Shown in pieces: positions 1 to 64,000 of a DNA stretch of 64,000 bases (positions are counted from its first letter, which is position 1; every line of letters begins with the position of its first letter). The notes under the pieces were generated by a model that was not told where the DNA came from, made no database searches, and saw nothing but the letters and a program-made list of their open reading frames with translations. Origin of the DNA: Gammaproteobacteria bacterium (GTDB lineage Bacteria; Pseudomonadota; Gammaproteobacteria; Nitrococcales; Nitrococcaceae); assembly GCA_030433275.1 (NCBI GenBank), contig JAUILK010000013.1, positions 1 through 64,000 of the forward strand. The letters run 5' to 3'. Made by a program: the position numbers and the translations under genes.

Positions 1-387
1 GATGTTCATATCAACAAGCCTCCTGGGCAACATAACCGAGAACGCTTCGAGCTACCCATAGAGGATAACTCCTGACATTAATTAAATCATCCGGGACCTG
101 ACACGTAGAGAAGCCGTTGAAAGTCCATTGGCTCCTGCGCAAATTTTTTCATAGCCAGAGCGGGTCTGATCACGGCATGAGTGCATCAATTTAATTCAAT
201 CTGCTCAGTCCTGCGACTCTGACCAAGGACGCCGAGTCGGGACAGACCCGCGCCCATAGCCTTTTTTCTCAAAGTCGACTCGCGGTTAGCTCCCCGCCGC
301 GGGGATCGGAAGACTAGAGCGTAAAAATCTTTACCGCAATAAATAAGATCGTGACCATATCGAATACGACGTATGCCCTTGAACTCC
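1..387. other. non-coding or degenerate stretch, no gene recognised
   Basis: No reading frame here has a ribosome binding site or a recognisable protein. The only longer frame, on the minus strand at 186-395, is arginine-rich and lacks any familiar motif. The stretch ends at a perfect palindrome and adjoins degenerate genes and transposase remnants, so it is probably eroded accessory DNA. Confidence 0.5.
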
Positions 388-420
388 CGCGCCATATCCA
401 GCCTGGCTGGATATGGCGCG
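388..420. repeat. perfect 16-bp inverted repeat with 1-nt centre
   Basis: The left arm (388-403) and right arm (405-420) are exact reverse complements around a single T at 404. There is no T-tract on either side, so it is not a typical intrinsic terminator. It overlaps the first codons of the degenerate transporter frame at 413. It could be an operator, a mobile-element end or a cruciform; the sequence does not decide. Confidence 0.75.
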
Positions 421-727
421 ATCGCATCTTGTAGCCAATCTATTCTGGCGGTATCTCGGACAAAGCCCCGGTGCGGTCGTGCCCGCCACGATCTTTAATG
501 CGGTAATCGACGCTCTGCAGGCACATCAGCTCGGCGGCAGCGCCAAACATTATCTGTACCAGAGTTTCTACGTTGCCACGCATCACGTTTGCGCCGGCTT
601 GTCCGGCGCTGCGTTGATTATCCTTGGCGTTGTGCTGCTCGCGCCGCGCTATTTCCCGGTAGCCGAACAACGCACTTCCCTTGCGGCCCGGGAGATAAGG
701 ATAGGGCGTCCCGAAAAAAATATATGA
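413..727 (+). pseudogene. C-terminal remnant of an MFS drug-type transporter
   Basis: The 104-residue frame contains a stretch (FWRYLGQSPGAVV, then ATIFNAVIDAL) resembling the late membrane segments of DHA-type major facilitator transporters, where a RxLGQSxGAAxFGAIxNA pattern is common. A second hydrophobic helix follows (about residues 60-80). The roughly 400 residues expected upstream are absent and there is no ribosome binding site before the ATG, so this looks like a decayed C-terminal piece. It sits directly ahead of a truncated IS5 transposase. The family call rests on motif memory and a short segment; a chance hydrophobic ORF is possible. Confidence 0.35.
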
Positions 728-794
728 AATAAGCGGTTGAGCGTCGAGTGGGTATTTCCACTCCGTAGAGTGAAATAAGTAGTGGGATCATTAG

Positions 795-1429
795 GCCGTG
801 TTGTGGATCGCTCGCACCGGTGCGCCGTGGTGCGACTTGCCGCCGGAATTGGGCAATTGGCACACCACGTGCATCCGCTTTGCACGCTGGGCCAAGGACG
901 GAGTGTGGGCGCGGGTCTTCAAAGCCCTCAACAGCGACGGGGATTTGGAAGAAGTGATACTCGACAGCACGGCGGTGCGTGGCCACCAACACGTCGCCGG
1001 CGCCAAAAAAACATGGCCCTCAGGCTTTGGGCTGCTCTTGCGGTGGAAAGCTTCACGGCATCGTCGATGCGCTCGGCAACCCCATCGGTTTTGCCCTCAC
1101 CGGCGCCGAACAAGCCAACACCACGCAAGCACTCGCCTTGCTCGAGCAAGCTCCCGGCGCGCAGGCGCTGATCGCTGACAAGGGCTGCGGACTCCAACGT
1201 CTTGGCCGAACGCATTGAAGCAGAGCACGCCGAAGCCATTATTTCGCCTCGCTCCAACCGCAATGCACTTCGGTACTACGAGCGCCATTGCTACAAGGCC
1301 CGCAACCTGATAGAGCGTTGCTTCAGCCGTCTCAAGCAGTTCCGCCGGGTGGCGACACGATACGAAAAGCGCGCCGCACATTTTGCTGCTATGGGCACTT
1401 GTGCCTGCATTGTGCTCTGGCCCGCTTAA
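795..1429 (+). pseudogene. degenerate IS5-family transposase (truncated, frameshifted)
   Basis: Pieces of one IS5-type DDE transposase lie in successive frames. They are an N-terminal block (LWIARTGAPWCDLP) with the first catalytic Asp in LDSTAVRGHQH, a middle block (KLHGIVDALGNPIGF, then LIADKGC) with the second Asp, and a C-terminal block (ISPRSNRNALRYYERH, then LIERCFSRLKQFRRVATRYEK) with the third catalytic acid. The frame changes near 1005-1040 and again near 1190. The first 40 or so residues are missing and the codon before the homologous start is a stop (792-794). The element is therefore dead. No terminal inverted repeats were identified. Confidence 0.85.
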
Positions 1430-1555
1430 TTACTAACAGACCTAAGCAGGGATGCCAGCCAGACAGAACTATCCAAGGCCAACTGATTGGCGGAGGATTC
1501 TCAATGCTAAGAAAGATCACAGCAACCGCATCGCTCCTCGCGTTGTTCGCCGGCG

Positions 1556-2953
1556 GTGCAGCCTGCCATGGCCCAGCAGAGCATGGCCTTGTCCGCGCTT
1601 TCTATGCCCTCCTCCGAGGTCATGCCGCACGAGGCCTATGTTCGGTCGGTTGCCCGCAGCGCCTATCTCTGGGGGTGGCCGATGGTCAACATGCTGAACC
1701 GCCGTGCGCGGATTACCCAGGCCCCTCATCCGGGGCTGCTCGGCGGCGTTCTGCCGGTGGCGCCGCAGGGGCAGATCGGGATGCTGCACGACTACATCGA
1801 GCCGTCGGAACGGTTCGTCGTCTGTCCGAATCAGGACGTGGTCTACGGCCTCGGCTTCTTCGACCTCAACACCGAGTCTGTGGTCATCCAGGTGCCCGAT
1901 TTCGGCGACCGCTTCTGGGTCTACGCGCTCTACGACCAGCGGACCGACCAGTTTGGCGAACTGGGCCAGCTCTACGGTACCGAGCCGGGATTCTACCTGA
2001 TGGTCGGCCCGAATTGGGACGGCGAGGTGCCCGAGGGAATCACCGGTGTCGTTCATTCCTCGACCTCGCTGGCCAACGCGATTCCGCGCGTCTTCCAGAA
2101 CGATACCGACGAGGATCGCGCCGCGATCCAGTCCGTCATCAACCAAGTCGTCGCCTACCCGCTGTCCGAGTTCACGGGCAAGATGAAGACGATCGAGTGG
2201 GTGAGCATGCCTGATATCCCGGCACCGGATCCGGGCGACACCGAGACTCGCTGGGTGGACCCCGAGCGGTTCTTTGACCAGTTTCCCGAGGTCCTGGACA
2301 TGGTGCCTCCTTTGCCGGGCGAGGAGGCGATGTACGCGCAGTTCCGTTGGCTGATGGACGTGGTCGCGGACAACCCCGACCTGAAACAGGCAATCGTCGA
2401 CGAGGCGGTGAAGATCGAGGAGGAGGTGATCGGCCCCTTCTTCGAATGGCAGCACAATGGCAAGCCCGCCGGCAATGGTTGGAACCGATCGGTGAACAAT
2501 GCGGAGTGGGGGGTCGACTATTTCGACCGCACCGGGACGGCCAAGTCGAACATGTTCGACAACCGGCCGAACGAAACGCAGTACTTCTACACCGACTCCG
2601 ACTTGTCCGGCGCGCCGCTCGTGGGCAGCAAGACTTACGCCATCACGTTCGCGGCGGGCGAGGAGCCGCCGGTCAATGGCTTCTGGTCGTTGACGCTCTA
2701 CAATGAGAACCACTTCTTCCACCCGAACGACCTCGGTCGCTACTCGCTCGGCACCAAGAACACGACGCTGCAGCGCAATGAGGACGGGTCGCTGGCCCTA
2801 TACGCCGGCGCGACTTCACCGGGCAAGGACAAGGAGAACAACTGGCTGCCGGCACCTGATGGCACCTTCTCGCTCTACATCCGCGCCTACTGGGGCAAGG
2901 AGGCGATACTCGACGGCAGCTGGCAGCCGCCGGTGGTCGAGGTCGTTCAGTAA
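1556..2953 (+). CDS. DUF1254/DUF1214 exported protein A (signal peptide in another frame)
   Basis: The 465-residue frame has a DUF1254 domain (about residues 35-180, with [12 protein letters not shown] and [15 protein letters not shown]) and a C-terminal DUF1214 domain (about 330-460, with [10 protein letters not shown]). Members are usually secreted or periplasmic proteins of unknown biochemical role. A perfect signal-peptide start (ATG at 1504, [18 protein letters not shown]) with a GGAGG ribosome site lies upstream but in the neighbouring frame. The cleavage-like PAMA-Q sequence lies in the present frame at about 1565-1576. A single extra base between about 1540 and 1558 would explain this. 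The gene is thus either inactivated for export or affected by a sequencing error. A paralogue follows immediately. Third codon positions are markedly richer in G/C than in the later genes, which suggests acquisition. Confidence 0.85.
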
Positions 2954-3067
2954 CTCCGATTAAGCTGTGCATGGCCATCAGAAGCGCCCTCATGCGACGC
3001 GCCGAACACTGGCAGTGACTGGCGTGGCCATTCCCGACCGCGGCTCAATCACACTAAGAGGTAAGGC

Positions 3068-4552
3068 ATGACATTGAAAGGATTTCTCGCGACCGGTGCA
3101 GCGGTGGCTGCGCTTGCATACGCTGTTTCGGCAGCCGCCCAGGACACCCCACCTGTCTCTCCGCTTGTCGGACAGATCAACAATGGCAACTGGCTGTCGC
3201 AGGAAGAGGCGGAATCGCTTCAGGCGGAAGTCTTCTACCAACGCGCCGTCTACGTTTACATGACCATGCTGCCCGCGCTCAACGTGATCGGGATGCGCGA
3301 CGGGTCCGAGGCCGAGTTCGGCGCGGGCTACAATGTGCTGCCGATCTGGAAAGACCGGATGGACAGCCGCGCCTGGGTGCCGACACCCAATGCCGACGTC
3401 ATCTATTCGATGAGCTATCTCGACCTGAAGGAAACCGGTCCACTGGTCGTGAAGGCGCCGCCGAACGTGATCGGTATGTTCACCGACTTCTTCCAGCGCA
3501 CCATCACCGATGTCGGTGCGATCGGGCCAGACCGTGCGCGCGGCGGGCTCTACCTGCTCCTGCCGCCGGGTTATGAGGGGCATGTGCCGGCCAGCTACTT
3601 CGCCTTCGAGTCCTCCACCTACAACGTCTTCCTGTTCTTCCGCACGATCATGGGTCACGGCGATGGCGAGCCGGATCCGACCCCCGCTGTCGAGGCCGCC
3701 GAGCAGACGCGGATCTATCCGCTCTGGGGTGAGGAGAAGGATATCCCGGCGATGGAGTTCCCGAATGCCAGCGGTGTCCGGATCGATATGATGTATCCCA
3801 CGGATTTCGAATATTGGACCAAGCTCAAGGAGTTCGTCGACTACGAACCCGTCGAGGCGATCACCCCCGAACTGCGCGGCGTCCTGGCCTCGATCGGGAT
3901 CGTCAAGGGTGAGTCTTTCGAACCGAACGGCTGGCAGCGCGAGGCGCTGGAACGCGCGCTTGTGGACGCGCCGAAAATGATCCTGGCCTCGGCCCAGCTC
4001 GGCCGCGAGGATGGGCGTAACAAGTATTACGAGGACCGGCAGTGGGAACGCGCCTGGGCGGGCGGCACGGCCGAGTGGATGCAGGAGAGCTATCTGGATC
4101 TCGGCGCGCGGTCGCGCTTCTTCCAGTACGCATACTCCTCGGCGCCCGCGATGGTGATGCGCACGACAGGGGCCGGGTCGAAATATCCCTACACGATACG
4201 CGATGCCGACGGCGAGTTTCTCGAGGGCGGCAACACTTACAGGCTGCGTCTGCCCGCCAATCTGCCGGCCGGTCTGTTCTGGGCCGTCACCGCCTATAAC
4301 GTGACCGACGGCACGATGCCCGAAACCGATCAGCTTTTGCCCTCGACCAACGGGTATTACGACATCCCGCAGAATGACGATGGTTCCATCGACATCTGGT
4401 TCGGGCCAGAGCAGCCCGAAGGCGTGGCGGACAGCGCCTTCATCAAGACAGTGCCGGGCCGAAACTTCCTGGTCTGCCTGCGCCTTTACGGCGCCGAGGA
4501 CGCCTTCTACGATCAGACCTGGAAGCCGGACGATCTCGTCAAGGTCGAGTGA
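3068..4552 (+). CDS. DUF1254/DUF1214 exported protein B
   Basis: This 494-residue protein begins with a clear signal peptide (MTLKGFLATGAAVAALAYAV, cleavage near SAAA-QD, residue 25). DUF1254 follows (about 60-210, including TPNADVIYSMSYLDL and the FTDFFQRTITDVG segment), then a C-terminal DUF1214 (about 370-490, with GLFWAVTAYNV and FGPEQPEG). The start is supported by GAGG and AAGG runs just upstream (3057-3066). It is a divergent paralogue of the preceding gene, 114 bp downstream in the same direction, so the two are probably co-transcribed. The family has no settled function. The intact signal peptide here contrasts with the disrupted one in its neighbour. Confidence 0.92.
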   Translation: MTLKGFLATGAAVAALAYAVSAAAQDTPPVSPLVGQINNGNWLSQEEAESLQAEVFYQRAVYVYMTMLPALNVIGMRDGSEAEFGAGYNVLPIWKDRMDSRAWVPTPNADVIYSMSYLDLKETGPLVVKAPPNVIGMFTDFFQRTITDVGAIGPDRARGGLYLLLPPGYEGHVPASYFAFESSTYNVFLFFRTIMGHGDGEPDPTPAVEAAEQTRIYPLWGEEKDIPAMEFPNASGVRIDMMYPTDFEYWTKLKEFVDYEPVEAITPELRGVLASIGIVKGESFEPNGWQREALERALVDAPKMILASAQLGREDGRNKYYEDRQWERAWAGGTAEWMQESYLDLGARSRFFQYAYSSAPAMVMRTTGAGSKYPYTIRDADGEFLEGGNTYRLRLPANLPAGLFWAVTAYNVTDGTMPETDQLLPSTNGYYDIPQNDDGSIDIWFGPEQPEGVADSAFIKTVPGRNFLVCLRLYGAEDAFYDQTWKPDDLVKVE

Positions 4553-4564
4553 TTTTCGAGATGA

Positions 4565-4594
4565 CCGCTGGCCGGAATTTGCCCCGGCCAGCGG
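4565..4594 (+). terminator. 11-bp GC-rich hairpin after the DUF1254 pair
   Basis: Arms 4565-4575 and 4584-4594 are perfect complements with an 8-nt loop, 12 bp after the stop codon of the second DUF1254 gene. There is no T-run after the stem, so it may act as a transcript-stabilising or weak termination hairpin rather than a classical intrinsic terminator. Confidence 0.5.
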
Positions 4595-4608
4595 ATGCCA
4601 TCTGAATA

Positions 4609-5330
4609 CTACAGCCGCACTTCGCTCGTATATTGGGCCTCCCGCTTCGCGTAATGGCAATGCATAGCCTGCGCTTGGTGCCGACGTCGCCAACGGGACC
4701 AGGCGAGTATGTGCGCGGCATCGGGCCGTGTGCGCCATAGCAGCTCGCTCGCCAGCGCCGCTGCAGGCCGATAGACGGGGCCGTCTCGCCACAAGGGTTC
4801 ATCGTACGCTAACGTCAGGACGAACGGCTGCCCGCGTTGCTTCAGTACAAAGCGTAACCTCCGGCCTCCGCTATAGACGGTGTCGCCGGTGACCCAGCGG
4901 TACGGCATTCCGGCGTCCAACGCCCGGTCGATGAAGGCCGCACCGTGTCGGCTCGCGTAACACAGGAATACATTCACCTGGCAATTCTCGACCCGCCGTG
5001 CCACTGTACTGACGCTTGACCCCGACCAAGTGCGTGCCCTTTTTCAGAAAGCCCGTCTCGTCGACGATCAGCACAGCTTGCGAATCGCCCAACTGCTCGA
5101 CAACGTACCGGCGCAAATTCTCACGCCCCGCCTCGGCATTCCAGTGCGCCGCGTTGAGCAGGCGTTGCACGCCGTCGGGACAGTCTTCCCCCAGATACTC
5201 GGCCAAGTGCCAACCATTATTCCGAGCCACCGGATTCAACAGTCCGCGCAGATAGCTCAGAACCCGTTTGCGCGGCTCAGCCCGCCGAAAGCGGGGGCAA
5301 TCCGGTTATGAAGCGCTCCCAACGCTCCAT
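4609..5330 (-). pseudogene. degenerate IS701-family transposase
   Basis: Read on the minus strand from an ATG at 5330, the frames give MERWERFIT, then (after a frameshift near 5305) RIAPRFRRAEPRKRVLSYL and NNGWHLAEYLGE, then VDETGFLKKGTHLVGVKRQ with the first catalytic Asp. After another frameshift near 5000 comes ENCQVNVFLCYASRHG and, after a deletion of some tens of codons, ALDAGMPYRWVTGDTVY. The end, WSRWRRRHQAQAMHCHY, is the usual C-terminus of this family. The many lesions show an inactive remnant. It flanks the DUF1254 pair on the side opposite to the IS5 remnant. Confidence 0.85.
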
Positions 5331-5501
5331 TTCATTTCCGAACTCTCGCTTGCATGACAGCCTCCTGAGGCATGCTCCATGCAGATTAGATCTATACATG
5401 CGGCTGTAGTACTGAGTGCCCTTCGCCTCTGCGTTCGAGTTCGAACGCGTTGGTGGGTGAGCCCCACCTCCGGGTCGGTTCGTTTTCGTGCTGGACTCCG
5501 T

Positions 5502-5711
5502 TTATTCTTTTCCGAAGAGGCTGCGGACCATTTTATTAGCGGCGTCCTCGCCACTGCTTGTGCTTGATCTGCCCAGCACCGTGTCGATTTGCCCTGGCAA
5601 CGGCTCGGGCAGTCTGGCCTTGAGGAAGTCGAGCACCGTCTCGGCGGCTGTTTGCGACAGTTCGGGCGAAAGGCCGGTCTTCTCGGCGACCAAGGCAACG
5701 AGTTCATCCAT
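5502..5711 (-). CDS. small helical protein of unknown function
   Basis: The 69-residue product starts MDELVALVAEKTGLSPE, continues with an amphipathic helix and a GQIDTVLG segment, and ends in MVRSLFGKE. A GGGAG ribosome site lies 8 nt before the ATG at 5711, favouring this start over an ATG five codons upstream. It resembles short cytoplasmic helical-bundle proteins found in many proteobacteria, but I do not recognise a named family with confidence. It sits alone between the IS701 remnant and the OPT operon, with no signal peptide or membrane segment. Confidence 0.7.
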   Translation of the reverse strand: MDELVALVAEKTGLSPELSQTAAETVLDFLKARLPEPLPGQIDTVLGRSSTSSGEDAANKMVRSLFGKE

Positions 5712-5848
5712 AGTGGTAACTCCCATGGATTGGTTTGATAGGCATCTAACCGCGCTTAAGTGACCTACAAAGCTAGTTCAACAACCCGGCTAAGACAAAC
5801 GCGAGCGGGCTAATCCGTCTCACCCAGATGGCTATGGTTCGGGGCAGC

Positions 5849-7765
5849 TTACGCACGCATCGCCACCCGTGCCAACCCCCCTGCGATCAACCCGATCACG
5901 ATCAATCCTAGCCAACTGCCTTGCCGGATGGTCTCCGGTAGCGCGACGACATTCGCATCATGTGCAACCACGATCGGCACCGCGAGCGCGATCCCGAGCA
6001 GTGCTTCGCCGGTGATGAGCCCAGCGGCGAATAGTACGCCGCGGCGCATGTGTTTCTCAGTGTGCGTCGCCCCGAGGTGCCTTCCGTTGTAACGACGCGT
6101 GCCGTATGCGATCAAGCCACCTAGAAAAATCGGTGTCGAGAGTTCTAACGGTAGGTAGCTGCCAACGGCAACCGCTAGCACTGGGGTCCGCCAGAGAGCC
6201 TTGCGGTACTTGAGCCATTCGTCGAAAACGATGACGGCAATACCGATCCCCGCCCCAGCGCCGATCATCGCCCACGGCAGACCCGTGTCGAACACCCCTC
6301 GCGCGAGTGAGGCCATCAAACTTGCCTGAGGTGCGGGGAGTGCTTGTGGGTGCAGCGCCGTCGGTGCGCCGAAGCCGTAAGCTTGGAGGAGAAGATTCAG
6401 AATCGGCGCCATGATCAGCACGGCCGAGATTACGCCAACGCCCTGCATCACCTGCAGCTTCCAGGCTGTCGCGCCGATCAGGTGGCCGGCTTTCAGGTCC
6501 TGCAGGTTATCGCCGGCGATTGCAGCTGCCGAGCAGACCACCGCGCCGATCAGGATGGCCGCCGCCGGTCCGATTGTCGAACGCGCGCCCATCAGCCATA
6601 ACAACACCAAGGCGGCGAATAGAATCGTTGCAATAGTGATTCCGGAGATGGGATTGTTCGACGAGCCGACAATGCCGGCCATGTAACCGCCGACCGATGC
6701 GAACAGGAATGCGGCGACGAGCATGATGCCGGTCATCGGCAAACTGACGACGAGCGTGCCGGTGATGCTCTGAAACAGATAAAAAAGCGGTGCGACAAAG
6801 CCGGCAATCGCTATCAGCACCCATTGCATGGGTATGTCTTTGTCCGTTTCCGAGCGGTTGGCAAGCGTTGCGCGGTCGGCGCGATGCTGCTTCAGGCCGT
6901 CTTTGATCCCAGCAAACAGCGATGCACGCAGCGAGAGCAGCGCCCAGAGGCCGCCGACCAGCATGGCGCCAACGCCGAGGTAGCGGATCTGGGTCGACCA
7001 GATTTCTCTGGCAAGCTCGATCGCAGCCGGATGCGTAGCCGCTAGCCCGGCCAGCTGTGAATCCGTTGTAATGAAATATGCGCCGAAAATCGGAATGGCG
7101 ACGAACCAGGAGATCGCCCCGCCGAGGAATACCAGCGAAGCGATGTTCAGGCCGACGATGTAGCCCACACCGAGCAGTGCCGGTGAAATATGCAGGCCGA
7201 CATAGCCGACCGTGCGGCGACCGATGTAGCTGGCGGTTACAGCGACGCCGGGAAAGAGTTGCAAACCGGTCGTGGCGAGCTTGACCAGTGCGCCGAGCAA
7301 CGCGGCGAGTATTAGCGCGTTTAGTCCGGTCTGTGGATGGTCGCCGACCTTAAGTACTTCGGCGGTCGCCGTTCCTTCAGGGAATGCCAGTTCCTGATCG
7401 ACGATTAGCGAGCGGCGGAGTGGAATCGTGAACAGTACGCCGAGTAGTCCGCCGGCTCCGGCGAGACCAACGACCCACCAATAATGGAAGTGGCTCCAAT
7501 GGTGCATCAGAATCAGTGCCGGCAGCGTGAAAATGACGCCGGCGGCGAGCGCTTCTCCGGCCGATGCGCCGGTCTGCACGACGTTGCTCTCCATGATATT
7601 GGTGTGGCGGAAGTGGCGCAGAATGCCCATCGAGATGACTGCCGCCGGAATCGACGCCGAGACGGTCATGCCAGTGTACAAGCCGAGGTAGGCGTTGGCG
7701 GCTGCCATAACCATCGCCAGTACGATGCCGAGAATCACGGCCTTGACGGTGAGCTGCGGCAGCAT
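5849..7765 (-). CDS. OPT-family oligopeptide transporter
   Basis: This 638-residue polytopic inner-membrane protein has roughly 15 hydrophobic segments. The N-terminal block carries ANAYLGLYTGMTVSASIPAA and the NIMESNVVQTGASAGEALAAG motif, and PEGTATAEVL follows. All are hallmarks of the bacterial OPT superfamily. Members import oligopeptides or metal-chelate complexes using a cation gradient. It is the last gene of a three-gene minus-strand operon, 12 bp after the beta-propeller gene and downstream of a large exported peptidase. That context favours peptide uptake over siderophore uptake. The length matches typical prokaryotic members (about 600-680). Confidence 0.92.
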   Translation of the reverse strand: MLPQLTVKAVILGIVLAMVMAAANAYLGLYTGMTVSASIPAAVISMGILRHFRHTNIMESNVVQTGASAGEALAAGVIFTLPALILMHHWSHFHYWWVVGLAGAGGLLGVLFTIPLRRSLIVDQELAFPEGTATAEVLKVGDHPQTGLNALILAALLGALVKLATTGLQLFPGVAVTASYIGRRTVGYVGLHISPALLGVGYIVGLNIASLVFLGGAISWFVAIPIFGAYFITTDSQLAGLAATHPAAIELAREIWSTQIRYLGVGAMLVGGLWALLSLRASLFAGIKDGLKQHRADRATLANRSETDKDIPMQWVLIAIAGFVAPLFYLFQSITGTLVVSLPMTGIMLVAAFLFASVGGYMAGIVGSSNNPISGITIATILFAALVLLWLMGARSTIGPAAAILIGAVVCSAAAIAGDNLQDLKAGHLIGATAWKLQVMQGVGVISAVLIMAPILNLLLQAYGFGAPTALHPQALPAPQASLMASLARGVFDTGLPWAMIGAGAGIGIAVIVFDEWLKYRKALWRTPVLAVAVGSYLPLELSTPIFLGGLIAYGTRRYNGRHLGATHTEKHMRRGVLFAAGLITGEALLGIALAVPIVVAHDANVVALPETIRQGSWLGLIVIGLIAGGLARVAMRA

Positions 7766-7777
7766 GTGGCAGGCCTT

Positions 7778-8848
7778 TTAACGCAGTTTCCAATTCACTA
7801 TAAATACATTAGTCTCGCCGGCTACGGTACCGTTGCGATTCGAGGCAAATACCAGCTTTTTGCCGTCATGGGAGAACATCGGGAAGCCATCGAAGCCGGG
7901 ATAGTAGGTGAGTTGCTCTACTGCGCGTGTCTCCACATCCATGAGGTAGAGATCGAAATTACGTCCGCTCGGGTCGCCCATATTGGATGAGAAAACGATG
8001 TGTCGGCCGTCTGGGTGCCAATAAGGGGCAAAGTTGGCCGCACCGTTGTTCGTCAGCTGTATGGGTCGGCGTTCGCTCAGATTCATGATGTAGATCTCCA
8101 GCCTCCCTGGCCGGACCAAGTCTTGGCGGAGCAAGCGCCGATAATCCTCGAGTGCTTTTCCCCGGGGGCGCGAGGCGCGCCAGACGAGCCATTGCCCGTC
8201 GCGGGAAAAAAAAGCACCGCCATCGTAGCCGGGCTGGTCGGTCAGCTGTTCGACTCCGCTGCCGTCCGGGTTCATCATGAAAAGTTCTAAATCGCCAGTG
8301 CGCACCGAGGTGAATACGATTTTCTCCCCCAAGGGTGAATAAACGCCTTCCGCATCGTAGCCCGGAGTGCTGGTGAGACGGACCGGATTCTCGCCTTCCG
8401 GGCCGGCGCGAAAAATGTCGTAGCCTGGATACAGAGGCCAGACATAGCCCTGCGAGTGATCCGGCTTGGTGGGGCAGCGCCCGTCCGCAAGGTGAGTGGA
8501 GGCATAAATGATGGCCTCGCCATTCGGGGCGATGAAGGAGCAGGTCGTCGTGCCCTTGCCGGACGATACCATGCGCACGTGGCGACCTTGGATATCCATG
8601 CGGTAAATAGCGTCGCACTCACGTCGATCGCGGGTCGACTGAAAAATGAGTTCGGTGCCTTCGAAGGAAAAATAGGCCTCGGCATTTTGGCCGCCGAAAG
8701 TCAGTTGGCGGATGTGCTGGAAATGTTTTTCACCCGGATAGTGTAGCGTTCGATCAGGCGGCGCCGGCGTCTCCGCGGCTCGTGCAGTAATACCGACGCC
8801 TAAGAGCACCATCAGCAGCCAGGCCGCCCGGCCGTTGATCATCCGCAT
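7778..8848 (-). CDS. exported TolB-like beta-propeller (PD40 repeat) protein
   Basis: The 356-residue protein has an N-terminal signal peptide (about 1-25, cleavage near TARAAE). Repeated PD40/WD40-like blades follow, e.g. IRQLTFGG-AYFSFEGTELIFQS, YSPLGEKIVFTSVR, FFSRDGQWLVWRASR, WHPDGRHIVFSSN and FSHDGKKLVFASN. Such blades form a periplasmic propeller that usually binds proteins or peptides, as in TolB and DPP-IV-like N-terminal domains. No catalytic domain is attached. It lies 17 bp after the peptidase gene and 12 bp before the OPT transporter, so it is probably a peptide-binding or scaffold partner of that system. Confidence 0.88.
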   Translation of the reverse strand: MRMINGRAAWLLMVLLGVGITARAAETPAPPDRTLHYPGEKHFQHIRQLTFGGQNAEAYFSFEGTELIFQSTRDRRECDAIYRMDIQGRHVRMVSSGKGTTTCSFIAPNGEAIIYASTHLADGRCPTKPDHSQGYVWPLYPGYDIFRAGPEGENPVRLTSTPGYDAEGVYSPLGEKIVFTSVRTGDLELFMMNPDGSGVEQLTDQPGYDGGAFFSRDGQWLVWRASRPRGKALEDYRRLLRQDLVRPGRLEIYIMNLSERRPIQLTNNGAANFAPYWHPDGRHIVFSSNMGDPSGRNFDLYLMDVETRAVEQLTYYPGFDGFPMFSHDGKKLVFASNRNGTVAGETNVFIVNWKLR

Positions 8849-8865
8849 TGTCTTGCCTCCTCGGG

Positions 8866-11800
8866 TCAGCGCGCGACCACCCGGGCCGTGACAGTCCGCG
8901 GCCTTCCATCGCGCAGTAACTCAATGACCAGTGAGTGCCCTGGGGTAAGGCGGCGCAGGGCTTTGGCGAAATCGGCCAGCGTATCAATGGTTACACCATC
9001 GAGTCGGGTAATGACATCGCCGGCGCGCAGCCCGGCCGCATCAGCCGGAGTAGCGGCCGTGACTCCCGACAATCGCACGCCGCGGCCCGTCCATTCAAAA
9101 TCCGGCACGCTGCCCAGAAGTACGTGCCGGCGCCGGCCGGAGCCACTCGCCGACTCCGTTATGGTAAACCTCTTGGAGTGCAACGGCCCGGTCCGGGCGG
9201 ACAGGTATTCGACCGCCTCTTTCAAGACGGTGACAATCCGGGATAAACCCGCCGAATCGATTTTGGCGACGGTGTCGGTGGGGCGATGATAGTCGCTATG
9301 CGCCCCCGTGAAGAGTTGCACCGCCGGAATGCCGGCCTTCAGAAAGGGGGTTTGATCGCTCGAACCGATATCGCGAGCGACCGTCTTGATGGGAACCCCG
9401 CTGACAAAACCCGCTCCGTGAAAAATAGGCTGCCACTCCCGGGCCGAGTCCGCGGCAAGCACGAGGAGCTCGCCTTTTCCGAGGCGGCCAACGGTGTCCA
9501 GGTTGATCATCGCCATGGGGCGGCTTGATGGATTCTCGGCTAAACGCTTCATATAGTGAGTCGAGCCGAGTTGGCCTGCTTCCTCACCGGTGAAGGCCAC
9601 AAATTCGACCGTGCGCGCGGGACGCCAGGCCGAACCTAGGATGCGGGCTAATTCCAGCATGACCGCAATGCCGCTGGCGTTGTCGTCGGCGCCGGGGTGC
9701 ACCTTGCCCTCATCCCCACGATGGACATCCGGCCAACCTCGCCCTAGGTGATCGTAGTGAGCCCCCACGATCAGCGCCGGACGTTCCGGATGGGTGCCTG
9801 GGATACGCGCCACGACATTGCGTAGGTTCACTCGTTGTCCAAGCCCGGCCACCCGGCTCGTCCAGGTCTGATAATAGCTCTTGTCCGTTCCGGCCGGCTC
9901 GAGGCCGGCGGCTTGCAACTGCTCGGCGATGTAGCGTGCCGCTCGATCAAGCGCCGGTGTGCCCAGTCCCCGCCCGGCCATCGAGGCATCGGCCAGGTAG
10001 CTGATATCCTGGATCATGCGTCGGGGCTTGGTCAGGGCAGGCAGTTCCGTCAGGGGCTCGCGCGGCGCCAGCCTAGTTTTTAGAGGGGTGGGTGCCTGGG
10101 CAAGTTGGATCGACATGGGTGAGTTTGCCATCGGCCATCGACCCTTTATGACGTTCTCGGGAGCCGAACCGGTAAAACCGAGGTAGCTGTATCGGCCGTA
10201 GTGGGGCAGCTTGCGGCCCAGCCCCGGCATCGCGGCCACGGTGTCGGTCGCAAGCCATCCCAGAGCGTGGGCGGGTTTTTGGTGCCGACGGCCAACCACC
10301 ACCACCGAATGTCGAGTTCGTTCGAGCTCGGAGCCCGCGATCTGCACATGCTTGGAATTCGCGCTGAATACCGTCTGCGAGAGTGTTTGTGTCAGTGCCG
10401 GGAGGAAACGGTTCTCCCACCCGAACAGCCATGTCGCCCGATCGGCGGGCAATTCGCTCAGCGCAGCGTCGGTGGTGATCTCCAACTGTTCACCCTGTGT
10501 CTGCTGCCAGGCGCGAGCAAGCGCCGCATAGCCTTTGCGCACCGCTGGGGGAGCCTCGGCTGGTAACACGATCAGGACTCGCTCAGCACCGAAGATCTGG
10601 CTGAGCGCGGGTGGAGTCTCAGCGCGATGGAGCTGGCGAAAGAGGTCGAATTGGGGGTCGACATCCAGGCGTAGCGGCCGTGCCGGTAGGTGCAGCGCGA
10701 GGTGCAGCGTTTTCTCGGTCATGGCAAGACGAGTCTGGTAGGCCGCCTCCCGGCCTGCCAGATAAATTGCAATGGGTAGCTCCAGTCGATACGCCGCGCC
10801 GGGTTGAATTTGCTCGACCGTGGCCGTGAGGCGATAGCCAGCGCCGGCCGGTACGATTCGGGGGTCGTGGACCCGCAGCAAAGGGGCACCTGTGCGTGTT
10901 ACCCATTGCTTAAAGAAAGCGCGCAAAGGCTGGCCGCTCACCCGACTGAAGGTGGTCGCCCAATCCTCGAAGCTTGCGATCTGGAATGGATGTTGGCGAT
11001 AAAACGTTCGGAGCGCCTCGATGAAAGTTGCATTGCCGAGTCGTTCGCGCAGCATGTGAAACAGCATCATGGCTTTGCCGTAACCAACGGCTTCGGAAGC
11101 GGCGCTGTGTCGGGTACGGAACTCGGTCAATGGGAAATCCCGGCCTTCGCGCGCGTAATCGGTGTATTTCTGCAATGCCTCCCGGCGGTAGACCGCGCCC
11201 TGGCCCTGTTGCTCTTTGAGCAGGTGGTCGGCCAGGTAGCTGGTCAACCCTTCGGACCAATTCCCTGTGGCGTAGTCTACATAGACTCCATTTCCCCACC
11301 AGTTGTGTAGAATCTCATGGGGGTAGGAGGAATGCAGGATGAAGGGAAAGCGAATGACACGGGAGCCCAGCAGGGTAAAGGAGGGCATCCCGTAGCCAGT
11401 CTCCCAGAAGTTCTCCACCAGCGCGAACTTCCGGTAGGGATAGGCACCGATCAGCCGACGGTACATCTCGATATATTGGGTGGTGGCCGTGAGGTACTTG
11501 TGGGCCAGAGCGGAGTCTGGTTGCCGCAGGAAGGCCATGGTTGTCACCGGGCCGGCGCTCGCGCGGTATTCCGTAAACGCTCCGGCGATCAGGTGGATTT
11601 CCTCCTGAGGGTGTTCGGTCGACCAGCTTTCCTCCCGCTGCCGGTCCGCTTCGGGCGCAACCGGTCGCACCTGCACACCCTGGCTGACCGAGCGCCATGC
11701 CGGCGGAAGCGTAACGGTAAGGGAGAAGGTCACCAGATCATCCCCCAAATTGGGATACCAAAAGCTCGAGCCGGTCAAGAAAACCCCATCCGGCCCAATC

Positions 11801-12195
11801 ACGCCCGCAGAATGGCTAAAGCTGCGGGTATATTCTTCGCTGGCCGGCGCGGCAGGATGAAAAATCTTGCCCTGGTACGCCAAGGTGAAGCGGCGGACAC
11901 TCGCATCGAGCTCTACCGTGTACTCCTCGGTGAGGCCTCTGTGACTAAGTCGGCGCAGTTGCGCGCCAGATTCTTGAATTCGCGGGTTGAGGCCAGCGTG
12001 CAGGCGGAATGTCACCGGTCTCGAGTGATTCTCGGGCAGGGTAACCGTATCAATTGCCTCAAGGTGGTGGGTAGCCGGTTCCAGCGTGATGCGCAGCTCA
12101 TGATGAATTTGGGCGGCCGCCGCGTTGGCGAGTAGCAGCAAAACTAGCCCGCCCTTCAGAAAATGCACTGTCTTGTGCCAGAGCACAGAATCCAT
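8866..12195 (-). CDS. exported M1 aminopeptidase + M28 peptidase + PDZ fusion
   Basis: This 1109-residue protein begins with a signal peptide (cleavage near residue 29, AAAA-Q). An M1-type metallopeptidase region follows, with HEILH at 293-297 and a downstream zinc-ligand Glu in NWSEGLTSY (about 315). A second metallopeptidase of family M28 spans about 725-1000, with GAHYDH (811-816), ADDNASG (836-842), a catalytic EE (871-872) and a late His near 966-970. The C-terminus is a PDZ domain (about 1035-1105). The usual GxMEN substrate loop of M1 enzymes appears as GYGMPSF. Two peptidase active sites in one exported chain, followed by a propeller and an OPT transporter in the same operon, suggest stepwise digestion of peptides before import. 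It is first in the operon. Confidence 0.9.
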   Translation of the reverse strand: MDSVLWHKTVHFLKGGLVLLLLANAAAAQIHHELRITLEPATHHLEAIDTVTLPENHSRPVTFRLHAGLNPRIQESGAQLRRLSHRGLTEEYTVELDASVRRFTLAYQGKIFHPAAPASEEYTRSFSHSAGVIGPDGVFLTGSSFWYPNLGDDLVTFSLTVTLPPAWRSVSQGVQVRPVAPEADRQREESWSTEHPQEEIHLIAGAFTEYRASAGPVTTMAFLRQPDSALAHKYLTATTQYIEMYRRLIGAYPYRKFALVENFWETGYGMPSFTLLGSRVIRFPFILHSSYPHEILHNWWGNGVYVDYATGNWSEGLTSYLADHLLKEQQGQGAVYRREALQKYTDYAREGRDFPLTEFRTRHSAASEAVGYGKAMMLFHMLRERLGNATFIEALRTFYRQHPFQIASFEDWATTFSRVSGQPLRAFFKQWVTRTGAPLLRVHDPRIVPAGAGYRLTATVEQIQPGAAYRLELPIAIYLAGREAAYQTRLAMTEKTLHLALHLPARPLRLDVDPQFDLFRQLHRAETPPALSQIFGAERVLIVLPAEAPPAVRKGYAALARAWQQTQGEQLEITTDAALSELPADRATWLFGWENRFLPALTQTLSQTVFSANSKHVQIAGSELERTRHSVVVVGRRHQKPAHALGWLATDTVAAMPGLGRKLPHYGRYSYLGFTGSAPENVIKGRWPMANSPMSIQLAQAPTPLKTRLAPREPLTELPALTKPRRMIQDISYLADASMAGRGLGTPALDRAARYIAEQLQAAGLEPAGTDKSYYQTWTSRVAGLGQRVNLRNVVARIPGTHPERPALIVGAHYDHLGRGWPDVHRGDEGKVHPGADDNASGIAVMLELARILGSAWRPARTVEFVAFTGEEAGQLGSTHYMKRLAENPSSRPMAMINLDTVGRLGKGELLVLAADSAREWQPIFHGAGFVSGVPIKTVARDIGSSDQTPFLKAGIPAVQLFTGAHSDYHRPTDTVAKIDSAGLSRIVTVLKEAVEYLSARTGPLHSKRFTITESASGSGRRRHVLLGSVPDFEWTGRGVRLSGVTAATPADAAGLRAGDVITRLDGVTIDTLADFAKALRRLTPGHSLVIELLRDGRPRTVTARVVAR

Positions 12196-12754
12196 GCGGC
12201 TTGCCGATTAACTGGGTGAGCGGTGAATCTTAATACTAAACTGTGACCAAGGGCAGGGCGGGCAATTATCATCCGATTGTAGGGCCCTCCTTCAGTCCGG
12301 CCGGTTCATCATCAGGGAGTCTGCTATCAGCGCCACCGGAAGGGTGATTGCACGAGGACAAACCAAGTTAGTCCGTTGTGCGTACCCGGTTGCAGCCGGG
12401 ACAGGCCCTTCCCAATACAGCGATTGGATCAGCACCCAGTCGGACCTGCATGTTCATTTTATATGTTTTTCTGCTGGCGCTATGGCTTATGGGCGAATTG
12501 TGCGATTTTGAAGGGCATTATCTCAACCTGTAAGCATGGTATATGCTTTTCGGCGCGGTTGAACGGTAGAGTCGCTTAGGTTCAGAAAGTTCCAGTTAAC
12601 AGAAAAATTGATATCCTCCCATCTTGCCCCCTGTTGCGGGTAGGGGAAATTTGCTGCTATAAATCCCTCTTCCCCCACCCGGCAAGGTAAGAGAAACGTT
12701 TTCTGCTGGGGCTCAACGTTTTTATGTGAGCGGCCCGTTTTGTTTTTTTCAGAA
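12196..12754. other. intergenic region upstream of the peptidase operon
   Basis: This 559-bp stretch has no convincing gene. Short frames at 12376-12579 and 12523-12819 lack ribosome sites and motifs. It must hold the promoter of the minus-strand peptidase operon and the 3' end of csbD transcription. An imperfect inverted repeat (around 12633-12690, G-rich then C-rich arms) could be a terminator stem. No clear -35/-10 pair could be assigned. Confidence 0.5.
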
Positions 12755-13018
12755 TCAAACGCTTGAACAAGAGCCTCCGCCGCCACTCGCGGTGCCGCCA
12801 CTCCAGAAATGCGGATCATGGTCGCTCATCAACCATTCTTTGATCTCCCGGTCCGCCTTTTCCTTGCTGATGCCATAGAGTGTTTGGATTTTTCCGGAGA
12901 GTTCTTCTTCGAACCCGCCGATGACATGATCCAAATCTTCGTTGGTGAACTCTGCCCAGCGCTGCCTGATCTTGCCCTTGAAGATATGCCAGTTACCAGT
13001 GATCTGATCCGTGTACAT
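12755..13018 (-). CDS. CsbD family stress-response protein
   Basis: The 87-residue product reads MYTDQITGNWHIFKGKIRQ, then the FTNEDLDHVIGGFEEELSGKIQ segment and YGISKEKADREIKEW, which is the CsbD pattern. These are small, hydrophilic, helical proteins often induced by general stress; their molecular role is not settled. The ATG at 13018 has a GGAGG ribosome site 5 nt upstream, so it is preferred over the ATG at 13033. The C-terminal tail is unusual: a Gly/Ser-rich end with a Cys after a HFWSGG segment, beyond the usual domain. Confidence 0.88.
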   Translation of the reverse strand: MYTDQITGNWHIFKGKIRQRWAEFTNEDLDHVIGGFEEELSGKIQTLYGISKEKADREIKEWLMSDHDPHFWSGGTASGGGGSCSSV

Positions 13019-13271
13019 GTTGGCCTCCGCCATATTCGTATGGATCGACCTGCTAACAATCTAGAGCTGTGCCTGCACTTCCGTTTCACTGCGTCTCCAC
13101 GCTTTCCCAGTATAGCCGCAAGGCGGTTTTTTTCCTGGCCAGATGCCTTTTGAAGATCATATTTTGTGATGCATTTGCGACACGGGGGTAAAAAGAACGA
13201 GAGCGTCGCGCCGTTTTCGTCGACGGTGTTTCAATGGAAGTGCTGCTCTAGCCGTTGTTCCAGGCAGGCAG

Positions 13272-13796
13272 TTATTGCTGGTCCGGGCGGTCACCGAGTG
13301 CAGTGCAAATGGCCTCGACTGTTTGTTCTTGGTTCAGGGAATCACAGTCAATGACGATGTCGGCGTGCTGTTCATAAAGGGGTATACGTTCGGCAAAGAC
13401 ATCCGCGAGCGTTTGGTGAGCCGCTTTGGCAATTCCGCGACTGCCAAGGTTGGTTACGCGACGGGCCAATGTCGGGTAACTCACCTTGAGATAGACGATG
13501 GTCCCATTACGGCGCAAAGCGGCCATCGCGCGCTCGCTGTAGGTGGCGCTGCCGCCGGTTGCAATGACATGCTTGGACAAGCCAAGCTGAGTCAGTTCCC
13601 GTTCCTCGATGGCGCGTAACGCCAGGTGTCCTTCGTGATCGACGATGTCTTGCAGGGTGCGTCCCTCGACACTTTGAATGACCACGTCGGTGTCGACGAA
13701 ATTCTTGGCAAGGTGCTTGGCGAGCAGCACCCCAACCGTGCTTTTACCAGCACCGGGCATGCCAATTAGCACGATATTATTGCGCTCATTGACCAT
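13272..13796 (-). CDS. shikimate kinase family protein
   Basis: The 174-residue P-loop kinase has a Walker A GMPGAGKST at 12-20, an FVDTD motif (Asp for Mg/substrate), an ALRAIEE segment supplying the substrate Arg, and a C-terminal RIPLYEQHADI block. Shikimate kinases phosphorylate the 3-hydroxyl of shikimate in aromatic amino acid synthesis. The usual GGG substrate loop reads GGS here. The gene is not next to aroB, which is the common partner in gammaproteobacteria, so it could be a second or divergent family member. The ATG at 13796 has a GGGGA ribosome site. Confidence 0.82.
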   Translation of the reverse strand: MVNERNNIVLIGMPGAGKSTVGVLLAKHLAKNFVDTDVVIQSVEGRTLQDIVDHEGHLALRAIEERELTQLGLSKHVIATGGSATYSERAMAALRRNGTIVYLKVSYPTLARRVTNLGSRGIAKAAHQTLADVFAERIPLYEQHADIVIDCDSLNQEQTVEAICTALGDRPDQQ

Positions 13797-13981
13797 TTGA
13801 AGATCCCCGTAAGTTGGGCGGTGGTTGATGCGGCGGCTACGACGCGCAATAGCGCCAGAAAACACGATGAAACGCAACCGTGCGGGGCTGCTATGGATCG
13901 GGCGTGCAGTGGGTTTTGGATCCCTTCTGGGGTTAGAATTTACGCGATGGAGTCGTGATTATGCTAAAAGGTGGCACGGGT

Positions 13982-15073
13982 ATGGCTAATGTAAGCCGCG
14001 CGGTGATCGAGCAGGCGATTCAGCGGTGGACCGAACCGAATTTAGGTATGGATTTGCTCACGGCTGGCGCGGTCGAAGACATTACTGTGGAGGGTCGGCG
14101 CGTCCGCATTCAATTGCGGCTGGGTTTTCCGGTCGGGCGCTACCAGGTGCAACTGCGAACGGCATTGGCCGATGCGGTAACGTCGACGTTGCCTGAAGCC
14201 GAGATTACGGTGGAGGTCGGTTGGCGGGTCATTGCACGGGCGGTACAGGCGAAGTTGAAGCCGCTTGCGAATGTGCGCAACATCATTGCCGTCGCCTCGG
14301 CTAAGGGTGGAGTGGGTAAATCGACGGTTGCAGCCAATCTGGCTTTGGCGCTTGCCGATGAAGGAGCCAAGGTCGGAGTGCTCGACGCCGATATCTATGG
14401 GCCGAGCCAGCCCCGCATGATGGGTGTGGCCGGGCGGCGTCCCGAGAGCCCCGACGGCAAGAGCATCACGCCATTGGAGAATTATGGGGTTCAAGTCATG
14501 TCGATCGGCTTTCTTATCGAAGAAGATGCGCCGATGGTCTGGCGGGGTCCTATGGTTACCCAGGCCTTGACCCAATTGCTCAACGACACGCGTTGGCAGG
14601 ACCTTGATTATCTCATCGTCGATTTGCCGCCCGGCACCGGTGATATCCAGCTGACTCTGGCGCAGCGGGTGCCGGTCAGCGGGGCTGTTGTGGTGACGAC
14701 CCCGCAGGAGATCGCAACCCTCGATGCGCGTAAGGGCATTCGAATGTTCCAGAAGGTGAGGGTGCCCGTGCTCGGAGTGCTCGAGAATATGAGCATTCAT
14801 ACCTGTAGCCAGTGTGGTCATGAGGAGCGCATCTTCGGTGAGGGTGGCGGCAAGCGCTTGGCGGAGGCAGAAAATGTGGCACTGATCGGCGCTTTGCCGT
14901 TAGACGGCCGTATCCGTGAACAGGCGGATAATGGTTGGCCCAGTGTGGTGGCGGAGCCCGAGGGGCGCGTTGCAGGGCTTTATCGGCAAGCCGCCTTACG
15001 CACGGTCGCACAGCTCTCGAGGCTTGCGGCGGTGGCTTCGAGCCCATTTCCTCGGATCGTGGTGGAGGAGTGA
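13982..15073 (+). CDS. mrp: Mrp/ApbC iron-sulfur cluster carrier ATPase
   Basis: The 363-residue protein has an N-terminal MIP18-like (DUF59) segment (about 1-85) and a ParA/MinD-type ATPase domain. The latter has the deviant Walker A SAKGGVGKSTVAANLAL, the DADIYGPSQPRMMG motif, and a YLIVDLPPGTGD Walker B. A CxxC pair (CSQCGHE) near residue 273 binds the transferred Fe-S cluster. Mrp/ApbC proteins carry clusters to apo-enzymes in the cytoplasm. The start at 13982 has an AAGGTGG ribosome site 7 nt upstream; an in-frame GTG at 13955 and ATG at 13961 are less likely. It precedes dcd, an order common in gammaproteobacteria. Confidence 0.93.
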   Translation: MANVSRAVIEQAIQRWTEPNLGMDLLTAGAVEDITVEGRRVRIQLRLGFPVGRYQVQLRTALADAVTSTLPEAEITVEVGWRVIARAVQAKLKPLANVRNIIAVASAKGGVGKSTVAANLALALADEGAKVGVLDADIYGPSQPRMMGVAGRRPESPDGKSITPLENYGVQVMSIGFLIEEDAPMVWRGPMVTQALTQLLNDTRWQDLDYLIVDLPPGTGDIQLTLAQRVPVSGAVVVTTPQEIATLDARKGIRMFQKVRVPVLGVLENMSIHTCSQCGHEERIFGEGGGKRLAEAENVALIGALPLDGRIREQADNGWPSVVAEPEGRVAGLYRQAALRTVAQLSRLAAVASSPFPRIVVEE

Positions 15074-15155
15074 AAATGCCGCTGTGGGCACTGCGCCAGT
15101 ATTCACCGAATAAAGCCAATAGTCATGCGCCAGGTATTTCTCGGCCGGTAAGCGA

Positions 15156-15719
15156 ATGAGCATCAAACCCGACAGTTGGATCCGCCGTATGGCGGCTGAG
15201 GGTATGATCGAGCCGTTCGAGCCAGAGCAGGTCCGCCAGAGCTCAACCGGCCGGTTGATCTCGTACGGTACCTCGAGTTATGGCTACGATGTGCGGTGCG
15301 CCGATGAGTTCAAGATTTTCACGAACATCAATTCGGCCATCGTCGACCCGAAGCGCTTCGATGAGTCGAGTTTCGTCGATGTTAAGGCCGATGTCTGCAT
15401 CATTCCGCCGAACTCCTTCGCTTTGGCGCGAACCATCGAGTTTCTACGCGTTCCCCGCAATATTCTTACGATTTGTTTGGGGAAATCCACTTATGCCCGC
15501 TGCGGGATCATCGTCAATGTGACGCCGCTCGAGCCCGAATGGGAGGGGCACGTCACGCTGGAGTTTTCGAACACCACGCCGCTGCCGGCAAAGATCTATG
15601 CCCACGAAGGGGTCGCGCAGATGCTGTTCCTTGAATCCGATGAGGTATGTGAGCGCTCTTACAAAGATCGCAGCGGCAAATACATGGGCCAGCGTGGCGT
15701 TACTTTGCCGCGGCCCTGA
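15156..15719 (+). CDS. dcd: dCTP deaminase
   Basis: The 187-residue enzyme carries the dUTPase-fold signature of dCTP deaminases: [20 protein letters not shown] near the start, then [21 protein letters not shown] with the catalytic Glu, then [10 protein letters not shown]. It converts dCTP to dUTP as the first step of dTTP synthesis in many gram-negative bacteria and works as a homotrimer. It lies 82 bp after mrp in the same direction and convergent with purN, whose stop is only 17 bp away. Length is normal for the family. Confidence 0.95.
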
Positions 15720-15736
15720 CGGGGCGAGCCGGTTCC

Positions 15737-16408
15737 CTAAAGACGGTCCAGGTCATCGTCGGCGGTCACGACCGGAGGTTGGTCTTGGCGTTGCCCTTGG
15801 TTCCAGACAGCACCATCGCGCATTTCGATGCGTCCCTCGGCGATCCAGCGAACGGCAAGCGGGTAGATACGGTATTCTTGGCACTGCACCCGTTGCTGCA
15901 GAGACTCTATGCGGTCACCCTGCTGTACGGGTACCCGGGCCTGAATGATCACCGGCCCGGCGTCCAACTCCGGGGTCACGTAGTGCACGCTGCAGCCATG
16001 TTCGGGCAGACCCGCTTGCAGTACCCGTTCGTGGGTATGCAGCCCGCGTAAGGCAGGCAACAGCGAGGGGTGAATATTGATCAGTCGTCCTTCGTAGGCA
16101 GAGACGAATACCGGCGTGAGGATACGCATGAAGCCGGCCATGACGACCAATTCCGCTCGATAATGGGCTACCCGCTCCCGCAGGACACGGTCGTAGTGTT
16201 GCCGGTCGGCGAAATCTCCCTGTACCAGGATTTCGTGTTCGATGCCTGCCCGCTCGGCGCGCACGAGGCCATAGGCATCGGCTCGGTTGCTGATCACGGC
16301 CTGTATGTCGATGGGCAGGTATCCGGAGTTTTGACCGTCGATGAAAACCTGCAGGTTGCTGCCATGGCCTGAGATCAGTACGACAACGCGCAGCGCTGCT
16401 GCAGGCAT
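15737..16408 (-). CDS. purN: phosphoribosylglycinamide formyltransferase
   Basis: The 223-residue protein has the GART fold. ISGHGSNLQVFID lies near the N-terminus, MAGFMRILTPVFV in the middle, and the catalytic block INIHPSLLPALRGLHTHERV with Asn and His follows. HGCSVHYVTPELDAGPVI holds the catalytic Asp. It transfers a formyl group from 10-formyl-THF to GAR, the third step of purine synthesis. It starts 5 bp after the purM stop, so the two form an operon. It is slightly longer at the C-terminus than E. coli PurN, with a Gln/Asp-rich tail. Confidence 0.95.
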   Translation of the reverse strand: MPAAALRVVVLISGHGSNLQVFIDGQNSGYLPIDIQAVISNRADAYGLVRAERAGIEHEILVQGDFADRQHYDRVLRERVAHYRAELVVMAGFMRILTPVFVSAYEGRLINIHPSLLPALRGLHTHERVLQAGLPEHGCSVHYVTPELDAGPVIIQARVPVQQGDRIESLQQRVQCQEYRIYPLAVRWIAEGRIEMRDGAVWNQGQRQDQPPVVTADDDLDRL

Positions 16409-16413
16409 TATGT

Positions 16414-17466
16414 TTACTCCTCGATTCGCACCCGTGGGCGCTCGGCGGATCCTGCCGCTACTTCGCCTAGTTGCCAGGCGGTCTCGCCTGCACTTTGTAA
16501 TACGCTAAGTGCGCGTTCGACATTCTGCGGTGCGAGGGTCGCCACCATTCCGACTCCGCAGTTGAATACTCGGTACATCTCCTGTCTGGAGATACCGCCT
16601 TGGTGCTGGAGCCAGCTGAAAACTGTCGGCCACTCCCAAGTGCAGGCATCGATTCGGGCTTCGGTTTTGGCCGGCAAAACCCGCGGCAAATTGTCGAGCA
16701 TCCCCCCGCCGGTAATATGGCAGAGGGAGCGAATCTCCACTTCCTCGGTGAGGGCGCGTATCGCGCGGACGTAGATGCGGGTTGGCGTCATCAGCAGTTC
16801 CGCCAGGGTTTGGCCATTCAGTTCGGTGCTCAGGGCGATGTTGCGGGTGTCCAGTATATGCCGCACCAGTGAGTACCCATTGGAGTGTAGACCGCTTGAA
16901 GCGATACCGATCAGCGCATCACCGGGGCGCACGCGGCTGCCGTCGATGAGGGCGGCTTTTTCTACAATGCCGACGCCAAAGCCTGCTAGATCGTAGTGAT
17001 TGCTTGCATAGATACCCGGCATCTCTGCGGTTTCGCCGCCAATGAGAGCGGCGCCGGCTGCGCGGCACCCTCGCGTAATGCCTTTAATCACCCGTTGCGC
17101 TACCTCCAGTTCGAGCCGGCCGGTGGCATAATAATCGAGAAAGAAAAGTGGCTCGGCGCCTGTGACGGCGATGTCATTGACACACATTGCCACCAGGTCG
17201 ACCCCGATGGCTTCGTGGCGGCCCGTTTCGATGGCCAATTTCAGTTTGGTCCCGACTCCGTCGCTGCCGCAGACCAATACAGGATTGCGATAGCGTTGCA
17301 GTGGTAGCTCGAACAGCCCGCCGAATCCACCGAGGCTGCCCAGTACTTCGGGGCGCATGGTCGTTGCTACATCCGCTTTGATGCGTTCCACGAACTGGGC
17401 GCCGGTGTCGATATCGACACCGGCGTCCCGGTACGTGAGGTTTGCCCGAGAGGTATCCTCAGCCAC
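16414..17466 (-). CDS. purM: phosphoribosylformylglycinamidine cyclo-ligase
   Basis: This 350-residue AIR synthetase has GSDGVGTKLKLAIETGRH, the DLVAMCVNDIAVTGAEPLFFLDY segment, GGETAEMPG and SSGLHSNGYSLVR, all standard PurM landmarks. It makes aminoimidazole ribonucleotide (fifth purine step) with ATP. The start is a GTG at 17464-17466 with a GAGGAG ribosome site 7 nt upstream. It heads a purM-purN operon and is divergent from the DUF2066 gene, the usual arrangement in Pseudomonas-like gammaproteobacteria. Confidence 0.96.
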   Translation of the reverse strand: MAEDTSRANLTYRDAGVDIDTGAQFVERIKADVATTMRPEVLGSLGGFGGLFELPLQRYRNPVLVCGSDGVGTKLKLAIETGRHEAIGVDLVAMCVNDIAVTGAEPLFFLDYYATGRLELEVAQRVIKGITRGCRAAGAALIGGETAEMPGIYASNHYDLAGFGVGIVEKAALIDGSRVRPGDALIGIASSGLHSNGYSLVRHILDTRNIALSTELNGQTLAELLMTPTRIYVRAIRALTEEVEIRSLCHITGGGMLDNLPRVLPAKTEARIDACTWEWPTVFSWLQHQGGISRQEMYRVFNCGVGMVATLAPQNVERALSVLQSAGETAWQLGEVAAGSAERPRVRIEE

Positions 17467-17611
17467 GACGTATCTCCTCGAAAAGCTCTAAATGGTCGTC
17501 TCCGAACTTGGTGAATTGAATGCCGCCGGACGGTCTCCCTAGTGTTCATGCTACCGTAGACGGGCGCAATGCGAGCCGCTGTCGAATAGGTCTCGGAGGA
17601 GGTTTGAGGCG

Positions 17612-18706
17612 ATGGGTGCGAGTCTCATGGCCAGGCTTATCATAGTGTGTATCGGCTTGACCTTGCTATATGCTGGCTTAAGTCGCCCTGCATGCGGAGC
17701 GGATTTGCCCACCGCACGGGTAGCGGTTGCCGACCAAAGCGCCGGTGCCCGTGCTGAAGCGCTAAAGGCCGCTATTACCCAGATTCTAGTGCGCTTGACC
17801 GGACGTGCGGATATTGTGACTGCGACGCCGGCTGTCGCGTTGGTAGCGAGCCCGCAGCCGTATTTGCAGCAATATTACTACGAGCATGGCGAAGAGGGGG
17901 GGCTCGAGTTGGTTGCGCGCTTCGATGGGCAGGGTCTTCGCCGTGCCGTTATCCAACGCGGGATTCCCGTTTGGCAGGTCGGGCGGCCGCCAGTGCTGGT
18001 ATGGTTTGCGGTTGATTCCGAGGCCGGTCAGAAATTGGTCAATTCGTCAATTGAGCCTCATTTTTATGAGGCGTTGAACAGGGCTGTTGCTGAGTTTGGC
18101 ATACCGGTGATTTTCCCACGTTTGGATAGTCAGGATCGGCAGCGCGTGAGCTACAGTGATGTCGTCGATGGGTTCAGCAGAGCGGTGTTGGCGGCTTCGA
18201 GTCGCTATTCGACCGAGTTGGTACTGGCGCTGCGGATCACTCGGAGCCGCTCGAGCGATTGGCAGGGGCGTTGGGTGCTGTACCAAAATGGTTCGAATAC
18301 CAGTTGGGAGAGCGGGGGCGTCAGCATCGAGCAGGCGTTGACCCAAGGTGTGCCCATGTTGGCCGCGAGTCTGCGCGCCAGTTATACGCTGTTACCCGAC
18401 CTGGCCGCATCTGGCCGAATGCGGCTCCGGATCAGTGGGGTCGACTCGCTGGAGCGATTCGCGGTGATCGAGAAGCTGTTGGCGAGTTTGCCCGGTGTGG
18501 CGGCGCTCCAGTTGCGTCGAACAGGACCTGATTGGGTCGGTATACAACTCTCACTGAACGTGGCTCGCAGTCAGGTTGAGCAGGAGTTGGCAGGTCACCC
18601 CAGGCTGGAACCTGCCGCACCGTTGCAACTTGCCGAGCCTGATGGAAGTGCCGGCGACAATCCGTCCTCAGTTCAGGGTGGGTCTACCTATCGACTGCTC
18701 CGGTAA
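17612..18706 (+). CDS. DUF2066 domain exported protein
   Basis: The 364-residue protein has an N-terminal hydrophobic signal segment (about 7-30, CGAD cleavage region) followed by the DUF2066 region. Recognisable stretches are ALKAAITQILVRLTGR, YLQQYYYEHGEEGGLEL and PPVLVWFAVDSEAG. Its function is unknown; it is periplasmic or envelope-associated by prediction. The position between purM and hda is the conserved one for this family. The permease gene often found between DUF2066 and hda in pseudomonads is absent. A GGAGGAGG ribosome site lies upstream of the ATG. Confidence 0.88.
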   Translation: MGASLMARLIIVCIGLTLLYAGLSRPACGADLPTARVAVADQSAGARAEALKAAITQILVRLTGRADIVTATPAVALVASPQPYLQQYYYEHGEEGGLELVARFDGQGLRRAVIQRGIPVWQVGRPPVLVWFAVDSEAGQKLVNSSIEPHFYEALNRAVAEFGIPVIFPRLDSQDRQRVSYSDVVDGFSRAVLAASSRYSTELVLALRITRSRSSDWQGRWVLYQNGSNTSWESGGVSIEQALTQGVPMLAASLRASYTLLPDLAASGRMRLRISGVDSLERFAVIEKLLASLPGVAALQLRRTGPDWVGIQLSLNVARSQVEQELAGHPRLEPAAPLQLAEPDGSAGDNPSSVQGGSTYRLLR

Positions 18707-18897
18707 ACCACAACCCGAGCTGCTGGGCAAAATGAGCGATGGGGGCGTTGGTGTGGATCGACCGTAGCTTAGCATATTGTTGCCGCTGCGGGTTTTGGCG
18801 TCTTGAAATGAGGGAGTGCCAATGTATTTCAACTCGATGCTGAAGCGAGTTTGCATTGAGCTGCTGGTAGTAAGCGGCCGGTTTCATTTGCAAGGCG

Positions 18898-19641
18898 ATG
18901 GTTGGTATGGTCGGAACAAAAAGCAATGACCGCCGATATGGGCGGCAGCTGGCTTTGGATTTCCGCTGGGATGAGCGTTTTGATTTTGCTGGATTCGTTG
19001 GCGGTCCAAATGCTGAGGCAGTGGCCGCATTGAAGGCTGTTGGGAAGGGCGATCGTAGGTATGTGGTTTACCTCTACGGCGAGTCTGGGGTTGGGAAATC
19101 GCATTTGTTGCAGGCCGCATGCAGCGAAGCGAGTACTCGGGGTCGGGCTGTGGTTTATCTGCCCCTCGCGCAGCTGGTAAAACGCTCACCGCGACTTTTG
19201 CAAGAGCTGGAAGGGGTCGATGTGGTGGCGTTTGACGATTTGGACTGCTTGACGGAGGCCAGCGAGTGGCAACAGGCCACTTTCCACCTCTTCAATCGGC
19301 TTCATGATGCCGGTCGAGAGCTGCTTTTGGCTGGTCCGCGGCGTCCGGCGCGGCTGGGGCTGACTTTGCCCGATCTGGTCTCGCGCCTACAGGGAGCGTT
19401 GGTTCTACGGTTAGAGCAGCTCGGAGATGAGGACAATGTTTTGGCTCTGCAACGGCGGGCGCAGCGCCGCGGCTTAGAATTGCCCAGGGAGACTGTGCGT
19501 TATCTGCTCAACCATTGTCGGCGCGACACGGGCTATTTCTTTTATCTGCTTGATGAGCTCGATGCGGCATCGCTGCAAGCGCAACGCCGTCTTACTGTCC
19601 CATTTGTCAAAAAAGTGCTGGCTGAGGCAAACAACGATTAG
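18898..19641 (+). CDS. hda: DnaA regulatory inactivator Hda
   Basis: The 247-residue AAA+ protein resembles DnaA domain III. Walker A is GESGVGKSHLLQA, Walker B is VVAFDDLDCL, and the lid/sensor region is present (LRLEQLGDEDNVLALQRRA). The N-terminus carries RQLALDF, matching the beta-clamp-binding motif through which Hda docks on DnaN. Hda with the clamp stimulates ATP hydrolysis by DnaA and so prevents re-initiation. An in-frame ATG lies three codons downstream of the annotated start. The neighbouring DUF2066 and purM genes support the call. Confidence 0.92.
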   Translation: MVGMVGTKSNDRRYGRQLALDFRWDERFDFAGFVGGPNAEAVAALKAVGKGDRRYVVYLYGESGVGKSHLLQAACSEASTRGRAVVYLPLAQLVKRSPRLLQELEGVDVVAFDDLDCLTEASEWQQATFHLFNRLHDAGRELLLAGPRRPARLGLTLPDLVSRLQGALVLRLEQLGDEDNVLALQRRAQRRGLELPRETVRYLLNHCRRDTGYFFYLLDELDAASLQAQRRLTVPFVKKVLAEANND

Positions 19642-19785
19642 TTCACAGTAAATCAGTTGTGGCAACGTTTAATATAACCAATGTGCGTGCTGGGTCAGTG
19701 CGTTGTTGAATCAATCGTGTATTCCGCAGCGTTACGGGCGGTTGATCGTCGCCGATCTCAACCCGAGCTGTAAGCGGTACGGCTG

Positions 19786-20133
19786 TTATAAGATCATTAA
19801 AACGGCCTCCGGTGGGCGGCCGATTGCGACTTTCCCCCGGTTGATTACGATCGGTCGTTCGATCAGGCGAGGGTGCTGAATCATGGCGCGGATTAGCTGC
19901 TCGCGTGTCAATGATTCGCTGTCCAGCGCGTGGTCGCGGTATTCGGGTTCGCTGCGGCGCATCAGTTCCCGCGGGGCGAACTTCAAACCTGCGAGAATGT
20001 CTTCCAGCTCGGCCTCGGTCGGCGGAGTCTTTAAATATTCGATAATCTCGGGCTCGATGCCGCGGCTTCGAAGCAGATCGAGTGTAGTGCGGGACTTGGA
20101 ACAGTTGGGGTTATGGTAAATGCGAACGGCCAT
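19786..20133 (-). CDS. arsC: arsenate reductase-like (ArsC/Spx family) protein
   Basis: The 115-residue thioredoxin-fold protein begins with IYHNPNCSKSRTTLDLLRSRG, containing the catalytic Cys (about residue 10), and continues with EIIEYLKTPPTEAEL and IQHPRLIERPIVI. It would reduce arsenate using glutaredoxin/glutathione in the cytoplasm. The ATG at 20133 has a GGAGG ribosome site 5 nt upstream. No arsR, arsB or acr3 lies nearby, so it is the chromosomal housekeeping-type copy; physiological arsenate reduction is not proven. Confidence 0.9.
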   Translation of the reverse strand: MAVRIYHNPNCSKSRTTLDLLRSRGIEPEIIEYLKTPPTEAELEDILAGLKFAPRELMRRSEPEYRDHALDSESLTREQLIRAMIQHPRLIERPIVINRGKVAIGRPPEAVLMIL

Positions 20134-20380
20134 GGTCACCTCCTAGATAGGGATCGAGGCTGGGCAGTAAAATCGAAGCTACGATAATACAATTTTCGGC
20201 CAGCCGCCGCTTGTGCCTGCCCTGCAGTTTCGAGTTTGCTGCCGAACGGCTTATGGAATAAAGATGGTCTGGGCGCTGTAACAGATCGGCGCGGGTTTGT
20301 TCTAGAATGAGTTATTGCGTGACGGGAATTTCGTTGTGGAGCGTGCCACACAAACAAATCACAGAGTGCGATTGTGGTGC

Positions 20381-20716
20381 ATGAGTAAGCAAACTGGTGT
20401 AGTGCGGGCCGCCCTGCTTGCGGCGACAGCCTCTGTTGCTATGTGGGCGGGGGGGTGCGCTACTTCATCGACCGCTCCAGGAGAAGCGCCCGTGCAGGAA
20501 ATGAGCGATGCCCGCCAGGCTATCGAGGCGGCTCGTGCAGCTGGGAGCCCGCGGTATTCGCCCAAGCGTTTCCAGGAAGCGCAAAGCCTGATGGATCAAG
20601 CCATGCTGAGCTTGTACCGGGGTGAATACGGAGTGGCGCGACGGGCCGCATTATCCGCTCGGGCGCAGGCAATTGCCGCGCGCAAAGCCGCTTTGGCCGT
20701 GCAGCGCACGCCGTAG
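20381..20716 (+). CDS. DUF4398 lipoprotein
   Basis: The 111-residue product has a lipoprotein signal peptide ending at WAGGC (about residue 26). A helical DUF4398-type region follows, with SDARQAIEAARAAGSPRYSP, EAQSLMDQAM and GEYGVARRAALSARAQA. Such proteins are envelope lipoproteins often associated with OmpA-like partners; their role is unclear. No OmpA-domain gene follows here. The ATG at 20381 lacks a strong ribosome site, and upstream in-frame starts lack a signal peptide, so the start is chosen by the signal sequence. Confidence 0.8.
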   Translation: MSKQTGVVRAALLAATASVAMWAGGCATSSTAPGEAPVQEMSDARQAIEAARAAGSPRYSPKRFQEAQSLMDQAMLSLYRGEYGVARRAALSARAQAIAARKAALAVQRTP

Positions 20717-20831
20717 TCACACCAGCGCAAACTAGAGGTTTCTCACCTCAAGGCACATAATTTGGTTGCAATATAACAAAGAAACTCCGATAGTCTCTGC
20801 GCAATCCATTTGGGACCAGCCCGTTTCACTC

Positions 20832-21104
20832 ATGAGCATACGGTGCGTCCGTTGTTATGTTTCGGGGAAAGTGCAAGGTGTGTTTTATCGGGTCAACACG
20901 CGTGAGCAAGCCGTTCGGTTGGGGCTGCGTGGCTATGTCCGGAATCTTGCGGATGGGCGAGTCGAAGTGCTCGCTTGTGGTGAGACGAGTGCGATTGAGG
21001 CTCTGGTCGAATGGCTGCATAGCGGGCCTCCGCAGGCTAGGGTCACGGCTTTGGAGGTCGAGTCTGCAGCGAACCCGAACATTCAAGGATTCGATATTGC
21101 GTGA
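20832..21104 (+). CDS. acyP: acylphosphatase
   Basis: The 90-residue protein shows the acylphosphatase signature VSGKVQGVFYRVNTREQA with the catalytic Arg, and GYVRNLADGRVEV with the catalytic Asn. It ends in a short FDIA sequence. It hydrolyses carboxyl-phosphate bonds such as acetyl phosphate or 1,3-bisphosphoglycerate. The ATG at 20832 gives the usual length; an upstream in-frame start at 20766 would add an unrelated extension. Confidence 0.93.
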   Translation: MSIRCVRCYVSGKVQGVFYRVNTREQAVRLGLRGYVRNLADGRVEVLACGETSAIEALVEWLHSGPPQARVTALEVESAANPNIQGFDIA

Positions 21105-21152
21105 CCACCAGCCATTTTCCGAGAAGCGGCGTTGCTGGATTGATCTGGTACC

Positions 21153-21181
21153 TTTACTTATTAAATAATTTATGTTATGAT
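21153..21181 (+). promoter_or_regulatory. probable sigma-70 promoter for the cytochrome c genes
   Basis: TTTACT (21153-21158) and TATGAT (21176-21181) are separated by 17 bp, close to the -35/-10 consensus, in an AT-rich stretch about 118 bp before the first cytochrome start. A 6-bp inverted repeat (22-27 and 33-38 of 21200, GCACGG and CCGTGC) lies downstream in the leader and might be an operator or RNA hairpin. Confidence 0.55.
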
Positions 21182-21298
21182 ACCAAACGGCGTTACGCGG
21201 CGAGTTAAGCATAACCCGGCGGCACGGCTAAACCGTGCTCGGGATGAGATGTATGTCGTCGGTAATTTTGGTCCTCCAGAGGTTTTTAAGAGGGAACC

Positions 21299-21619
21299 AT
21301 GAGAGCGAAGCTTTTGATTTTTCTTGGCTTGATGGTTGCGGCAGCCACAACGGTGCAAGCTGCAGGTAATCCGGCCAAAGGCCAACAAAAGGCGGAGACT
21401 TGCATAGGCTGCCATGGCGTGCCGGGCTATCGTTATCCTGGCCCTCCGACATTCCACGTTCCGAAGGTCGGAGGTCAGCACGCTGAGTACATCGTCTCTG
21501 CGCTGCAGGAATACAAGAACGGAAATCGCGATAATCCGACGATGCGTGCTCAAGCAAATCAGCTGAGCGTGCAGGATATGCAGGACATCGCGGCCTATTT
21601 TGCCCGAGCGGGGAAGTGA
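21299..21619 (+). CDS. exported monohaem cytochrome c (class I)
   Basis: The 106-residue precursor has a signal peptide (cleavage near VQAAG, residue 22). A class I cytochrome c domain follows, with one CIGCH haem site (about 36-40), a GGQHAEYIVSALQEYKNG segment and NPTMRAQANQLSVQDMQDIAAYFA, where Met is the likely sixth ligand. Such small c5/c4-like proteins carry electrons in the periplasm. It is followed 30 bp later by a related cytochrome, so the two form a tandem pair. Confidence 0.92.
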   Translation: MRAKLLIFLGLMVAAATTVQAAGNPAKGQQKAETCIGCHGVPGYRYPGPPTFHVPKVGGQHAEYIVSALQEYKNGNRDNPTMRAQANQLSVQDMQDIAAYFARAGK

Positions 21620-21648
21620 GCTGATAACGAATTGGGGAGTTCAAAACT

Positions 21649-22029
21649 ATGACGCGCAGACTTGTCTTTTCGCTCGGCCTCTTATCTTGTCTCCTGTTCT
21701 CGGCGCAGGCTTTTGCCATCGAATACGGCGATGCCCACGCAGGCGGTCAGAAGTATCAGCAGAAAGGCTGCACCGGTTGCCATGGTGAGGGTGGGCGTAG
21801 CTCTGCCCCAACATTCCCCATCTTGGCCGGACAATATGCCGACTATCTGGCTACGGCGCTCCAGGACTACAAAGAGGGGGGGCGTAAGAATCCGACTATG
21901 TCGGGCATGGCGGGTGGTCTTTCCGAAGAAGATATATACGACATCGCATCAGCGCAGTGCACTCAGTGTCCTGGAGGAATGATCGATAGCGCATGTTGTC
22001 GGTCAAACGCGGCCGTTATACGGCTGTAA
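21649..22029 (+). CDS. second monohaem cytochrome c, C-terminus frameshifted
   Basis: This protein has a signal peptide (cleavage near AFAIE), a CTGCH haem site, AGQYADYLATALQDYKEGG, and NPTMSGMAGGLSEEDIYDIA, matching the preceding cytochrome. After DIA the open frame turns into an atypical Cys-rich tail of about 25 residues (QCTQCPGGM and so on). The neighbouring frame reads SALSVLEE followed by a stop at 21980-21982, the expected type of ending. A one-base indel near 21950-21956 is therefore likely. The haem and Met ligands lie before the lesion, so the protein may still fold. Confidence 0.8.
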   Translation: MTRRLVFSLGLLSCLLFSAQAFAIEYGDAHAGGQKYQQKGCTGCHGEGGRSSAPTFPILAGQYADYLATALQDYKEGGRKNPTMSGMAGGLSEEDIYDIASAQCTQCPGGMIDSACCRSNAAVIRL

Positions 22030-22070
22030 AAAGTAAGGGGCGCCTCCAATGAGAGCGCCCCTTACTTTTT
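22028..22070. terminator. bidirectional intrinsic terminator
   Basis: Perfect 16-bp arms (22028-22043 and 22055-22070) enclose an 11-nt loop. The stem has a GC-rich core flanked by A5 and T5 runs, so it can terminate transcription from both the cytochrome pair (plus) and slyD (minus), which converge here. The stem overlaps the altered stop codon of the second cytochrome by two bases. Confidence 0.92.
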
Positions 22071-22114
22071 TATCTTTTCGGTAAAACGGTGATGCGTGGT
22101 GCCTGTTAGACAAA

Positions 22115-22702
22115 TTAATGGTTATGGCTGTGGTCATGGCCGTGATGCTCATGGCCGTGATGCTCATGGCCATGATGGTGGTCATGAGTAGGCTCGGGGG
22201 GGCGATAACGGGTACGCTTTGGTGTTCGTGGGGAAGTTATATAGCCCCGTTCGAGCTCACTCTCGGTGGCTTCCCGCACGGTGTTCACGATGACATCGAA
22301 CTCCAGTGTCTGGCCAGCTAGCGGATGATTCGTGTCCAGCGTGACGGTCTGCTCCTCTTCGTCGACGTCAACAATGGTCACGGTCTCGAGGCGTTTGTTG
22401 TCTTCGCTTTGGGCTTGGAATTGCATCCCTGGCTCAAGTTGTTCCACACCCTGGAAGACTTCTGCAGGCACCTTTTGCTGGAGGGTTTCATCGCGTGCGC
22501 CGTAGCCCTCCTCCGGAGGTACGGTGATGCTGAACTGATCGCCGCCTGCTTTGCCTTCCAGTGCCTTTTCCAGCCCCGGGATGATGTTGCCGGCGCCATG
22601 GAGATATTCCAAAGGTTTGTTCTCTTGGCTTATGTGGCGGATCACGCCGTTGGTGCGCAGCGTGTAGCTGATCGCCACGACTTTACCTTTGGCAACTTGC
22701 AT
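22115..22702 (-). CDS. slyD: SlyD-type FKBP peptidyl-prolyl isomerase
   Basis: The 195-residue protein starts with an FKBP domain (GKVVAISYTLRTNGVI, then PLEYLHGAGNIIPGLEKALE). The IF insert-in-flap domain follows (about 70-125, EGYGARDETLQQKVP), then the return to FKBP (NHPLAGQTLEFDV). The C-terminal tail holds many His in HHGHEHHGHEHHGHDH-type repeats, a metal-binding region that in E. coli SlyD delivers nickel to hydrogenase maturation. It is a cytoplasmic chaperone and prolyl isomerase. The His-tail DNA is made of imperfect short direct repeats. Confidence 0.95.
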   Translation of the reverse strand: MQVAKGKVVAISYTLRTNGVIRHISQENKPLEYLHGAGNIIPGLEKALEGKAGGDQFSITVPPEEGYGARDETLQQKVPAEVFQGVEQLEPGMQFQAQSEDNKRLETVTIVDVDEEEQTVTLDTNHPLAGQTLEFDVIVNTVREATESELERGYITSPRTPKRTRYRPPEPTHDHHHGHEHHGHEHHGHDHSHNH

Positions 22703-22894
22703 ATCGGACCTCTAAGTAATTGGCTTTTGGCGATGATGGCAAAGTATAACCTTCACCCCCACCGATCCCAAACGCAGGTCTGGCCGTGACAGGGTTCGCT
22801 AACATCCGCAAGCAATGGTGTACGCTCTTTGGTGTCTACTCGGCGCTGTCATTGCGGTTTGTTGGTCTGGCCGAAGGTGTTCGGCATGCGCGGA

Positions 22895-22916
22895 AGGCCC
22901 GCAAAAATCCGGGCCT
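22895..22916. terminator. 7-bp GC hairpin downstream of the PilZ gene
   Basis: Perfect arms at 22895-22901 and 22910-22916 (AGGCCCG and its complement) with an 8-nt loop lie 46 bp beyond the PilZ stop on the minus strand. No T-tract follows, so termination is uncertain. Confidence 0.35.
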
Positions 22917-22961
22917 GCTGCGATTTGGGTGCGTGGTAGCTGTAGTCCCTGCGAATGTGGG

Positions 22962-23309
22962 TTAGCCTGATATGTTCAGGCGATAACGTTCTGCAAGCTC
23001 GGCAATTCGAGTGCGCGCCTCGCGGGTGATGTCTTGGAATTCGAACCCGGAGTTGTGAAAGACCGCATTACGATCTTTGCGTGTCCAGACACAACGTGCA
23101 TCAACGTCGATGTGGCGGCTGCCGCTAATTTCATCGGTAAGCTCGATCCGTAGTGGGAAGAACTCCTCACCCAGCGGGTCGCCTGTTTCCAGCATGCCAC
23201 CGTCGACCGTCACGTCGGTTAAATATCCGATCAGCTCTTTTGTTTCACGGTGATATACGGGTAAAAACTTATCTACGACATCGCGCGCTCTTCTACGTGC
23301 ATCCTTCAT
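22962..23309 (-). CDS. PilZ-domain protein (possible c-di-GMP receptor)
   Basis: The 115-residue protein has an N-terminal Arg-rich stretch (ARRRARDVVDK) and a beta-barrel with DVTVDGGML, corresponding to the D/N-x-S-x-x-G part of PilZ domains, then FHNSGFEFQDI. PilZ proteins bind cyclic di-GMP through RxxxR and D/NxSxxG motifs. Here the second motif is DVTVDGG, so binding is plausible but not certain. The ATG at 23309 has a GGAGG ribosome site 4 nt upstream. In an EPS-producing organism it may link c-di-GMP to surface behaviour (inference). Confidence 0.7.
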   Translation of the reverse strand: MKDARRRARDVVDKFLPVYHRETKELIGYLTDVTVDGGMLETGDPLGEEFFPLRIELTDEISGSRHIDVDARCVWTRKDRNAVFHNSGFEFQDITREARTRIAELAERYRLNISG

Positions 23310-23721
23310 GGCGCCTCCGGCCATACGACAAATTAAGTTCAAGTAAACTATGATTGGCTGGGTGTGCTTTGTCTACGCTGACAGCTGGCTGATTGCTAGC
23401 TTCTAACGCCGAACCACCTGCGCCGCCGCGCAACATAAACCAACTGTGAGAATAAAAAGAATACCATAGCCTGGTCCGCCTGGCCTGCTTCCAATCAGGG
23501 CAGGATGGAGTGGCGCTTGCTTTACCGGCTTGCAGTGGGCAGAGAGGGTTTCGTAGTGTTTAATTTGGGGGCGCTTGCCGCATGGATACGGCAAGCGAGC
23601 TGCGAATAATGGATTTGCAGTGGCCCGCAGATCGAGCATCGCGCGAACCAATCGCATGAGTAAATGCCAATCGGGGTAGAACATGATTTTGATAAATGGC
23701 CAATAAAGTTTGGTTTGGGGT
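23310..23721. other. intergenic region between divergent PilZ and glpD genes
   Basis: This 412-bp region must hold both promoters. No clear promoter pair or operator was identified. A minus-strand frame (23403-23870) ends in a Gly-rich patch, a hydrophobic helix and two Arg, superficially like a C-terminal sorting signal. It lacks a ribosome site and overlaps glpD, so it is not called as a gene. Confidence 0.45.
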
Positions 23722-25263
23722 GTGAACTCTGTGGAGACATACGATCTTTTAGTCGTTGGCGGCGGGATTAACGGTACAGGTATTGCGCGCGATGCTGCGG
23801 GGCGTGGATTGCGGGTGTTGCTCTGCGAGCAAGCTGATCTGGCCAATTTTACTTCCTCGGCGAGCACCAAGCTGGTCCATGGCGGCCTTCGCTACCTCGA
23901 ATACTACGAATTCAGTTTGGTAACGAAGGCCCTCAAGGAGCGGGAAATACTGCTGCGCAATGCGCCCCACATCATCTCGCCATTGCACTTCGTTATGCCG
24001 CACAGCGATTCCCGCCGACCTGGCTGGATGATCCGGGCCGGCTTGATGCTTTATGACCATCTCGGTGAACGCAATCTGTTGCCGCCTTCGAAAGGGATCA
24101 ATTTACGCTGGCATGCGGCCGGCCGGGCGTTGGTGCCGAGCTTGGTCAAGGGCTTCGGTTACTGGGACTGCCGGGTTCAGGATGCACGTTTGGTAATTCT
24201 CAACGCCATGGATGCCGCGCAACGCGGCGCGACGGTGCTGCCGCGGACACGTTGCATGACGGCCAGCGCGAGCGCGCAAGGCTGGAGTGCCTTGCTGCGC
24301 GGCCCAGGCAAAGGCAGTGAACGGAGGGTGACTGCGCGTGTGCTCGTTAATGCCACAGGGCCATGGGTTACCTCCTTCTTGGGTGAAACAGTTCAGCTTC
24401 GACCGGAACATACGGTACGCCTGATTCAGGGCAGTCACATCGTCGTGCCGAAGTGTTTCGAGCACAATCATGCCTATATTTTCCAAAACAACGACGGGCG
24501 GATCATCTTCGCCATCCCCTATGAGCAGGACTTTACGCTGATTGGTACCACTGAAACGCTCTATCACGGTGATCCAGCCGCAGTTCGAACCACTGAGGTC
24601 GAGGTCCATTACCTTTGTGATGCCGTCAATCGCTATTTTCGAGAGCCGATAAGACCGGCGGATGTCGTTTGGGCCTACTCCGGAGTGCGGTCTCTGTATG
24701 ATGAGCGCGAGGGAGTCGAGGCCTCAGCGGCCAGTCGCGATTATCTTTTGGAGTGGCGTACTGATCCGGCGCCGCTACTGTCGGTGTTTGGTGGGAAAAT
24801 AACGACCTATCGAGTGCTGGCATGGGAGGCCATGCGGAGATTGGGTCCGGTGTTCGGTTGCAATACGAGTGATTGGACACGCCGGGCACCGCTGCCCGGC
24901 GGTGATATCCCGCATGCCGACTTCGATGGTTTTTATCGGGGGGTGGTGGCGCGCTATTGCTGGTTGCCACAGGCGTTGGCTCGGCGGTTGGCGCGCGGCT
25001 ACGGTACCCGCCTCCATCAGATTCTAAACGGTGCGAGCGGACTCGACGGACTTGGTGAACATTTCGGTGCCGGGCTTTATGAAGCGGAACTGCGCTATCT
25101 CGTCGATGCCGAATGGGCCGTAACTGCGGCAGATGTGCTTTGGCGGCGCAGTAAGCTCGGGCTGCATTTTGACGAGGCCCAAACCGCGCGGGTTGCCGAG
25201 TGGCTTGCCGCCGAACAGGCCAAGTGCCCGGCTATGGCCTATGCCGGAGACCCGGTGCGTTGA
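23722..25263 (+). CDS. glpD: glycerol-3-phosphate dehydrogenase (FAD-dependent)
   Basis: The protein of about 513 residues starts with the FAD-binding YDLLVVGGGINGTGIARDAA. The family motif FTSSASTKLVHGGLRYLEYY follows, and later SGVRSLYDE and LLSVFGGKITTYR. It oxidises glycerol-3-phosphate to DHAP at the inner membrane and passes electrons to quinone. The start is uncertain: GTG at 23722 or 23731 both precede the FAD motif sensibly, and a TTG at 23710 is also in frame. No glpF, glpK or glpR is adjacent. It faces tag convergently. Confidence 0.94.
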   Translation: MNSVETYDLLVVGGGINGTGIARDAAGRGLRVLLCEQADLANFTSSASTKLVHGGLRYLEYYEFSLVTKALKEREILLRNAPHIISPLHFVMPHSDSRRPGWMIRAGLMLYDHLGERNLLPPSKGINLRWHAAGRALVPSLVKGFGYWDCRVQDARLVILNAMDAAQRGATVLPRTRCMTASASAQGWSALLRGPGKGSERRVTARVLVNATGPWVTSFLGETVQLRPEHTVRLIQGSHIVVPKCFEHNHAYIFQNNDGRIIFAIPYEQDFTLIGTTETLYHGDPAAVRTTEVEVHYLCDAVNRYFREPIRPADVVWAYSGVRSLYDEREGVEASAASRDYLLEWRTDPAPLLSVFGGKITTYRVLAWEAMRRLGPVFGCNTSDWTRRAPLPGGDIPHADFDGFYRGVVARYCWLPQALARRLARGYGTRLHQILNGASGLDGLGEHFGAGLYEAELRYLVDAEWAVTAADVLWRRSKLGLHFDEAQTARVAEWLAAEQAKCPAMAYAGDPVR

Positions 25264-25324
25264 TGTAGGCAACGATGTGGGGAAGAGTGGGGTGCTCGCG
25301 CGTGTCTACTTCGCCTAACGTTAA

Positions 25325-25948
25325 TTATTCGGCCGAGTTGGGATGTGACTGTATAAGGTTCGTAGTGGTGTGATCGCCGTCCGCCTGAGCCAGCTTCGAG
25401 TGGCGGAAGCAGTCGGTAGTATGATCCATGACCAGCCCGGCTGCCTGCATGTAGGCATAGCAGATGGTGCTTCCGACGAATTGAAAGCCGCGTGCCTTCA
25501 AATCCTTAGCGAGTGCATCCGAGCGTGTAGTGTTGACCGGCACTTCGAGCTGGTAGCGCCAGTGATTGATGATCGGCGCGCCATCGACGAAACGCCATAG
25601 GTAGTCGGCGAAGTGGCCGAAGGCCTCCTGGATGCTTAGAAACGCGCGGGCATTGGGGCGTAGCGCCTCGATCTTGCGCTTGTTGCGGATGAGTCCTGGA
25701 TTGTTGAGTAAGGCTTGTATCTGGGCCTCGCTGAACTGAGCCACCCGCGCCGGCTCGAAGTGTTCGAGTGCCAGGCGATAATTCTCGCGCTTTCGCAGCA
25801 CGGTAAGCCAGCTCAGCCCTGCCTGCACCCCCTCCAATATGAGGAGTTCGAACAGACGTCGGTCGTCGTACAGGGGAATGCCCCATTCGAGATCGTGGTA
25901 GTCAACGTACAGCGGATCGTTGGTACACCACGCACAGCGTTGTGGCAT
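25325..25948 (-). CDS. tag: DNA-3-methyladenine glycosylase I
   Basis: The 207-residue enzyme starts MPQRCAWCTNDPLYVDYHD, giving the Cys and His zinc ligands. LILEGVQAGLSWLTVLRKRENY contains the catalytic-site Glu, and GSTICYAYMQAAGLVMDHTTDCFRH supplies the C-terminal His/Cys ligands. It removes 3-methyladenine from alkylated DNA. The ATG at 25948 has a GGAG ribosome site 8 nt upstream; an upstream in-frame start at 26059 would add an unrelated extension. Confidence 0.94.
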   Translation of the reverse strand: MPQRCAWCTNDPLYVDYHDLEWGIPLYDDRRLFELLILEGVQAGLSWLTVLRKRENYRLALEHFEPARVAQFSEAQIQALLNNPGLIRNKRKIEALRPNARAFLSIQEAFGHFADYLWRFVDGAPIINHWRYQLEVPVNTTRSDALAKDLKARGFQFVGSTICYAYMQAAGLVMDHTTDCFRHSKLAQADGDHTTTNLIQSHPNSAE

Positions 25949-26412
25949 TTCTTCTGCTCCTTGTAAATGCTTTGCGCCGCTAGAGCGCGCTCGGGTTTCC
26001 GTGCGGCAAGCGTTCAGTGCTGATCGGCTAGCTTTGTGTACGCTTGGCCCGGCTCTCAAGTGTTCTAGCCTTGAAGGTGTTTAGCGGCGCTCGTCGGGTT
26101 GGGCTGCGTGGGCCGTTTTGCCTCGGTTCAGGAATGTTGAAAGATTTTTTTACATGCTGCCTTTCAGGGCGGCGCTCGGATGAGGGACGGAGGCGCCGCC
26201 CTCCGCGGTGTCGGCATGCTAACTTCGTGTATGGTTTGCCTCCGGTGAGGTGGCTTTGTATCAGTGAATTCGGCTCTGCTAACGAGTAGGCCGGAGTATT
26301 TTATTGCATCGGGCTGGGTAGGTAAGGACGGATAGGTTTTTTGAGATTGATGTTTGTCGAGTTTTTTTACACTTCATGTTGAGCTTGGCTCTCAACGAGA
26401 CGAATCCTGGCC
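25949..26412. other. intergenic region, no gene recognised
   Basis: This 464-bp stretch lies between tag and the regulatory region of the PEP-CTERM gene. Short frames are arginine-rich or lack starts. Its 3' part becomes distinctly AT-rich, leading into the dyad, IHF and sigma-54 elements. Confidence 0.5.
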
Positions 26413-26440
26413 GATTAATAAAAATTAAATTTTATTAATC
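26413..26440. promoter_or_regulatory. 11-bp AT-rich dyad upstream of a sigma-54 promoter
   Basis: The arms 26413-26423 and 26430-26440 are exact complements with a 6-nt centre. The dyad ends 27 bp before the sigma-54 -24 element. NtrC-type activators bind dyads of this kind as upstream activating sequences, so it is a candidate PrsR site, although such sites usually lie 80-150 bp upstream. It could also be an upstream terminator-like or purely AT-rich structure. Confidence 0.5.
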
Positions 26441-26449
26441 AATAATTTA
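26437..26449 (+). promoter_or_regulatory. IHF consensus site
   Basis: The 13 bases match the IHF core WATCAANNNNTTR exactly (AATCAA, four bases, TTA) and are flanked by A/T-rich DNA. IHF bends DNA between activator sites and sigma-54 promoters. This site lies 19 bp before the -24 element. Confidence 0.6.
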
Positions 26450-26467
26450 GTTTGTATTAAAAGATGG

Positions 26468-26483
26468 TGGCATTCTTCATGCA
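26468..26483 (+). promoter_or_regulatory. sigma-54 (RpoN) promoter of the PEP-CTERM gene
   Basis: TGGCAT, five bases, then ATGCA gives the invariant GG (26469-26470) and GC (26481-26482) separated by exactly 10 bp, with most consensus positions of TGGCAC-N5-TTGCA kept. Transcription would begin near 26493, leaving a leader of about 49 nt before the ATG at 26542. The sigma-54 activator PrsR is encoded in the same window, and RpoN with PrsK/PrsR has been reported to control PEP-CTERM genes in floc-forming bacteria. Confidence 0.8.
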
Positions 26484-26541
26484 TTAACTTAACTGTCGAG
26501 GCATTTTGTGCGTGTGAAGAATTTTAAAGGAGTTGGTCGAG

Positions 26542-27513
26542 ATGAACACGAGAAAACTGGTTTCTACTCTAGGGATCGGACTGGCGTTGAGCTTTGCAAC
26601 CGGAGCGGCGCAAAGCGCATTACTAACTTTCGAGGACGATGACCTCGATTTCCTCTTGAGGGATAATTTCACCACCCCTGTAACAAGCGACACCAATTTT
26701 CAGGTGGGCGACACTTTGTTGAGTGTCTTTGAAATCCCGAATTTCACTACCGACGGTGTTAATTCAATCCCGGCTGGCCAGGAATTGACTGGCGTGGCGG
26801 GTGTTACGATAACGGGGATCAGCGATCCTACCTTTGCTGTTGGTACTACGATCACTTTCGGGGCGGCCGATCTCGATGGTATTTTGACAGCGAATGGGGT
26901 TAATCTGGCGGACCCGTTGGGGGCCGGAGCTGCGGTCGCCATGTTTTTTAATGGCGCGCCGGGTGCAGGTAACGATACCGATCTCCAAATAGCTATTACA
27001 GATGGGGCTCCTGCTGGGAATCCCAGTTGCACGAGCCTGACCGACTGCCTCGAGCAGGCAACCTTGGGTTCCAAGTTCCAGGTAGATGGTTTTTTGGGTG
27101 ATCCTGATGAGGGTTGGGTGTCTGTGGTAACACAGGCGGGTGGAGCCAATCCAAACACTGTTCTTGGTGTAAACAATACGCAAATCGTGGCTAGCTTCAA
27201 TGCCGCATTGAGCAATATCTTTCATGCGGGTGGGGACGTAGGGTTTATCGATATCACATCGGGCGGTGCGTGTGCTGGCCCGGGCGGTGTCGGTAATGCT
27301 GATGGCTGCGTGCAGCTGACCCTGAGTGGCACGGTTACTGGAGGCAGCGGCATTCCGGCTGATCACGGGGCCTTTGCCCACAGCGACTTCGATGCCAATA
27401 AGATAACGGCAGCCGTACCCGAGCCGGCGACTTTGCTGCTTTTGTCCGCGGGCCTGCTGGGAATTGGGGCCAGTCGCGGTGTTCAAAAGCACATCAAGAA
27501 TCACAAAGTGTAA
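26542..27513 (+). CDS. PEP-CTERM sorting domain protein (XrtA substrate)
   Basis: The 323-residue precursor has an N-terminal signal peptide (cleavage near AAQSA, about residue 26), a long Gly/Asn/Thr-rich low-lysine extracellular region with two Cys pairs (CTSLTDC, and CAGPGG with DGC), and a C-terminal sorting signal: VPEPATLLLLSAGLLGIG then Arg and Lys. Such proteins are inserted in the membrane and processed by exosortase A, then released or attached to the EPS matrix. The body matches no enzyme family I recognise. The ATG at 26542 has a GGAG ribosome site. It is transcribed alone from a sigma-54 promoter and ends at an intrinsic terminator. Confidence 0.93.
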   Translation: MNTRKLVSTLGIGLALSFATGAAQSALLTFEDDDLDFLLRDNFTTPVTSDTNFQVGDTLLSVFEIPNFTTDGVNSIPAGQELTGVAGVTITGISDPTFAVGTTITFGAADLDGILTANGVNLADPLGAGAAVAMFFNGAPGAGNDTDLQIAITDGAPAGNPSCTSLTDCLEQATLGSKFQVDGFLGDPDEGWVSVVTQAGGANPNTVLGVNNTQIVASFNAALSNIFHAGGDVGFIDITSGGACAGPGGVGNADGCVQLTLSGTVTGGSGIPADHGAFAHSDFDANKITAAVPEPATLLLLSAGLLGIGASRGVQKHIKNHKV

Positions 27514-27530
27514 AGCGCTTTGGGGATCTA

Positions 27531-27562
27531 AGCGGGAGGCAGCTTGGCTGCTTCCCGCTTTT
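27531..27562 (+). terminator. intrinsic terminator of the PEP-CTERM gene
   Basis: Complementary 13-nt arms (27531-27543 and 27547-27559, one internal G:T-type mismatch position) with a 3-nt loop are followed directly by TTTTATTTG. The hairpin starts 17 bp after the stop codon. Confidence 0.88.
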
Positions 27563-27607
27563 ATTTGTTCCGTTCTGGTCCTCCGAGAGCAGGCCGTAAA
27601 TCAGTTT

Positions 27608-27643
27608 CACTAAACACCCCGTGCGGCTAACGCCGCTTTAGTG
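27608..27643. repeat. composite inverted repeat (7 + 5 bp) after the ThiF-nitroreductase gene
   Basis: CACTAAA (27608-27614) pairs with TTTAGTG (27637-27643). Inside it GCGGC (27623-27627) pairs with GCCGC (27632-27636) around a 4-nt loop, leaving an 8-nt one-sided bulge. It lies 71 bp downstream of the minus-strand ThiF-nitroreductase stop. It could be a terminator, an RNA structure or a repeat-family member. Confidence 0.5.
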
Positions 27644-27713
27644 TGTTTGCGCTGGTGTAGCTAAGAATCGATCATCTCCAGTACATCGGGTTGGGATGCG
27701 CCTGCCAGTGAAT

Positions 27714-29720
27714 CTAGGCCTCGTCCGGTAGCATGAGTTCCTCAACTGATAAGCGTGTCGAGCGCGATGTTGGCGGATTGCCTAACGGAAAACCGATGCG
27801 TCCGGCAAAAATAACCGTGTTTGGCGCAGTGCCCTGCAATGCCAGGGAAAGTTTTTTGTTGAGTTGCCCGGCTTTGCTTGCCCCCTTCTGGTTCGTGGTG
27901 AAAGGTATCCTATTGCGGCTGTAAAAAGAGAAGGCGAGTGGTGCCAGGGACGGTTGGACCACCAAGTTGAGCCTGGTCGCCGTTAACCAGAATCGTTGTA
28001 AGCGCATGCCGAGTTCCAGTAATTGCTCGTTACGCAAGCGGGTGTCTGGTGCCTCCTTGAGAGCCACCCAAAAATGCGCGGCGCAAAATAGTCCTGGTAT
28101 GAGGTCGAATTCCAGCCTTGGGGTTAGGGTCCCTGCTAGGTAGCGGTTTAGAAAATTCACGCGGGCCCAATCCGCGAGCGCCCAGCGCATCAGCCGCTGC
28201 GTGATGGGGTTTGCGCTGACGGCGGCCGCCGGCACACCTGCAGGACTTTTTTGCCTATGCCAATCGAGAATGCGTTGATGAATGGGATAGGCCTCCGGGA
28301 TAGAGAGGCGGATGTGGGTGGCGGCGGCGTTAATTAAGCCCCAGTGCCATCGCTCGGCCAGCGACTCCGCCCACCTGATCTGCACTTCATCGCCCAACGC
28401 CAATTCCAGCTGATGTCGAAGAGCAGGCGGTAGCCGCTTGAGCTGATACCGGCGGCGGTCCACAGAGCGTTGTACGATGACGCTATAAAGCTTATCAGCA
28501 TCTCCTCCGGCTATAGAAGCAAGTTTGATGCGGATCTGTTGCCTGCCTTCTTGGTTCGTCTCGAGTCGCCACGAAAGCTTACGGGCGTGCCTTGAGGCAG
28601 CGATTCGTAGAGTTTCAAGGAGAAACCCTCTGGAAAGCCAGCTCGGTTGGGCATCATTGTACTCATAGACATTATCGTTGCGCTCGGGCGGAATGTGAAT
28701 GACCATCTCCTCAGCGTCGAGTATTTGGAAGCGCCATGGCTGTGCGTTATCGCCGCTTGGTGCCCAGCGCGCCTGCTCCAGGATGTCCCAGATCTGTGCT
28801 GAGTGCGGTGGCTTGGGATTGGTGCGCTTTTTAGGCGGGTGTTCGCTTTGTCGATGGGTGACCGATGCGAGACGGCGCCGGGCAATTGCGAGCGCCAAGC
28901 GCTGAAGTGGGTTGCGGTTGCCCCAGGGGCGCCAGGTGTGGACCAGCTTGGTGCGATACGCATCGAAATGGATTCCTCGGGGCGCGAAGGGGACATGGCC
29001 GCGTCGGAGCAGGATTTTGAGCGCGACGGTCCCTGCTGCGCCAGCGCAGAGTTCGCATGCCATGGGAGTTGACGGGCCTTTTTGTCCAGCCAGATTGACT
29101 GCTTCGGGCGCCACCAAGTAGCGCATTTGCAGCATGGCTGGTGAGAGCCCGAGTAAAAAGCGCAGATACTGTTCCGATTGTATGGCGTCCTCAAGCTGGA
29201 AATACTCTTCGAAGCTTATTCCGGCCGGGTGAAATGCAAGTAGGGCGGTTCCCATTCCAAGAGGCGCGGCTGTGATTGCCGGGATGCCCCGGTTGGCGCA
29301 CTCTGCAAAGATCCTCCGACGTGCGTTCAAGGCAAAAAAGTCCAAACTATCAATGTAGAGATCAATGCCATCAAGAAAATCAATCAGATTGAATTCGGTG
29401 AGTCCTTCGGGAAATGTCCGAATCGAGAGTTCCGGGTTGATGTCCCGAGCTATCGTGGCTAATACCTCAAGCTTAGGCCTTTCAAGGGTCGACATAAATG
29501 CGCCCGCCTGTCGGTTGAGGTTTTCAATACCGAAGCTGTCCATTTCCGCGAGCGTGAAGGCACCGATACCGAGTCGGGTTAACGTGAGTAAGTGGCTGCC
29601 GCCTACACCGCCCAAGCCAGCGATGGCGATCCGTTTCGAGCGCAGGATTGCTTGTTCTTCCTGCGTGATCCAGCCAACGGTGCGGGAGAAGGCGAGCTGA
29701 TAGTCAAACCTTCCATCCAT
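27714..29720 (-). CDS. ThiF (E1-like) - nitroreductase fusion protein
   Basis: The 668-residue protein has an E1/ThiF-like adenylating domain in its first 290 residues (AIAGLGGVGGSHLLTLTRLG nucleotide motif, FGIENLNRQAGAFMS, then DSLDFFALNARRRIFAEC, and a CELC pair). A flavin nitroreductase-like domain follows (about 310-600, ARWAPSGDNAQPWRFQIL at its start). E1-like enzymes activate carboxylates as adenylates. Nitroreductase-type flavoenzymes reduce or dehydrogenate, for example azoline to azole. No ubiquitin-like or sulfur-carrier gene is adjacent. It is divergent from an exosortase-associated acyltransferase 298 bp away. A GGAG ribosome site precedes the ATG at 29720. The substrate is unknown; involvement in making a modified acyl compound is inference. 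Confidence 0.85.
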   Translation of the reverse strand: MDGRFDYQLAFSRTVGWITQEEQAILRSKRIAIAGLGGVGGSHLLTLTRLGIGAFTLAEMDSFGIENLNRQAGAFMSTLERPKLEVLATIARDINPELSIRTFPEGLTEFNLIDFLDGIDLYIDSLDFFALNARRRIFAECANRGIPAITAAPLGMGTALLAFHPAGISFEEYFQLEDAIQSEQYLRFLLGLSPAMLQMRYLVAPEAVNLAGQKGPSTPMACELCAGAAGTVALKILLRRGHVPFAPRGIHFDAYRTKLVHTWRPWGNRNPLQRLALAIARRRLASVTHRQSEHPPKKRTNPKPPHSAQIWDILEQARWAPSGDNAQPWRFQILDAEEMVIHIPPERNDNVYEYNDAQPSWLSRGFLLETLRIAASRHARKLSWRLETNQEGRQQIRIKLASIAGGDADKLYSVIVQRSVDRRRYQLKRLPPALRHQLELALGDEVQIRWAESLAERWHWGLINAAATHIRLSIPEAYPIHQRILDWHRQKSPAGVPAAAVSANPITQRLMRWALADWARVNFLNRYLAGTLTPRLEFDLIPGLFCAAHFWVALKEAPDTRLRNEQLLELGMRLQRFWLTATRLNLVVQPSLAPLAFSFYSRNRIPFTTNQKGASKAGQLNKKLSLALQGTAPNTVIFAGRIGFPLGNPPTSRSTRLSVEELMLPDEA

Positions 29721-30018
29721 GCGTGAGTCTCCATTCCATCTGTCCTTAGGGTGCGTTGTCGCTTGAGTGTATCGCCGCTGCAACCGCAGTGGTCTTTCAT
29801 GGGTACGAGGCGCGCTTGTGTGTCTCTCTGCTCTCAGGTCTGGCTAAGAAAATAGAACCGGTTTTCTTTTCATTGTTGAGGCGGGGCTCAAGCGCACTCT
29901 AGTGCGGCCGTTATTGTTTTTGATACGGAAAGCTCTTGGTGGTTGACTGGATGTATTTGATAAGAGCTGGCGTGGTGTCTGTTCCGTTTCTAGTCAACTG
30001 GGCATAAGGGAGTTGTTT

Positions 30019-30819
30019 ATGCAGCTTGAAGGCCCCGCTGTGAATCCGCCGAGCGAAGTTTATCGCGCATTTCATGACTACTTCGAAGTCATCCCGGCGG
30101 ATACGAGCGAACTGCTTGATGAAGTATTCGCATTGCGTTATCAAGTTTATTGTGTTGAGCATCCCTTTGAAAACCCACGGGAGCATCCCGATGGCAGGGA
30201 GTGGGATGAGTACGATGCCCGAGCCGTCCACGCACTGATTCGCCACAGGCGCACCGGCTGTTGCGCGGCCGCCGTGCGGTTGATTTTGCCAGATCCTTGC
30301 TATCCCGAAACGGTGTTTCCGCTTGAACGTGTCTGCGCGAACAGCCTCTACGAGGAGGCCAACCCCTGGGTCAGCAATCTCGACCGGCTTAAATCGGCCG
30401 AGATTTCCCGGCTTGCCGTATCCAAAACGTTCCGACGCCGTCTCGGGGAAGCCGAGACGGTCTCCGGTGTCAGCTCGCAAGCTGTTTATTCGGATGCACA
30501 GGGGCCGGATAGCCGAAGGCGCGGGTTTCCGCACATAACTTTGGGGCTGTTTGCCGCGATTGTTCGTATGTCCGTAGACCAGGGCATTTCCCATTGGCTT
30601 GCAGTTATGGAACCCACGCTGCTGCGGCTTCTGCAGCGCTTCGGTATCTATTTTCCACCCATTGGTCCGCTGGTCGAGTATCACGGCCTTCGGCAGCCGA
30701 CTGTGGCCGCGGCGGCTGCAGTCGTCGACGGTATATTGCGCAAGCGTCCCGATATATGGGAAATCGTTACCGACCGAGGCCGGTTCGTACCTCGATCTAC
30801 CGCGCATCCGCTGAAATGA
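30019..30819 (+). CDS. PEP-CTERM/exosortase-associated acyltransferase 1 (LuxI-like)
   Basis: The 266-residue protein matches the exosortase-associated acyltransferase family (TIGR03694-like), related in fold to acyl-homoserine-lactone synthases and GNATs. Visible landmarks are LRYQVYCVEHPFENP near the start, EWDEYDARAVHAL with the acidic pair, AAAVRLILPDP, and EISRLAVSKTFRRRLGE. These parallel the LuxI Arg/Asp/Glu catalytic set. It probably transfers an acyl chain to an amine-containing acceptor in the cytoplasm; the acceptor is unknown. The ATG at 30019 has AAGGGAG 6 nt upstream. It converges with the desaturase gene (32 bp apart). Confidence 0.88.
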   Translation: MQLEGPAVNPPSEVYRAFHDYFEVIPADTSELLDEVFALRYQVYCVEHPFENPREHPDGREWDEYDARAVHALIRHRRTGCCAAAVRLILPDPCYPETVFPLERVCANSLYEEANPWVSNLDRLKSAEISRLAVSKTFRRRLGEAETVSGVSSQAVYSDAQGPDSRRRGFPHITLGLFAAIVRMSVDQGISHWLAVMEPTLLRLLQRFGIYFPPIGPLVEYHGLRQPTVAAAAAVVDGILRKRPDIWEIVTDRGRFVPRSTAHPLK

Positions 30820-30851
30820 GGGCGCCGCGGCGCGGGCCGGACTTTTTATTG

Positions 30852-31832
30852 TCAGGTACTTCCGCTGCGGTCCCTGTCCGCTCCGGGCGATAGTATGAAT
30901 TTCAGGTAACTCCAGTAGCCATGGAATACTGCTTTTTCCTCGACCAGTCCATACCTGACAAAGGCATCATGCACTTTGGGCAACCGACTGAAGCTGATAC
31001 CGGGGAAATAATGGTGGTAGATGTGGTAACTAAAATTGAGGTTTGGCAATAACAGCCGTTCCCACCAGCGCATTGTGATCAGCGGTGTGGTTTCCTGCAC
31101 AGTGGCGTCTAGCCGATTGTACTGATGTTCGCAAACAGCCCCCCAGCGCACGATGATCTGGAAAACTGTGATCAGCGGTAACACCCAATAAAGCAGGAAA
31201 ATGGCCCATGTTCCTGTCGCGGTCAGAATGGTGGCAAGCAGTAGATAGTAGGCTGGGCGCAACCATAAGGGTACTCTGTTCTGCCTAGCGAAGCCCCTGC
31301 CCTTGGGCACTGCCTGTTTGCCTTTGATTAGTTTGATGATATTCAGGCCAAGTAAGTCTCTTGCCAGTATTTTCAGGAACTGATTTGTTCGCATCGGGTA
31401 GTTCCACTCTTCCCCGGACTTGCGAATATGGTCGGGATCCTGTTCGGTAAAGTATTTTGCGTGATGGGTCAGGTGAACCCGAGCGTAGCCTTCCACTGTG
31501 AGAACCATCAGGGGATAGGCCGCGAACAGGTTTGCGATGATGTCGCCGGGATAGGGCTTGAAACCGGTGCAGTGGGCCTGATCATGTACTAACAAGCCAA
31601 GGATGTTCTGCCGAGTGGCCACGATCAGTATGGCTGTCACGGTCATAAGCCAGTGATCGAGATGCACGGCGAGAGCGACAACAAAGAATATCACCAGCCA
31701 GGCACCAAGGAGTTCCAGCAGGAAGCGCCACGGTCGGCGTGTCTTGAGTGGTTTCAATTCCTCCAGCAATTGCGGCGGCAGCCTGGATTTATCTTCCCTG
31801 ACTGCCGCTGGGAGCAATTTTGTCAGGTGCAT
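30852..31832 (-). CDS. membrane fatty acid desaturase
   Basis: The 326-residue membrane protein has the three histidine boxes of the desaturase/hydroxylase superfamily: HDQAHC (about 103-108), HLTHH (about 142-146) and HIYHH (about 270-274), with four or more hydrophobic segments between. These bind a di-iron centre that introduces a double bond or hydroxyl into an acyl chain or related lipid. Placement between two exosortase-associated acyltransferases suggests it acts on the acyl group they transfer, but general membrane-lipid desaturation is equally possible. An AAGGGG ribosome site lies 9 nt before the ATG. Confidence 0.9.
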   Translation of the reverse strand: MHLTKLLPAAVREDKSRLPPQLLEELKPLKTRRPWRFLLELLGAWLVIFFVVALAVHLDHWLMTVTAILIVATRQNILGLLVHDQAHCTGFKPYPGDIIANLFAAYPLMVLTVEGYARVHLTHHAKYFTEQDPDHIRKSGEEWNYPMRTNQFLKILARDLLGLNIIKLIKGKQAVPKGRGFARQNRVPLWLRPAYYLLLATILTATGTWAIFLLYWVLPLITVFQIIVRWGAVCEHQYNRLDATVQETTPLITMRWWERLLLPNLNFSYHIYHHYFPGISFSRLPKVHDAFVRYGLVEEKAVFHGYWSYLKFILSPGADRDRSGST

Positions 31833-32407
31833 TGAGCATGGCCCCTTAGTTCGATAGCGGCGGTAGGATTTGTGTTGATAGGAGGAACTCTGGAGGCTCG
31901 TATCCTACGCGGGTTTCTATAGGGCATGAAACCCTACGATTACCATTGCGTCGGGAGCTGTGGAAAAGGTCGAAATTGTCGCCCGGGCGCTATTCGTCTC
32001 GTACGCTTCTGCTGTCGTGATAGTTAAAACTGCGGCCCGTTGGTGTGCTCTTGCTGCGCTGCGCCCGCCGGCTGTGCAAATCGGGTAATTTCTGCCGATC
32101 AGTACCGCGCGTCCGTTATGATAGCTACCATGTCGAGTACCGGCTGACGTCCAGCTGCAAACGCTAGGACCTTTTGTGCAAAGCGTGCGACGCACCGTCG
32201 AGTGTGCGGCATTACTCTCGATTGGTGTGGACGAGGTGTTTCTTGAGCAGTTAGTGCCTCATACCCGTTACGCTTCCTGTTCGTGAGCCAGCTGCGCTGG
32301 GTGGTGCTCCAGCGTGGCCCGCTTGATGGTGCCATTCGGGTCCGAGCTCAATAAACATGACTGACTGTTTTGCTGCAGCGTCGGGCCGTTTGGACGACCC
32401 AAGATAA
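31833..32407. other. 575-bp gap between desaturase and acyltransferase 2
   Basis: No gene is recognised. Short minus-strand frames (for example 31917-32195 and 32099-32335) lack ribosome sites and conserved motifs. The gap contains small perfect inverted repeats: 7-bp arms at 31911-31917/31928-31934 with a 10-nt loop, and 7-bp arms at 31863-31869/31902-31908. These may be terminators or regulatory structures for the desaturase leader. Confidence 0.45.
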
Positions 32408-33121
32408 TTACGCGGCCGATGCGGCCTGAGCCAAACCGCTGATTCCCTCGAGTGTGGCGCCATCGGCCCAAGGCTCATTGTCTACATGGGCAAACGCAGA
32501 CTCCGAGAAATAGTGGCAGAAGCGTCCGGCGCTGAGATTTCGGCGAGCCCAGGGAATATTCTCAATGGCTTGCCTGACTGAGGCGCTGAATGCTTGACGC
32601 TGCCCCCTATGTTCTACGGGCGGGCCGCATTCCTCCATCGGCACACCTATGCGAGCGAGAATACGTGCTAGCCCAGGTGAGATCAGGAAAACCAGATGTT
32701 CAACGCTCCGCCGGCGGCTGTAGTCGAGCAGACCGGTTATGGTCGCTTGTAATAAATGACGGTTACTCGGCGACCATCGACAGGCGCTGCGCAGCGCCGC
32801 TAGGCGGGATACTTCGGCAACCGGTGATCTGAGGAGCTGTTGCTCTGCATGTAGGTAAAGCGCGCCCATCTTCTGTACGGGAAGCCGCGCATGTGTGCTC
32901 ATGATCAGCCGTGCGGTTCCTTGCCAGGCTTTGGCTGTGCCGTTGCGTACAATAAAATGAGTAGCAAACGCATCGTGACGGTCGTGTTCTTCTGGAATTC
33001 CGGCGTCAATGGGATTCTCATAGTGTTTGCGCTCACAATAGACACGATAGCGAAGGTGGTGGTGGATAGTGCGCGCTAGGCCCGTGTCAGCGATATATAC
33101 TGAATACTGTTTTTTCAGCAT
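32408..33121 (-). CDS. PEP-CTERM/exosortase-associated acyltransferase 2 (LuxI-like)
   Basis: This 237-residue protein is a divergent relative of the acyltransferase at 30019. It keeps LRYRVYCERKHYENP near residue 25, EEHDRHDAFATHFIV (acidic pair), WQGTARLIM and AEVSRLAAL, the positions expected for the acyl-homoserine-lactone-synthase-like fold. Its central and C-terminal parts differ strongly from copy 1, suggesting a different acceptor or acyl donor. It is transcribed away from the EPS operon, sharing the AT-rich intergenic region 33122-33590. It is upstream of the desaturase in the same direction, though 575 bp apart. Confidence 0.82.
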   Translation of the reverse strand: MLKKQYSVYIADTGLARTIHHHLRYRVYCERKHYENPIDAGIPEEHDRHDAFATHFIVRNGTAKAWQGTARLIMSTHARLPVQKMGALYLHAEQQLLRSPVAEVSRLAALRSACRWSPSNRHLLQATITGLLDYSRRRSVEHLVFLISPGLARILARIGVPMEECGPPVEHRGQRQAFSASVRQAIENIPWARRNLSAGRFCHYFSESAFAHVDNEPWADGATLEGISGLAQAASAA

Positions 33122-33521
33122 TGATTTATTTCTTTCATTGAGGATGTGGATTAATTCACTTTCCGTGTGGCAACATTGCTGTCAAAATCGCCGTCGGCTG
33201 AATGCCAAAGCTTGCGTTCCAACAGCAGAAATCATACCAATTGAATAATAATTGTTATTTTTCAATAAATTAATTATTAGAAGGCGGGAAAATGCTGTCG
33301 TCGAAAAACGACGGTATGCAGTGCTTTGGGCCGGGCTAAAATCTGCTAATGCAGCGGGGTTCTCCTTGTTGAGCGGATGTCACTAAACGGCGACATTTTG
33401 TGCCCTGCAACGGCAGTAAAATGAGCTAAGCTCATCGATACGGCGGTGACTTCGTGGTATGAAGCGGACGAGTGATGTAGGCCATTGGATTAATATACAC
33501 AGCCTGGATGCTTGCTTCCCT
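33122..33521. other. AT-rich divergent intergenic region before the EPS operon
   Basis: The stretch 33236-33282 is strongly AT-rich and includes a near-match to the IHF consensus at 33260-33272 (one mismatch). An inverted pair of short arms lies at 33302-33313 around AAAA. It must carry the promoter for the minus-strand acyltransferase and regulatory DNA for the EPS operon. No gene is seen. Confidence 0.5.
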
Positions 33522-33537
33522 TGGGTCGGGCATTGCG
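33522..33537 (+). promoter_or_regulatory. candidate sigma-54 promoter of the EPS operon
   Basis: TGGGTC, five bases, TTGCG gives GG (33523-33524) and GC (33535-33536) with exactly 10 bp between. The -12 box (TTGC) is perfect, while the -24 box deviates at two positions. The predicted start of transcription is near 33548, about 43 nt before the ATG at 33591. It is weaker than the promoter at 26468. Confidence 0.42.
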
Positions 33538-33590
33538 CGTTGAGCATTGAAGGAAAGGACTAAGATGGAGCTGTGTGGCGAGGTAGAGAC

Positions 33591-34994
33591 ATGATTCTGG
33601 AAAAGATAGTCGGAAACTACCATCGGCGCCTGCTTCCTATCCTCGCTATCATCGAACCGCTGTTGTTGGGGGCATCGCTGTATGCTGGCGCGCTGATTCG
33701 CTTCGGCGATCTGAGCGTGGCGTCGGTGGACGAGTTGGTGCCTATTTGGCCGAAGGCATTGAGTTTCGCGCTGATCGGCATGGCTTGCCTGGTCGCGGTT
33801 GGGCTTTATAATCAAAGACTTAGGGATAATCTCCCTGGTGTGCTCCTACGTCTCGCTATTGCGCTGAGCCTGGCGGGCATACTTATGATGTTGCTGTTCT
33901 ATACGTTCCCCTTGCTTTATCTGGGGCGGGGCGTATTTGGCCTCTCGTTGCTTGTTGCGTTTGTTGCACTTGGCGGTTTACGCGCGGTTTACCTCGGTCT
34001 TCTGCGCCAAGGCAACAATCGTCGCCGTGTGTTGGTGCTGGGTGCCGGCGAGCGGGCGAGCCATATTCTTTCATTCCGCCGCTCCACGGATTTCATCGGC
34101 GTAAGCTTCGTCGGCTTCGTGCAGATGCCGGGAGACACGACGGCTGTGCCGAGCGGCCGCTGTGTCTCTCTAGATCAAGCGCTTCCGCAGTATGCCGCGC
34201 GTAACCGCGTGGATCAGGTGGTCATCGCCGTAGACGATAGGCGCATGGGTTTGCCGATGGGGCAGTTGCTGGAATGCCGCACCGGCGGAGTCGATGTCGT
34301 GGAGCTTGCGACGTTCATCGAGCAGGAACTGGGCTTGCTCAAGCTGGATGTTCTGGATGCCGGTTGGTTGATATTCTCGCGGGGCTTCAATCGGCGGCTA
34401 TTGCGGCGGTGGGTTAAGCGGTTGTTCGATATTGCTGCTAGCCTCATGCTGCTGATTGTCGCAATACCCGTTATGGCCGTTGCGGCATTGGCTATCTGGC
34501 TGGAAAGCGGTGGGCGGGGGCCGGTGCTGTATCGGCAGATGCGCATCGGTGAGGAGGGGATCCCCTTTGAGCTTCTGAAGTTCCGTAGTATGCAGGTTAA
34601 CGCCGAGAGCGACGGCAAGCCCCGCTGGGCATCCACGCGTGATCCGCGGATCACTCGGGTGGGACAGTTCATCCGCAAATACCGGATTGATGAACTGCCG
34701 CAGATTTTCAATGTGCTCTCCGGTAGAATGAGCTTCGTCGGGCCGCGCCCGGAGCGGCCGCAGTTCGTGTCTACGCTGTCGGCTCGGTTTCCATATTATG
34801 CCGAGCGGCATCGGGTGAAGCCCGGTTTAACCGGTTGGGCGCAGGTGCGCTACCCTTACGGTGCCTCGGAGCGCGATGCTTTCGAGAAGTTGCAGTACGA
34901 TCTTTATTACGCCAAAAATCACAATCTGCTGTTCGATCTTAGTATTCTGTTCCAAACTGTAGAGGTGGTTCTTTGGGGCAAAGGTGCCCGATAG
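33591..34994 (+). CDS. epsB: XrtA-system polyprenyl glycosylphosphotransferase (EpsB-like)
   Basis: This 467-residue protein has four or five N-terminal membrane helices (about 10-120), a Rossmann-like CoA-binding region (VLVLGAGERASHIL), then another helix near 275-300. The C-terminal bacterial sugar transferase domain carries LLKFRSMQVNAE, DELPQIFNVLSGRMSFVGPR and KPGLTGWAQVRYPYG. It matches the PEP-CTERM-associated TIGR03013 subgroup. It transfers the first sugar phosphate from UDP-sugar to undecaprenyl phosphate, starting EPS repeat synthesis. The ATG at 33591 has GAGG 7 nt upstream. It is the first gene of the EPS locus. Confidence 0.92.
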   Translation: MILEKIVGNYHRRLLPILAIIEPLLLGASLYAGALIRFGDLSVASVDELVPIWPKALSFALIGMACLVAVGLYNQRLRDNLPGVLLRLAIALSLAGILMMLLFYTFPLLYLGRGVFGLSLLVAFVALGGLRAVYLGLLRQGNNRRRVLVLGAGERASHILSFRRSTDFIGVSFVGFVQMPGDTTAVPSGRCVSLDQALPQYAARNRVDQVVIAVDDRRMGLPMGQLLECRTGGVDVVELATFIEQELGLLKLDVLDAGWLIFSRGFNRRLLRRWVKRLFDIAASLMLLIVAIPVMAVAALAIWLESGGRGPVLYRQMRIGEEGIPFELLKFRSMQVNAESDGKPRWASTRDPRITRVGQFIRKYRIDELPQIFNVLSGRMSFVGPRPERPQFVSTLSARFPYYAERHRVKPGLTGWAQVRYPYGASERDAFEKLQYDLYYAKNHNLLFDLSILFQTVEVVLWGKGAR

Positions 34995-35095
34995 GCCGGT
35001 TCCTTGCGCAACGCAAGGTGCGACGGCGAGGAAGGCTAGCGACTACGCCGATAGCCTCGTAATGGCATTTTGGCAAGGGAGTGGCGACACGGCTT

Positions 35096-36586
35096 ATGTA
35101 CGAGAGCTTTTTTGGCTTTACCGGTGATCCTTTTCGGTTGACACCCGACTATCGATTCTGTTTCCGCCACCGCAGTTTCCGCAAAGCCAAAGCCTACATG
35201 GAATACGGCGTGCAGCGTGCGGAAGGCTTCGTCATGATTACCGGTCGGCCCGGTACCGGCAAGACGACGCTGATTTATGATCTCCTGGCCGATTTGCGCA
35301 AACAGCGGCTCAGAGTGATTCAGCTCAATAGCACCCAGTTGGAAGGCAGCGAACTCATCCGCATGATCGCCTTCAAACTTTCACTACAGGGCGATCATCT
35401 TGACAAGGCGTCGCTGCTGCGTCAGATCATTCGCAGCTTGGATCAGGATTACCGCTCGAAACGCCGGGCAATATTGCTGGTAGACGAAGCCCAAGGGTTA
35501 TCGGAGTCGGCGTTGGAGGAGCTGCGGTTCCTAACCAATTTGGAAAAAGAGGGCCAGTCGCTGCTCCAGGTCTTCCTGATCGGCCAGGAACCACTGCGGG
35601 ATATGGTTCGCCAGCCGCTTATGGAACAACTCCATCAGCGTATGATTGCGGCTTGTCATCTTTCACCACTGAACGGGCAGGAGACCGAAGCTTACATCTG
35701 TCATCGGTTGGAACGCGTTGGCTGGCAGGGTGATCCGAGCTTCGAGCCAGCGCTGCTTGCAATGATCTATCGTTTGAGCGGCGGTATTCCTCGACGTATC
35801 AATCAGGTGCTGAGCCGTTTGCTTATGTACGGCTTTGTCGAGGAAAAGCGTGATTTCTCGCTTGCCGATATGCGGGCGGTTATTGAAGACTTGCGCGACG
35901 AGATGTTGCTCTCGGCGGACATCAAAGATGTGGATAAACTGCTTGAAGAGTTGCCTGAGGCTTCCGATGAGCGCCGGAGCGGATGGGGTGACACGCCATC
36001 TGACGGTGACGAGCTTTTCGTGCAGGGAGATGCACCAAAAGAAGATCGACCTAATCGTTTTGAGCCGGTAGTTGGTGCATTGCCCGATCCGGTAGTGGAC
36101 TCCGGGTGGACACCTGCCGAGTGTCCAACGACATTGGATGATTCCCGCAGTGCATGGCAATCGGAAGAGTTTGAGCCGAGCGGGCCGGAACCAGAACCAG
36201 AACCAGAACCAGAACCGGACATCCGAGTAACGGCCTCGCAGCGGGTTTTTGTGCATGAGCTCAGGTCCGATCCCGATCAGCGAATCATTCAGGGCGAGCG
36301 TAATCGTAAGGCCGGTGCCGAGTCGGGCCGGTTTCCCCGAAGCAAGGGGCAGCGCCTGCTGTTTGGTTTGGTTGGCTTTTTTTTGTTATTGGCGACGATC
36401 ATCATTTTCGCCGGCAGCCAGTTGCATCTTTCTTTCCCAGAGGGCGGTGGTGAGATGAGTGCCTCTGCATTGGGTTTTGGTGAGCAGGTGGAGAGCAAGC
36501 GCGATTTCATCGTTAATAGAGCGGCTATGAGGGATAAGAGCGCGAACGGCCGGGTTGTCGTTGACCCTGATCCGGCAGTGAATTGA
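35096..36586 (+). CDS. XrtA-associated ATPase (ExeA-like AAA, membrane-anchored)
   Basis: The 496-residue protein opens with MYESFFGFTGDPFRLTPD, the usual start of the TIGR03015 family. Walker A GRPGTGKTT lies at 50-58 and Walker B ILLVDEA at 126-132, with an ExeA/GspA-like AAA fold to about 270. A linker follows with a Glu-Pro repeat (EPEPEPEP at about 365-374), then one membrane helix (421-440) and a short C-terminal domain outside. It may couple ATP hydrolysis to envelope assembly of the EPS machinery. The ATG at 35096 fits the family start better than a GTG at 35081, although the AAGGGA ribosome site sits closer to the GTG. Confidence 0.9.
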   Translation: MYESFFGFTGDPFRLTPDYRFCFRHRSFRKAKAYMEYGVQRAEGFVMITGRPGTGKTTLIYDLLADLRKQRLRVIQLNSTQLEGSELIRMIAFKLSLQGDHLDKASLLRQIIRSLDQDYRSKRRAILLVDEAQGLSESALEELRFLTNLEKEGQSLLQVFLIGQEPLRDMVRQPLMEQLHQRMIAACHLSPLNGQETEAYICHRLERVGWQGDPSFEPALLAMIYRLSGGIPRRINQVLSRLLMYGFVEEKRDFSLADMRAVIEDLRDEMLLSADIKDVDKLLEELPEASDERRSGWGDTPSDGDELFVQGDAPKEDRPNRFEPVVGALPDPVVDSGWTPAECPTTLDDSRSAWQSEEFEPSGPEPEPEPEPEPDIRVTASQRVFVHELRSDPDQRIIQGERNRKAGAESGRFPRSKGQRLLFGLVGFFLLLATIIIFAGSQLHLSFPEGGGEMSASALGFGEQVESKRDFIVNRAAMRDKSANGRVVVDPDPAVN

Positions 36587-36885
36587 GATACGCTAGACTG
36601 ATCTTGACGGAGCGACCCTCTATCCTGTTTTGAATTGTGGTAAGCGTCTCGTTTCATGGCCAAAGCGATCGCAGCGCTTAGGGAAAGCGTGCCGTGCACT
36701 GCTAAGGAAAAGCGGCAGCGAAGTGCTCCCGCTTACTATCATCTCGGGAAGCGCCGAGTGATAAATTTGAATGATTTTATCCCTCGCACTCTGGCCGCTT
36801 TCACGCTGTCGGCCAAATCTCCCCCGAGCAGAGTTGACGTGTTTTCCCTCTCCTTAGTGCGTGGTCTTGATGAGTAGTGGTGGGT

Positions 36886-38991
36886 ATGGCGATATCGGTT
36901 GCTGCCGTTAGCTATGGTGTTGCGGCGGCGGCCTACGCGCTGTTGTTCGGGTTATTGCTTGCCGGTTTTCGCGGGCTTTCTCAGGGTGTCATACTGCTGC
37001 TGGCTGTGTTGGTGTGTGCTTGCTGGGGGCTAGCCTGCAGTCTAAGCAATTTGTGGCCATTCGCCGCTTTCCACTGGCTTATTCCATTTTTTGAATTTCT
37101 GAGGGGCATCGGTTGGCTCTCTTTTCTGGCAGCGCTGTTGCGGTTGTCGTATCCTCAATCAGCCCGGCGCTCGCTGAGCGTCGATCCTTGGCTACTGCTG
37201 GCTGGGTTTGCCATATCGCTTACCGGCAGCTCGCTCGTTGTTACTGCGGGTTTTTGGGGCTTGCCACCGTTGCTGGGATTTGTCGGGCTGCTGCTGGCGA
37301 GCTTGCTCGGAATGGTGCTGATCGAACAGCTCTATCGTCGAGTCGAGCCGGATAATCGCTGGGGAATCAAGCATCTCTGCCTGGGACTAGGGGTCGTATT
37401 CGCTTTCGACTTCTATCTCTATGCCGACGGGTTGCTGTTTGGTGAGCTGAGCGAACAGGCGCTCGCTGCGCGGGGCTTCGTCAACGCCATAGCCGTGCCT
37501 TTCATTGCTGTCTCCGCCGCGCGCAATCCAAAATGGTCGTTGGCTATCGGGGTTTCTCGACGCATCGTCGTCGATTCGGTTGTCATAACCGGGGCGGGTA
37601 TCTACCTTTTGATCATGGCCATCGCCGGCTATTCCATCCGTTATAGTGGTGGTGGCTGGGGTGGTGCTCTGCAAATTCTGTTCCTGGTTGGCGCGTTGAT
37701 CGTGTTCTTGGCTGCACTTTTCTCCGGCAGTCTGCGCGCGTGGATACGCGTGTTCGTCTCCAAACATTTTTTTTCCTATAAGTACGACTACCGCGAGGAA
37801 TGGTTACGTTTTATTGGGACGCTTTCTGCGACCATGCATGGAGAGCCGTTACGGGTGCGGGCTGTCCGTGCCATTTCACAGCTTGTAGACAGCCCCAGTG
37901 GCGCGCTATGGAGCGCCAACGAGCACGGCAATCTTGTCTTGGCGGCTACTTGGAACATTTCGTTTCCCGGCACGGTGACGGTGCCTGCTGACACTTCGCT
38001 GGTGCGCATTCTTCGGTCACGTGAGTGGATCATTGATTTGGATGAATACCGCGAGCATCCGGAGCGCTACGGCGAACTCTCGTTACCGGATTGGTTCGGC
38101 CTGCTCCGCCAACCATGGTTGATTTTGCCTCTGCTGCTGCAGGACCGGTTCCAAGGTTTTATCGTACTCAGCCGCCCCAAAGTGCGGAGGGAGATTAATT
38201 GGGAAGATCGCGATTTGCTCAAGACGGCCGGGCGTCAGATCGCGAGCTATGTGGCGCATCTGGACGCGACCGATGCACTCATCGATGCGCGGCAATTCGA
38301 TGCATTTAATCGATTGTCCGCGTTCGTCGTGCATGATCTGAAGAATGTCTCGGGACAGCTGTCGCTGATAACCGCCAATGCCGCTTTGTACCGCGACGAT
38401 CCGGAGTTCGTCGAGGATGCTTTTCGGACGATGGAGAGTGCCACGCAGCGGATGAACCGTGTCTTGGTGAATCTGCGTAAGTTGGATTCACCGTTGGCGA
38501 CCGCGGAGCCGGTGGATATCGGCGAACTGGTGGAAGAGATCGCCGGCGGTTTGACGAATAGCCAACCTATCCCCCAGGTGCGGATCGATACACCGGGGTT
38601 GATTGTGGATTGTCCGCGTGGTCGTCTGGCAACTGTTTTAGAGCATTTGGTGTGCAACGCGCAGCAGGCGACTCCGCCTGAAGGGGAGATCGAATTGTGT
38701 GTTGCACGTGAGGGGAATTGGTGTCGCTTGGAGGTGCGAGACAGCGGGACGGGCATGGCCGAAGAGTTTATCCGCGAGCGTTTGTTTCGTCCTTTCGAAA
38801 CCACCAAGGGTAATGCCGGGATGGGAATTGGGGTCTACGAAGCCCGGCATTTCGTCGAGGCGATCGGAGGGTTGATGGATGTGATCAGTACCCCGAACGA
38901 AGGCAGCTGCTTTGTGTTACGGTTGCCGCTGCACGAGTTGGAGCCCGCCCTGACGGGAGGGGACGGAAATCAGGAGGTTTTCCGTGGCTAA
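36886..38991 (+). CDS. prsK: XrtA/PEP-CTERM sensor histidine kinase PrsK
   Basis: The protein of about 701 residues has some eight N-terminal membrane helices (to about residue 285), a GAF-like region (about 310-455), and a kinase core. The core has an H-box VVHDLKNVSGQLSLI (His near 482), an N-box HLVCNAQQAT and G-boxes DSGTGMAEEFI and GNAGMGIGVYEA. This is the PrsK family (TIGR02916). It should phosphorylate PrsR, whose gene overlaps by 8 bp through a shared GTG/TAA junction. The signal sensed by the membrane part is unknown. The ATG at 36886 is preferred over a GTG at 36877. Confidence 0.94.
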   Translation: MAISVAAVSYGVAAAAYALLFGLLLAGFRGLSQGVILLLAVLVCACWGLACSLSNLWPFAAFHWLIPFFEFLRGIGWLSFLAALLRLSYPQSARRSLSVDPWLLLAGFAISLTGSSLVVTAGFWGLPPLLGFVGLLLASLLGMVLIEQLYRRVEPDNRWGIKHLCLGLGVVFAFDFYLYADGLLFGELSEQALAARGFVNAIAVPFIAVSAARNPKWSLAIGVSRRIVVDSVVITGAGIYLLIMAIAGYSIRYSGGGWGGALQILFLVGALIVFLAALFSGSLRAWIRVFVSKHFFSYKYDYREEWLRFIGTLSATMHGEPLRVRAVRAISQLVDSPSGALWSANEHGNLVLAATWNISFPGTVTVPADTSLVRILRSREWIIDLDEYREHPERYGELSLPDWFGLLRQPWLILPLLLQDRFQGFIVLSRPKVRREINWEDRDLLKTAGRQIASYVAHLDATDALIDARQFDAFNRLSAFVVHDLKNVSGQLSLITANAALYRDDPEFVEDAFRTMESATQRMNRVLVNLRKLDSPLATAEPVDIGELVEEIAGGLTNSQPIPQVRIDTPGLIVDCPRGRLATVLEHLVCNAQQATPPEGEIELCVAREGNWCRLEVRDSGTGMAEEFIRERLFRPFETTKGNAGMGIGVYEARHFVEAIGGLMDVISTPNEGSCFVLRLPLHELEPALTGGDGNQEVFRG

Positions 38992-40351
38992 GCCGCAGCC
39001 GAAGCTACTGATTGTCGAGGATGACCCTGGTCTGCAGCGCCAGCTCAAATGGTGCTTTCGTGAGTATCATGTATTAATAGCATCGACGCGGCAGGAGGCT
39101 CTGCGGATTGTTGACTTGCACGAACCTCCGGTTGCGTTGCTGGATCTCGGTTTGCCGCCGGACCCGGCGAATGCCTCGGAAGGTTTAAAGGCATTGGAAG
39201 AAATCCTGATTCGGTCGCGGCATACGAAAGTCATCGTCGTCACCGGCCACGACGAACGCGAGACGGCGCTGCAGGCGGTGGCGACAGGGGCTTACGACTT
39301 CTATCAAAAACCAGTGGATGCCGATGTGCTGCGCCTGATCGTCGATCGGGCCAAGAACCTCTATGATCTGCAGCAGGAACATCGTCGTCTGATCGAGGCG
39401 CCGGAGAGCCCACTGCAGGGCATTGTGGCTACTTCGAGGCAAATGCTGCAAGTGTGCCGTATGATTGAGCGAGTTGCACCGGTCAATGCCACGGTGCTGC
39501 TCATGGGAGAGAGTGGGACCGGGAAGGAACTTTTGGCTCGCGCTCTACACCGGCTCAGTCCTAGGCAGGCCGAGCGCTTTGTTGCTATCAACTGTGCCTC
39601 CATCCCCGATACGCTATTGGAAAGCGAGCTGTTCGGCTACGAGCGCGGTGCATTTACCGGCGCGAATCGCCAAACCGAAGGTAAGATCGAATACGCTAAT
39701 CGCGGCACTCTGTTTCTGGATGAGATTGGTGATTTGCCGCTCGCGCTACAAGCCAAGCTGTTGCGTTTTCTTCAGGAACGGGTGATCGAGCGGCTAGGCG
39801 GGCGGGGTGAGATACCGGTTGATGTCCGCGTCGTATGCGCCACCAACCGTGATCTCAAGACCATGATGGAGGAAGGTGAGTTCCGCGAGGATCTCTATTA
39901 TCGACTCAGCGAAATCACTGTCCCCATCCCGCCTTTGAGGGAGCGCGATGGGGACGCGACATTGTTGGCGCATGTTTTTTTGCGGAAATATGCCGAGCAG
40001 GATCGGCGGAGTCTGAAAGGTTTCTCGCCCGATGCACTGGCGGCGGTTGAGGCTTACAAATGGCCAGGAAATGTGCGTGAGCTGGAGAACATCTTGCGCC
40101 GCGCAGTTATCATGGCCGAGTATAACAATATAACAGCCGCCGATTTGGCTTTGCCCTGCAGCGAAACCGAAATCTCGTCATTGAAGCTGCGCGATGCGCG
40201 GGAACAAGTCGAGCGGCGGACGTTATCGCGAGCGCTCGGTCAAGCCAACGGTAACTTGGCTCGGACCGCCGAGTTGCTTGGTATCAGTCGGCCCACGCTG
40301 TACTCACTGCTCAGCAAATACGGCCTCAAAGGTGCTGTGGCAGCGGATTGA
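38984..40351 (+). CDS. prsR: sigma-54-dependent response regulator PrsR
   Basis: The 455-residue NtrC-type protein has a receiver domain with phospho-acceptor Asp54 (ALLDLGLP). The AAA+ domain carries Walker A GESGTGKE (175-182) and the intact sigma-54 contact loop GAFTGA (222-227), and Walker B is TLFLDEIGD. The C-terminal Fis-type helix-turn-helix ([20 protein letters not shown]) sits near 420-445. It belongs to the PEP-CTERM response regulator family (TIGR02915). The GTG start has an AGGAGG ribosome site 6 nt upstream. It should activate RpoN promoters such as the one at 26468. Confidence 0.96.
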
Positions 40352-40407
40352 TAGGAATGCAAGGGATTAGGCACCAAAGCCCGGCCATGCTGGGCGGGGA
40401 GAAAGGA

Positions 40408-43215
40408 ATGCTTCGAGTCCGGAAGGCGAAAGGCGCGCACCCATCTGTCAGGGTTGGCGTGATTCTGGTTTTAGCGTTCATTTTGTCGCTGTCGGGTTGT
40501 GGCTGGTTTGGTTCGCAGTCGCCCGAAGAGCACATTCAGAGCGCGACGGAATACCGTGATCAGGGCAAGCTCAATGCGGCCATCATTGAGCTGAAGAACG
40601 CGCTCCAACAGAGCCCCGACAATGCCAATGCCAGGCTCTTGCTGGGCAAGATTTATGTGGAGAGCGGGCAGGGCCGAGCGGCGGAGAAAGAGCTGCGCCG
40701 GGCGATTTCACTCGGCGTGGCCGAGGCGGAGATCGCTTTGGAGCTCGCTAAAGCAATGCTTATGCAGGGACGTTACCAGGATGTGCTCGAGGCGCTCAAA
40801 CCGTTTCGACAATCGGATCCAGCCCGCCACGCTGAGGCCTTGATTGTTAAAGGGGATGCCGAGCAGGCGTTAGGTAAAGTCGAGCTTGCGTGCGCTGACT
40901 ACCAACAGGCGTCCAAATTGGATGCGGAGAATTTGTCGGCCGATCTGGGGCTGGCTCGCTGTGATATGTTGCAAGACCAGGTCGACCAGGCGAAAGCGCG
41001 AGTCAAACGCCTCTTGCAACAGCATCCGAAGCATGTCCAGAGCTGGATTATGCTCGGTCGGATCGAGGCTGCTGCGAAGCAGAACCAGGCTGCGCTCGAG
41101 GCTCTCGGTAAGGCGTTGGAACTCGCGCCCAAGCAGCCGAGCGCTTTGATGGCGCGGGCCCAAATCGAGTTGCTCGAGAACCAGCTCGAGGCGGCTGAGG
41201 TGGATATCGAGGCGTTGCACAAGCTGGTGCCCGCCTCTGCACAGGCGAATCATCTGCTTGGCTTTTTGCGATTTCGCCAGGGGCGTTTCAACGACGCGGC
41301 CGTCGCCTATCAAAACGCGTTAAGGGCGAACCCCGACTTCGATCCAGCCATTCTATGGCTTGGCTTGACCAACTATGCACAACATGACTATGAGCAGGCG
41401 ATTCAGCGGTTTTCCCGGTTTCTGCAGAAGTATCCTGACGCCATTCGGGTGAAAGTCTTGTTGGCGCTTAGCCAGGCACAGGCGGGGGGTGATAGTGCAG
41501 CCGTTCAGACCTTGCGAGAGTTGCAAGGCTTGGATATTGAAGATCCGAGAATGTTGGCGGCGATTGGGCAAGCTGCACTTTCGGTGGGCGATCCTGCCAC
41601 TGGCCGGCACTACTTCGAGCAAGCGGTGGCGCGGGCGCCTGATAAGGCGGCATTTCGCGTAGCGCTGGGCAGTTTGTTATTGCAGAGCGGAGACGCACGG
41701 CAGGCGATCGAAGAGCTGGATATGGCCTCGCAGCTCGACAATGAAGATGCCCGTGCCGATATCATGCTGATCCGCACGCTCATTGCCAAGCGTGACCTAG
41801 ACCAGGCCATGGAGGTCATTGACCGAGTAGCCAAGAAGACTCCTGAAAGTGCTTTGCCAGATGTGCTGCGTGGGCTGGTTTTTCTCTTGGAGAAAAAGAA
41901 TAACGAAGCGCGTAAGGTATTTGAGCGGGCGGTAAAAAGGGATCCCGGCAGCATTGGTGGACACCACGGTCTGGCCGTGTTGGCTATCCAGAAACAGAAT
42001 TTTGCTGACGCTAATAGGCACTATCAAACCGCGTTGGACGCCCATCCGGGTAATCTGCAAATCGAACTCGCGCTTTCCGGTCTAGCTATGCGAACCGGTG
42101 ACCGTGAGCGAGCGCTAAGCTGGCTCAGCAAGGCAGTCAAGGACAATCCGCAATCTGCTGTCGCGGCCGGGATGTATGCCAGGGAATTGCTTACTCAAGG
42201 CAAAGCGCGGCAAGCGGTGCAAGCCACCCAAGAAGGGCTGTCGGCCAATCCGAAACACGTGGGGTTGCTCTATATCCGCGGCGCATCGCTGCTGGCAGAA
42301 GGGAAGAAACAGGCTGCGGCGAGCACCTATCAGGAGCTGATTGCCGCACATCCGAAGTTTATCCCAGCTCGCCTGCAGCTTGCTCGGACCCGAGAGCAGC
42401 TCGGCGATATGGATGGGGCACGCCAGGCATTGTCCGAGGCGCTTGAGCTCAGTCCTCGGCATTTGGGGGCCAAAGTGGCTCTGTTGCAGCTGGAAGCTCA
42501 AGCTAAGAACTTCAATCGTGCACTGGAGCTTGTCCGCGAGATCGAGCAACAAAACCCGAAGAGCCCTGTGGGCCAATTGTTGAAGGCTCAGGTTCGCGTA
42601 CGCCAGGGCGAGCTTTCCCAGGCTGTCGAAATCCTGCATTCGTCTGTAAAGGCGTATCCTCAATCGCAGGCCGCGATGCGCATGTTGGCGCGCCTGCAGT
42701 GGGCCACTGGCAAGCGTGAGGCGAGCGTTACGACGCTTGCTGCGTGGCTGAAAACACACCCTGACGATCTTTCGATGGCGCGCGAGCTGGGTGATCGCTA
42801 TCTACTGCTAGAGCGCCACAAGGAAGCGGCTGAAATCTACGAGAAAATCATCGAGGTTGATCCGCGTAACGCCACGGTATTGAATAATCTCGCCTTGGCA
42901 AGCTGGCCGAGCGATTCCGAGCAGGCACTGAAGTTCGCTCGAGAGGCGAATCGTTTGCATCCGAAGAATCCCGCTTTGCAAGATACCTTGGGATGGATTT
43001 TGGTCCAAGATGGGCAAGTCGAACGCGGCTTGACGCTGTTGGAATCAGCGCGAGAGCAGCTGGGGGATTCGCTTACGGTTCAGTACCACTATGCGGCGGC
43101 ACTGGCGCGTTCTGGTCGGCAGCCGGCGGCTCGGCAGGAATTAAAGGATTTGCTGGCCAAGGACAAGGATTTCCCGGAGAAGAACGCCGCTCAAGCCCTG
43201 TTGGAAAAGTTGTAA
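40408..43215 (+). CDS. prsT: XrtA-system TPR lipoprotein PrsT
   Basis: This 935-residue lipoprotein has a type II signal peptide (VILVLAFILSLSGC, lipid Cys near residue 31). It is then almost wholly tetratricopeptide repeats, roughly twenty, for example LLLGKIYVESGQGRAAEKEL and LLGFLRFRQGRFNDAAVAYQ. It matches the PrsT family (TIGR02917). Such TPR lipoproteins act as periplasmic scaffolds in polysaccharide secretion (compare AlgK and BcsC), probably bridging inner- and outer-membrane components. A GGGGAG ribosome site precedes the ATG at 40408; the in-frame start at 40348 overlaps prsR. Confidence 0.94.
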   Translation: MLRVRKAKGAHPSVRVGVILVLAFILSLSGCGWFGSQSPEEHIQSATEYRDQGKLNAAIIELKNALQQSPDNANARLLLGKIYVESGQGRAAEKELRRAISLGVAEAEIALELAKAMLMQGRYQDVLEALKPFRQSDPARHAEALIVKGDAEQALGKVELACADYQQASKLDAENLSADLGLARCDMLQDQVDQAKARVKRLLQQHPKHVQSWIMLGRIEAAAKQNQAALEALGKALELAPKQPSALMARAQIELLENQLEAAEVDIEALHKLVPASAQANHLLGFLRFRQGRFNDAAVAYQNALRANPDFDPAILWLGLTNYAQHDYEQAIQRFSRFLQKYPDAIRVKVLLALSQAQAGGDSAAVQTLRELQGLDIEDPRMLAAIGQAALSVGDPATGRHYFEQAVARAPDKAAFRVALGSLLLQSGDARQAIEELDMASQLDNEDARADIMLIRTLIAKRDLDQAMEVIDRVAKKTPESALPDVLRGLVFLLEKKNNEARKVFERAVKRDPGSIGGHHGLAVLAIQKQNFADANRHYQTALDAHPGNLQIELALSGLAMRTGDRERALSWLSKAVKDNPQSAVAAGMYARELLTQGKARQAVQATQEGLSANPKHVGLLYIRGASLLAEGKKQAAASTYQELIAAHPKFIPARLQLARTREQLGDMDGARQALSEALELSPRHLGAKVALLQLEAQAKNFNRALELVREIEQQNPKSPVGQLLKAQVRVRQGELSQAVEILHSSVKAYPQSQAAMRMLARLQWATGKREASVTTLAAWLKTHPDDLSMARELGDRYLLLERHKEAAEIYEKIIEVDPRNATVLNNLALASWPSDSEQALKFAREANRLHPKNPALQDTLGWILVQDGQVERGLTLLESAREQLGDSLTVQYHYAAALARSGRQPAARQELKDLLAKDKDFPEKNAAQALLEKL

Positions 43216-43514
43216 GGTGATGGTGTCAAGGGCATTGTTCACTCACCGGCCGGGTCATAAAACGGCCATCGATGGGACGGTGGTGCGGTCGCGGTGGGTT
43301 TGTGAATGGGTTTGCACTCAAGCTTGTATTGTAAAACTACGATAGTAGTGTAATCGCGACAGTTGTTTTTTTACCCTAGAGTGCTCATCTCGACGCAGTC
43401 GCGCGTGTTGTTGGGTGGACCGTCTCTATACCATAAAAGAACGGTGTTTGTACTTGCAGGCATGATAGGTAACCCGGTGTTTTCGCCGGGGGAAGATGGA
43501 ACGGGGGGCTCACC

Positions 43515-44144
43515 ATGCCAAGGATAAGTTGGACTGTTGTGGTTTGTTTGGCCGTTGTTTTAACGGCGATGGTCTCGTCGGGCTGTAGCTCGTTTAGTAA
43601 TTACCCGCCGGCGCCGACGACTCTTACCGAGAGGCCGCCGGATCACTATATCATCGGGCCTGGCGATGAAATGGAGATTGTCGTTTGGGGTAATCCCGAG
43701 GTGTCGCATTCGGTCATCGTGCCCCCTGACGGGCGAATTAATACGCCGCTTGTGGAAGACGTGCCCGCTACTGGTAAGACCTCGGTCGAGCTCGCCCGCG
43801 ATCTTGAGAAGGCGCTCGCTCGCTATATTAAGCAGCCGGTGGTTACCGTGATTTTGGCAGGGTTTGTAGGCCCTTATAGCCGTCAAATCCGGGTGGTGGG
43901 TGAGGCGGCCGAGCCGCAGGCCTTGCAGTTTAGTAAAGGTATGACCGTCATGGACGTTATGATTGCTGTGGGCGGGTTGACCGAATTCGCCGACGGTAAC
44001 GATGCCAGCATCATCCGTACGGTCGCCGGTCAGCGCAAACAATACGCAGTTCGTTTGGACGACCTGCTCAGGGGGGGGGATATTTCAGCTAATGTCGAGG
44101 TGCTGCCCGGTGATGTGCTCATCATACCGGAATCGCTTCTATAG
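43515..44144 (+). CDS. epsD: XrtA-system polysaccharide export lipoprotein (Wza-like)
   Basis: The 209-residue lipoprotein has a lipobox (VSSGC, Cys near 24). A Poly_export domain begins with YIIGPGDEMEIVVWGNPE, then SLBB-like material (QIRVVGEAAEPQALQF, VMDVMIAVGGLTEFADG), ending PGDVLIIPE. This short form matches the PEP-CTERM export family (TIGR03027). It forms part of the outer-membrane/periplasmic export channel for EPS. It lacks the C-terminal membrane helix of full-length Wza, as is usual for this subgroup. A 299-bp gap with no gene separates it from prsT. Confidence 0.9.
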   Translation: MPRISWTVVVCLAVVLTAMVSSGCSSFSNYPPAPTTLTERPPDHYIIGPGDEMEIVVWGNPEVSHSVIVPPDGRINTPLVEDVPATGKTSVELARDLEKALARYIKQPVVTVILAGFVGPYSRQIRVVGEAAEPQALQFSKGMTVMDVMIAVGGLTEFADGNDASIIRTVAGQRKQYAVRLDDLLRGGDISANVEVLPGDVLIIPESLL

Positions 44145-44218
44145 CCTGACGTGTTACATGGCAACCCCCAAAACAATCCACTTTGTATCGAGCGTGTAGC
44201 TAAAAAGCGTAAAAGGTT

Positions 44219-45778
44219 ATGGATCAGATCTTTGCCCAGATAATGGAATACATACGGGCGACTTGGCGCTATCGCTGGTACAGCCTGGTAATTGCGTGGC
44301 TTGTGGCGGTATTCGGGTGGGTCTGGGTTTACGAGTTGCCCGATCAGTATGAAGCCTCGGCGCGCGTTTATGTCGATACCCAGACGTTGCTCGCTCCGCT
44401 GCTCAGTGGGCTTACCGTGCGCCCGCCGGTCGAGCAGCAGTTGAGCATGATGACTCGTACATTGCTTAGTCGGCCGAACTTGGAAGAGGTGGCGCGCCGC
44501 GCCGATCTGGACCTTTCAGCGAAAACGCCGCAGGCACTGGAACGCCTTGTCGACGGCTTGTCTACTGAAATTAAGTTGGCCAGCACCAAGCAGTCCAACC
44601 TATATACCCTTTCCTACCAAAATTCCAAACCGCAGGTTGCCCAAAAGGTTGTCCAAGCCACGTTGAATATGTTTGTGGAGAGCAGTCTCGGGTCGACGCG
44701 CAAAGATCTTAGTGCCTCCCGTCAGTTCATCGACCAGCAGGTCGCAGCCTATCGTCAGAAGATCGATGATATGGAAAACCGAATCGCGCAGTTCAAGCGT
44801 GAGCACGCAGGGATGGTTCCGGGGCAGAATGAGGGTGATTATTACGGCGAACTTCAGCAAGCGCATGGACAGCTCCAGCAGGCTAAACTCGAGCTCGAAG
44901 AGGCCGTGCGTCGCCGCGACAGTTACCAGGCCCGGCTGCAAGGCACGGAACCTGTGCTGCTGGGTACGCCGAGTCCGGATACGGCTCCCATCGACGACGA
45001 TTCGCCGAGCACATTGGATACCCGTATAGCGGCATTGCAGGAAAACCTGGATCAGCTGCGGCTGCGCTACACTGCGCAACACCCTGATGTCATTGCAACC
45101 GAGCGTGTGTTGGCTGAGCTGAAAGCGCAACGCAGGCACCAACAGAGGAAGCGGAGCAAGTCGATTGGCAGCGCGGGCAGCGGTCCCACAGGTAGTGAGA
45201 GCAGTTATCTCCAGCAACTGCAGTTCGCGCTTGCCGAAGCCGAGAGCCAGGTTGCCTCTCTTCAGGCTCGGGTGAATGAATACCAACAGCGCTATGACGC
45301 GCTTAAGTCCGCCGTCGATACCATTCCGGCGGTGCAGGCGCAATACCGAGCGCTGACTCGCGATTATTCAGTCGTTCAAGGGAACTACCAAAAGCTCCTG
45401 CAAAGCCGCGAAAAAGTAGTGCTCTCCGGCAATGTCGAAAGCAAAACCAATACGGTCGATTTTCGCGTGGTAGACCCGCCGCATGTGCCATCGTCTCCCG
45501 CCGGCCCCAACCGGATGCTGTTTTCCTCGGGCGTGTTTTTAGTGGCGATCGGCGCGGGTGTGGGCGTTGCCTTCCTATTCGGACAATTGCGCCCGATGAT
45601 CATGTCGCGGCAGGTGTTGGAACGTATAGCCGATCGGCCGTTCCTCGGTGCGATTTCGTTTAGCGAAACTCCGCAGATGCTGCGCAAGCGCCGAATTGGC
45701 CTTACCGCCTATGCCGTGGCTTCGGCGACGCTGCTAGTTGCATTCGGCTCGTTGACTACGTTTTATCTGATCGGGTGA
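44219..45778 (+). CDS. XrtA-system chain-length determinant (Wzz-like)
   Basis: The 519-residue inner-membrane protein has an N-terminal helix (about 20-38), a Wzz domain (YEASARVYVDTQTLLAPLL), and a long periplasmic coiled-coil region (about 150-380, many Gln/Glu/Leu heptads). A second helix near 430-450 and a third at the very C-terminus (about 490-517) complete it. It matches the TIGR03007 family. It sets EPS chain length together with the tyrosine kinase encoded 21 bp downstream. It lacks its own kinase domain, so it is the separate-partner type. An AAAAGG ribosome site lies just before the ATG. Confidence 0.93.
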   Translation: MDQIFAQIMEYIRATWRYRWYSLVIAWLVAVFGWVWVYELPDQYEASARVYVDTQTLLAPLLSGLTVRPPVEQQLSMMTRTLLSRPNLEEVARRADLDLSAKTPQALERLVDGLSTEIKLASTKQSNLYTLSYQNSKPQVAQKVVQATLNMFVESSLGSTRKDLSASRQFIDQQVAAYRQKIDDMENRIAQFKREHAGMVPGQNEGDYYGELQQAHGQLQQAKLELEEAVRRRDSYQARLQGTEPVLLGTPSPDTAPIDDDSPSTLDTRIAALQENLDQLRLRYTAQHPDVIATERVLAELKAQRRHQQRKRSKSIGSAGSGPTGSESSYLQQLQFALAEAESQVASLQARVNEYQQRYDALKSAVDTIPAVQAQYRALTRDYSVVQGNYQKLLQSREKVVLSGNVESKTNTVDFRVVDPPHVPSSPAGPNRMLFSSGVFLVAIGAGVGVAFLFGQLRPMIMSRQVLERIADRPFLGAISFSETPQMLRKRRIGLTAYAVASATLLVAFGSLTTFYLIG

Positions 45779-45799
45779 GGGATTCCTCAAGAGGGCGTC

Positions 45800-46690
45800 A
45801 TGAACACCATTGAGAAAGCGCTGAAGAAATCCGGGAGCACTCGGCGAGGCGCCCGGGCACAGCTCCCCGAGCACGGCAACGCAGAAGATGAACGGCGCGC
45901 TGGGCCGGCAGCGACGTCGACATTGCCGCCGGATATACCCGAAGGAGCCAAATTTTACGAGCTGAACATCGAGCATATGAAGAGCCATGGCTTGCTTACC
46001 CCCGAGGACAGCCGCAGCAATTTGGCCGAAGAGTTTCGGATGATAAAGCGCCCGATCATCAATAATGCGTTCGGTACCCGGTCGGATTTTGTTCGTTCGG
46101 GCAACCTTGTGATGATCACCAGCGCCTTGCCGCGGGAAGGAAAGAGTTTTTGCACTATTAATCTGGCGCTTAGTATCGCTCATGAGGTGGATCGCACCGT
46201 TTTGTTGGTCGATGCCGATGTCGCGCGCCCCGCCATCCCAAAGTATCTTGGCGTTCAGGCAGAAATCGGTCTGCTCGATGTTCTCGGTGGCAAGGATATC
46301 GACCTCGCTGACGCTATTGTCAGGACCAGTGTCCCGAATTTAAGCATTGTGACGGCCGGCGCCAATCACAGGCACTCCACCGAACTTCTCGCGAGTGAGG
46401 CCATGACCCAGCTCACCGCGGAAATGGCAGAGCGTTATCCGGATCGGATTGTGCTGTTCGACTCGCCGCCATTGTTGGCGACTTCCGAAGCGAGCGTACT
46501 CGCCGCGCATATGGGACAGGTCGTTTTGGTGGTCGAGGCGGAGCGCGTACCCCAGGAGGCGGTGCGTGGTGCGCTCGAGCAGCTCAAGCGCTGTGATGTC
46601 GTCATGACGCTCCTAAACAAGGCGCGCCGTGTACCGGGGATCGATTACGGCTACGGCTACGGCTACGGCTACGGCTACCATAAGAACTGA
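45800..46690 (+). CDS. XrtA-associated tyrosine autokinase (BY-kinase)
   Basis: This 296-residue cytoplasmic kinase has Walker A SALPREGKSF (108-117), Walker A' VLLVDADVARP (134-144) and a Walker B-like IVLFDSPPLL. The N-terminal segment (NLAEEFRMIKRP) mediates ring formation in relatives. The C-terminus is a six-tyrosine cluster alternating with Gly (283-293), the autophosphorylation tail. It matches the TIGR03018 family. Phosphorylation cycling with the Wzz-like partner controls EPS polymerisation. The tail is encoded by near-perfect tandem hexanucleotides. Confidence 0.95.
   Translation: MNTIEKALKKSGSTRRGARAQLPEHGNAEDERRAGPAATSTLPPDIPEGAKFYELNIEHMKSHGLLTPEDSRSNLAEEFRMIKRPIINNAFGTRSDFVRSGNLVMITSALPREGKSFCTINLALSIAHEVDRTVLLVDADVARPAIPKYLGVQAEIGLLDVLGGKDIDLADAIVRTSVPNLSIVTAGANHRHSTELLASEAMTQLTAEMAERYPDRIVLFDSPPLLATSEASVLAAHMGQVVLVVEAERVPQEAVRGALEQLKRCDVVMTLLNKARRVPGIDYGYGYGYGYGYHKN
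46646..46678 (+). repeat. tandem 6-bp repeat encoding the tyrosine tail
   Basis: Five identical copies of TACGGC followed by a final TAC code for six Tyr alternating with Gly at the kinase C-terminus. Because the unit is in frame, replication slippage would change the number of phospho-acceptor tyrosines without a frameshift. Confidence 0.9.
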
Positions 46691-46700
46691 GAATCATTGT

Positions 46701-48308
46701 ATGCCAAGGAGGGATTTTCGGCGCTTCGTAGTTGTTCCGCTAGCAGGCCTGTTTGTTGCTGTGGCAAGTATGTCATGGCCCGTGCGGGCGGCGATGAACT
46801 GGACGGTGACCCCCCGCGCCAGGCTCAGCGAGATTTTTACCGATAATGTCAACCTAAGCCCCGATGATCAGGCAAAGGGCGCCCTGGTGACTCAGTTCAA
46901 TCCTGGGGTGGATATCTCCGGCGAAGGACCGCGGGCGCGCGGGCATCTCTCATACACCTTGAGCGGTGTGCTCGCTTGGCGCCCCTCCGGCGATTCGGGC
47001 ACCGGGGCATCGAACCGTTACCAAGATCGGCTGTTTCACCGGCTCACTGCGGACGGCAACGCAGAGTTGTGGAGGCAGCATTTGTTTGTTGATGCGCGGG
47101 CAATGCGGCGGCAATTCGCCACTAATCTGGCCGGGCCGATTGGCATCGACAACACGGCGGGTTTTAACAATCTCACCGCTGTTACCGCCCTTTCGGTAAG
47201 CCCTTACCTCACGAATCATTTCGGATCCTACGCCGATGCCACCTTGCGTTACAGTCATGATCGCGTTTTCGTCGATGGCGGCAATATAGCCGATAGTCAG
47301 ACCAACGAGTTCAGGATAGATTTGCAAAGCGGTGATGCTTTCGACCCCGTTTTTTGGTCGTTGAATGGCCGTCACACCCAAACGGAGCGTGCTGGTGGGG
47401 CCGGAACCAATACGTCGGCTTTTGGCGGCCCCAACCAGTTTGCGGCTGGTACATTTAATGTGGCTTCCGGAAGCCTCGGCTATCGGCTCACTCGGCACTT
47501 TTCGGTATCCGCGACCGGTGGCTATCAAGGCAATGATTTTCAGTCGTTTCGTAACTCGATTTCCGGTCCCTTTTGGGATGTCGGTTTCGAGTGGGTCCCG
47601 AATCAGCGTACCAGTCTTGCAGCCCGCTATGGCAAACGCTATTTCGGTAAAACGGGCAGTTTGAATTTCCGCTATCGAAGGCGGAAGACATTGTGGCGGG
47701 CAAATTTCGTCCAACGTATTGCCAGTCTAAGAAACACAATTTTGACGGATGCCGGCTCGGTCCCTGTATTTTCCTTGGATTGCCCGCCGTCGGACCCAAG
47801 CTGCCTGCCGATCGGCGACATTCCGGTATTGAGGCCGGAGGCGGTACAGGATTATTACGTGCTCCAGCAGGGGCGTGCTTCCGTGACCTTCACCGGCGCA
47901 AAGCAGTCGGCAACGCTCGCCTATGTGTTTTTACGGCGAACATTCGAGCGTGATAATTCGGAAACCCGCCAGCAGGGGGTGAATTTGACCTGGACTTGGC
48001 GGCTCAAATCCGACATTCGATTAATTTCTTCGGGAGGTTGGAGGCAAGTTCAACCACAGCAAGTGCCATCGTCACAGGCAACAAACAATAAGGGCCATCT
48101 CTGGTTCATACGAACAGGTCTGACTCGCGACCTTGGTCCGTACACAAACGCGAGCCTTAGTTACCGTCATCAAGCCCGAATCGCCAGTAGTGGAACGCTC
48201 ACTGAATACGATGAAAATGCCCTGATAGCAACTATCACCGTACGTTTTTCAAAGGAAAATGCGGCAGGCTCAGCTGGAATTGGACCTTCTGGATACGGGG
48301 CTTATTGA
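46701..48308 (+). CDS. XrtA-system outer-membrane beta-barrel protein
   Basis: The 535-residue protein has a signal peptide (about 1-31, PVRAAMN). A body of alternating hydrophobic strands rich in Tyr, Arg and Asn follows, ending in TITVRFSKENAAG, consistent with an outer-membrane barrel of the TIGR03016 PEP-CTERM-associated family. Family members are assumed to form or assist the EPS outer-membrane exit. Landmarks include RLSEIFTDNVNLSP at the mature N-terminus and FGSYADATLRYSHD. A short Cys pair (CPPSDPSC near 380) may close a surface loop. It lies 10 bp after the kinase. Confidence 0.85.
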   Translation: MPRRDFRRFVVVPLAGLFVAVASMSWPVRAAMNWTVTPRARLSEIFTDNVNLSPDDQAKGALVTQFNPGVDISGEGPRARGHLSYTLSGVLAWRPSGDSGTGASNRYQDRLFHRLTADGNAELWRQHLFVDARAMRRQFATNLAGPIGIDNTAGFNNLTAVTALSVSPYLTNHFGSYADATLRYSHDRVFVDGGNIADSQTNEFRIDLQSGDAFDPVFWSLNGRHTQTERAGGAGTNTSAFGGPNQFAAGTFNVASGSLGYRLTRHFSVSATGGYQGNDFQSFRNSISGPFWDVGFEWVPNQRTSLAARYGKRYFGKTGSLNFRYRRRKTLWRANFVQRIASLRNTILTDAGSVPVFSLDCPPSDPSCLPIGDIPVLRPEAVQDYYVLQQGRASVTFTGAKQSATLAYVFLRRTFERDNSETRQQGVNLTWTWRLKSDIRLISSGGWRQVQPQQVPSSQATNNKGHLWFIRTGLTRDLGPYTNASLSYRHQARIASSGTLTEYDENALIATITVRFSKENAAGSAGIGPSGYGAY

Positions 48309-48331
48309 ACGAGCCAAGATGAAGAGGATCG

Positions 48332-49492
48332 ATGGAGCCACAGGGCATGATGGAATGGATCGGCGGTAGCGGTAGTTTACCGGAGGTGCTCTGCGTTATC
48401 GGTGCCCGGCCGAACTACATGAAAATGGCGCCTTTGCTGGAAGCCTTCGCGCGGAGGCGGCCGTGTGTGCCGACTCGGTTGGTGCATACCGGGCAACATT
48501 ATGATACGGCCATGAGCGATCAGCACTTCCAGGCCCTGGACTTGCCGACCCCGGCGATTGCATTGGGTGTCGGTTCGGGCTCGCACGCCGTGCAGACCGC
48601 TGAAATCATGCGTCGGTTCGAGCCGGTGCTGGATGAGTCCGCGCCGGGTGCCGTCCTGGTCGTCGGGGATGTCAACTCCACCTTGGCGTGTGCCCTAGTG
48701 GCGGTCAAAAAAGGGGTGCCGGTGGTTCATGTCGAAGCCGGTTTGCGCAGTTTCGATCGAACGATGCCCGAGGAGATCAACCGGGTTCTGACCGATCAGC
48801 TCGCCGAGTTGCTATTCACAACGGAGGCGGCCGCCGCCGAGAACCTCGCCGGTGAGGGCATTCCGGCGGAGCGCGTGCGTTTCGCCGGTAATGTCATGAT
48901 CGATTCGGTGCTGCGCCATCTGCCTCGGGCGACCCCGGCAGATCAGACCTTGAATGGCCAGTGTCCGTCGGGTTACGCACTCGTGACGCTGCATCGTCCG
49001 TCCAACGTGGATGATCCGGAGACCTTGTGTCGGTTGCTGCAGACCCTTGTCAAGGTTGCCGAGCGACTACCCGTGGTGTTCCCCGTCCACCCGCGCACGC
49101 GAGCGCGGATCGAGGCAGTCGGTCAGCAAGACTGGTTTGCCCAGCCGAGGATACACGCATTACCACCGCTCGATTACCTGGCCATGCTGGGGTTATTGCG
49201 CGAGGCAACGTGCGTGTTAACCGATTCCGGCGGCCTCCAGGAGGAAACCACCGCCCTCGGTGTCCCCTGTCTGACGCTGCGTGACAATACCGAGCGTCCG
49301 ATTACGGTAGAGCAGGGGACGAATACTGTGGTCGGTACGGATCCACTGCGCATTTTGGCGAATGTAGAGCAAATCATGATCTCCGGCGGTAAGGCGGGAC
49401 GGGTCCCCGAGCGTTGGGACGGTCATGCCGCGGAACGGATTGCCAAAGAAGTGGCGCTTTGGCTCGAGAAGCGACAGCGAAGGACTGCATGA
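48332..49492 (+). CDS. wecB: UDP-N-acetylglucosamine 2-epimerase (non-hydrolysing)
   Basis: The 386-residue enzyme has IGARPNYMKMAPLL, HTGQHYD, HVEAGLRSFDR, EEINRVLTDQLAELLF and LTDSGGLQEE, the standard active-site blocks of the WecB family. It interconverts UDP-GlcNAc and UDP-ManNAc, which suggests that the EPS contains ManNAc or a derivative. No UDP-ManNAc dehydrogenase (wecC) follows, so conversion to ManNAcA is not indicated here. The ATG at 48332 has AGAGG just upstream. The next gene starts 1 bp after its stop. Confidence 0.94.
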   Translation: MEPQGMMEWIGGSGSLPEVLCVIGARPNYMKMAPLLEAFARRRPCVPTRLVHTGQHYDTAMSDQHFQALDLPTPAIALGVGSGSHAVQTAEIMRRFEPVLDESAPGAVLVVGDVNSTLACALVAVKKGVPVVHVEAGLRSFDRTMPEEINRVLTDQLAELLFTTEAAAAENLAGEGIPAERVRFAGNVMIDSVLRHLPRATPADQTLNGQCPSGYALVTLHRPSNVDDPETLCRLLQTLVKVAERLPVVFPVHPRTRARIEAVGQQDWFAQPRIHALPPLDYLAMLGLLREATCVLTDSGGLQEETTALGVPCLTLRDNTERPITVEQGTNTVVGTDPLRILANVEQIMISGGKAGRVPERWDGHAAERIAKEVALWLEKRQRRTA

Positions 49493-49493
49493 T

Positions 49494-50384
49494 ATGGGCA
49501 GCATAATCCGCTCCGAAGCGGGTGGCGCACAGGAGGCGAGGGCTTGCCCTCCGCTGCGTAATGCCTTGAGCGTGGATGTCGAGGACTACTTCCAGGTCTC
49601 GGCATTTGCCGGCGTTGTGCCGCGGACGAACTGGGATGATTGGCCGGGGCGGGTCGAACGCAATATGGATATTCTGCTCGAGCTTTTTGCCGAGCACGGG
49701 GTCCAGGTCACTTTTTTTACGCTGGGCTGGATTGCCGAGCGTTACCCGCAGTTGATTCGGCGCATGGTTGCACAGGGGCACGAGCTGGCCAGCCATGGCT
49801 ACGACCATCAAAGAGTGACCGGGTTCGACGCCGAGTCCTTTCGTAGGGATCTTGTCCGCGCCAAAGGTATTTTGGAGGACTGCGCCGGTGTGCGCGTCAT
49901 CGGCTACCGTGCTCCCAGTTTTTCCATTAACGAGCGCATGCCCTGGGCCATGGATTGCCTGCGCGAGACGGGCCACCGCTACAGTTCCAGCCTCTATCCG
50001 ATCGCGCATGATCACTACGGCTCGCCGCAGGCGCCGCGCTGGCCGTTTAAGCCGCGTTCGGACAGCGAGTTCCTCGAGCTTCCGATGGCCACCTTACGCT
50101 TGGCGGGTCGGAATTGGCCGGCCGCCGGCGGAGGCTATTTCCGCCTGCTGCCGTATGCGCTCAGTCGCTGGTCGCTGCGTTTTATCAACCGTTGCGATCG
50201 GCGGCCGTTCATTTTCTACCTGCATCCCTGGGAGATCGATCCGCAGCAGCCGCGTCCATCGAAGATAAGCGTGAAGACGCGCTTTCGGCATTACGTGAAC
50301 TTGCACCGGATGCAATCCCGTCTGCAGCGTCTGCTGCTGGATTTCCACTGGGACCGAATCGATCGAATCTTTCTAGGGGGGTGA
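49494..50384 (+). CDS. XrtA-system polysaccharide deacetylase (DUF3473)
   Basis: This 296-residue protein has a NodB-type catalytic domain: LSVDVEDYFQV (metal Asp pair), VTFFTLGWIAERYP, ASHGYDHQRV (His ligands) and GYRAPSFSI. A DUF3473 C-terminal part follows (WEIDPQQPR). It matches TIGR03006. It would remove N-acetyl groups from the nascent or exported EPS, consistent with amino sugars supplied by the epimerase upstream. No signal peptide is evident, so action on lipid-linked intermediates in the cytoplasm is possible. Confidence 0.92.
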   Translation: MGSIIRSEAGGAQEARACPPLRNALSVDVEDYFQVSAFAGVVPRTNWDDWPGRVERNMDILLELFAEHGVQVTFFTLGWIAERYPQLIRRMVAQGHELASHGYDHQRVTGFDAESFRRDLVRAKGILEDCAGVRVIGYRAPSFSINERMPWAMDCLRETGHRYSSSLYPIAHDHYGSPQAPRWPFKPRSDSEFLELPMATLRLAGRNWPAAGGGYFRLLPYALSRWSLRFINRCDRRPFIFYLHPWEIDPQQPRPSKISVKTRFRHYVNLHRMQSRLQRLLLDFHWDRIDRIFLGG

Positions 50385-50386
50385 AT

Positions 50387-51448
50387 ATGCCTGCTGTAGC
50401 GGTGGAGCGTACGGAGTCGACCACCGTGCGGATTACGGAGCTGACCGCCTCGGATATCGCTCGTTGGGATGCCTTCGTCGATGGTTGCCCGGAGGCTACC
50501 TTCTTTCACCGGGCGGGATGGAAGGAGGTCATCGAGCGGGCTTTCGGGCACTCGACCTATTTTCTAATGGCTGAAAGCGGTGATGCGATCGAGGGTGTTT
50601 TGCCGCTGGCTCGGCTCCGCAGCCGTCTATTCGGCGATGCGCTCGTTTCATTGCCGTTCGCTGTCTACGGAGGCATAGCCGCGAGTACCGAGCAGGCGGC
50701 AGATGCCTTGGACAAGGCGGCGCAGGTGTTGGCCGAACGGCTTGGGGTCGGGCATTTGGAATATCGGCATCGCAAGCCTACGCACCCGGATTGGCCCAGC
50801 AAAGATCTTTACGTCACTTTTCGTGGCCGGATCGATCCCGATTCGCAGGCGAACATGGCGGCCATCCCTCGCAAACAACGGGCGATGATTCGCAAGGGCA
50901 TACGCGCGGGGTTGCAGGGCCGGTTCGACGACGACAACGACCGGTTTTTCCAAGCCTATTCTTATAGTGTGCACCAACTGGGCACGCCGGTATTTGCCCG
51001 CCGTTATTTCGATTTGCTGCGCGAGGTCTTCGGGTGCAGTTGCGATGTATTGACCGTGAGTCACGGTGAGCGGTTGGTAGCCAGTGTGTTGTCGTTCTAT
51101 TTCCGTGACGAAGTGTTGCCTTTCTATGGTGGGGGTACCGCTTTGGCACGGGAACTCGCCGGCAACGATTTCATGTATTGGCAACTGATGGAAAGCGCCC
51201 GTGAGCGCGGCTACCGATTATTTGATTTTGGTCGCAGCAAACGCGGCGCCGGTTCCTATCATTTCAAGAAGCACTGGGGGTTCGAGCCCCGGCCGTTGCA
51301 TTACGAGTGTCGGCTGATACGCGCTACAGCTTTACCTGACAATAGCCCGATGAACCCGAAATACCGGCTGTTCATAGCTCTTTGGCGACGCTTGCCCCTA
51401 GCTGTCGTGAACGCGCTCGGACCGCACATTGTCCGCAACCTGGGGTAA
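50387..51448 (+). CDS. XrtA-system FemAB/GNAT-like protein
   Basis: The 353-residue protein has a FemAB-like double GNAT fold, with FHRAGWKEVIERAFGHSTYFL in the first half, NMAAIPRKQRAMIRKGIRAG in the middle, and DFMYWQLMESARERGYRLFDFGRSKRG-type motif near 260-290 (the aminoacyl/acyltransferase site). It matches the PEP-CTERM FemAB family (TIGR03019). Relatives add amino acids or acyl groups to cell-wall or polysaccharide precursors, so it may attach an amino acid to the EPS. The ATG at 50387 follows a G-run ribosome site 5 nt upstream. Confidence 0.9.
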   Translation: MPAVAVERTESTTVRITELTASDIARWDAFVDGCPEATFFHRAGWKEVIERAFGHSTYFLMAESGDAIEGVLPLARLRSRLFGDALVSLPFAVYGGIAASTEQAADALDKAAQVLAERLGVGHLEYRHRKPTHPDWPSKDLYVTFRGRIDPDSQANMAAIPRKQRAMIRKGIRAGLQGRFDDDNDRFFQAYSYSVHQLGTPVFARRYFDLLREVFGCSCDVLTVSHGERLVASVLSFYFRDEVLPFYGGGTALARELAGNDFMYWQLMESARERGYRLFDFGRSKRGAGSYHFKKHWGFEPRPLHYECRLIRATALPDNSPMNPKYRLFIALWRRLPLAVVNALGPHIVRNLG

Positions 51449-51453
51449 GGCTC

Positions 51454-52791
51454 ATGAAGGACTTGCTTTTTCTCAGCCACCGCATCCCGTATCCCCCGAA
51501 TAAAGGGGAAAAAATCAGGGCGTATCATTGGTTGCGCACTTTATCGCAGCATTGGCGCATTCATCTGGGTACCTTCTTCGACGATCCGTCCGATCTCGAT
51601 GGTCTCGCCGCCTTGCAGGGTTTATGTGCGGATATAAAACTGGTGCGGCTGCATCCGTATCGCTCCAGGGTGCGTGCCCTGGCCGCGCTGTTGGGCACAG
51701 GCCCTTTGAGTCTTGCCTATTATCACAGCACGGAGTTGCAGCGTTGGGCACAGGCCAAATTCGCCTCCGGCATTCAGTGCATGCTCGTCTACTCTTCGGC
51801 GATGGCGCAATACGTTCCCCGCGATCTGCGGGACGCAGCAACCACGGGGCCGGTATTGCCAAGCTCGGCTCTGGCGGTCGATTCGCCATTAACCCCCCGC
51901 CTCGTTGCACTGGCGGATTATGTCGATGTGGATTCCGAGAAATGGCGCCAATACAGCAAAGCCGGTGGTCCCATGGCTTGGCTCTATCGCTTGGAGGCGC
52001 GTCGCTTGGCACGTTTTGAACGCACAGCGGCCGAGCGTTTCGCTCGGGTGCTGTTCGTATCGAAACCGGAGGCCGAGTGTTTTTTGCGGATAGCGCCCGA
52101 GCAGGTGGAGAAAACGGCTTGGTTGGGCAACGGGGTGGATACCGGCTATTTCGCGCCCGAGGCGGAGTATGCCGACCCTTATCCTGCCGGTGGCCCTGTG
52201 ATGGTGTTTACCGGTGCTATGGATTATCGCCCCAATGTCGATGCCGTTGTTTGGTTCGCGCGCGAGATTTTGCCGCGTGTGCAAGCGGAGGTGAGTGGAG
52301 CGCGTTTCTGTATCGTCGGTGGACGGCCGGCACCCAAGGTTCAAGTGCTCGCACGTCTTCCCGGCGTCACCGTAACCGGACGGGTGGCTGATGTACGGCC
52401 TTACCTCGCCCATGCAACGCTGGCGGTGGCGCCATTGCGAATCGCCCGAGGCGTGCAGAACAAGGTCTTGGAAGCTATGGCAATGCGGCGTCCCGTGGTC
52501 TGTACCAGCGCCGCGCTGGTGGGGCTCGATGCCGCGGTTGGTCACGAGATTGCGGTGGCTGATGGAGAAGCGGATTTTGCCAACCGATTGGTCGAGTTGA
52601 TGACTGCGCCGGTGGCCGCAAAAAAAATGGGTGAAGCGGGACGGGCCCGGATCGAAACAGATTATGCTTGGGAGTCTTCCGGGCTGCGGTTGCTCGAGTT
52701 GTTGCGTTCAGCGGAGCACTCGAGCGCTGCCCATGGTCGTTCTGCAAGGACATCGTGCCCAGCCGTTGTTCGCGGGGAAGTTATTTCATGA
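51454..52791 (+). CDS. XrtA-system GT4 glycosyltransferase (TIGR03087 family)
   Basis: The 445-residue enzyme begins KDLLFLSHRIPYPPNKGEKI, typical of this family. It has VDVDSEKWRQYS mid-protein and a GT-B C-terminal half (VMVFTGAMDYRPNVDAV, then VQNKVLEAMAMRRPVV with the nucleotide-sugar Glu). It adds one sugar of the EPS repeat from an activated donor at the inner membrane. Its stop codon overlaps the exosortase start through an ATGA junction, indicating tight translational coupling. Confidence 0.93.
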   Translation: MKDLLFLSHRIPYPPNKGEKIRAYHWLRTLSQHWRIHLGTFFDDPSDLDGLAALQGLCADIKLVRLHPYRSRVRALAALLGTGPLSLAYYHSTELQRWAQAKFASGIQCMLVYSSAMAQYVPRDLRDAATTGPVLPSSALAVDSPLTPRLVALADYVDVDSEKWRQYSKAGGPMAWLYRLEARRLARFERTAAERFARVLFVSKPEAECFLRIAPEQVEKTAWLGNGVDTGYFAPEAEYADPYPAGGPVMVFTGAMDYRPNVDAVVWFAREILPRVQAEVSGARFCIVGGRPAPKVQVLARLPGVTVTGRVADVRPYLAHATLAVAPLRIARGVQNKVLEAMAMRRPVVCTSAALVGLDAAVGHEIAVADGEADFANRLVELMTAPVAAKKMGEAGRARIETDYAWESSGLRLLELLRSAEHSSAAHGRSARTSCPAVVRGEVIS

Positions 52792-54404
52792 GCGTTCAGC
52801 TGGAGCGCTCGCCTGGCCTCGGACGCAATGAGCTGTTGTTGGCCACAGTTCACCGTGGCTGGCTGTCCCACTTGGTGGGGCTTGCTCTCTTAGTGCTGAT
52901 CATCCTGGGCCTGTTTCATCAAACCGTCTGGTCCATCGTCGACAAGTGGGTGACTTCCGAGACTTATGCCCACGGTTTTTTCATCGTTCCGATCAGTCTC
53001 TGGCTGATCTGGCGTCGGCGCTCGATTTTGTCCGAGATCGTGCCGCGGTCGGATCCATGGGCTGCGCTGGTCTTGGCTGCGTTGGGGTTTGTATGGGTGC
53101 TGGGCGAGTTCGCGACCGTGGAACTGGTTCAGCAATATGCGGTCGTGGCCATGTTGATCACGAGCGTTTGGTTAGTGGGCGGGTCCCGGCTAGCGCGGGC
53201 CTGCGGTTTCCCGCTGTTTTTTCTGCTGCTCGCGGTGCCGTTCGGCTATTTCCTGGTGCCGCCGCTTATGCAGTTTACCGCTGACTGCGCAATTACTCTG
53301 GTGCGAATGAGCGGCGTTCCCGTTTACCGTGAGGGACTCACCTTTACCTTGCCGACGGGGACTTGGTCGGTTGTCGAGGCTTGCAGTGGCTTGCGCTATT
53401 TGATTGCCTCTTTCACGCTCGGCTGCCTTTATGCCTATCTAACCTACCGCAGTTGGGGCCGCCGGGCGCTGTTTGTTCTGGCCTCGGTCGTGGTTCCGAT
53501 CATTGCCAACGGGCTGCGTGCCTACCTCATCGTGATGGTCGGGCACCTCAGCAGTATGCGGCTTGCCACCGGGATCGACCATATTATTTATGGCTGGGTT
53601 TTTTTCGGGTTGGTGATGCTGATCTTGTTTTGGATCGGTGGTTTTTGGCGTGAGGATGGTACCGATAAAAGAGAGTATTTCGATCGCGGCGGCGGATTTT
53701 TCCAAAACCCGAGGAGTTCCTCCGCTACGATTGGTGGTAAGTGGCCGGCTATGGCCAGAATGGTGATGCTGATCGGTCTGGGCGCCACATTGCTGGCGAT
53801 GGCGCCATTCTATGTCGCTCATGTGCAATCCAGGCAGGCTAATGCCACAGCAGGCGTCGAATTGGCGCTTCCCACCGATTTGCCGGGGTGGCGGAAGGCA
53901 GCGGAACCCTTCGTCCGTTGGGCGCCGCATTATCCGCACGTCACCGGCGCGGTGAATCAAATTTATGTGGGTTCGGCTGGCCCCGTCGGCTTGTATATAG
54001 GGCTTTATCGTGACCAGCGGGAAGGGGCGGAGCTTATTGCTTGGGAAAATGGGATTGTTCTTCCGGGCAGCGCGTGGTACCGAGTGACCGAGGAGCAACG
54101 GTCGATTAGTCTGCTGGACGGTCGGACATTAAGCGTACCCGTGACCCGAATTACCAATGGCGAGCGTTACTTGGATGTATGGCGTTGGTTCTGGATTGCC
54201 GGGCAGTTCACCGCGAGCGAGTTTGTAGCCAAGACATTGACGTTAAAAGAACGTTTACTGGCCCGCTCCGATGCAGCGGCTCTGATCGCGATGTATGTTC
54301 CTGTGGACCACGGTGAACCTGATCCCCAACAAAAAATGCTTGTTTTCCTTCAAGAGGCACTGCCCGAGATTGAACGAAGCCTGGCTGCGGCCGTAGGGGG
54401 GTGA
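52788..54404 (+). CDS. xrtA: exosortase A fused to EpsI domain
   Basis: The first 290 residues of this 538-residue protein form a multi-helix exosortase with the catalytic residues Cys199 (VVEACSGLRYL), Arg244 (NGLRAYLIVMVGH) and His265 (GIDHIIYGWVFF). It recognises PEP-CTERM signals, cleaves near the PEP motif and probably transfers the protein to an EPS-linked acceptor. A linker and one more helix (about 325-345) precede an EpsI-type periplasmic domain (about 350-538, YIGLYRDQREGAELI). XrtA-EpsI fusions are common in exosortase A systems. The start overlaps the preceding stop, and a TTG-initiated glycosyltransferase starts 1 bp after its own stop. Confidence 0.96.
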   Translation: MSVQLERSPGLGRNELLLATVHRGWLSHLVGLALLVLIILGLFHQTVWSIVDKWVTSETYAHGFFIVPISLWLIWRRRSILSEIVPRSDPWAALVLAALGFVWVLGEFATVELVQQYAVVAMLITSVWLVGGSRLARACGFPLFFLLLAVPFGYFLVPPLMQFTADCAITLVRMSGVPVYREGLTFTLPTGTWSVVEACSGLRYLIASFTLGCLYAYLTYRSWGRRALFVLASVVVPIIANGLRAYLIVMVGHLSSMRLATGIDHIIYGWVFFGLVMLILFWIGGFWREDGTDKREYFDRGGGFFQNPRSSSATIGGKWPAMARMVMLIGLGATLLAMAPFYVAHVQSRQANATAGVELALPTDLPGWRKAAEPFVRWAPHYPHVTGAVNQIYVGSAGPVGLYIGLYRDQREGAELIAWENGIVLPGSAWYRVTEEQRSISLLDGRTLSVPVTRITNGERYLDVWRWFWIAGQFTASEFVAKTLTLKERLLARSDAAALIAMYVPVDHGEPDPQQKMLVFLQEALPEIERSLAAAVGG

Positions 54405-54405
54405 G

Positions 54406-55620
54406 TTGAACAAACCGCCGTTGTGCAGTCGGGGCCAACGCCCGTTGATCGTGCATGTCGTGCATCGTTTGGATGTCGGGGGTTTGGAAAACGGTGTCGT
54501 CAATTTAATCAATCGGCTGCCGCCGGCGACCTTTGACCACTGTGTGTTGGCATTGACCGAGATTACGGAATTCCGGCAGCGTATCGAGCGGCCGGAGGTC
54601 GATTGCCTTGCGTTGCACAAAAAGCCGGGCAAAGATCCGATGCTTTATCTGAAGTTGTGGCGCACCTTCAGGGCCTTGCAGCCGGCCATTGTCCACACCC
54701 GCAATTTGGCGACACTGGAGGCGCAGTTACCGGCGTTGCTCGCCGGTGTACCCGTCAGGGTACATGGTGAGCATGGTTGGGAGGCCGACGACGTAACTGC
54801 CCGCAGCCGCAAGAATCAATGGTTGCGCCGGGCCGGGCGGCCGCTGACACATCAGCACATAGCCGTTTCTCAACACATCAGTGAATATCTGCAGCGACGG
54901 ATCAAGGTTCCCAAAACACGGATCAGCCAGATTTATAATGGCGTCGATACCGCGCGTTTTCGGCCCCAGCCCGAGCGGGCCTGGGTAACCGAGCGTTTTG
55001 GTTTTGCCGACGCTTTCGTGGTCGGTACCGTTGAGCGCTTGCAAGCGGTCAAAGATCCGTTGAATCTCGCTCGGGCGTTTGTGCAGTTGTTGCGTCGTCA
55101 GCCTTTGCTGGCCGAGCGTGCGCGGTTGGTCGTAGTCGGTGCCGGACCGTTAGAGGATGCGCTGGAGAGCGTTCTTCAAGAAGGCGGTATTCGGCATCTG
55201 TGCTGGTTGGCTGGCAACCGAGCCGATGTGCCGATGCTGTTGCGCGGATTCGATCTCTTCGTATTGCCCTCGCTGGCGGAGGGCGTTTCCAACACCATCC
55301 TGGAAGCCATGGCAAGTGGTTTGCCGGTTGTGGCGACGGCTGTCGGCGGTAACCCGGAACTGGTGGAAAACGGGGTGACGGGGCGTTTGGTGCCCCCTGC
55401 CGATCCGCTTGCTTTGGCGGATGCAATGCTCGGCTATTTCGAGAATCCAGGCTTGGCTAGAGCCCACGGGCTGGCCGGACGTCGCTGCGCCGAGGAGCGT
55501 TTCAGCCTCGTAGCCATGGTCGACTCCTACGCGGAACTTTATGCAGTGCTTCTGGAGGGGCGTGGAATCAGTTGCGCGCAGACCCGACCGGCCGCAGCGG
55601 TTCCACCGAGGCCGAGATGA
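54406..55620 (+). CDS. XrtA-system GT4 glycosyltransferase (TIGR03088 family)
   Basis: This 404-residue GT-B enzyme has PLIVHVVHRLDVGGLENGVVN near the start, VHTRNLATLEAQLPA, VGTVERLQAVKDPLNLARAF and the donor-binding block SLAEGVSNTILEAMASGLPVV. It matches the second conserved PEP-CTERM glycosyltransferase. Initiation is probably at a TTG (54406-54408) behind a six-G run, 1 bp after the exosortase stop, since no ATG or GTG lies near the conserved N-terminus. It acts on the lipid-linked EPS intermediate. Confidence 0.92.
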   Translation: MNKPPLCSRGQRPLIVHVVHRLDVGGLENGVVNLINRLPPATFDHCVLALTEITEFRQRIERPEVDCLALHKKPGKDPMLYLKLWRTFRALQPAIVHTRNLATLEAQLPALLAGVPVRVHGEHGWEADDVTARSRKNQWLRRAGRPLTHQHIAVSQHISEYLQRRIKVPKTRISQIYNGVDTARFRPQPERAWVTERFGFADAFVVGTVERLQAVKDPLNLARAFVQLLRRQPLLAERARLVVVGAGPLEDALESVLQEGGIRHLCWLAGNRADVPMLLRGFDLFVLPSLAEGVSNTILEAMASGLPVVATAVGGNPELVENGVTGRLVPPADPLALADAMLGYFENPGLARAHGLAGRRCAEERFSLVAMVDSYAELYAVLLEGRGISCAQTRPAAAVPPRPR

Positions 55621-55664
55621 TTTTCTGAGCCGACAACGTTCATCGAAAGAGTGAGAGCAGTGTA

Positions 55665-57605
55665 GTGTGCGGCATCGTCGGGATTTTCCATCATGCAAAC
55701 GCGGGCTCGGTTGATCGGGATCTCCTGCATCGGATGAACGAGTCCCTTTTCCATCGGGGCCCGGACGACGGTGGGCTTTATGTCGAACCGCGGGTGGGGC
55801 TCGGACATCGGCGATTATCGATAATCGACCTCTCGGGTGGCCATCAGCCGTTGTTCAACGAAGACGGTTCGGTCGCTGTGGTTTTTAACGGCGAGATTTA
55901 CAACTATCAGGAGTTGGTTCCCGAACTGGCGGCGCGCGGCCATCGCTTTCGTACCCGCACCGATACCGAGGTGATCGTCCATGGCTGGGAGGAGTGGGGT
56001 GAGGCCTGCGTAGAACGTTTTCGCGGCATGTTCGGTTTCGCGGTGTGGGATAGCAACCGGCGCACGCTTTTTCTTGCTCGCGATCGCATCGGTATCAAAC
56101 CGCTCTATTACGCCATATTGCCGGAAGGGCGTTTGCTATTCGGTTCCGAGCTCAAGGCGCTGCTCGTCCATCCGGATTTACCGCGAACGATCATCCCTGA
56201 GGCCGTGGAGGAATATTTCGCCTACGGCTATATACCGGAGCCGCGAACCCTCTATCGCCACGCATTCAAGCTTCCCCCAGGCCATACCCTCACGATCAAG
56301 GCCGGTTGCCCGGTAGGCGAGCCGCGCCGGTATTGGGACCTCGATTTTGGTGAGCGCCGCAGCGCTGGGCAGAGCGTGGCCGATGACGAGCTGCGCGAGC
56401 GCCTGCGAGAGGCGGTTGGCAGCCACTTGGTGTCCGATGTTCCGGTCGGTGCCTTCCTCTCCGGCGGGGTCGATTCGAGCGCGGTTGTGGCAATGATGGC
56501 GGGAGAGAGTCGGCGCCCGATACATACCGCATCGATTTCGTTCGGGGAGGCGGAGTTCGACGAGTCTCGCTATGCCGCCGAGGTCGCCCGGCGCTACGGC
56601 ACCGATCACCGGGTCCGGCAGGTGGATCCGGATGATTTCAGCTTGGTCGAATGCTTGGCCGGGCTTTATGACGAGCCCTTCGCAGACAGTTCCGCCATGC
56701 CTACCTACCGGGTCTGTCAGCTCGCTCGCCAGGGGGTCAAGGTCGTCCTCTCCGGTGACGGTGGTGATGAGACCTTTGCCGGTTACCGGCGTTATCTCTG
56801 GTATCTGCGGGAGGAGCGGGTACGCGGGTTGCTGCCTTTGAGTCTACGTCGGTCATTGTTCGGGGTATTGAGTCGCCTGTATCCCAAACTCGATTGGGCC
56901 CCGCGCGTACTGCGCGCCAAGGCTACTTTGCAGGCTCTGGCGCAGGATCCGGTAGAGGGGTACTTTCATAGCGTTTCTATAGTCAATGCGGCTCAGTCAC
57001 ACGCGCTTTTCAGCCATGAATTTCGCCGGGCCTTGGGCGGTTATCGGGCTATCGAGGTTTTGCGCCGGCATGCTCGGCAGGCGCCGGCTCACCCTTTGTC
57101 CCGAGTTCAATACCTCGATTTCAAGACTTATTTGCCCGGCGATATTCTGACCAAAGTGGATCGTGCCAGCATGGCACATGCGTTGGAAGTGCGTGTGCCG
57201 ATCCTCGACCACGAATTCGTGGAGTGGGCCGCTGGATTGTCTCCCTCGCTCAAGCTCCAGAATGGCGAGGGTAAGTATCTGTTCAAGAAAGCCCTTCAGC
57301 CGCTGCTCTCGAACGACATTCTCTATCGTCGCAAGATGGGTTTTGCGGTGCCCTTGGCTGCCTGGTTCCGTGGACCTTTGCGTGAGCGGGCGCGTGAGGC
57401 GTTACTCGGCGAGCGACTCGCGGATACGGGCTGGTTCAACCGTCGTTACCTGGAGCGCATCGTCGCTGAGCATACCGCTGGACGGCGGGACCACAGCGCG
57501 CTCATGTGGACACTCTTAATGCTCGAACAGACCTACCGCAACGTCGAGCAACCGACGAACTCTGCGGTGGGCAATGTTCGGGCGGCCGTCGGAGGGGATG
57601 GATGA
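55665..57605 (+). CDS. XrtA-system amidotransferase (asparagine synthase-like)
   Basis: The 646-residue protein begins with a GTG-encoded Met and CGIVGIF, where Cys2 is the class II glutaminase nucleophile. It has RGPDDGG, GHRRLSIIDLSGGHQP and FNGEIYNYQEL, then the ATP-pyrophosphatase domain with FLSGGVDSSAVVAMM and SGDGGDETFAGYRRY. It matches the exosortase A amidotransferase family (TIGR03108). It probably amidates a carboxyl (uronic or amino acid) in the EPS or its precursor rather than making free asparagine. Its stop overlaps the next start (ATGA). Confidence 0.94.
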   Translation: MCGIVGIFHHANAGSVDRDLLHRMNESLFHRGPDDGGLYVEPRVGLGHRRLSIIDLSGGHQPLFNEDGSVAVVFNGEIYNYQELVPELAARGHRFRTRTDTEVIVHGWEEWGEACVERFRGMFGFAVWDSNRRTLFLARDRIGIKPLYYAILPEGRLLFGSELKALLVHPDLPRTIIPEAVEEYFAYGYIPEPRTLYRHAFKLPPGHTLTIKAGCPVGEPRRYWDLDFGERRSAGQSVADDELRERLREAVGSHLVSDVPVGAFLSGGVDSSAVVAMMAGESRRPIHTASISFGEAEFDESRYAAEVARRYGTDHRVRQVDPDDFSLVECLAGLYDEPFADSSAMPTYRVCQLARQGVKVVLSGDGGDETFAGYRRYLWYLREERVRGLLPLSLRRSLFGVLSRLYPKLDWAPRVLRAKATLQALAQDPVEGYFHSVSIVNAAQSHALFSHEFRRALGGYRAIEVLRRHARQAPAHPLSRVQYLDFKTYLPGDILTKVDRASMAHALEVRVPILDHEFVEWAAGLSPSLKLQNGEGKYLFKKALQPLLSNDILYRRKMGFAVPLAAWFRGPLRERAREALLGERLADTGWFNRRYLERIVAEHTAGRRDHSALMWTLLMLEQTYRNVEQPTNSAVGNVRAAVGGDG

Positions 57606-58840
57606 CATTGAGCGTGCTGCATGTTTTGGATCATTCCATACCGTTGCATAGCGGCTATAGCTTTCGTACTCGCGCCATTCTCGAGCAGCAACGGGCTCTG
57701 GGTTGGTTCACGTGGCATATCACCGGTCCTAAGCATTATGGCACCAATGCCAGTGAGGAGGAGGTCGACGGCCTGCATTTCTACCGCTGCATGCCGTTGC
57801 CGGGTTGGCAAGCGAGGGCGCCGGTGCTCAATCAGCTGGCGGTGGTGCATCGTCTGGAACGACGGTTGATGCAGGTGATCGCCAAGGTACAGCCGGATCT
57901 CATCCATGCGCATTCCCCGGCCCTCAACGGCTTGGCCGCTTTGCGCGTTGCACGCCGCTGGCGGCTGCCTGTGGTCTACGAAGTGCGTGCGCTTTGGGAG
58001 GATGCCGCGGTCGATCATGGCACGACCCGGCCGGGCAGCGTGCGCTACCGGCTTACCAGCGCTCTGGAGACCTATGTCTTACGGCGCGTCGATGCGGTTA
58101 CCTGTATTTGCGAGGGATTACGCGGGAATATCGTCGCCCGGGGTATTCCTGCCAAGCGCATTACGGTTATCCCCAATGCGGTGGATCCGGCACGTTTCCG
58201 CTTCGATCTACCGCGCGATGGGGTGCTGGCCACTCAACTTGGACTAGACGGCGACGCCACAGTGCTGGGGTTCATCGGCTCGTACTACGGCTACGAGGGC
58301 TTGGAGCTTGCGGTACGCGCGCTTGGTGCCATTCGTCGACGGTATCCGCGGGTGCGTTTGCTATTGGTCGGCGGCGGTCCTCAGGAGGAATCTCTACGCA
58401 GACTGGTGCACGAGTTGGGTCTTGCAGACGCGGTCTTGTTTGCCGGCCGCATTCCCCATGATCGGGTGGCCCGTTACTACAGTCTGGTGGATGTGTTTCT
58501 CTATCCCCGGTTGCCGATGCGCCTCACCGAATTGGTTACGCCGCTGAAGCCGTTGGAGGCGATGGCACAGGGGCGATTGGTGGTGGCCTCCGATGTCGGT
58601 GGGCATCGTGAGCTCATTCGGGACGGTGAGAATGGATTTCTTTTCCCGGCGGGCTCGGTCGATGGCGTAGTCGAGGGCCTGGCCCATTGTCTCTCTGCGG
58701 TCGAGCGTTGGCCCGAAATTCGTGCGACTGCCCGGCATTTTGTCGAGACGGAACGAAACTGGACGGTCAGCGTCGGGCGTTACGCCGGCGTTTATCAGCC
58801 GTTGTTGCAGAGGCCGGCGGGGCTGATGGATCATGCCTAG
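57602..58840 (+). CDS. exosortase A-associated glycosyltransferase (Daro_2409-like)
   Basis: The 412-residue enzyme starts MTLSVLHVLDHSIPLHSGYSF, the signature of the TIGR04063 group. GLHFYRC-type and HAHSPALNGLAALRVAR segments follow, with a GT-B C-terminal domain (FIGSYYGYEGLELAVRAL, then RLTELVTPLKPLEAMAQGRLVV with the conserved acidic donor site). It extends the EPS repeat. It overlaps the amidotransferase by 4 bp and the next glycosyltransferase by 8 bp. Confidence 0.92.
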   Translation: MTLSVLHVLDHSIPLHSGYSFRTRAILEQQRALGWFTWHITGPKHYGTNASEEEVDGLHFYRCMPLPGWQARAPVLNQLAVVHRLERRLMQVIAKVQPDLIHAHSPALNGLAALRVARRWRLPVVYEVRALWEDAAVDHGTTRPGSVRYRLTSALETYVLRRVDAVTCICEGLRGNIVARGIPAKRITVIPNAVDPARFRFDLPRDGVLATQLGLDGDATVLGFIGSYYGYEGLELAVRALGAIRRRYPRVRLLLVGGGPQEESLRRLVHELGLADAVLFAGRIPHDRVARYYSLVDVFLYPRLPMRLTELVTPLKPLEAMAQGRLVVASDVGGHRELIRDGENGFLFPAGSVDGVVEGLAHCLSAVERWPEIRATARHFVETERNWTVSVGRYAGVYQPLLQRPAGLMDHA

Positions 58841-60002
58841 TGTCGGCAAGGCGCTCTACGAGCGGCAAGGGGAAGTGGGGAGCATACCTGATAGCGGTAA
58901 GAAGGTTTCGGGAGACCCACGGGCGCCGAGGCTTGTCGTAATCGGGCCGATCGCCCCGCCGGCGGGCGGTATGGCGAATCAGACTCGGCAGCTCGTCGAA
59001 TTGTGGCGTGCGGAGGGTCTAGGTGTCGATTTGGTTCCGGTCAATCCTCCGTACCGAGCCGCTTGGATCGGCCGAATGCGTGGTGTTCGGGCGGTGTTTC
59101 GGCTGCTGTTCTATATCCCGGCGGTTTGGCGAGCTCTCGATCGAGTGGATGTGGTCCATATAATGGCCAACTCGGGTTGGTCATGGTTTTTGTTCGCTGT
59201 TCCGCCGCTCGTACTGGGTCGTCTGAGAGGGGTGGTTTGTGTCGTCAACTATCGGGGTGGTTGTGCGGGGGAATTCTTGGATCGGTTCGGCTGGGCGGCG
59301 AAGCCTTTCATGAGATGCGCTGATGCGATCGTTGTGCCTTCGACTTTTCTCCGGGAGATTTTTTCCCCGCATGGCATACCGGTGCGGGTCGTTCCCAACA
59401 TTATCGATACGGAGCGCTTTCGCTGGCGAGAGCCATCCGCTACTCGGCTCTTGAATCCCCGCATCGTAGTTACTCGTCATCTGGAGCTTATCTACGATGT
59501 GGCCACGGCGGTGCGCGCGTTTCAGCTCGTGCACCGGCAGGTGCCCGCTGCCACGCTCACCATTGCCGGGGCCGGTCCCGAGCTTTCGGCACTGGAGCAG
59601 ATGGTCGCCGAGTTGGGGCTCGGCAATGCGGTTACCTTTACGGGCTCCCTGAGTGTGAAGCGGATGGCGGAGCTATACCACAGCGCGGATATCATGCTGA
59701 ACACCAGCCGTGTAGACAATATGCCGAACTCCATACTCGAAGCGCTTGCCAGCGGTGTGCCGGTCGTCAGTACCAAGGTCGGCGGAATTCCCCATATGGT
59801 CCGCGATAAAGAGACGGCTCTGCTGATCGAGCCCGGTGATACCGAGGCGGCGGCCGCCGCCGTGATTCGGATATTGAACGATCGCGCTCTTGCCGTCGGG
59901 TTGGCTCAGAGAGGGCGGCAGGCCGTTGCCCAGTATACTTGGCAGGCCGTGCGTCAGCAGTGGTTGTCTTTGTACCGACGCGTTTTGGGGTGGGAAGTAT
60001 GA
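58833..60002 (+). CDS. GT4 family glycosyltransferase
   Basis: This 389-residue GT-B glycosyltransferase has VIGPIAPPAGGMANQTRQLVE near residue 36, VVNYRGGCAGEFL, VPSTFLREIFSPHGI and VPNIIDTERFRWR. The donor-site block is DNMPNSILEALASGVPVVST. The first 30 residues are poorly conserved in character and could include a too-early start, but the overlap with the preceding gene is typical of this operon. Sugar specificity cannot be read from sequence. Its stop overlaps the next gene through ATGA. Confidence 0.92.
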   Translation: MPSVGKALYERQGEVGSIPDSGKKVSGDPRAPRLVVIGPIAPPAGGMANQTRQLVELWRAEGLGVDLVPVNPPYRAAWIGRMRGVRAVFRLLFYIPAVWRALDRVDVVHIMANSGWSWFLFAVPPLVLGRLRGVVCVVNYRGGCAGEFLDRFGWAAKPFMRCADAIVVPSTFLREIFSPHGIPVRVVPNIIDTERFRWREPSATRLLNPRIVVTRHLELIYDVATAVRAFQLVHRQVPAATLTIAGAGPELSALEQMVAELGLGNAVTFTGSLSVKRMAELYHSADIMLNTSRVDNMPNSILEALASGVPVVSTKVGGIPHMVRDKETALLIEPGDTEAAAAAVIRILNDRALAVGLAQRGRQAVAQYTWQAVRQQWLSLYRRVLGWEV

Positions 60003-61384
60003 CAGCGGCGCGGGAAGGGCTGCGGGATTGTTGGCGCGCGACGGTTTCGCGCGCAATATTCCCGCTGCACGAGCGCTTGAAGGGTCACCGCTCTGTGGTA
60101 TGGCGACGCGATTTGGAGCGCAGCCAATGGTGGTCACCGGAGACGCTGGAAGCGCATAGGCTGAGCCGGCTCAGAGAGTTTCTGGCACGTGTGCAGCGGA
60201 CGGTGCCCTATTATCGAGCGCTTTTTAAGGAAATCGGGTTCCAAGCGGAGGAACTTTGCGACGTTGGCGATCTGTGCAAAGTGCCGCTGCTCGATAAGCC
60301 GACGATACGGGCGAATTTGAATGCATTGAAGGCCGAAGGGGCCAAGGGGTTGGCCGCGTTCAATACCGGCGGCTCATCCGGTGAGCCGCTGACCTTTTTT
60401 TTATCGCGCGAGCGCGTCTCTCACGATGTCGCGGCCAAGTGGCGTGCCACACGCTGGTGGGGGGTGGATATCGGTGATCCGGAGGTCGTGCTCTGGGGCT
60501 CGCCGATCGAGTTGGGCGCCCAGGATCGCCTCAAGGCAATTCGTGATCGGTTGCTACGCAGTAGACTTCTGCCGGCGTTCGCCATGTCCGATTCCAATAT
60601 GACCCGGTTTCTCCAAGACATCCGCCGCATTCGACCACGCATGCTGTTCGGCTATCCTTCCGCGTTGGCGCTGCTGGCCAGCACCGCCGAACGTCGGGAC
60701 ATGAGCATGGACGATCTTGGTATTCGAGTCGCTTTTGTAACCGGTGAACGGCTTTATCCTGAGCAAAGAGAGTGCATTGCCGGTGTTTTCGGCTGCCGTG
60801 TTGCCAACGGCTACGGAGGGAGGGATGCGGGATTCATCGCGCACGAGTGTTCACAGGGCGGTATGCACCTGAGCGCTGAGGATATCGTGGTGGAAACCAT
60901 AGATGCTCGGGGTGATCCGGTGGCGGCAGGCCACCCTGGGGAGATCGTGGTAACGCACATGGCCACCGGCGAGTTTCCGTTCATCCGTTACCGAACCGGC
61001 GATGTAGGGCTTTTCGACGAGGCCGATTGCCCTTGTGGCCGGAGTCTCCCCGTACTGCGCGAAATCCACGGGCGGACGACGGACTTCGTGGTTGCCGCCG
61101 ACGGGACGCTTATGCACGGGCTCGCACTTATTTATACCGTCCGTGCATTGCCGGGAATTCGCACGTTCAAGATCGTGCAGGAGAGCCGGGATCTGGTGCG
61201 GGTGTTGGTAATTCCGAGCGGCGATTTGACCCAGGGTATCGCGGAAAAAATTCGTGCCGGTTTTCGGGCTCGGCTCGGATCGCAGGTGGATGTCAGAGTG
61301 GAGCCGGTTGAGTCGATTCCGCCGGAGCGATCCGGTAAATTCCGCTATGTGGTCAGTCGTATCGCTACGAGCGTGGTTGGGTAG
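59999..61384 (+). CDS. CapK/phenylacetate-CoA-ligase-like adenylating enzyme
   Basis: The 461-residue protein belongs to the adenylate-forming superfamily. NTGGSSGEPLTFFLS is the phosphate loop, GYGGRDAGFIAHEC the adenine/substrate region, FPFIRYRTGDVG the core motif, and a C-terminal domain ends in ERSGKFRYV, where the Lys is the usual catalytic residue. Relatives (CapK, PaaK-like) occur in polysaccharide clusters and may activate an acyl or aryl acid for attachment to the polymer. No acyl carrier protein gene is adjacent. Start ATG 59999 overlaps the upstream stop. Confidence 0.88.
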   Translation: MTAAREGLRDCWRATVSRAIFPLHERLKGHRSVVWRRDLERSQWWSPETLEAHRLSRLREFLARVQRTVPYYRALFKEIGFQAEELCDVGDLCKVPLLDKPTIRANLNALKAEGAKGLAAFNTGGSSGEPLTFFLSRERVSHDVAAKWRATRWWGVDIGDPEVVLWGSPIELGAQDRLKAIRDRLLRSRLLPAFAMSDSNMTRFLQDIRRIRPRMLFGYPSALALLASTAERRDMSMDDLGIRVAFVTGERLYPEQRECIAGVFGCRVANGYGGRDAGFIAHECSQGGMHLSAEDIVVETIDARGDPVAAGHPGEIVVTHMATGEFPFIRYRTGDVGLFDEADCPCGRSLPVLREIHGRTTDFVVAADGTLMHGLALIYTVRALPGIRTFKIVQESRDLVRVLVIPSGDLTQGIAEKIRAGFRARLGSQVDVRVEPVESIPPERSGKFRYVVSRIATSVVG

Positions 61385-61391
61385 GCAAGGA

Positions 61392-62363
61392 ATGCAGAAG
61401 CTATCGATCCTGATTTACCATCGTGTGCTCGATACCTCCGATCCATTACAGCCTGGTATCGTGGACCGCTCCCTCTTCGATCGGCAGATGTGGGGGATCT
61501 CCCGGTTTTTCCGCGTGCTGCCGCTCGCCGAAGCGGTAAATCGGTTGCGCAAGGGCACCTTGCCGCGCCGCGCGCTCTGCGTCACTTTCGATGATGGCTA
61601 TCGCGACAACGTCGAGGTAGCCTTGCCGATACTTCGCAAGCACTGCGTTCACGCCACTTTTTTCATCGCCACAGGCTTTCTCGGCGGTGGTTGCATGTGG
61701 AACGATCGGGTCATCGAGGCGGTTCGAGGTCTAAACGGCGATCGCGTCGATTTAAAGGAATTCACCGGCCAACAGTTCGATCTGCCAGTTGGTCTTCGTG
61801 CCCGTGGCTCGGTTTTGCAGGCCATATTGCGCGCGATCAAGCATCTGCCTTTCACGCAGCGGGAGGCTGCGGTGGCGTTTATTGAAAAACAGGCTGGTCG
61901 AACGATACCCGATCTCATGGTGCGGGAACCCGATATTCGTGCGCTTCTGCGGGGGGGGATGGACATCGGCGCCCATACTGTAAACCACCCCATCCTCAGC
62001 CGATTGCCTGTGATGGAGGCGAGACGGGAAATCGCAGCGAGTAAGCAAACGCTGGAATCGGTAACCGGGCACCCGGTGCGTTTGTTTGCCTATCCGAACG
62101 GCAATCCGGGACTCGATTATGGCGAGGCGCATGTCGCCATGGTACGAGAGCTTGGGTTCGACGCCGCCGTAAGTACGGCGTGGGGTTGTGCCGGTATGCG
62201 CAGCGATCGGTACCAATTGCCGCGGTTCACACCCTGGGATCGGCCGTTGCCGCGCTATCTGGCGCGGCTGGCGCTGATGCGGTTGCGGTCTCCAGCGATG
62301 ACAGGCGATTCTATAGCCTCAGCGGCCTTCGATGTCACCGAGCGGGACGTCGAAGGCCAGTGA
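61392..62363 (+). CDS. second polysaccharide deacetylase
   Basis: The 323-residue NodB-family protein has LSILIYHRVL at its start, the metal-binding VTFDDGYRDNVEVALPIL (Asp pair), ATFFIATGFL, and MDIGAHTVNHPILSRL with the His ligands. FAYPNGNPGLDYG and a C-terminal substrate-side His/Asp region follow. No signal peptide is evident. It differs from the DUF3473 deacetylase at 49494 and so may act on a different sugar or stage. It begins 7 bp after the CapK-like gene and is the last plus-strand gene of the EPS run. Confidence 0.9.
   Translation: MQKLSILIYHRVLDTSDPLQPGIVDRSLFDRQMWGISRFFRVLPLAEAVNRLRKGTLPRRALCVTFDDGYRDNVEVALPILRKHCVHATFFIATGFLGGGCMWNDRVIEAVRGLNGDRVDLKEFTGQQFDLPVGLRARGSVLQAILRAIKHLPFTQREAAVAFIEKQAGRTIPDLMVREPDIRALLRGGMDIGAHTVNHPILSRLPVMEARREIAASKQTLESVTGHPVRLFAYPNGNPGLDYGEAHVAMVRELGFDAAVSTAWGCAGMRSDRYQLPRFTPWDRPLPRYLARLALMRLRSPAMTGDSIASAAFDVTERDVEGQ
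62324..62358 (+). terminator. strong hairpin at the 3' end of the deacetylase gene
   Basis: Thirteen-nt arms (62324-62336 and 62346-62358) are complementary except for one position, with a 9-nt loop. The stem lies inside the last codons and ends 2 bp before the stop codon; TGTATTGTTTT follows. It may stop or stabilise the EPS operon transcript. Confidence 0.5.
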
Positions 62364-62392
62364 GCTGTATTGTTTTACCCCAGAAGGCCGCA

Positions 62393-63010
62393 TTATTTTT
62401 CGTTTTTCTTAACGGGCTGCCATGCATCGTGGGATTTAAGCTCGTTTTTCAGGCCCGGCAGCGGGTGGCCAAGGGCATACGCTTTATGCGCTGCGACGTT
62501 TGCCTCATCGAAACGGTCTAACGCCACCAAGGCGAGGCCGAGGTTGTAGTACGCTTCCGCCGATCGTGAGTCCTGCTCGATCGCTTTCTTGTATTTTGCC
62601 GCAGCGTCTTCGATTTTACCCAAGCGGTGCAGGTAAACACCGTAGATCAGGTAAGTTTCGCTGTGCTGAGGGTAGGCATCAATGGCCTTTTCAAAGTAGG
62701 GCTCGGCCTCCATATTGTGTTCCGGCCATTGCAGCGCGATTTCCATAGCGAGTTTGAGCGCGTTCGGATTGTTCGGGAAATAGGCTAGCATGAACCGGGC
62801 ATCGGCCATGGCGTAGCTGTAGCGGCCATGCATCAGCTTGTCTTGCCCGGGTGCGAGATGATATTTCTCGACGTTTTTTAAGAGACCGGCTGGGAAATTG
62901 TTCCCATAATAGTCGTGCCCCTTGACCGCAGCGAGCGCTGGCATCGCTCCAAGCACCAAGGTTAACCAGAGGATCAATTGTATGCCTTGCTTCGGCCACT
63001 GATGCGCCAT
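62393..63010 (-). CDS. exported TPR-repeat protein
   Basis: This 205-residue protein has a signal peptide (about 1-27, ALAAVKG) and then at least three tetratricopeptide repeats (EPYFEKAIDAYPQHSETYLI, GKIEDAAAKYKKAIEQDSRS, YYNLGLALVALDRFDEANVA). It is a predicted periplasmic scaffold-type protein of unknown partner. It converges with the deacetylase gene (29 bp apart). Proximity to the EPS locus and the TPR content suggest an accessory role in EPS assembly, which is inference. The start is ATG 63010; a TTG at 63022 is also possible. Confidence 0.8.
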   Translation of the reverse strand: MAHQWPKQGIQLILWLTLVLGAMPALAAVKGHDYYGNNFPAGLLKNVEKYHLAPGQDKLMHGRYSYAMADARFMLAYFPNNPNALKLAMEIALQWPEHNMEAEPYFEKAIDAYPQHSETYLIYGVYLHRLGKIEDAAAKYKKAIEQDSRSAEAYYNLGLALVALDRFDEANVAAHKAYALGHPLPGLKNELKSHDAWQPVKKNEK

Positions 63011-63215
63011 ACGGTTTTCCAAATTGAAATTTAACGACCGTTAAGAGGATATAACAGAGCTACTGGGGTGGGAAGTTAAGCGAGCACTTATACTTTCTTG
63101 GCTTTCATGTGGGCTCCTTGCACCCGTGCGTAGTGGGTTAACGCTCCTATCCGGAGCGCCATGATACCGAGAGGTGAGGAGAGGTTGTATAAGCATTTCC
63201 GATACGGTGATTCCG

Positions 63216-63899
63216 ATGCCCATAAAGCGATGGATTCCGCGTTCTGTAAAGCAGGCGATCAAGCATAGGATTAGCGAGTGGCGGTTCAACCGTGCCTTCA
63301 CGGCGTTTCGTCGTGCGCCCCGGCGTGCGCTGTCCGACCGCGCTTTACTCGGCGAGCTGCAGCGGGGTTGGGGCAACGAAGCGTGGGCTGCAGACACCGA
63401 ATATCTCGAGGCCGTACTAGAGCGAGTACTCGCCCTGCGCGGGCCGGTATTGGAGTGCGGCAGCGGTTTATCGACCCTGCTCGTGGGCGCCCTCGTCGAG
63501 AGTGAAGGCAGGGATCTGTGGACGCTTGAACACCATCCGGGCTGGTTCGAACGCGTAAGAAAGCAACTGAATCGTTACGCTCTGCACGACACGCGCCTCA
63601 TCCTCGCACCGCTCGAGGACTACGGCGAATTCTCTTGGTATCGTCCGCCGCTCGAGGAAATGCCGGGGGAGTTCGCGCTGGTCATCTGCGATGGACCACC
63701 CGGCGATACACCCGGTGGGCGGTACGGGTTGTTGCCGGTGATGCGGGAGCGATTGTCCGCAACCGCCGAGATCCTGCTGGACGATACCGCGAGGGCAGCC
63801 GAAGCCGGAATCGCACGGCGCTGGGGGCAGGAAAGCGGCGCCTGCGTTACTTTTCTCGGCCGTGACAATGGCTTCGCATCCATCAAGTTCGGCGGCTGA
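63216..63899 (+). CDS. SAM-dependent methyltransferase-like protein
   Basis: The 227-residue protein has a class I methyltransferase-like core: VLECGSGLSTLLVGALVE (motif I), DLWTLEHHPGWFERV (acidic loop), and FALVICDGPPGDTPGGRYG (motif IV region). The closest general resemblance is to small-molecule or sugar O-methyltransferases of the Methyltransf_24 type. It may methylate an EPS sugar given the position, but no substrate signature is visible. An in-frame GTG at 63174 gives a longer version; the ATG at 63216 is followed by the basic MPIKRWIPRS start and is preferred. Confidence 0.75.
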   Translation: MPIKRWIPRSVKQAIKHRISEWRFNRAFTAFRRAPRRALSDRALLGELQRGWGNEAWAADTEYLEAVLERVLALRGPVLECGSGLSTLLVGALVESEGRDLWTLEHHPGWFERVRKQLNRYALHDTRLILAPLEDYGEFSWYRPPLEEMPGEFALVICDGPPGDTPGGRYGLLPVMRERLSATAEILLDDTARAAEAGIARRWGQESGACVTFLGRDNGFASIKFGG

Positions 63900-63931
63900 G
63901 ATGGCCGGGTGGGGTGTGCGTATCCGCGAAG

Positions 63932-64000
63932 TTACCGTTGTGCGATACGCGCTATATAGGTTTTGGCGACGCCGGCGGCGCCATGGCGTAGCGCCATCGC
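63932..64000 (-). CDS. C-terminal end of a gene running off the window
   Basis: On the minus strand the last 69 bases read as 22 codons ending RHGAAGVAKTYIARIAQR and a TAA stop (63932-63934), open to the window edge. The smooth composition suits a real protein C-terminus, whereas the plus-strand frame over the same bases is arginine-rich. The family cannot be assigned. Confidence 0.35.
   Translation of the reverse strand, partial: AMALRHGAAGVAKTYIARIAQR

Follow-up and report, generated by a model that had tools for sequence, protein, structure and literature searches.

What is made by a set of acyl-modifying genes that stands between a PEP-CTERM protein gene and an exosortase locus, and does this set belong with the locus that it adjoins? 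The window (the whole stretch of 64,000 nucleotides that was analysed) raises this question. The first-pass annotation had described four open reading frames here, a ThiF-nitroreductase fusion, two acyltransferases and a desaturase, and all four were recovered at those positions with their domains and motifs. The flanking PEP-CTERM gene and XrtA locus were confirmed by NCBIfam matches, with the ATPase TIGR03015 below its cut-off (299.7 against 324.5 bits). The features are as follows.

26468..26483, + strand: sigma-54-like -24/-12 site ahead of the PEP-CTERM gene (weight-matrix score 12.6, above the 95% and below the 99% level of the null)
26533..27513, + strand: PEP-CTERM surface protein gene (TIGR02595, 20.5 bits, cut-off 16)
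27714..29783, - strand: fusion of a ThiF-like adenylating cyclase with an Acg-like flavin oxidase of nitroreductase fold (689 aa; Pfam, NF006077 and fold match)
30013..30819, + strand: AT1, LuxI/FeeM-type N-acyltransferase, TIGR03694 member (268 aa; 273.4 bits, cut-off 111.95)
30852..31832, - strand: DES, accessory enzyme of the fatty-acid-desaturase family (326 aa; FA_desaturase PF00487, 128 bits; three His boxes)
32408..33121, - strand: AT2, second acyltransferase, of a separate clade (237 aa; TIGR03694 106.3 bits, just below the cut-off of 111.95)
33224..33239, - strand: weak sigma-54-like GG-N10-GC site ahead of AT2 (score 9.7, below the 95% level of the null)
33573..54404, + strand: XrtA exopolysaccharide and sorting locus with exosortase A at its end (NCBIfam matches)

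In the fusion protein, Pfam placed ThiF (PF00899) at residues 37-292 (116.8 bits) and Nitroreductase (PF00881) at residues 323-373 (39.3 bits), and translation more likely starts from the conserved ATG of residue 22, at 29720. The strongest model for the ThiF half was the ThiF-like NF006077 (425.6 bits, cut-off 266). The ATP-site motif G-x-G-G-x-G and D148, which aligns with the Asp of the T-D-N motif in ThiF, are both conserved in all eight aligned fusions. For the flavin half, the fold search ranked 2YMV first (E 4.3e-10), the sole match below 0.001; this Acg homologue is the closest solved relative and was also used for TrzS by the authors of PMC12856293. The fusion scored 131.2 bits with the Rv1355c/TrzS model NF005901, and as this is far below the cut-off of 476, it is not a TrzS equivalog. 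Its predicted structure, with eight sequences as input, had a mean pLDDT of 60, being poor in the ThiF half and usable in the flavin half only.

AT1 lies 229 bp from the fusion and matched Acetyltransf_5 (58.1 bits) and FeeM (29.8 bits), each above cut-off. AT1 (E63, D65, D68, E130, S132, R133) and AT2 (E45, D47, D50, E103, S105, R106) both retain the acidic pair together with the E-x-S-R motif, and the catalytic residues were found in all 45 alignment rows (S132 in 44). In the tree, AT2 falls in a clade apart from AT1, and the recurrence of both clades as a pair is a new detail. N-acyl amino acid synthases were reportedly linked to PEP-CTERM/exosortase by Craig, Cherry and Brady in 2011, to judge by the title.

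Judged from its sequence, the cluster probably represents an acyl-oxazolone (azlactone) or N-acyl-dehydroamino-acid cassette of a Nitrococcus-like bacterium, linked to XrtA. The first-pass annotation had already proposed an N-acylated product that the E1/nitroreductase protein modifies, and this is still the best reading, with an exosortase tie that is both statistical and positional. We infer the substrates, reaction order, product and role of the cassette as follows. AT1, perhaps with AT2, would use acyl-CoA or acyl-ACP as donor and attach the fatty acyl group to the amino nitrogen of a probably aromatic amino acid. The ThiF half would adenylate the carboxylate with ATP, upon which the amide oxygen would close the five-membered oxazolone ring, and the flavin half would next introduce the 2,3 double bond using O2. 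The ring may later be opened by water or alcohol to give an N-acyl-dehydroamino acid, as in the stieleriacines, and DES, where present, would most likely unsaturate the acyl chain. The site beside the XrtA locus suggests that the compound serves within or near the biofilm matrix.

The first-pass annotation regarded the pathway as possibly undescribed. However, acyl-oxazolone biosynthesis by an N-acyltransferase and a ThiF/flavin-oxidase fusion has been published for OxzAB and TrzAS, and with unfused enzymes for TyzACB (PMC10404671, PMC12856293), and the whole gene set occurs in Stieleria maiorica (PMC7293339). For TrzS, cyclisation and desaturation of N-acyl tryptophan by the ThiF and flavin halves have been demonstrated (PMC12856293). 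TrzAS (Rv1356c-Rv1355c of mycobacteria and Rhodococcus, making N-acyl tryptazolones) resembles the window in its ThiF half first, flavin half second and adjoining acyltransferase, but has one acyltransferase gene where the window has two (PMC12856293). OxzAB of Pseudoalteromonas rubra (acyl-tyrazolones and -phenazolones), compared by its description, also joins an acyltransferase to a ThiF-nitroreductase fusion in a proteobacterial host, but the available portions of PMC10404671 and PMC12856293 mention no exosortase tie such as the window has. TyzACB of M. tuberculosis has the three activities in common with the window, but encodes ThiF and flavin oxidase in two genes (PMC10404671). The stieleriacine cluster of Stieleria maiorica is similar in its acyltransferases, ThiF, oxidoreductase/nitroreductase, fatty acid desaturase and PEP-CTERM gene, and in the polysaccharide genes upstream; it differs in that ThiF and nitroreductase are encoded separately, in having four acyltransferases and a methyltransferase and in its planctomycete host. 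The same kinds of enzyme are found in Stieleria that produce N-acyl dehydrotyrosines (PMC7293339, PMC12479983). In our limited literature search, the terms oxazolone and exosortase co-occurred in a single paper, in unrelated contexts.

The conservation of the neighbourhood was examined in a single sample of 229 genomes from the class, covering 196 genera and including many drafts. A ThiF protein was found in 21 genomes. TIGR03694 exceeded its cut-off in 17 of these against 12 of the 208 others (p 1.2e-14), and the XrtA marker TIGR03013 in 19 against 53 (p 5.4e-9; both by Fisher test with phylogeny ignored). All 17 genomes with ThiF and acyltransferase carry both genes on one contig within 11 kb. 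ThiF and TIGR03013 lie within 15 kb on one contig in 10 of the 19 genomes having both, further apart on one contig in two and on different contigs in seven; the XrtA marker is 23 kb away in G021 and 57 kb in G134. An above-cut-off acyltransferase was missing from four of the 21 ThiF genomes, although for G070 and G200 this is weak evidence because their contigs extend over only 14 and 10 kb. A ThiF protein was missing from 12 of the 29 acyltransferase genomes and from 53 of the 72 TIGR03013 genomes, and the module from two of the five genomes of the genus. At several loci no clear nitroreductase lies near ThiF, and the relatives L034, L044, L047 and L078 encode ThiF and flavin oxidase separately. 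The neighbour Pfam tallies used greedy ORF picks, some of them spurious, and counted 201 of 228 picks (94 and 107), leaving out those of L049 (5), L077 (5, a duplicate of L049) and L076 (11) and one each of L032, L036, L045, L051, L058 and L063. The co-occurrence of four families that the first-pass annotation had put forward thus held for the acyltransferase, the ThiF protein and the XrtA marker, which come together above chance, and failed for the desaturase, which is accessory.

In another phylum, plasmid pDVUL01 of Nitratidesulfovibrio vulgaris DP4 encodes FeeM, ThiF and Nitroreductase domains in a single 989-aa protein, which adjoins XrtA-system and PEP-CTERM genes. BLAST of AT1 and AT2 against its first 311 residues gave nothing (best E 0.087 and 0.13), and its FeeM domain therefore belongs to another subfamily. 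Nitratidesulfovibrio is a sulphate reducer, so an O2-dependent step would be odd there, which counts against the cassette reading.

DES, with the His boxes HDQAH, HLTHH and HIYHH, had been counted as one of a conserved four. It was rejected as a core component on its rarity and its absence from the closest relative's syntenic locus, where no DES relative was found, and it is therefore considered accessory. Among the 36 stretches searched (L029-L064) only L050 had a relative; DES is present in two of 25 relatives, the window counted, and was seen to adjoin the cluster in three places, namely the window, G229 and L050. At E 1e-20 it occurs in eight of the 229 class genomes, and among these it shares a contig with the fusion in the window only; the 43% relative in G010 lies on a different contig from its ThiF. 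The DES neighbourhood statistics gave no excess above chance, and DES did not reach the cut-off of NF041365, the model of the guanitoxin arginine hydroxylase GntB (105.1 against 380 bits). In G229, a transposase lies near the fusion.

On the other flank, L049 has a 91% relative of the PEP-CTERM protein adjoining its fusion, so the pairing is kept in the closest relative. In one relative the fusion was swapped together with its PEP-CTERM neighbour, and exchange and duplication of the two as a unit were seen among relatives; this joint exchange is also a new detail. In the XrtA locus, exosortase A matched TIGR03109 with 348.3 bits (cut-off 208), and TIGR03013, PrsK, PrsR, PrsT, export, chain-length, tyrosine kinase, TIGR03016, deacetylase, FemAB and glycosyltransferase matches were likewise above their cut-offs.

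Sigma-54-like sites above the 95% level of the null were found upstream of 18 of 22 PEP-CTERM genes (12 above 99%; a 23rd gene was excluded as its upstream region was too short). This enrichment is approximate, because the weight matrix was entered by hand from a general consensus, the null of 3000 random stretches of the same loci included coding sequence, and the PEP-CTERM genes were picked by motif. Such sites were found upstream of none of 41 ThiF and none of three DES genes; three of 31 AT1 genes exceeded 95%, as did three of 12 AT2 genes, none of which exceeded 99%. The site at 26468..26483 is largely conserved in L049, and the spacing of the site ahead of AT2 is kept in the window, L049 and L074. 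A consensus search for sigma-54 sites in the whole window gave a chance-level count (41 against a shuffled mean of 35.2), and the count of sigma-70-like sites was near chance too (8 against a mean of 5.1). Shared sigma-54 control of the cluster was rejected, as it fits the PEP-CTERM genes and not the acyl genes, and the rarity of predicted sites at the acyl genes speaks against a tight tie.

Other explanations were weighed against the acyl-oxazolone cassette. It is extremely unlikely that the ThiF half functions as an E1 of protein conjugation or sulphur transfer with a small carrier protein as its substrate. Its ThiF superfamily membership would agree with this, but the ThiF, MoeB and MoeZ models scored far below their cut-offs, and the column of L207, which aligns with the transfer cysteine of ThiF, holds Leu, Ile or Val in all eight aligned fusions and never Cys. 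A quorum-sensing system with AT1 or AT2 as acyl-homoserine-lactone (AHL) synthase is very improbable as well. AT2 weakly matches AHL synthase models (PRK13834, 32.6 bits) and its structure model matches TofI, BjaI and LasI, but the FeeM fold match is about equal, and AT1 (19.5 bits) and AT2 (32.6 bits) are far below the cut-off of the TraI model NF010408 (292). A ThiF-flavin enzyme is not known to take part in AHL synthesis.

It is possible, if somewhat doubtful, that an N-acyl-2,3-dehydroamino acid of the stieleriacine or thalassotalic acid type is released as the final product, the ring being a passing intermediate that enables flavin desaturation. ThiF and nitroreductase genes are present in the producers from Stieleria, Thalassotalea and Massilia, in which oxazolones were not observed (PMC12479983), and oxazolones are easily hydrolysed (PMC12856293). 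However, acid-free work-up revealed the oxazolones themselves in Rhodococcus and M. smegmatis (PMC12856293), so the open acids may partly be work-up products. We consider it unlikely that the XrtA proximity is incidental and the acyl cassette a mobile metabolic module near an exopolysaccharide locus by chance. The mycobacterial oxazolone clusters adjoin genes other than exosortase loci (PMC10404671, PMC12856293), and the distant XrtA markers of G021 and G134, the G229 transposase, the absence from two genomes of the genus and the placement of sigma-54-like sites would fit this explanation. On the other hand, it is opposed by the 10 of 19 genomes with ThiF and TIGR03013 within 15 kb and by the same arrangement on pDVUL01 and, as published, in Stieleria (PMC7293339).

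Within the acyl-oxazolone cassette, the oxazolone might act as an activated acyl donor and not as a free signal, although this is quite improbable. An azlactone reacts with amines, and therefore covalent attachment of the N-acyl-dehydroamino acid is conceivable, either to free amino groups left on the exopolysaccharide by the XrtA-locus deacetylase or to the matching PEP-CTERM protein. If so, the matrix would be lipid-decorated, and the joint exchange and duplication of the fusion and its PEP-CTERM neighbour would reflect an enzyme and its target.

Workers in the field regard the role of bacterial oxazolones as a major unresolved question (PMC12856293). In the literature consulted, what N-acyl amino acid synthases do at exosortase loci is a question too, and both lines meet in this cluster. 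The conserved XrtA setting hints at a role in the biofilm and makes the oxazolone role open to a simple test.

Domain-model searches confirmed the four genes that the first-pass annotation had claimed, with their coordinates and domains. Together with the flanking genes they are arranged as follows:

26533-27513, plus strand: PEP-CTERM protein gene
27714-29783, minus strand: ThiF-nitroreductase fusion
30013-30819, plus strand: acyltransferase AT1
30852-31832, minus strand: desaturase
32408-33121, minus strand: acyltransferase AT2
33573-54404, plus strand: XrtA genes, up to the end of the exosortase A gene, from model matches

The fusion and AT1 are divergently transcribed, with a gap of 229 bp between the reading frames as listed. 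By sequence, the window is Nitrococcus-like, its fusion being 89% identical to that encoded by a Nitrococcus mobilis MAG.

Published reports describe OxzAB and TrzAS as an N-acyltransferase beside a ThiF-nitroreductase fusion (PMC10404671, PMC12856293) and TyzACB as having the two halves in separate genes (PMC10404671). In TrzS, the ThiF half uses ATP to close the N-acyl amino acid into a ring, and desaturation by the flavin half with O2 follows (PMC12856293). The window also has an N-acyltransferase adjoining a ThiF-nitroreductase fusion, with the domain order of TrzS. The earlier observation stands and its interpretation was right in part; the pathway, which it called possibly undescribed, has the acyl-oxazolone layout, a type already known from these reports. 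The predicted model of the fusion, good in the flavin half only, matched the Acg homologue 2YMV in a fold search (E 4.3e-10), followed by TcdA, ThiF and other nitroreductases, every one at E >0.001. Escherichia coli ThiF and TcdA were sequence matches of the ThiF half, and alignment indicated that the ATP-site Asp is retained (D148). In our own reading of the alignment, the fusion has no Cys at the position of the ThiF transfer cysteine, which we take to be the catalytic one.

A 989-aa protein (L081:7068-10037; L-numbers denote DNA stretches of related loci) from plasmid pDVUL01 of Nitratidesulfovibrio vulgaris DP4 has these domain matches:

43-198: FeeM
316-565: ThiF
609-638: Nitroreductase

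Its annotated neighbours are an XrtA chain-length determinant, a polysaccharide export protein, a TIGR03013 glycosyltransferase, a tetratricopeptide protein and three PEP-CTERM proteins. This arrangement supports both a single pathway and its tie to XrtA in another phylum. N. vulgaris lives by sulphate reduction, which makes a final step that consumes O2 puzzling; since such a flavin oxidase would be odd in this host, the pDVUL01 protein may use an electron acceptor other than O2.

Across 229 genomes of the class (G-numbers), ThiF relatives were counted at E 1e-30, and TIGR03694 (exosortase-associated acyltransferase) and TIGR03013 (XrtA-locus glycosyltransferase) above their own cut-offs, giving 21, 29 and 72 positive genomes, respectively. 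ThiF and TIGR03694 occurred together in 17 genomes (p 1.2e-14), always on the same contig, at <1 kb in 11, <3 kb in 14, <7 kb in 16 and 10.8 kb in one. Four ThiF genomes had no TIGR03694 match over the cut-off: G147, with a weak acyltransferase match (28 bits) 1.6 kb from ThiF; G070 and G200, in which the contigs bearing ThiF and nitroreductase are short; and G066, with a divergent ThiF (35%). ThiF and TIGR03013 were found together in 19 of the 21 ThiF genomes (p 5.4e-9), on one contig in 12 (<15 kb in 10) and on different contigs in seven. A ThiF relative was absent from 12 of the 29 TIGR03694 genomes and 53 of the 72 TIGR03013 genomes. L034, L044, L047 and L078 carry ThiF and nitroreductase as two adjoining genes, and no match to the window's nitroreductase was found near ThiF in, for example, L029, L031, L041, L079 and L080.

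AT1 is a strong member of TIGR03694 and AT2 scores slightly under its cut-off. They fall into separate groups (32 vs 13 rows; support 99/97) of a 45-row tree, rooted at the midpoint for drawing, and 12 of the 13 loci with an AT2-group row also have an AT1-group row (exception L055). Residues R42, E63, D65, D68, R89, E130 and R133 (AT1 numbering), presumably the LuxI-type catalytic set, are conserved in all 45 rows, and S132 in 44. The predicted AT2 model (mean pLDDT 81) matched AHL synthases and FeeM in fold. The second acyltransferase may use a different acyl chain or a different amino acid, or may act as a partner subunit. At L032:18295-19899, an acyltransferase domain occupies the second half of a 534-aa reading frame that the stretch truncates; in G061 this frame runs to 1379 aa, and it may be a larger fusion.

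The L049 locus (Nitrococcus MAG; listed again as L077 of G232) is syntenic with the window, with an AT2-AT1 spacing of ~80 bp, and no relative of the window desaturase was found in its genome. In G229, of the same genus, a desaturase lies between AT2 and AT1. L050 (Methylothermaceae) has a 47-48% relative at a distance of 2.6 kb from the fusion, accompanied by a GMC oxidoreductase, a methyltransferase and a PEP-CTERM gene. These surroundings are similar to the Stieleria maiorica cluster, whose authors propose the fatty acid part as the target of the desaturase there (PMC7293339). Given its absence from syntenic L049 and the Stieleria-like setting of L050, we call the desaturase a putative accessory tailoring enzyme.

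Within the genus, the acyltransferase and fusion were found in three of five genomes, and not in G230 and G231, both drafts of >400 contigs. The G229 fusion is only 52% identical to that of the window, against 89% for the desaturase and 84% for AT1, and BLAST of its PEP-CTERM neighbour against the window's PEP-CTERM protein returned no match. This region contains a DDE-family transposase, and a frame between AT1 and the fusion, without a Pfam hit on the scanned strand, looks IS66-like. A second, shortened fusion/PEP-CTERM pair lies ~0.2 Mb away, its fusion part 98% identical. The PEP-CTERM copies, 89% identical, are:

L074:16504-17523: beside the ThiF-nitroreductase gene
L076:10184-11209: beside the shortened copy of the same gene

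From the diverged fusion with its unmatched neighbour and from the second pair, the fusion and PEP-CTERM gene therefore appear to have moved jointly in two events, an exchange and a duplication; plain physical nearness could explain this joint movement. The TIGR03013 glycosyltransferase gene of G229 (L074:6241-7684) aligns as two pieces (98% and 87% identity), which may reflect a frameshift or sequencing error.

An MMPL transporter with DUF1302-like and LolA-like proteins occurs near ThiF in nine of 43 stretches scanned (L029, L031, L033, L038, L041, L045, L048, L079, L080), and the three may together export the acyl product; none of these was found among the scanned portion of the window ORFs. 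In M. tuberculosis, mmpL9 lies near tyz (PMC10404671). Sigma-54-like sites ahead of PEP-CTERM genes exceeded the 95% null in 18 of 22 cases and the 99% null in 12, and sites over the 95% null preceded 0/41 ThiF, 3/31 AT1 and 3/12 AT2 genes. With many sites at PEP-CTERM genes and few at acyl genes, common sigma-54 control is therefore not supported, perhaps excepting AT2, ahead of which a weak site has conserved GG-N10-GC spacing in the window, L049 and L074. Zoogloeaceae relatives (43-45%) of the window PEP-CTERM protein, at L060:2101-3096 and L063:3953-4867, also have ThiF and acyltransferase genes nearby. Mutually related large tetratricopeptide genes lie near ThiF at L036:8066-13840, L039:6088-8886, L041:11622-14423, L054:14142-16994, L059:7032-9884, L064:11153-13945 and L078:10910-13717, the last a 26% match to window PrsT.

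In 2011, Craig, Cherry and Brady reportedly connected PEP-CTERM/exosortase systems with N-acyl amino acid synthases. Kallscheuer et al. (2020, PMC7293339) describe the Stieleria cluster, for which they propose a link to polysaccharide assembly and biofilm, and Sauer et al. (2025, PMC12479983) tie N-acyl dehydrotyrosines to ThiF and nitroreductase genes. With these three connections published, the kind of cluster in the window is therefore already known. No publication that expressly connects acyl-oxazolone enzymes to XrtA loci was found among the open-access papers searched, mostly at listing level. The role of the cluster is now easier to test.
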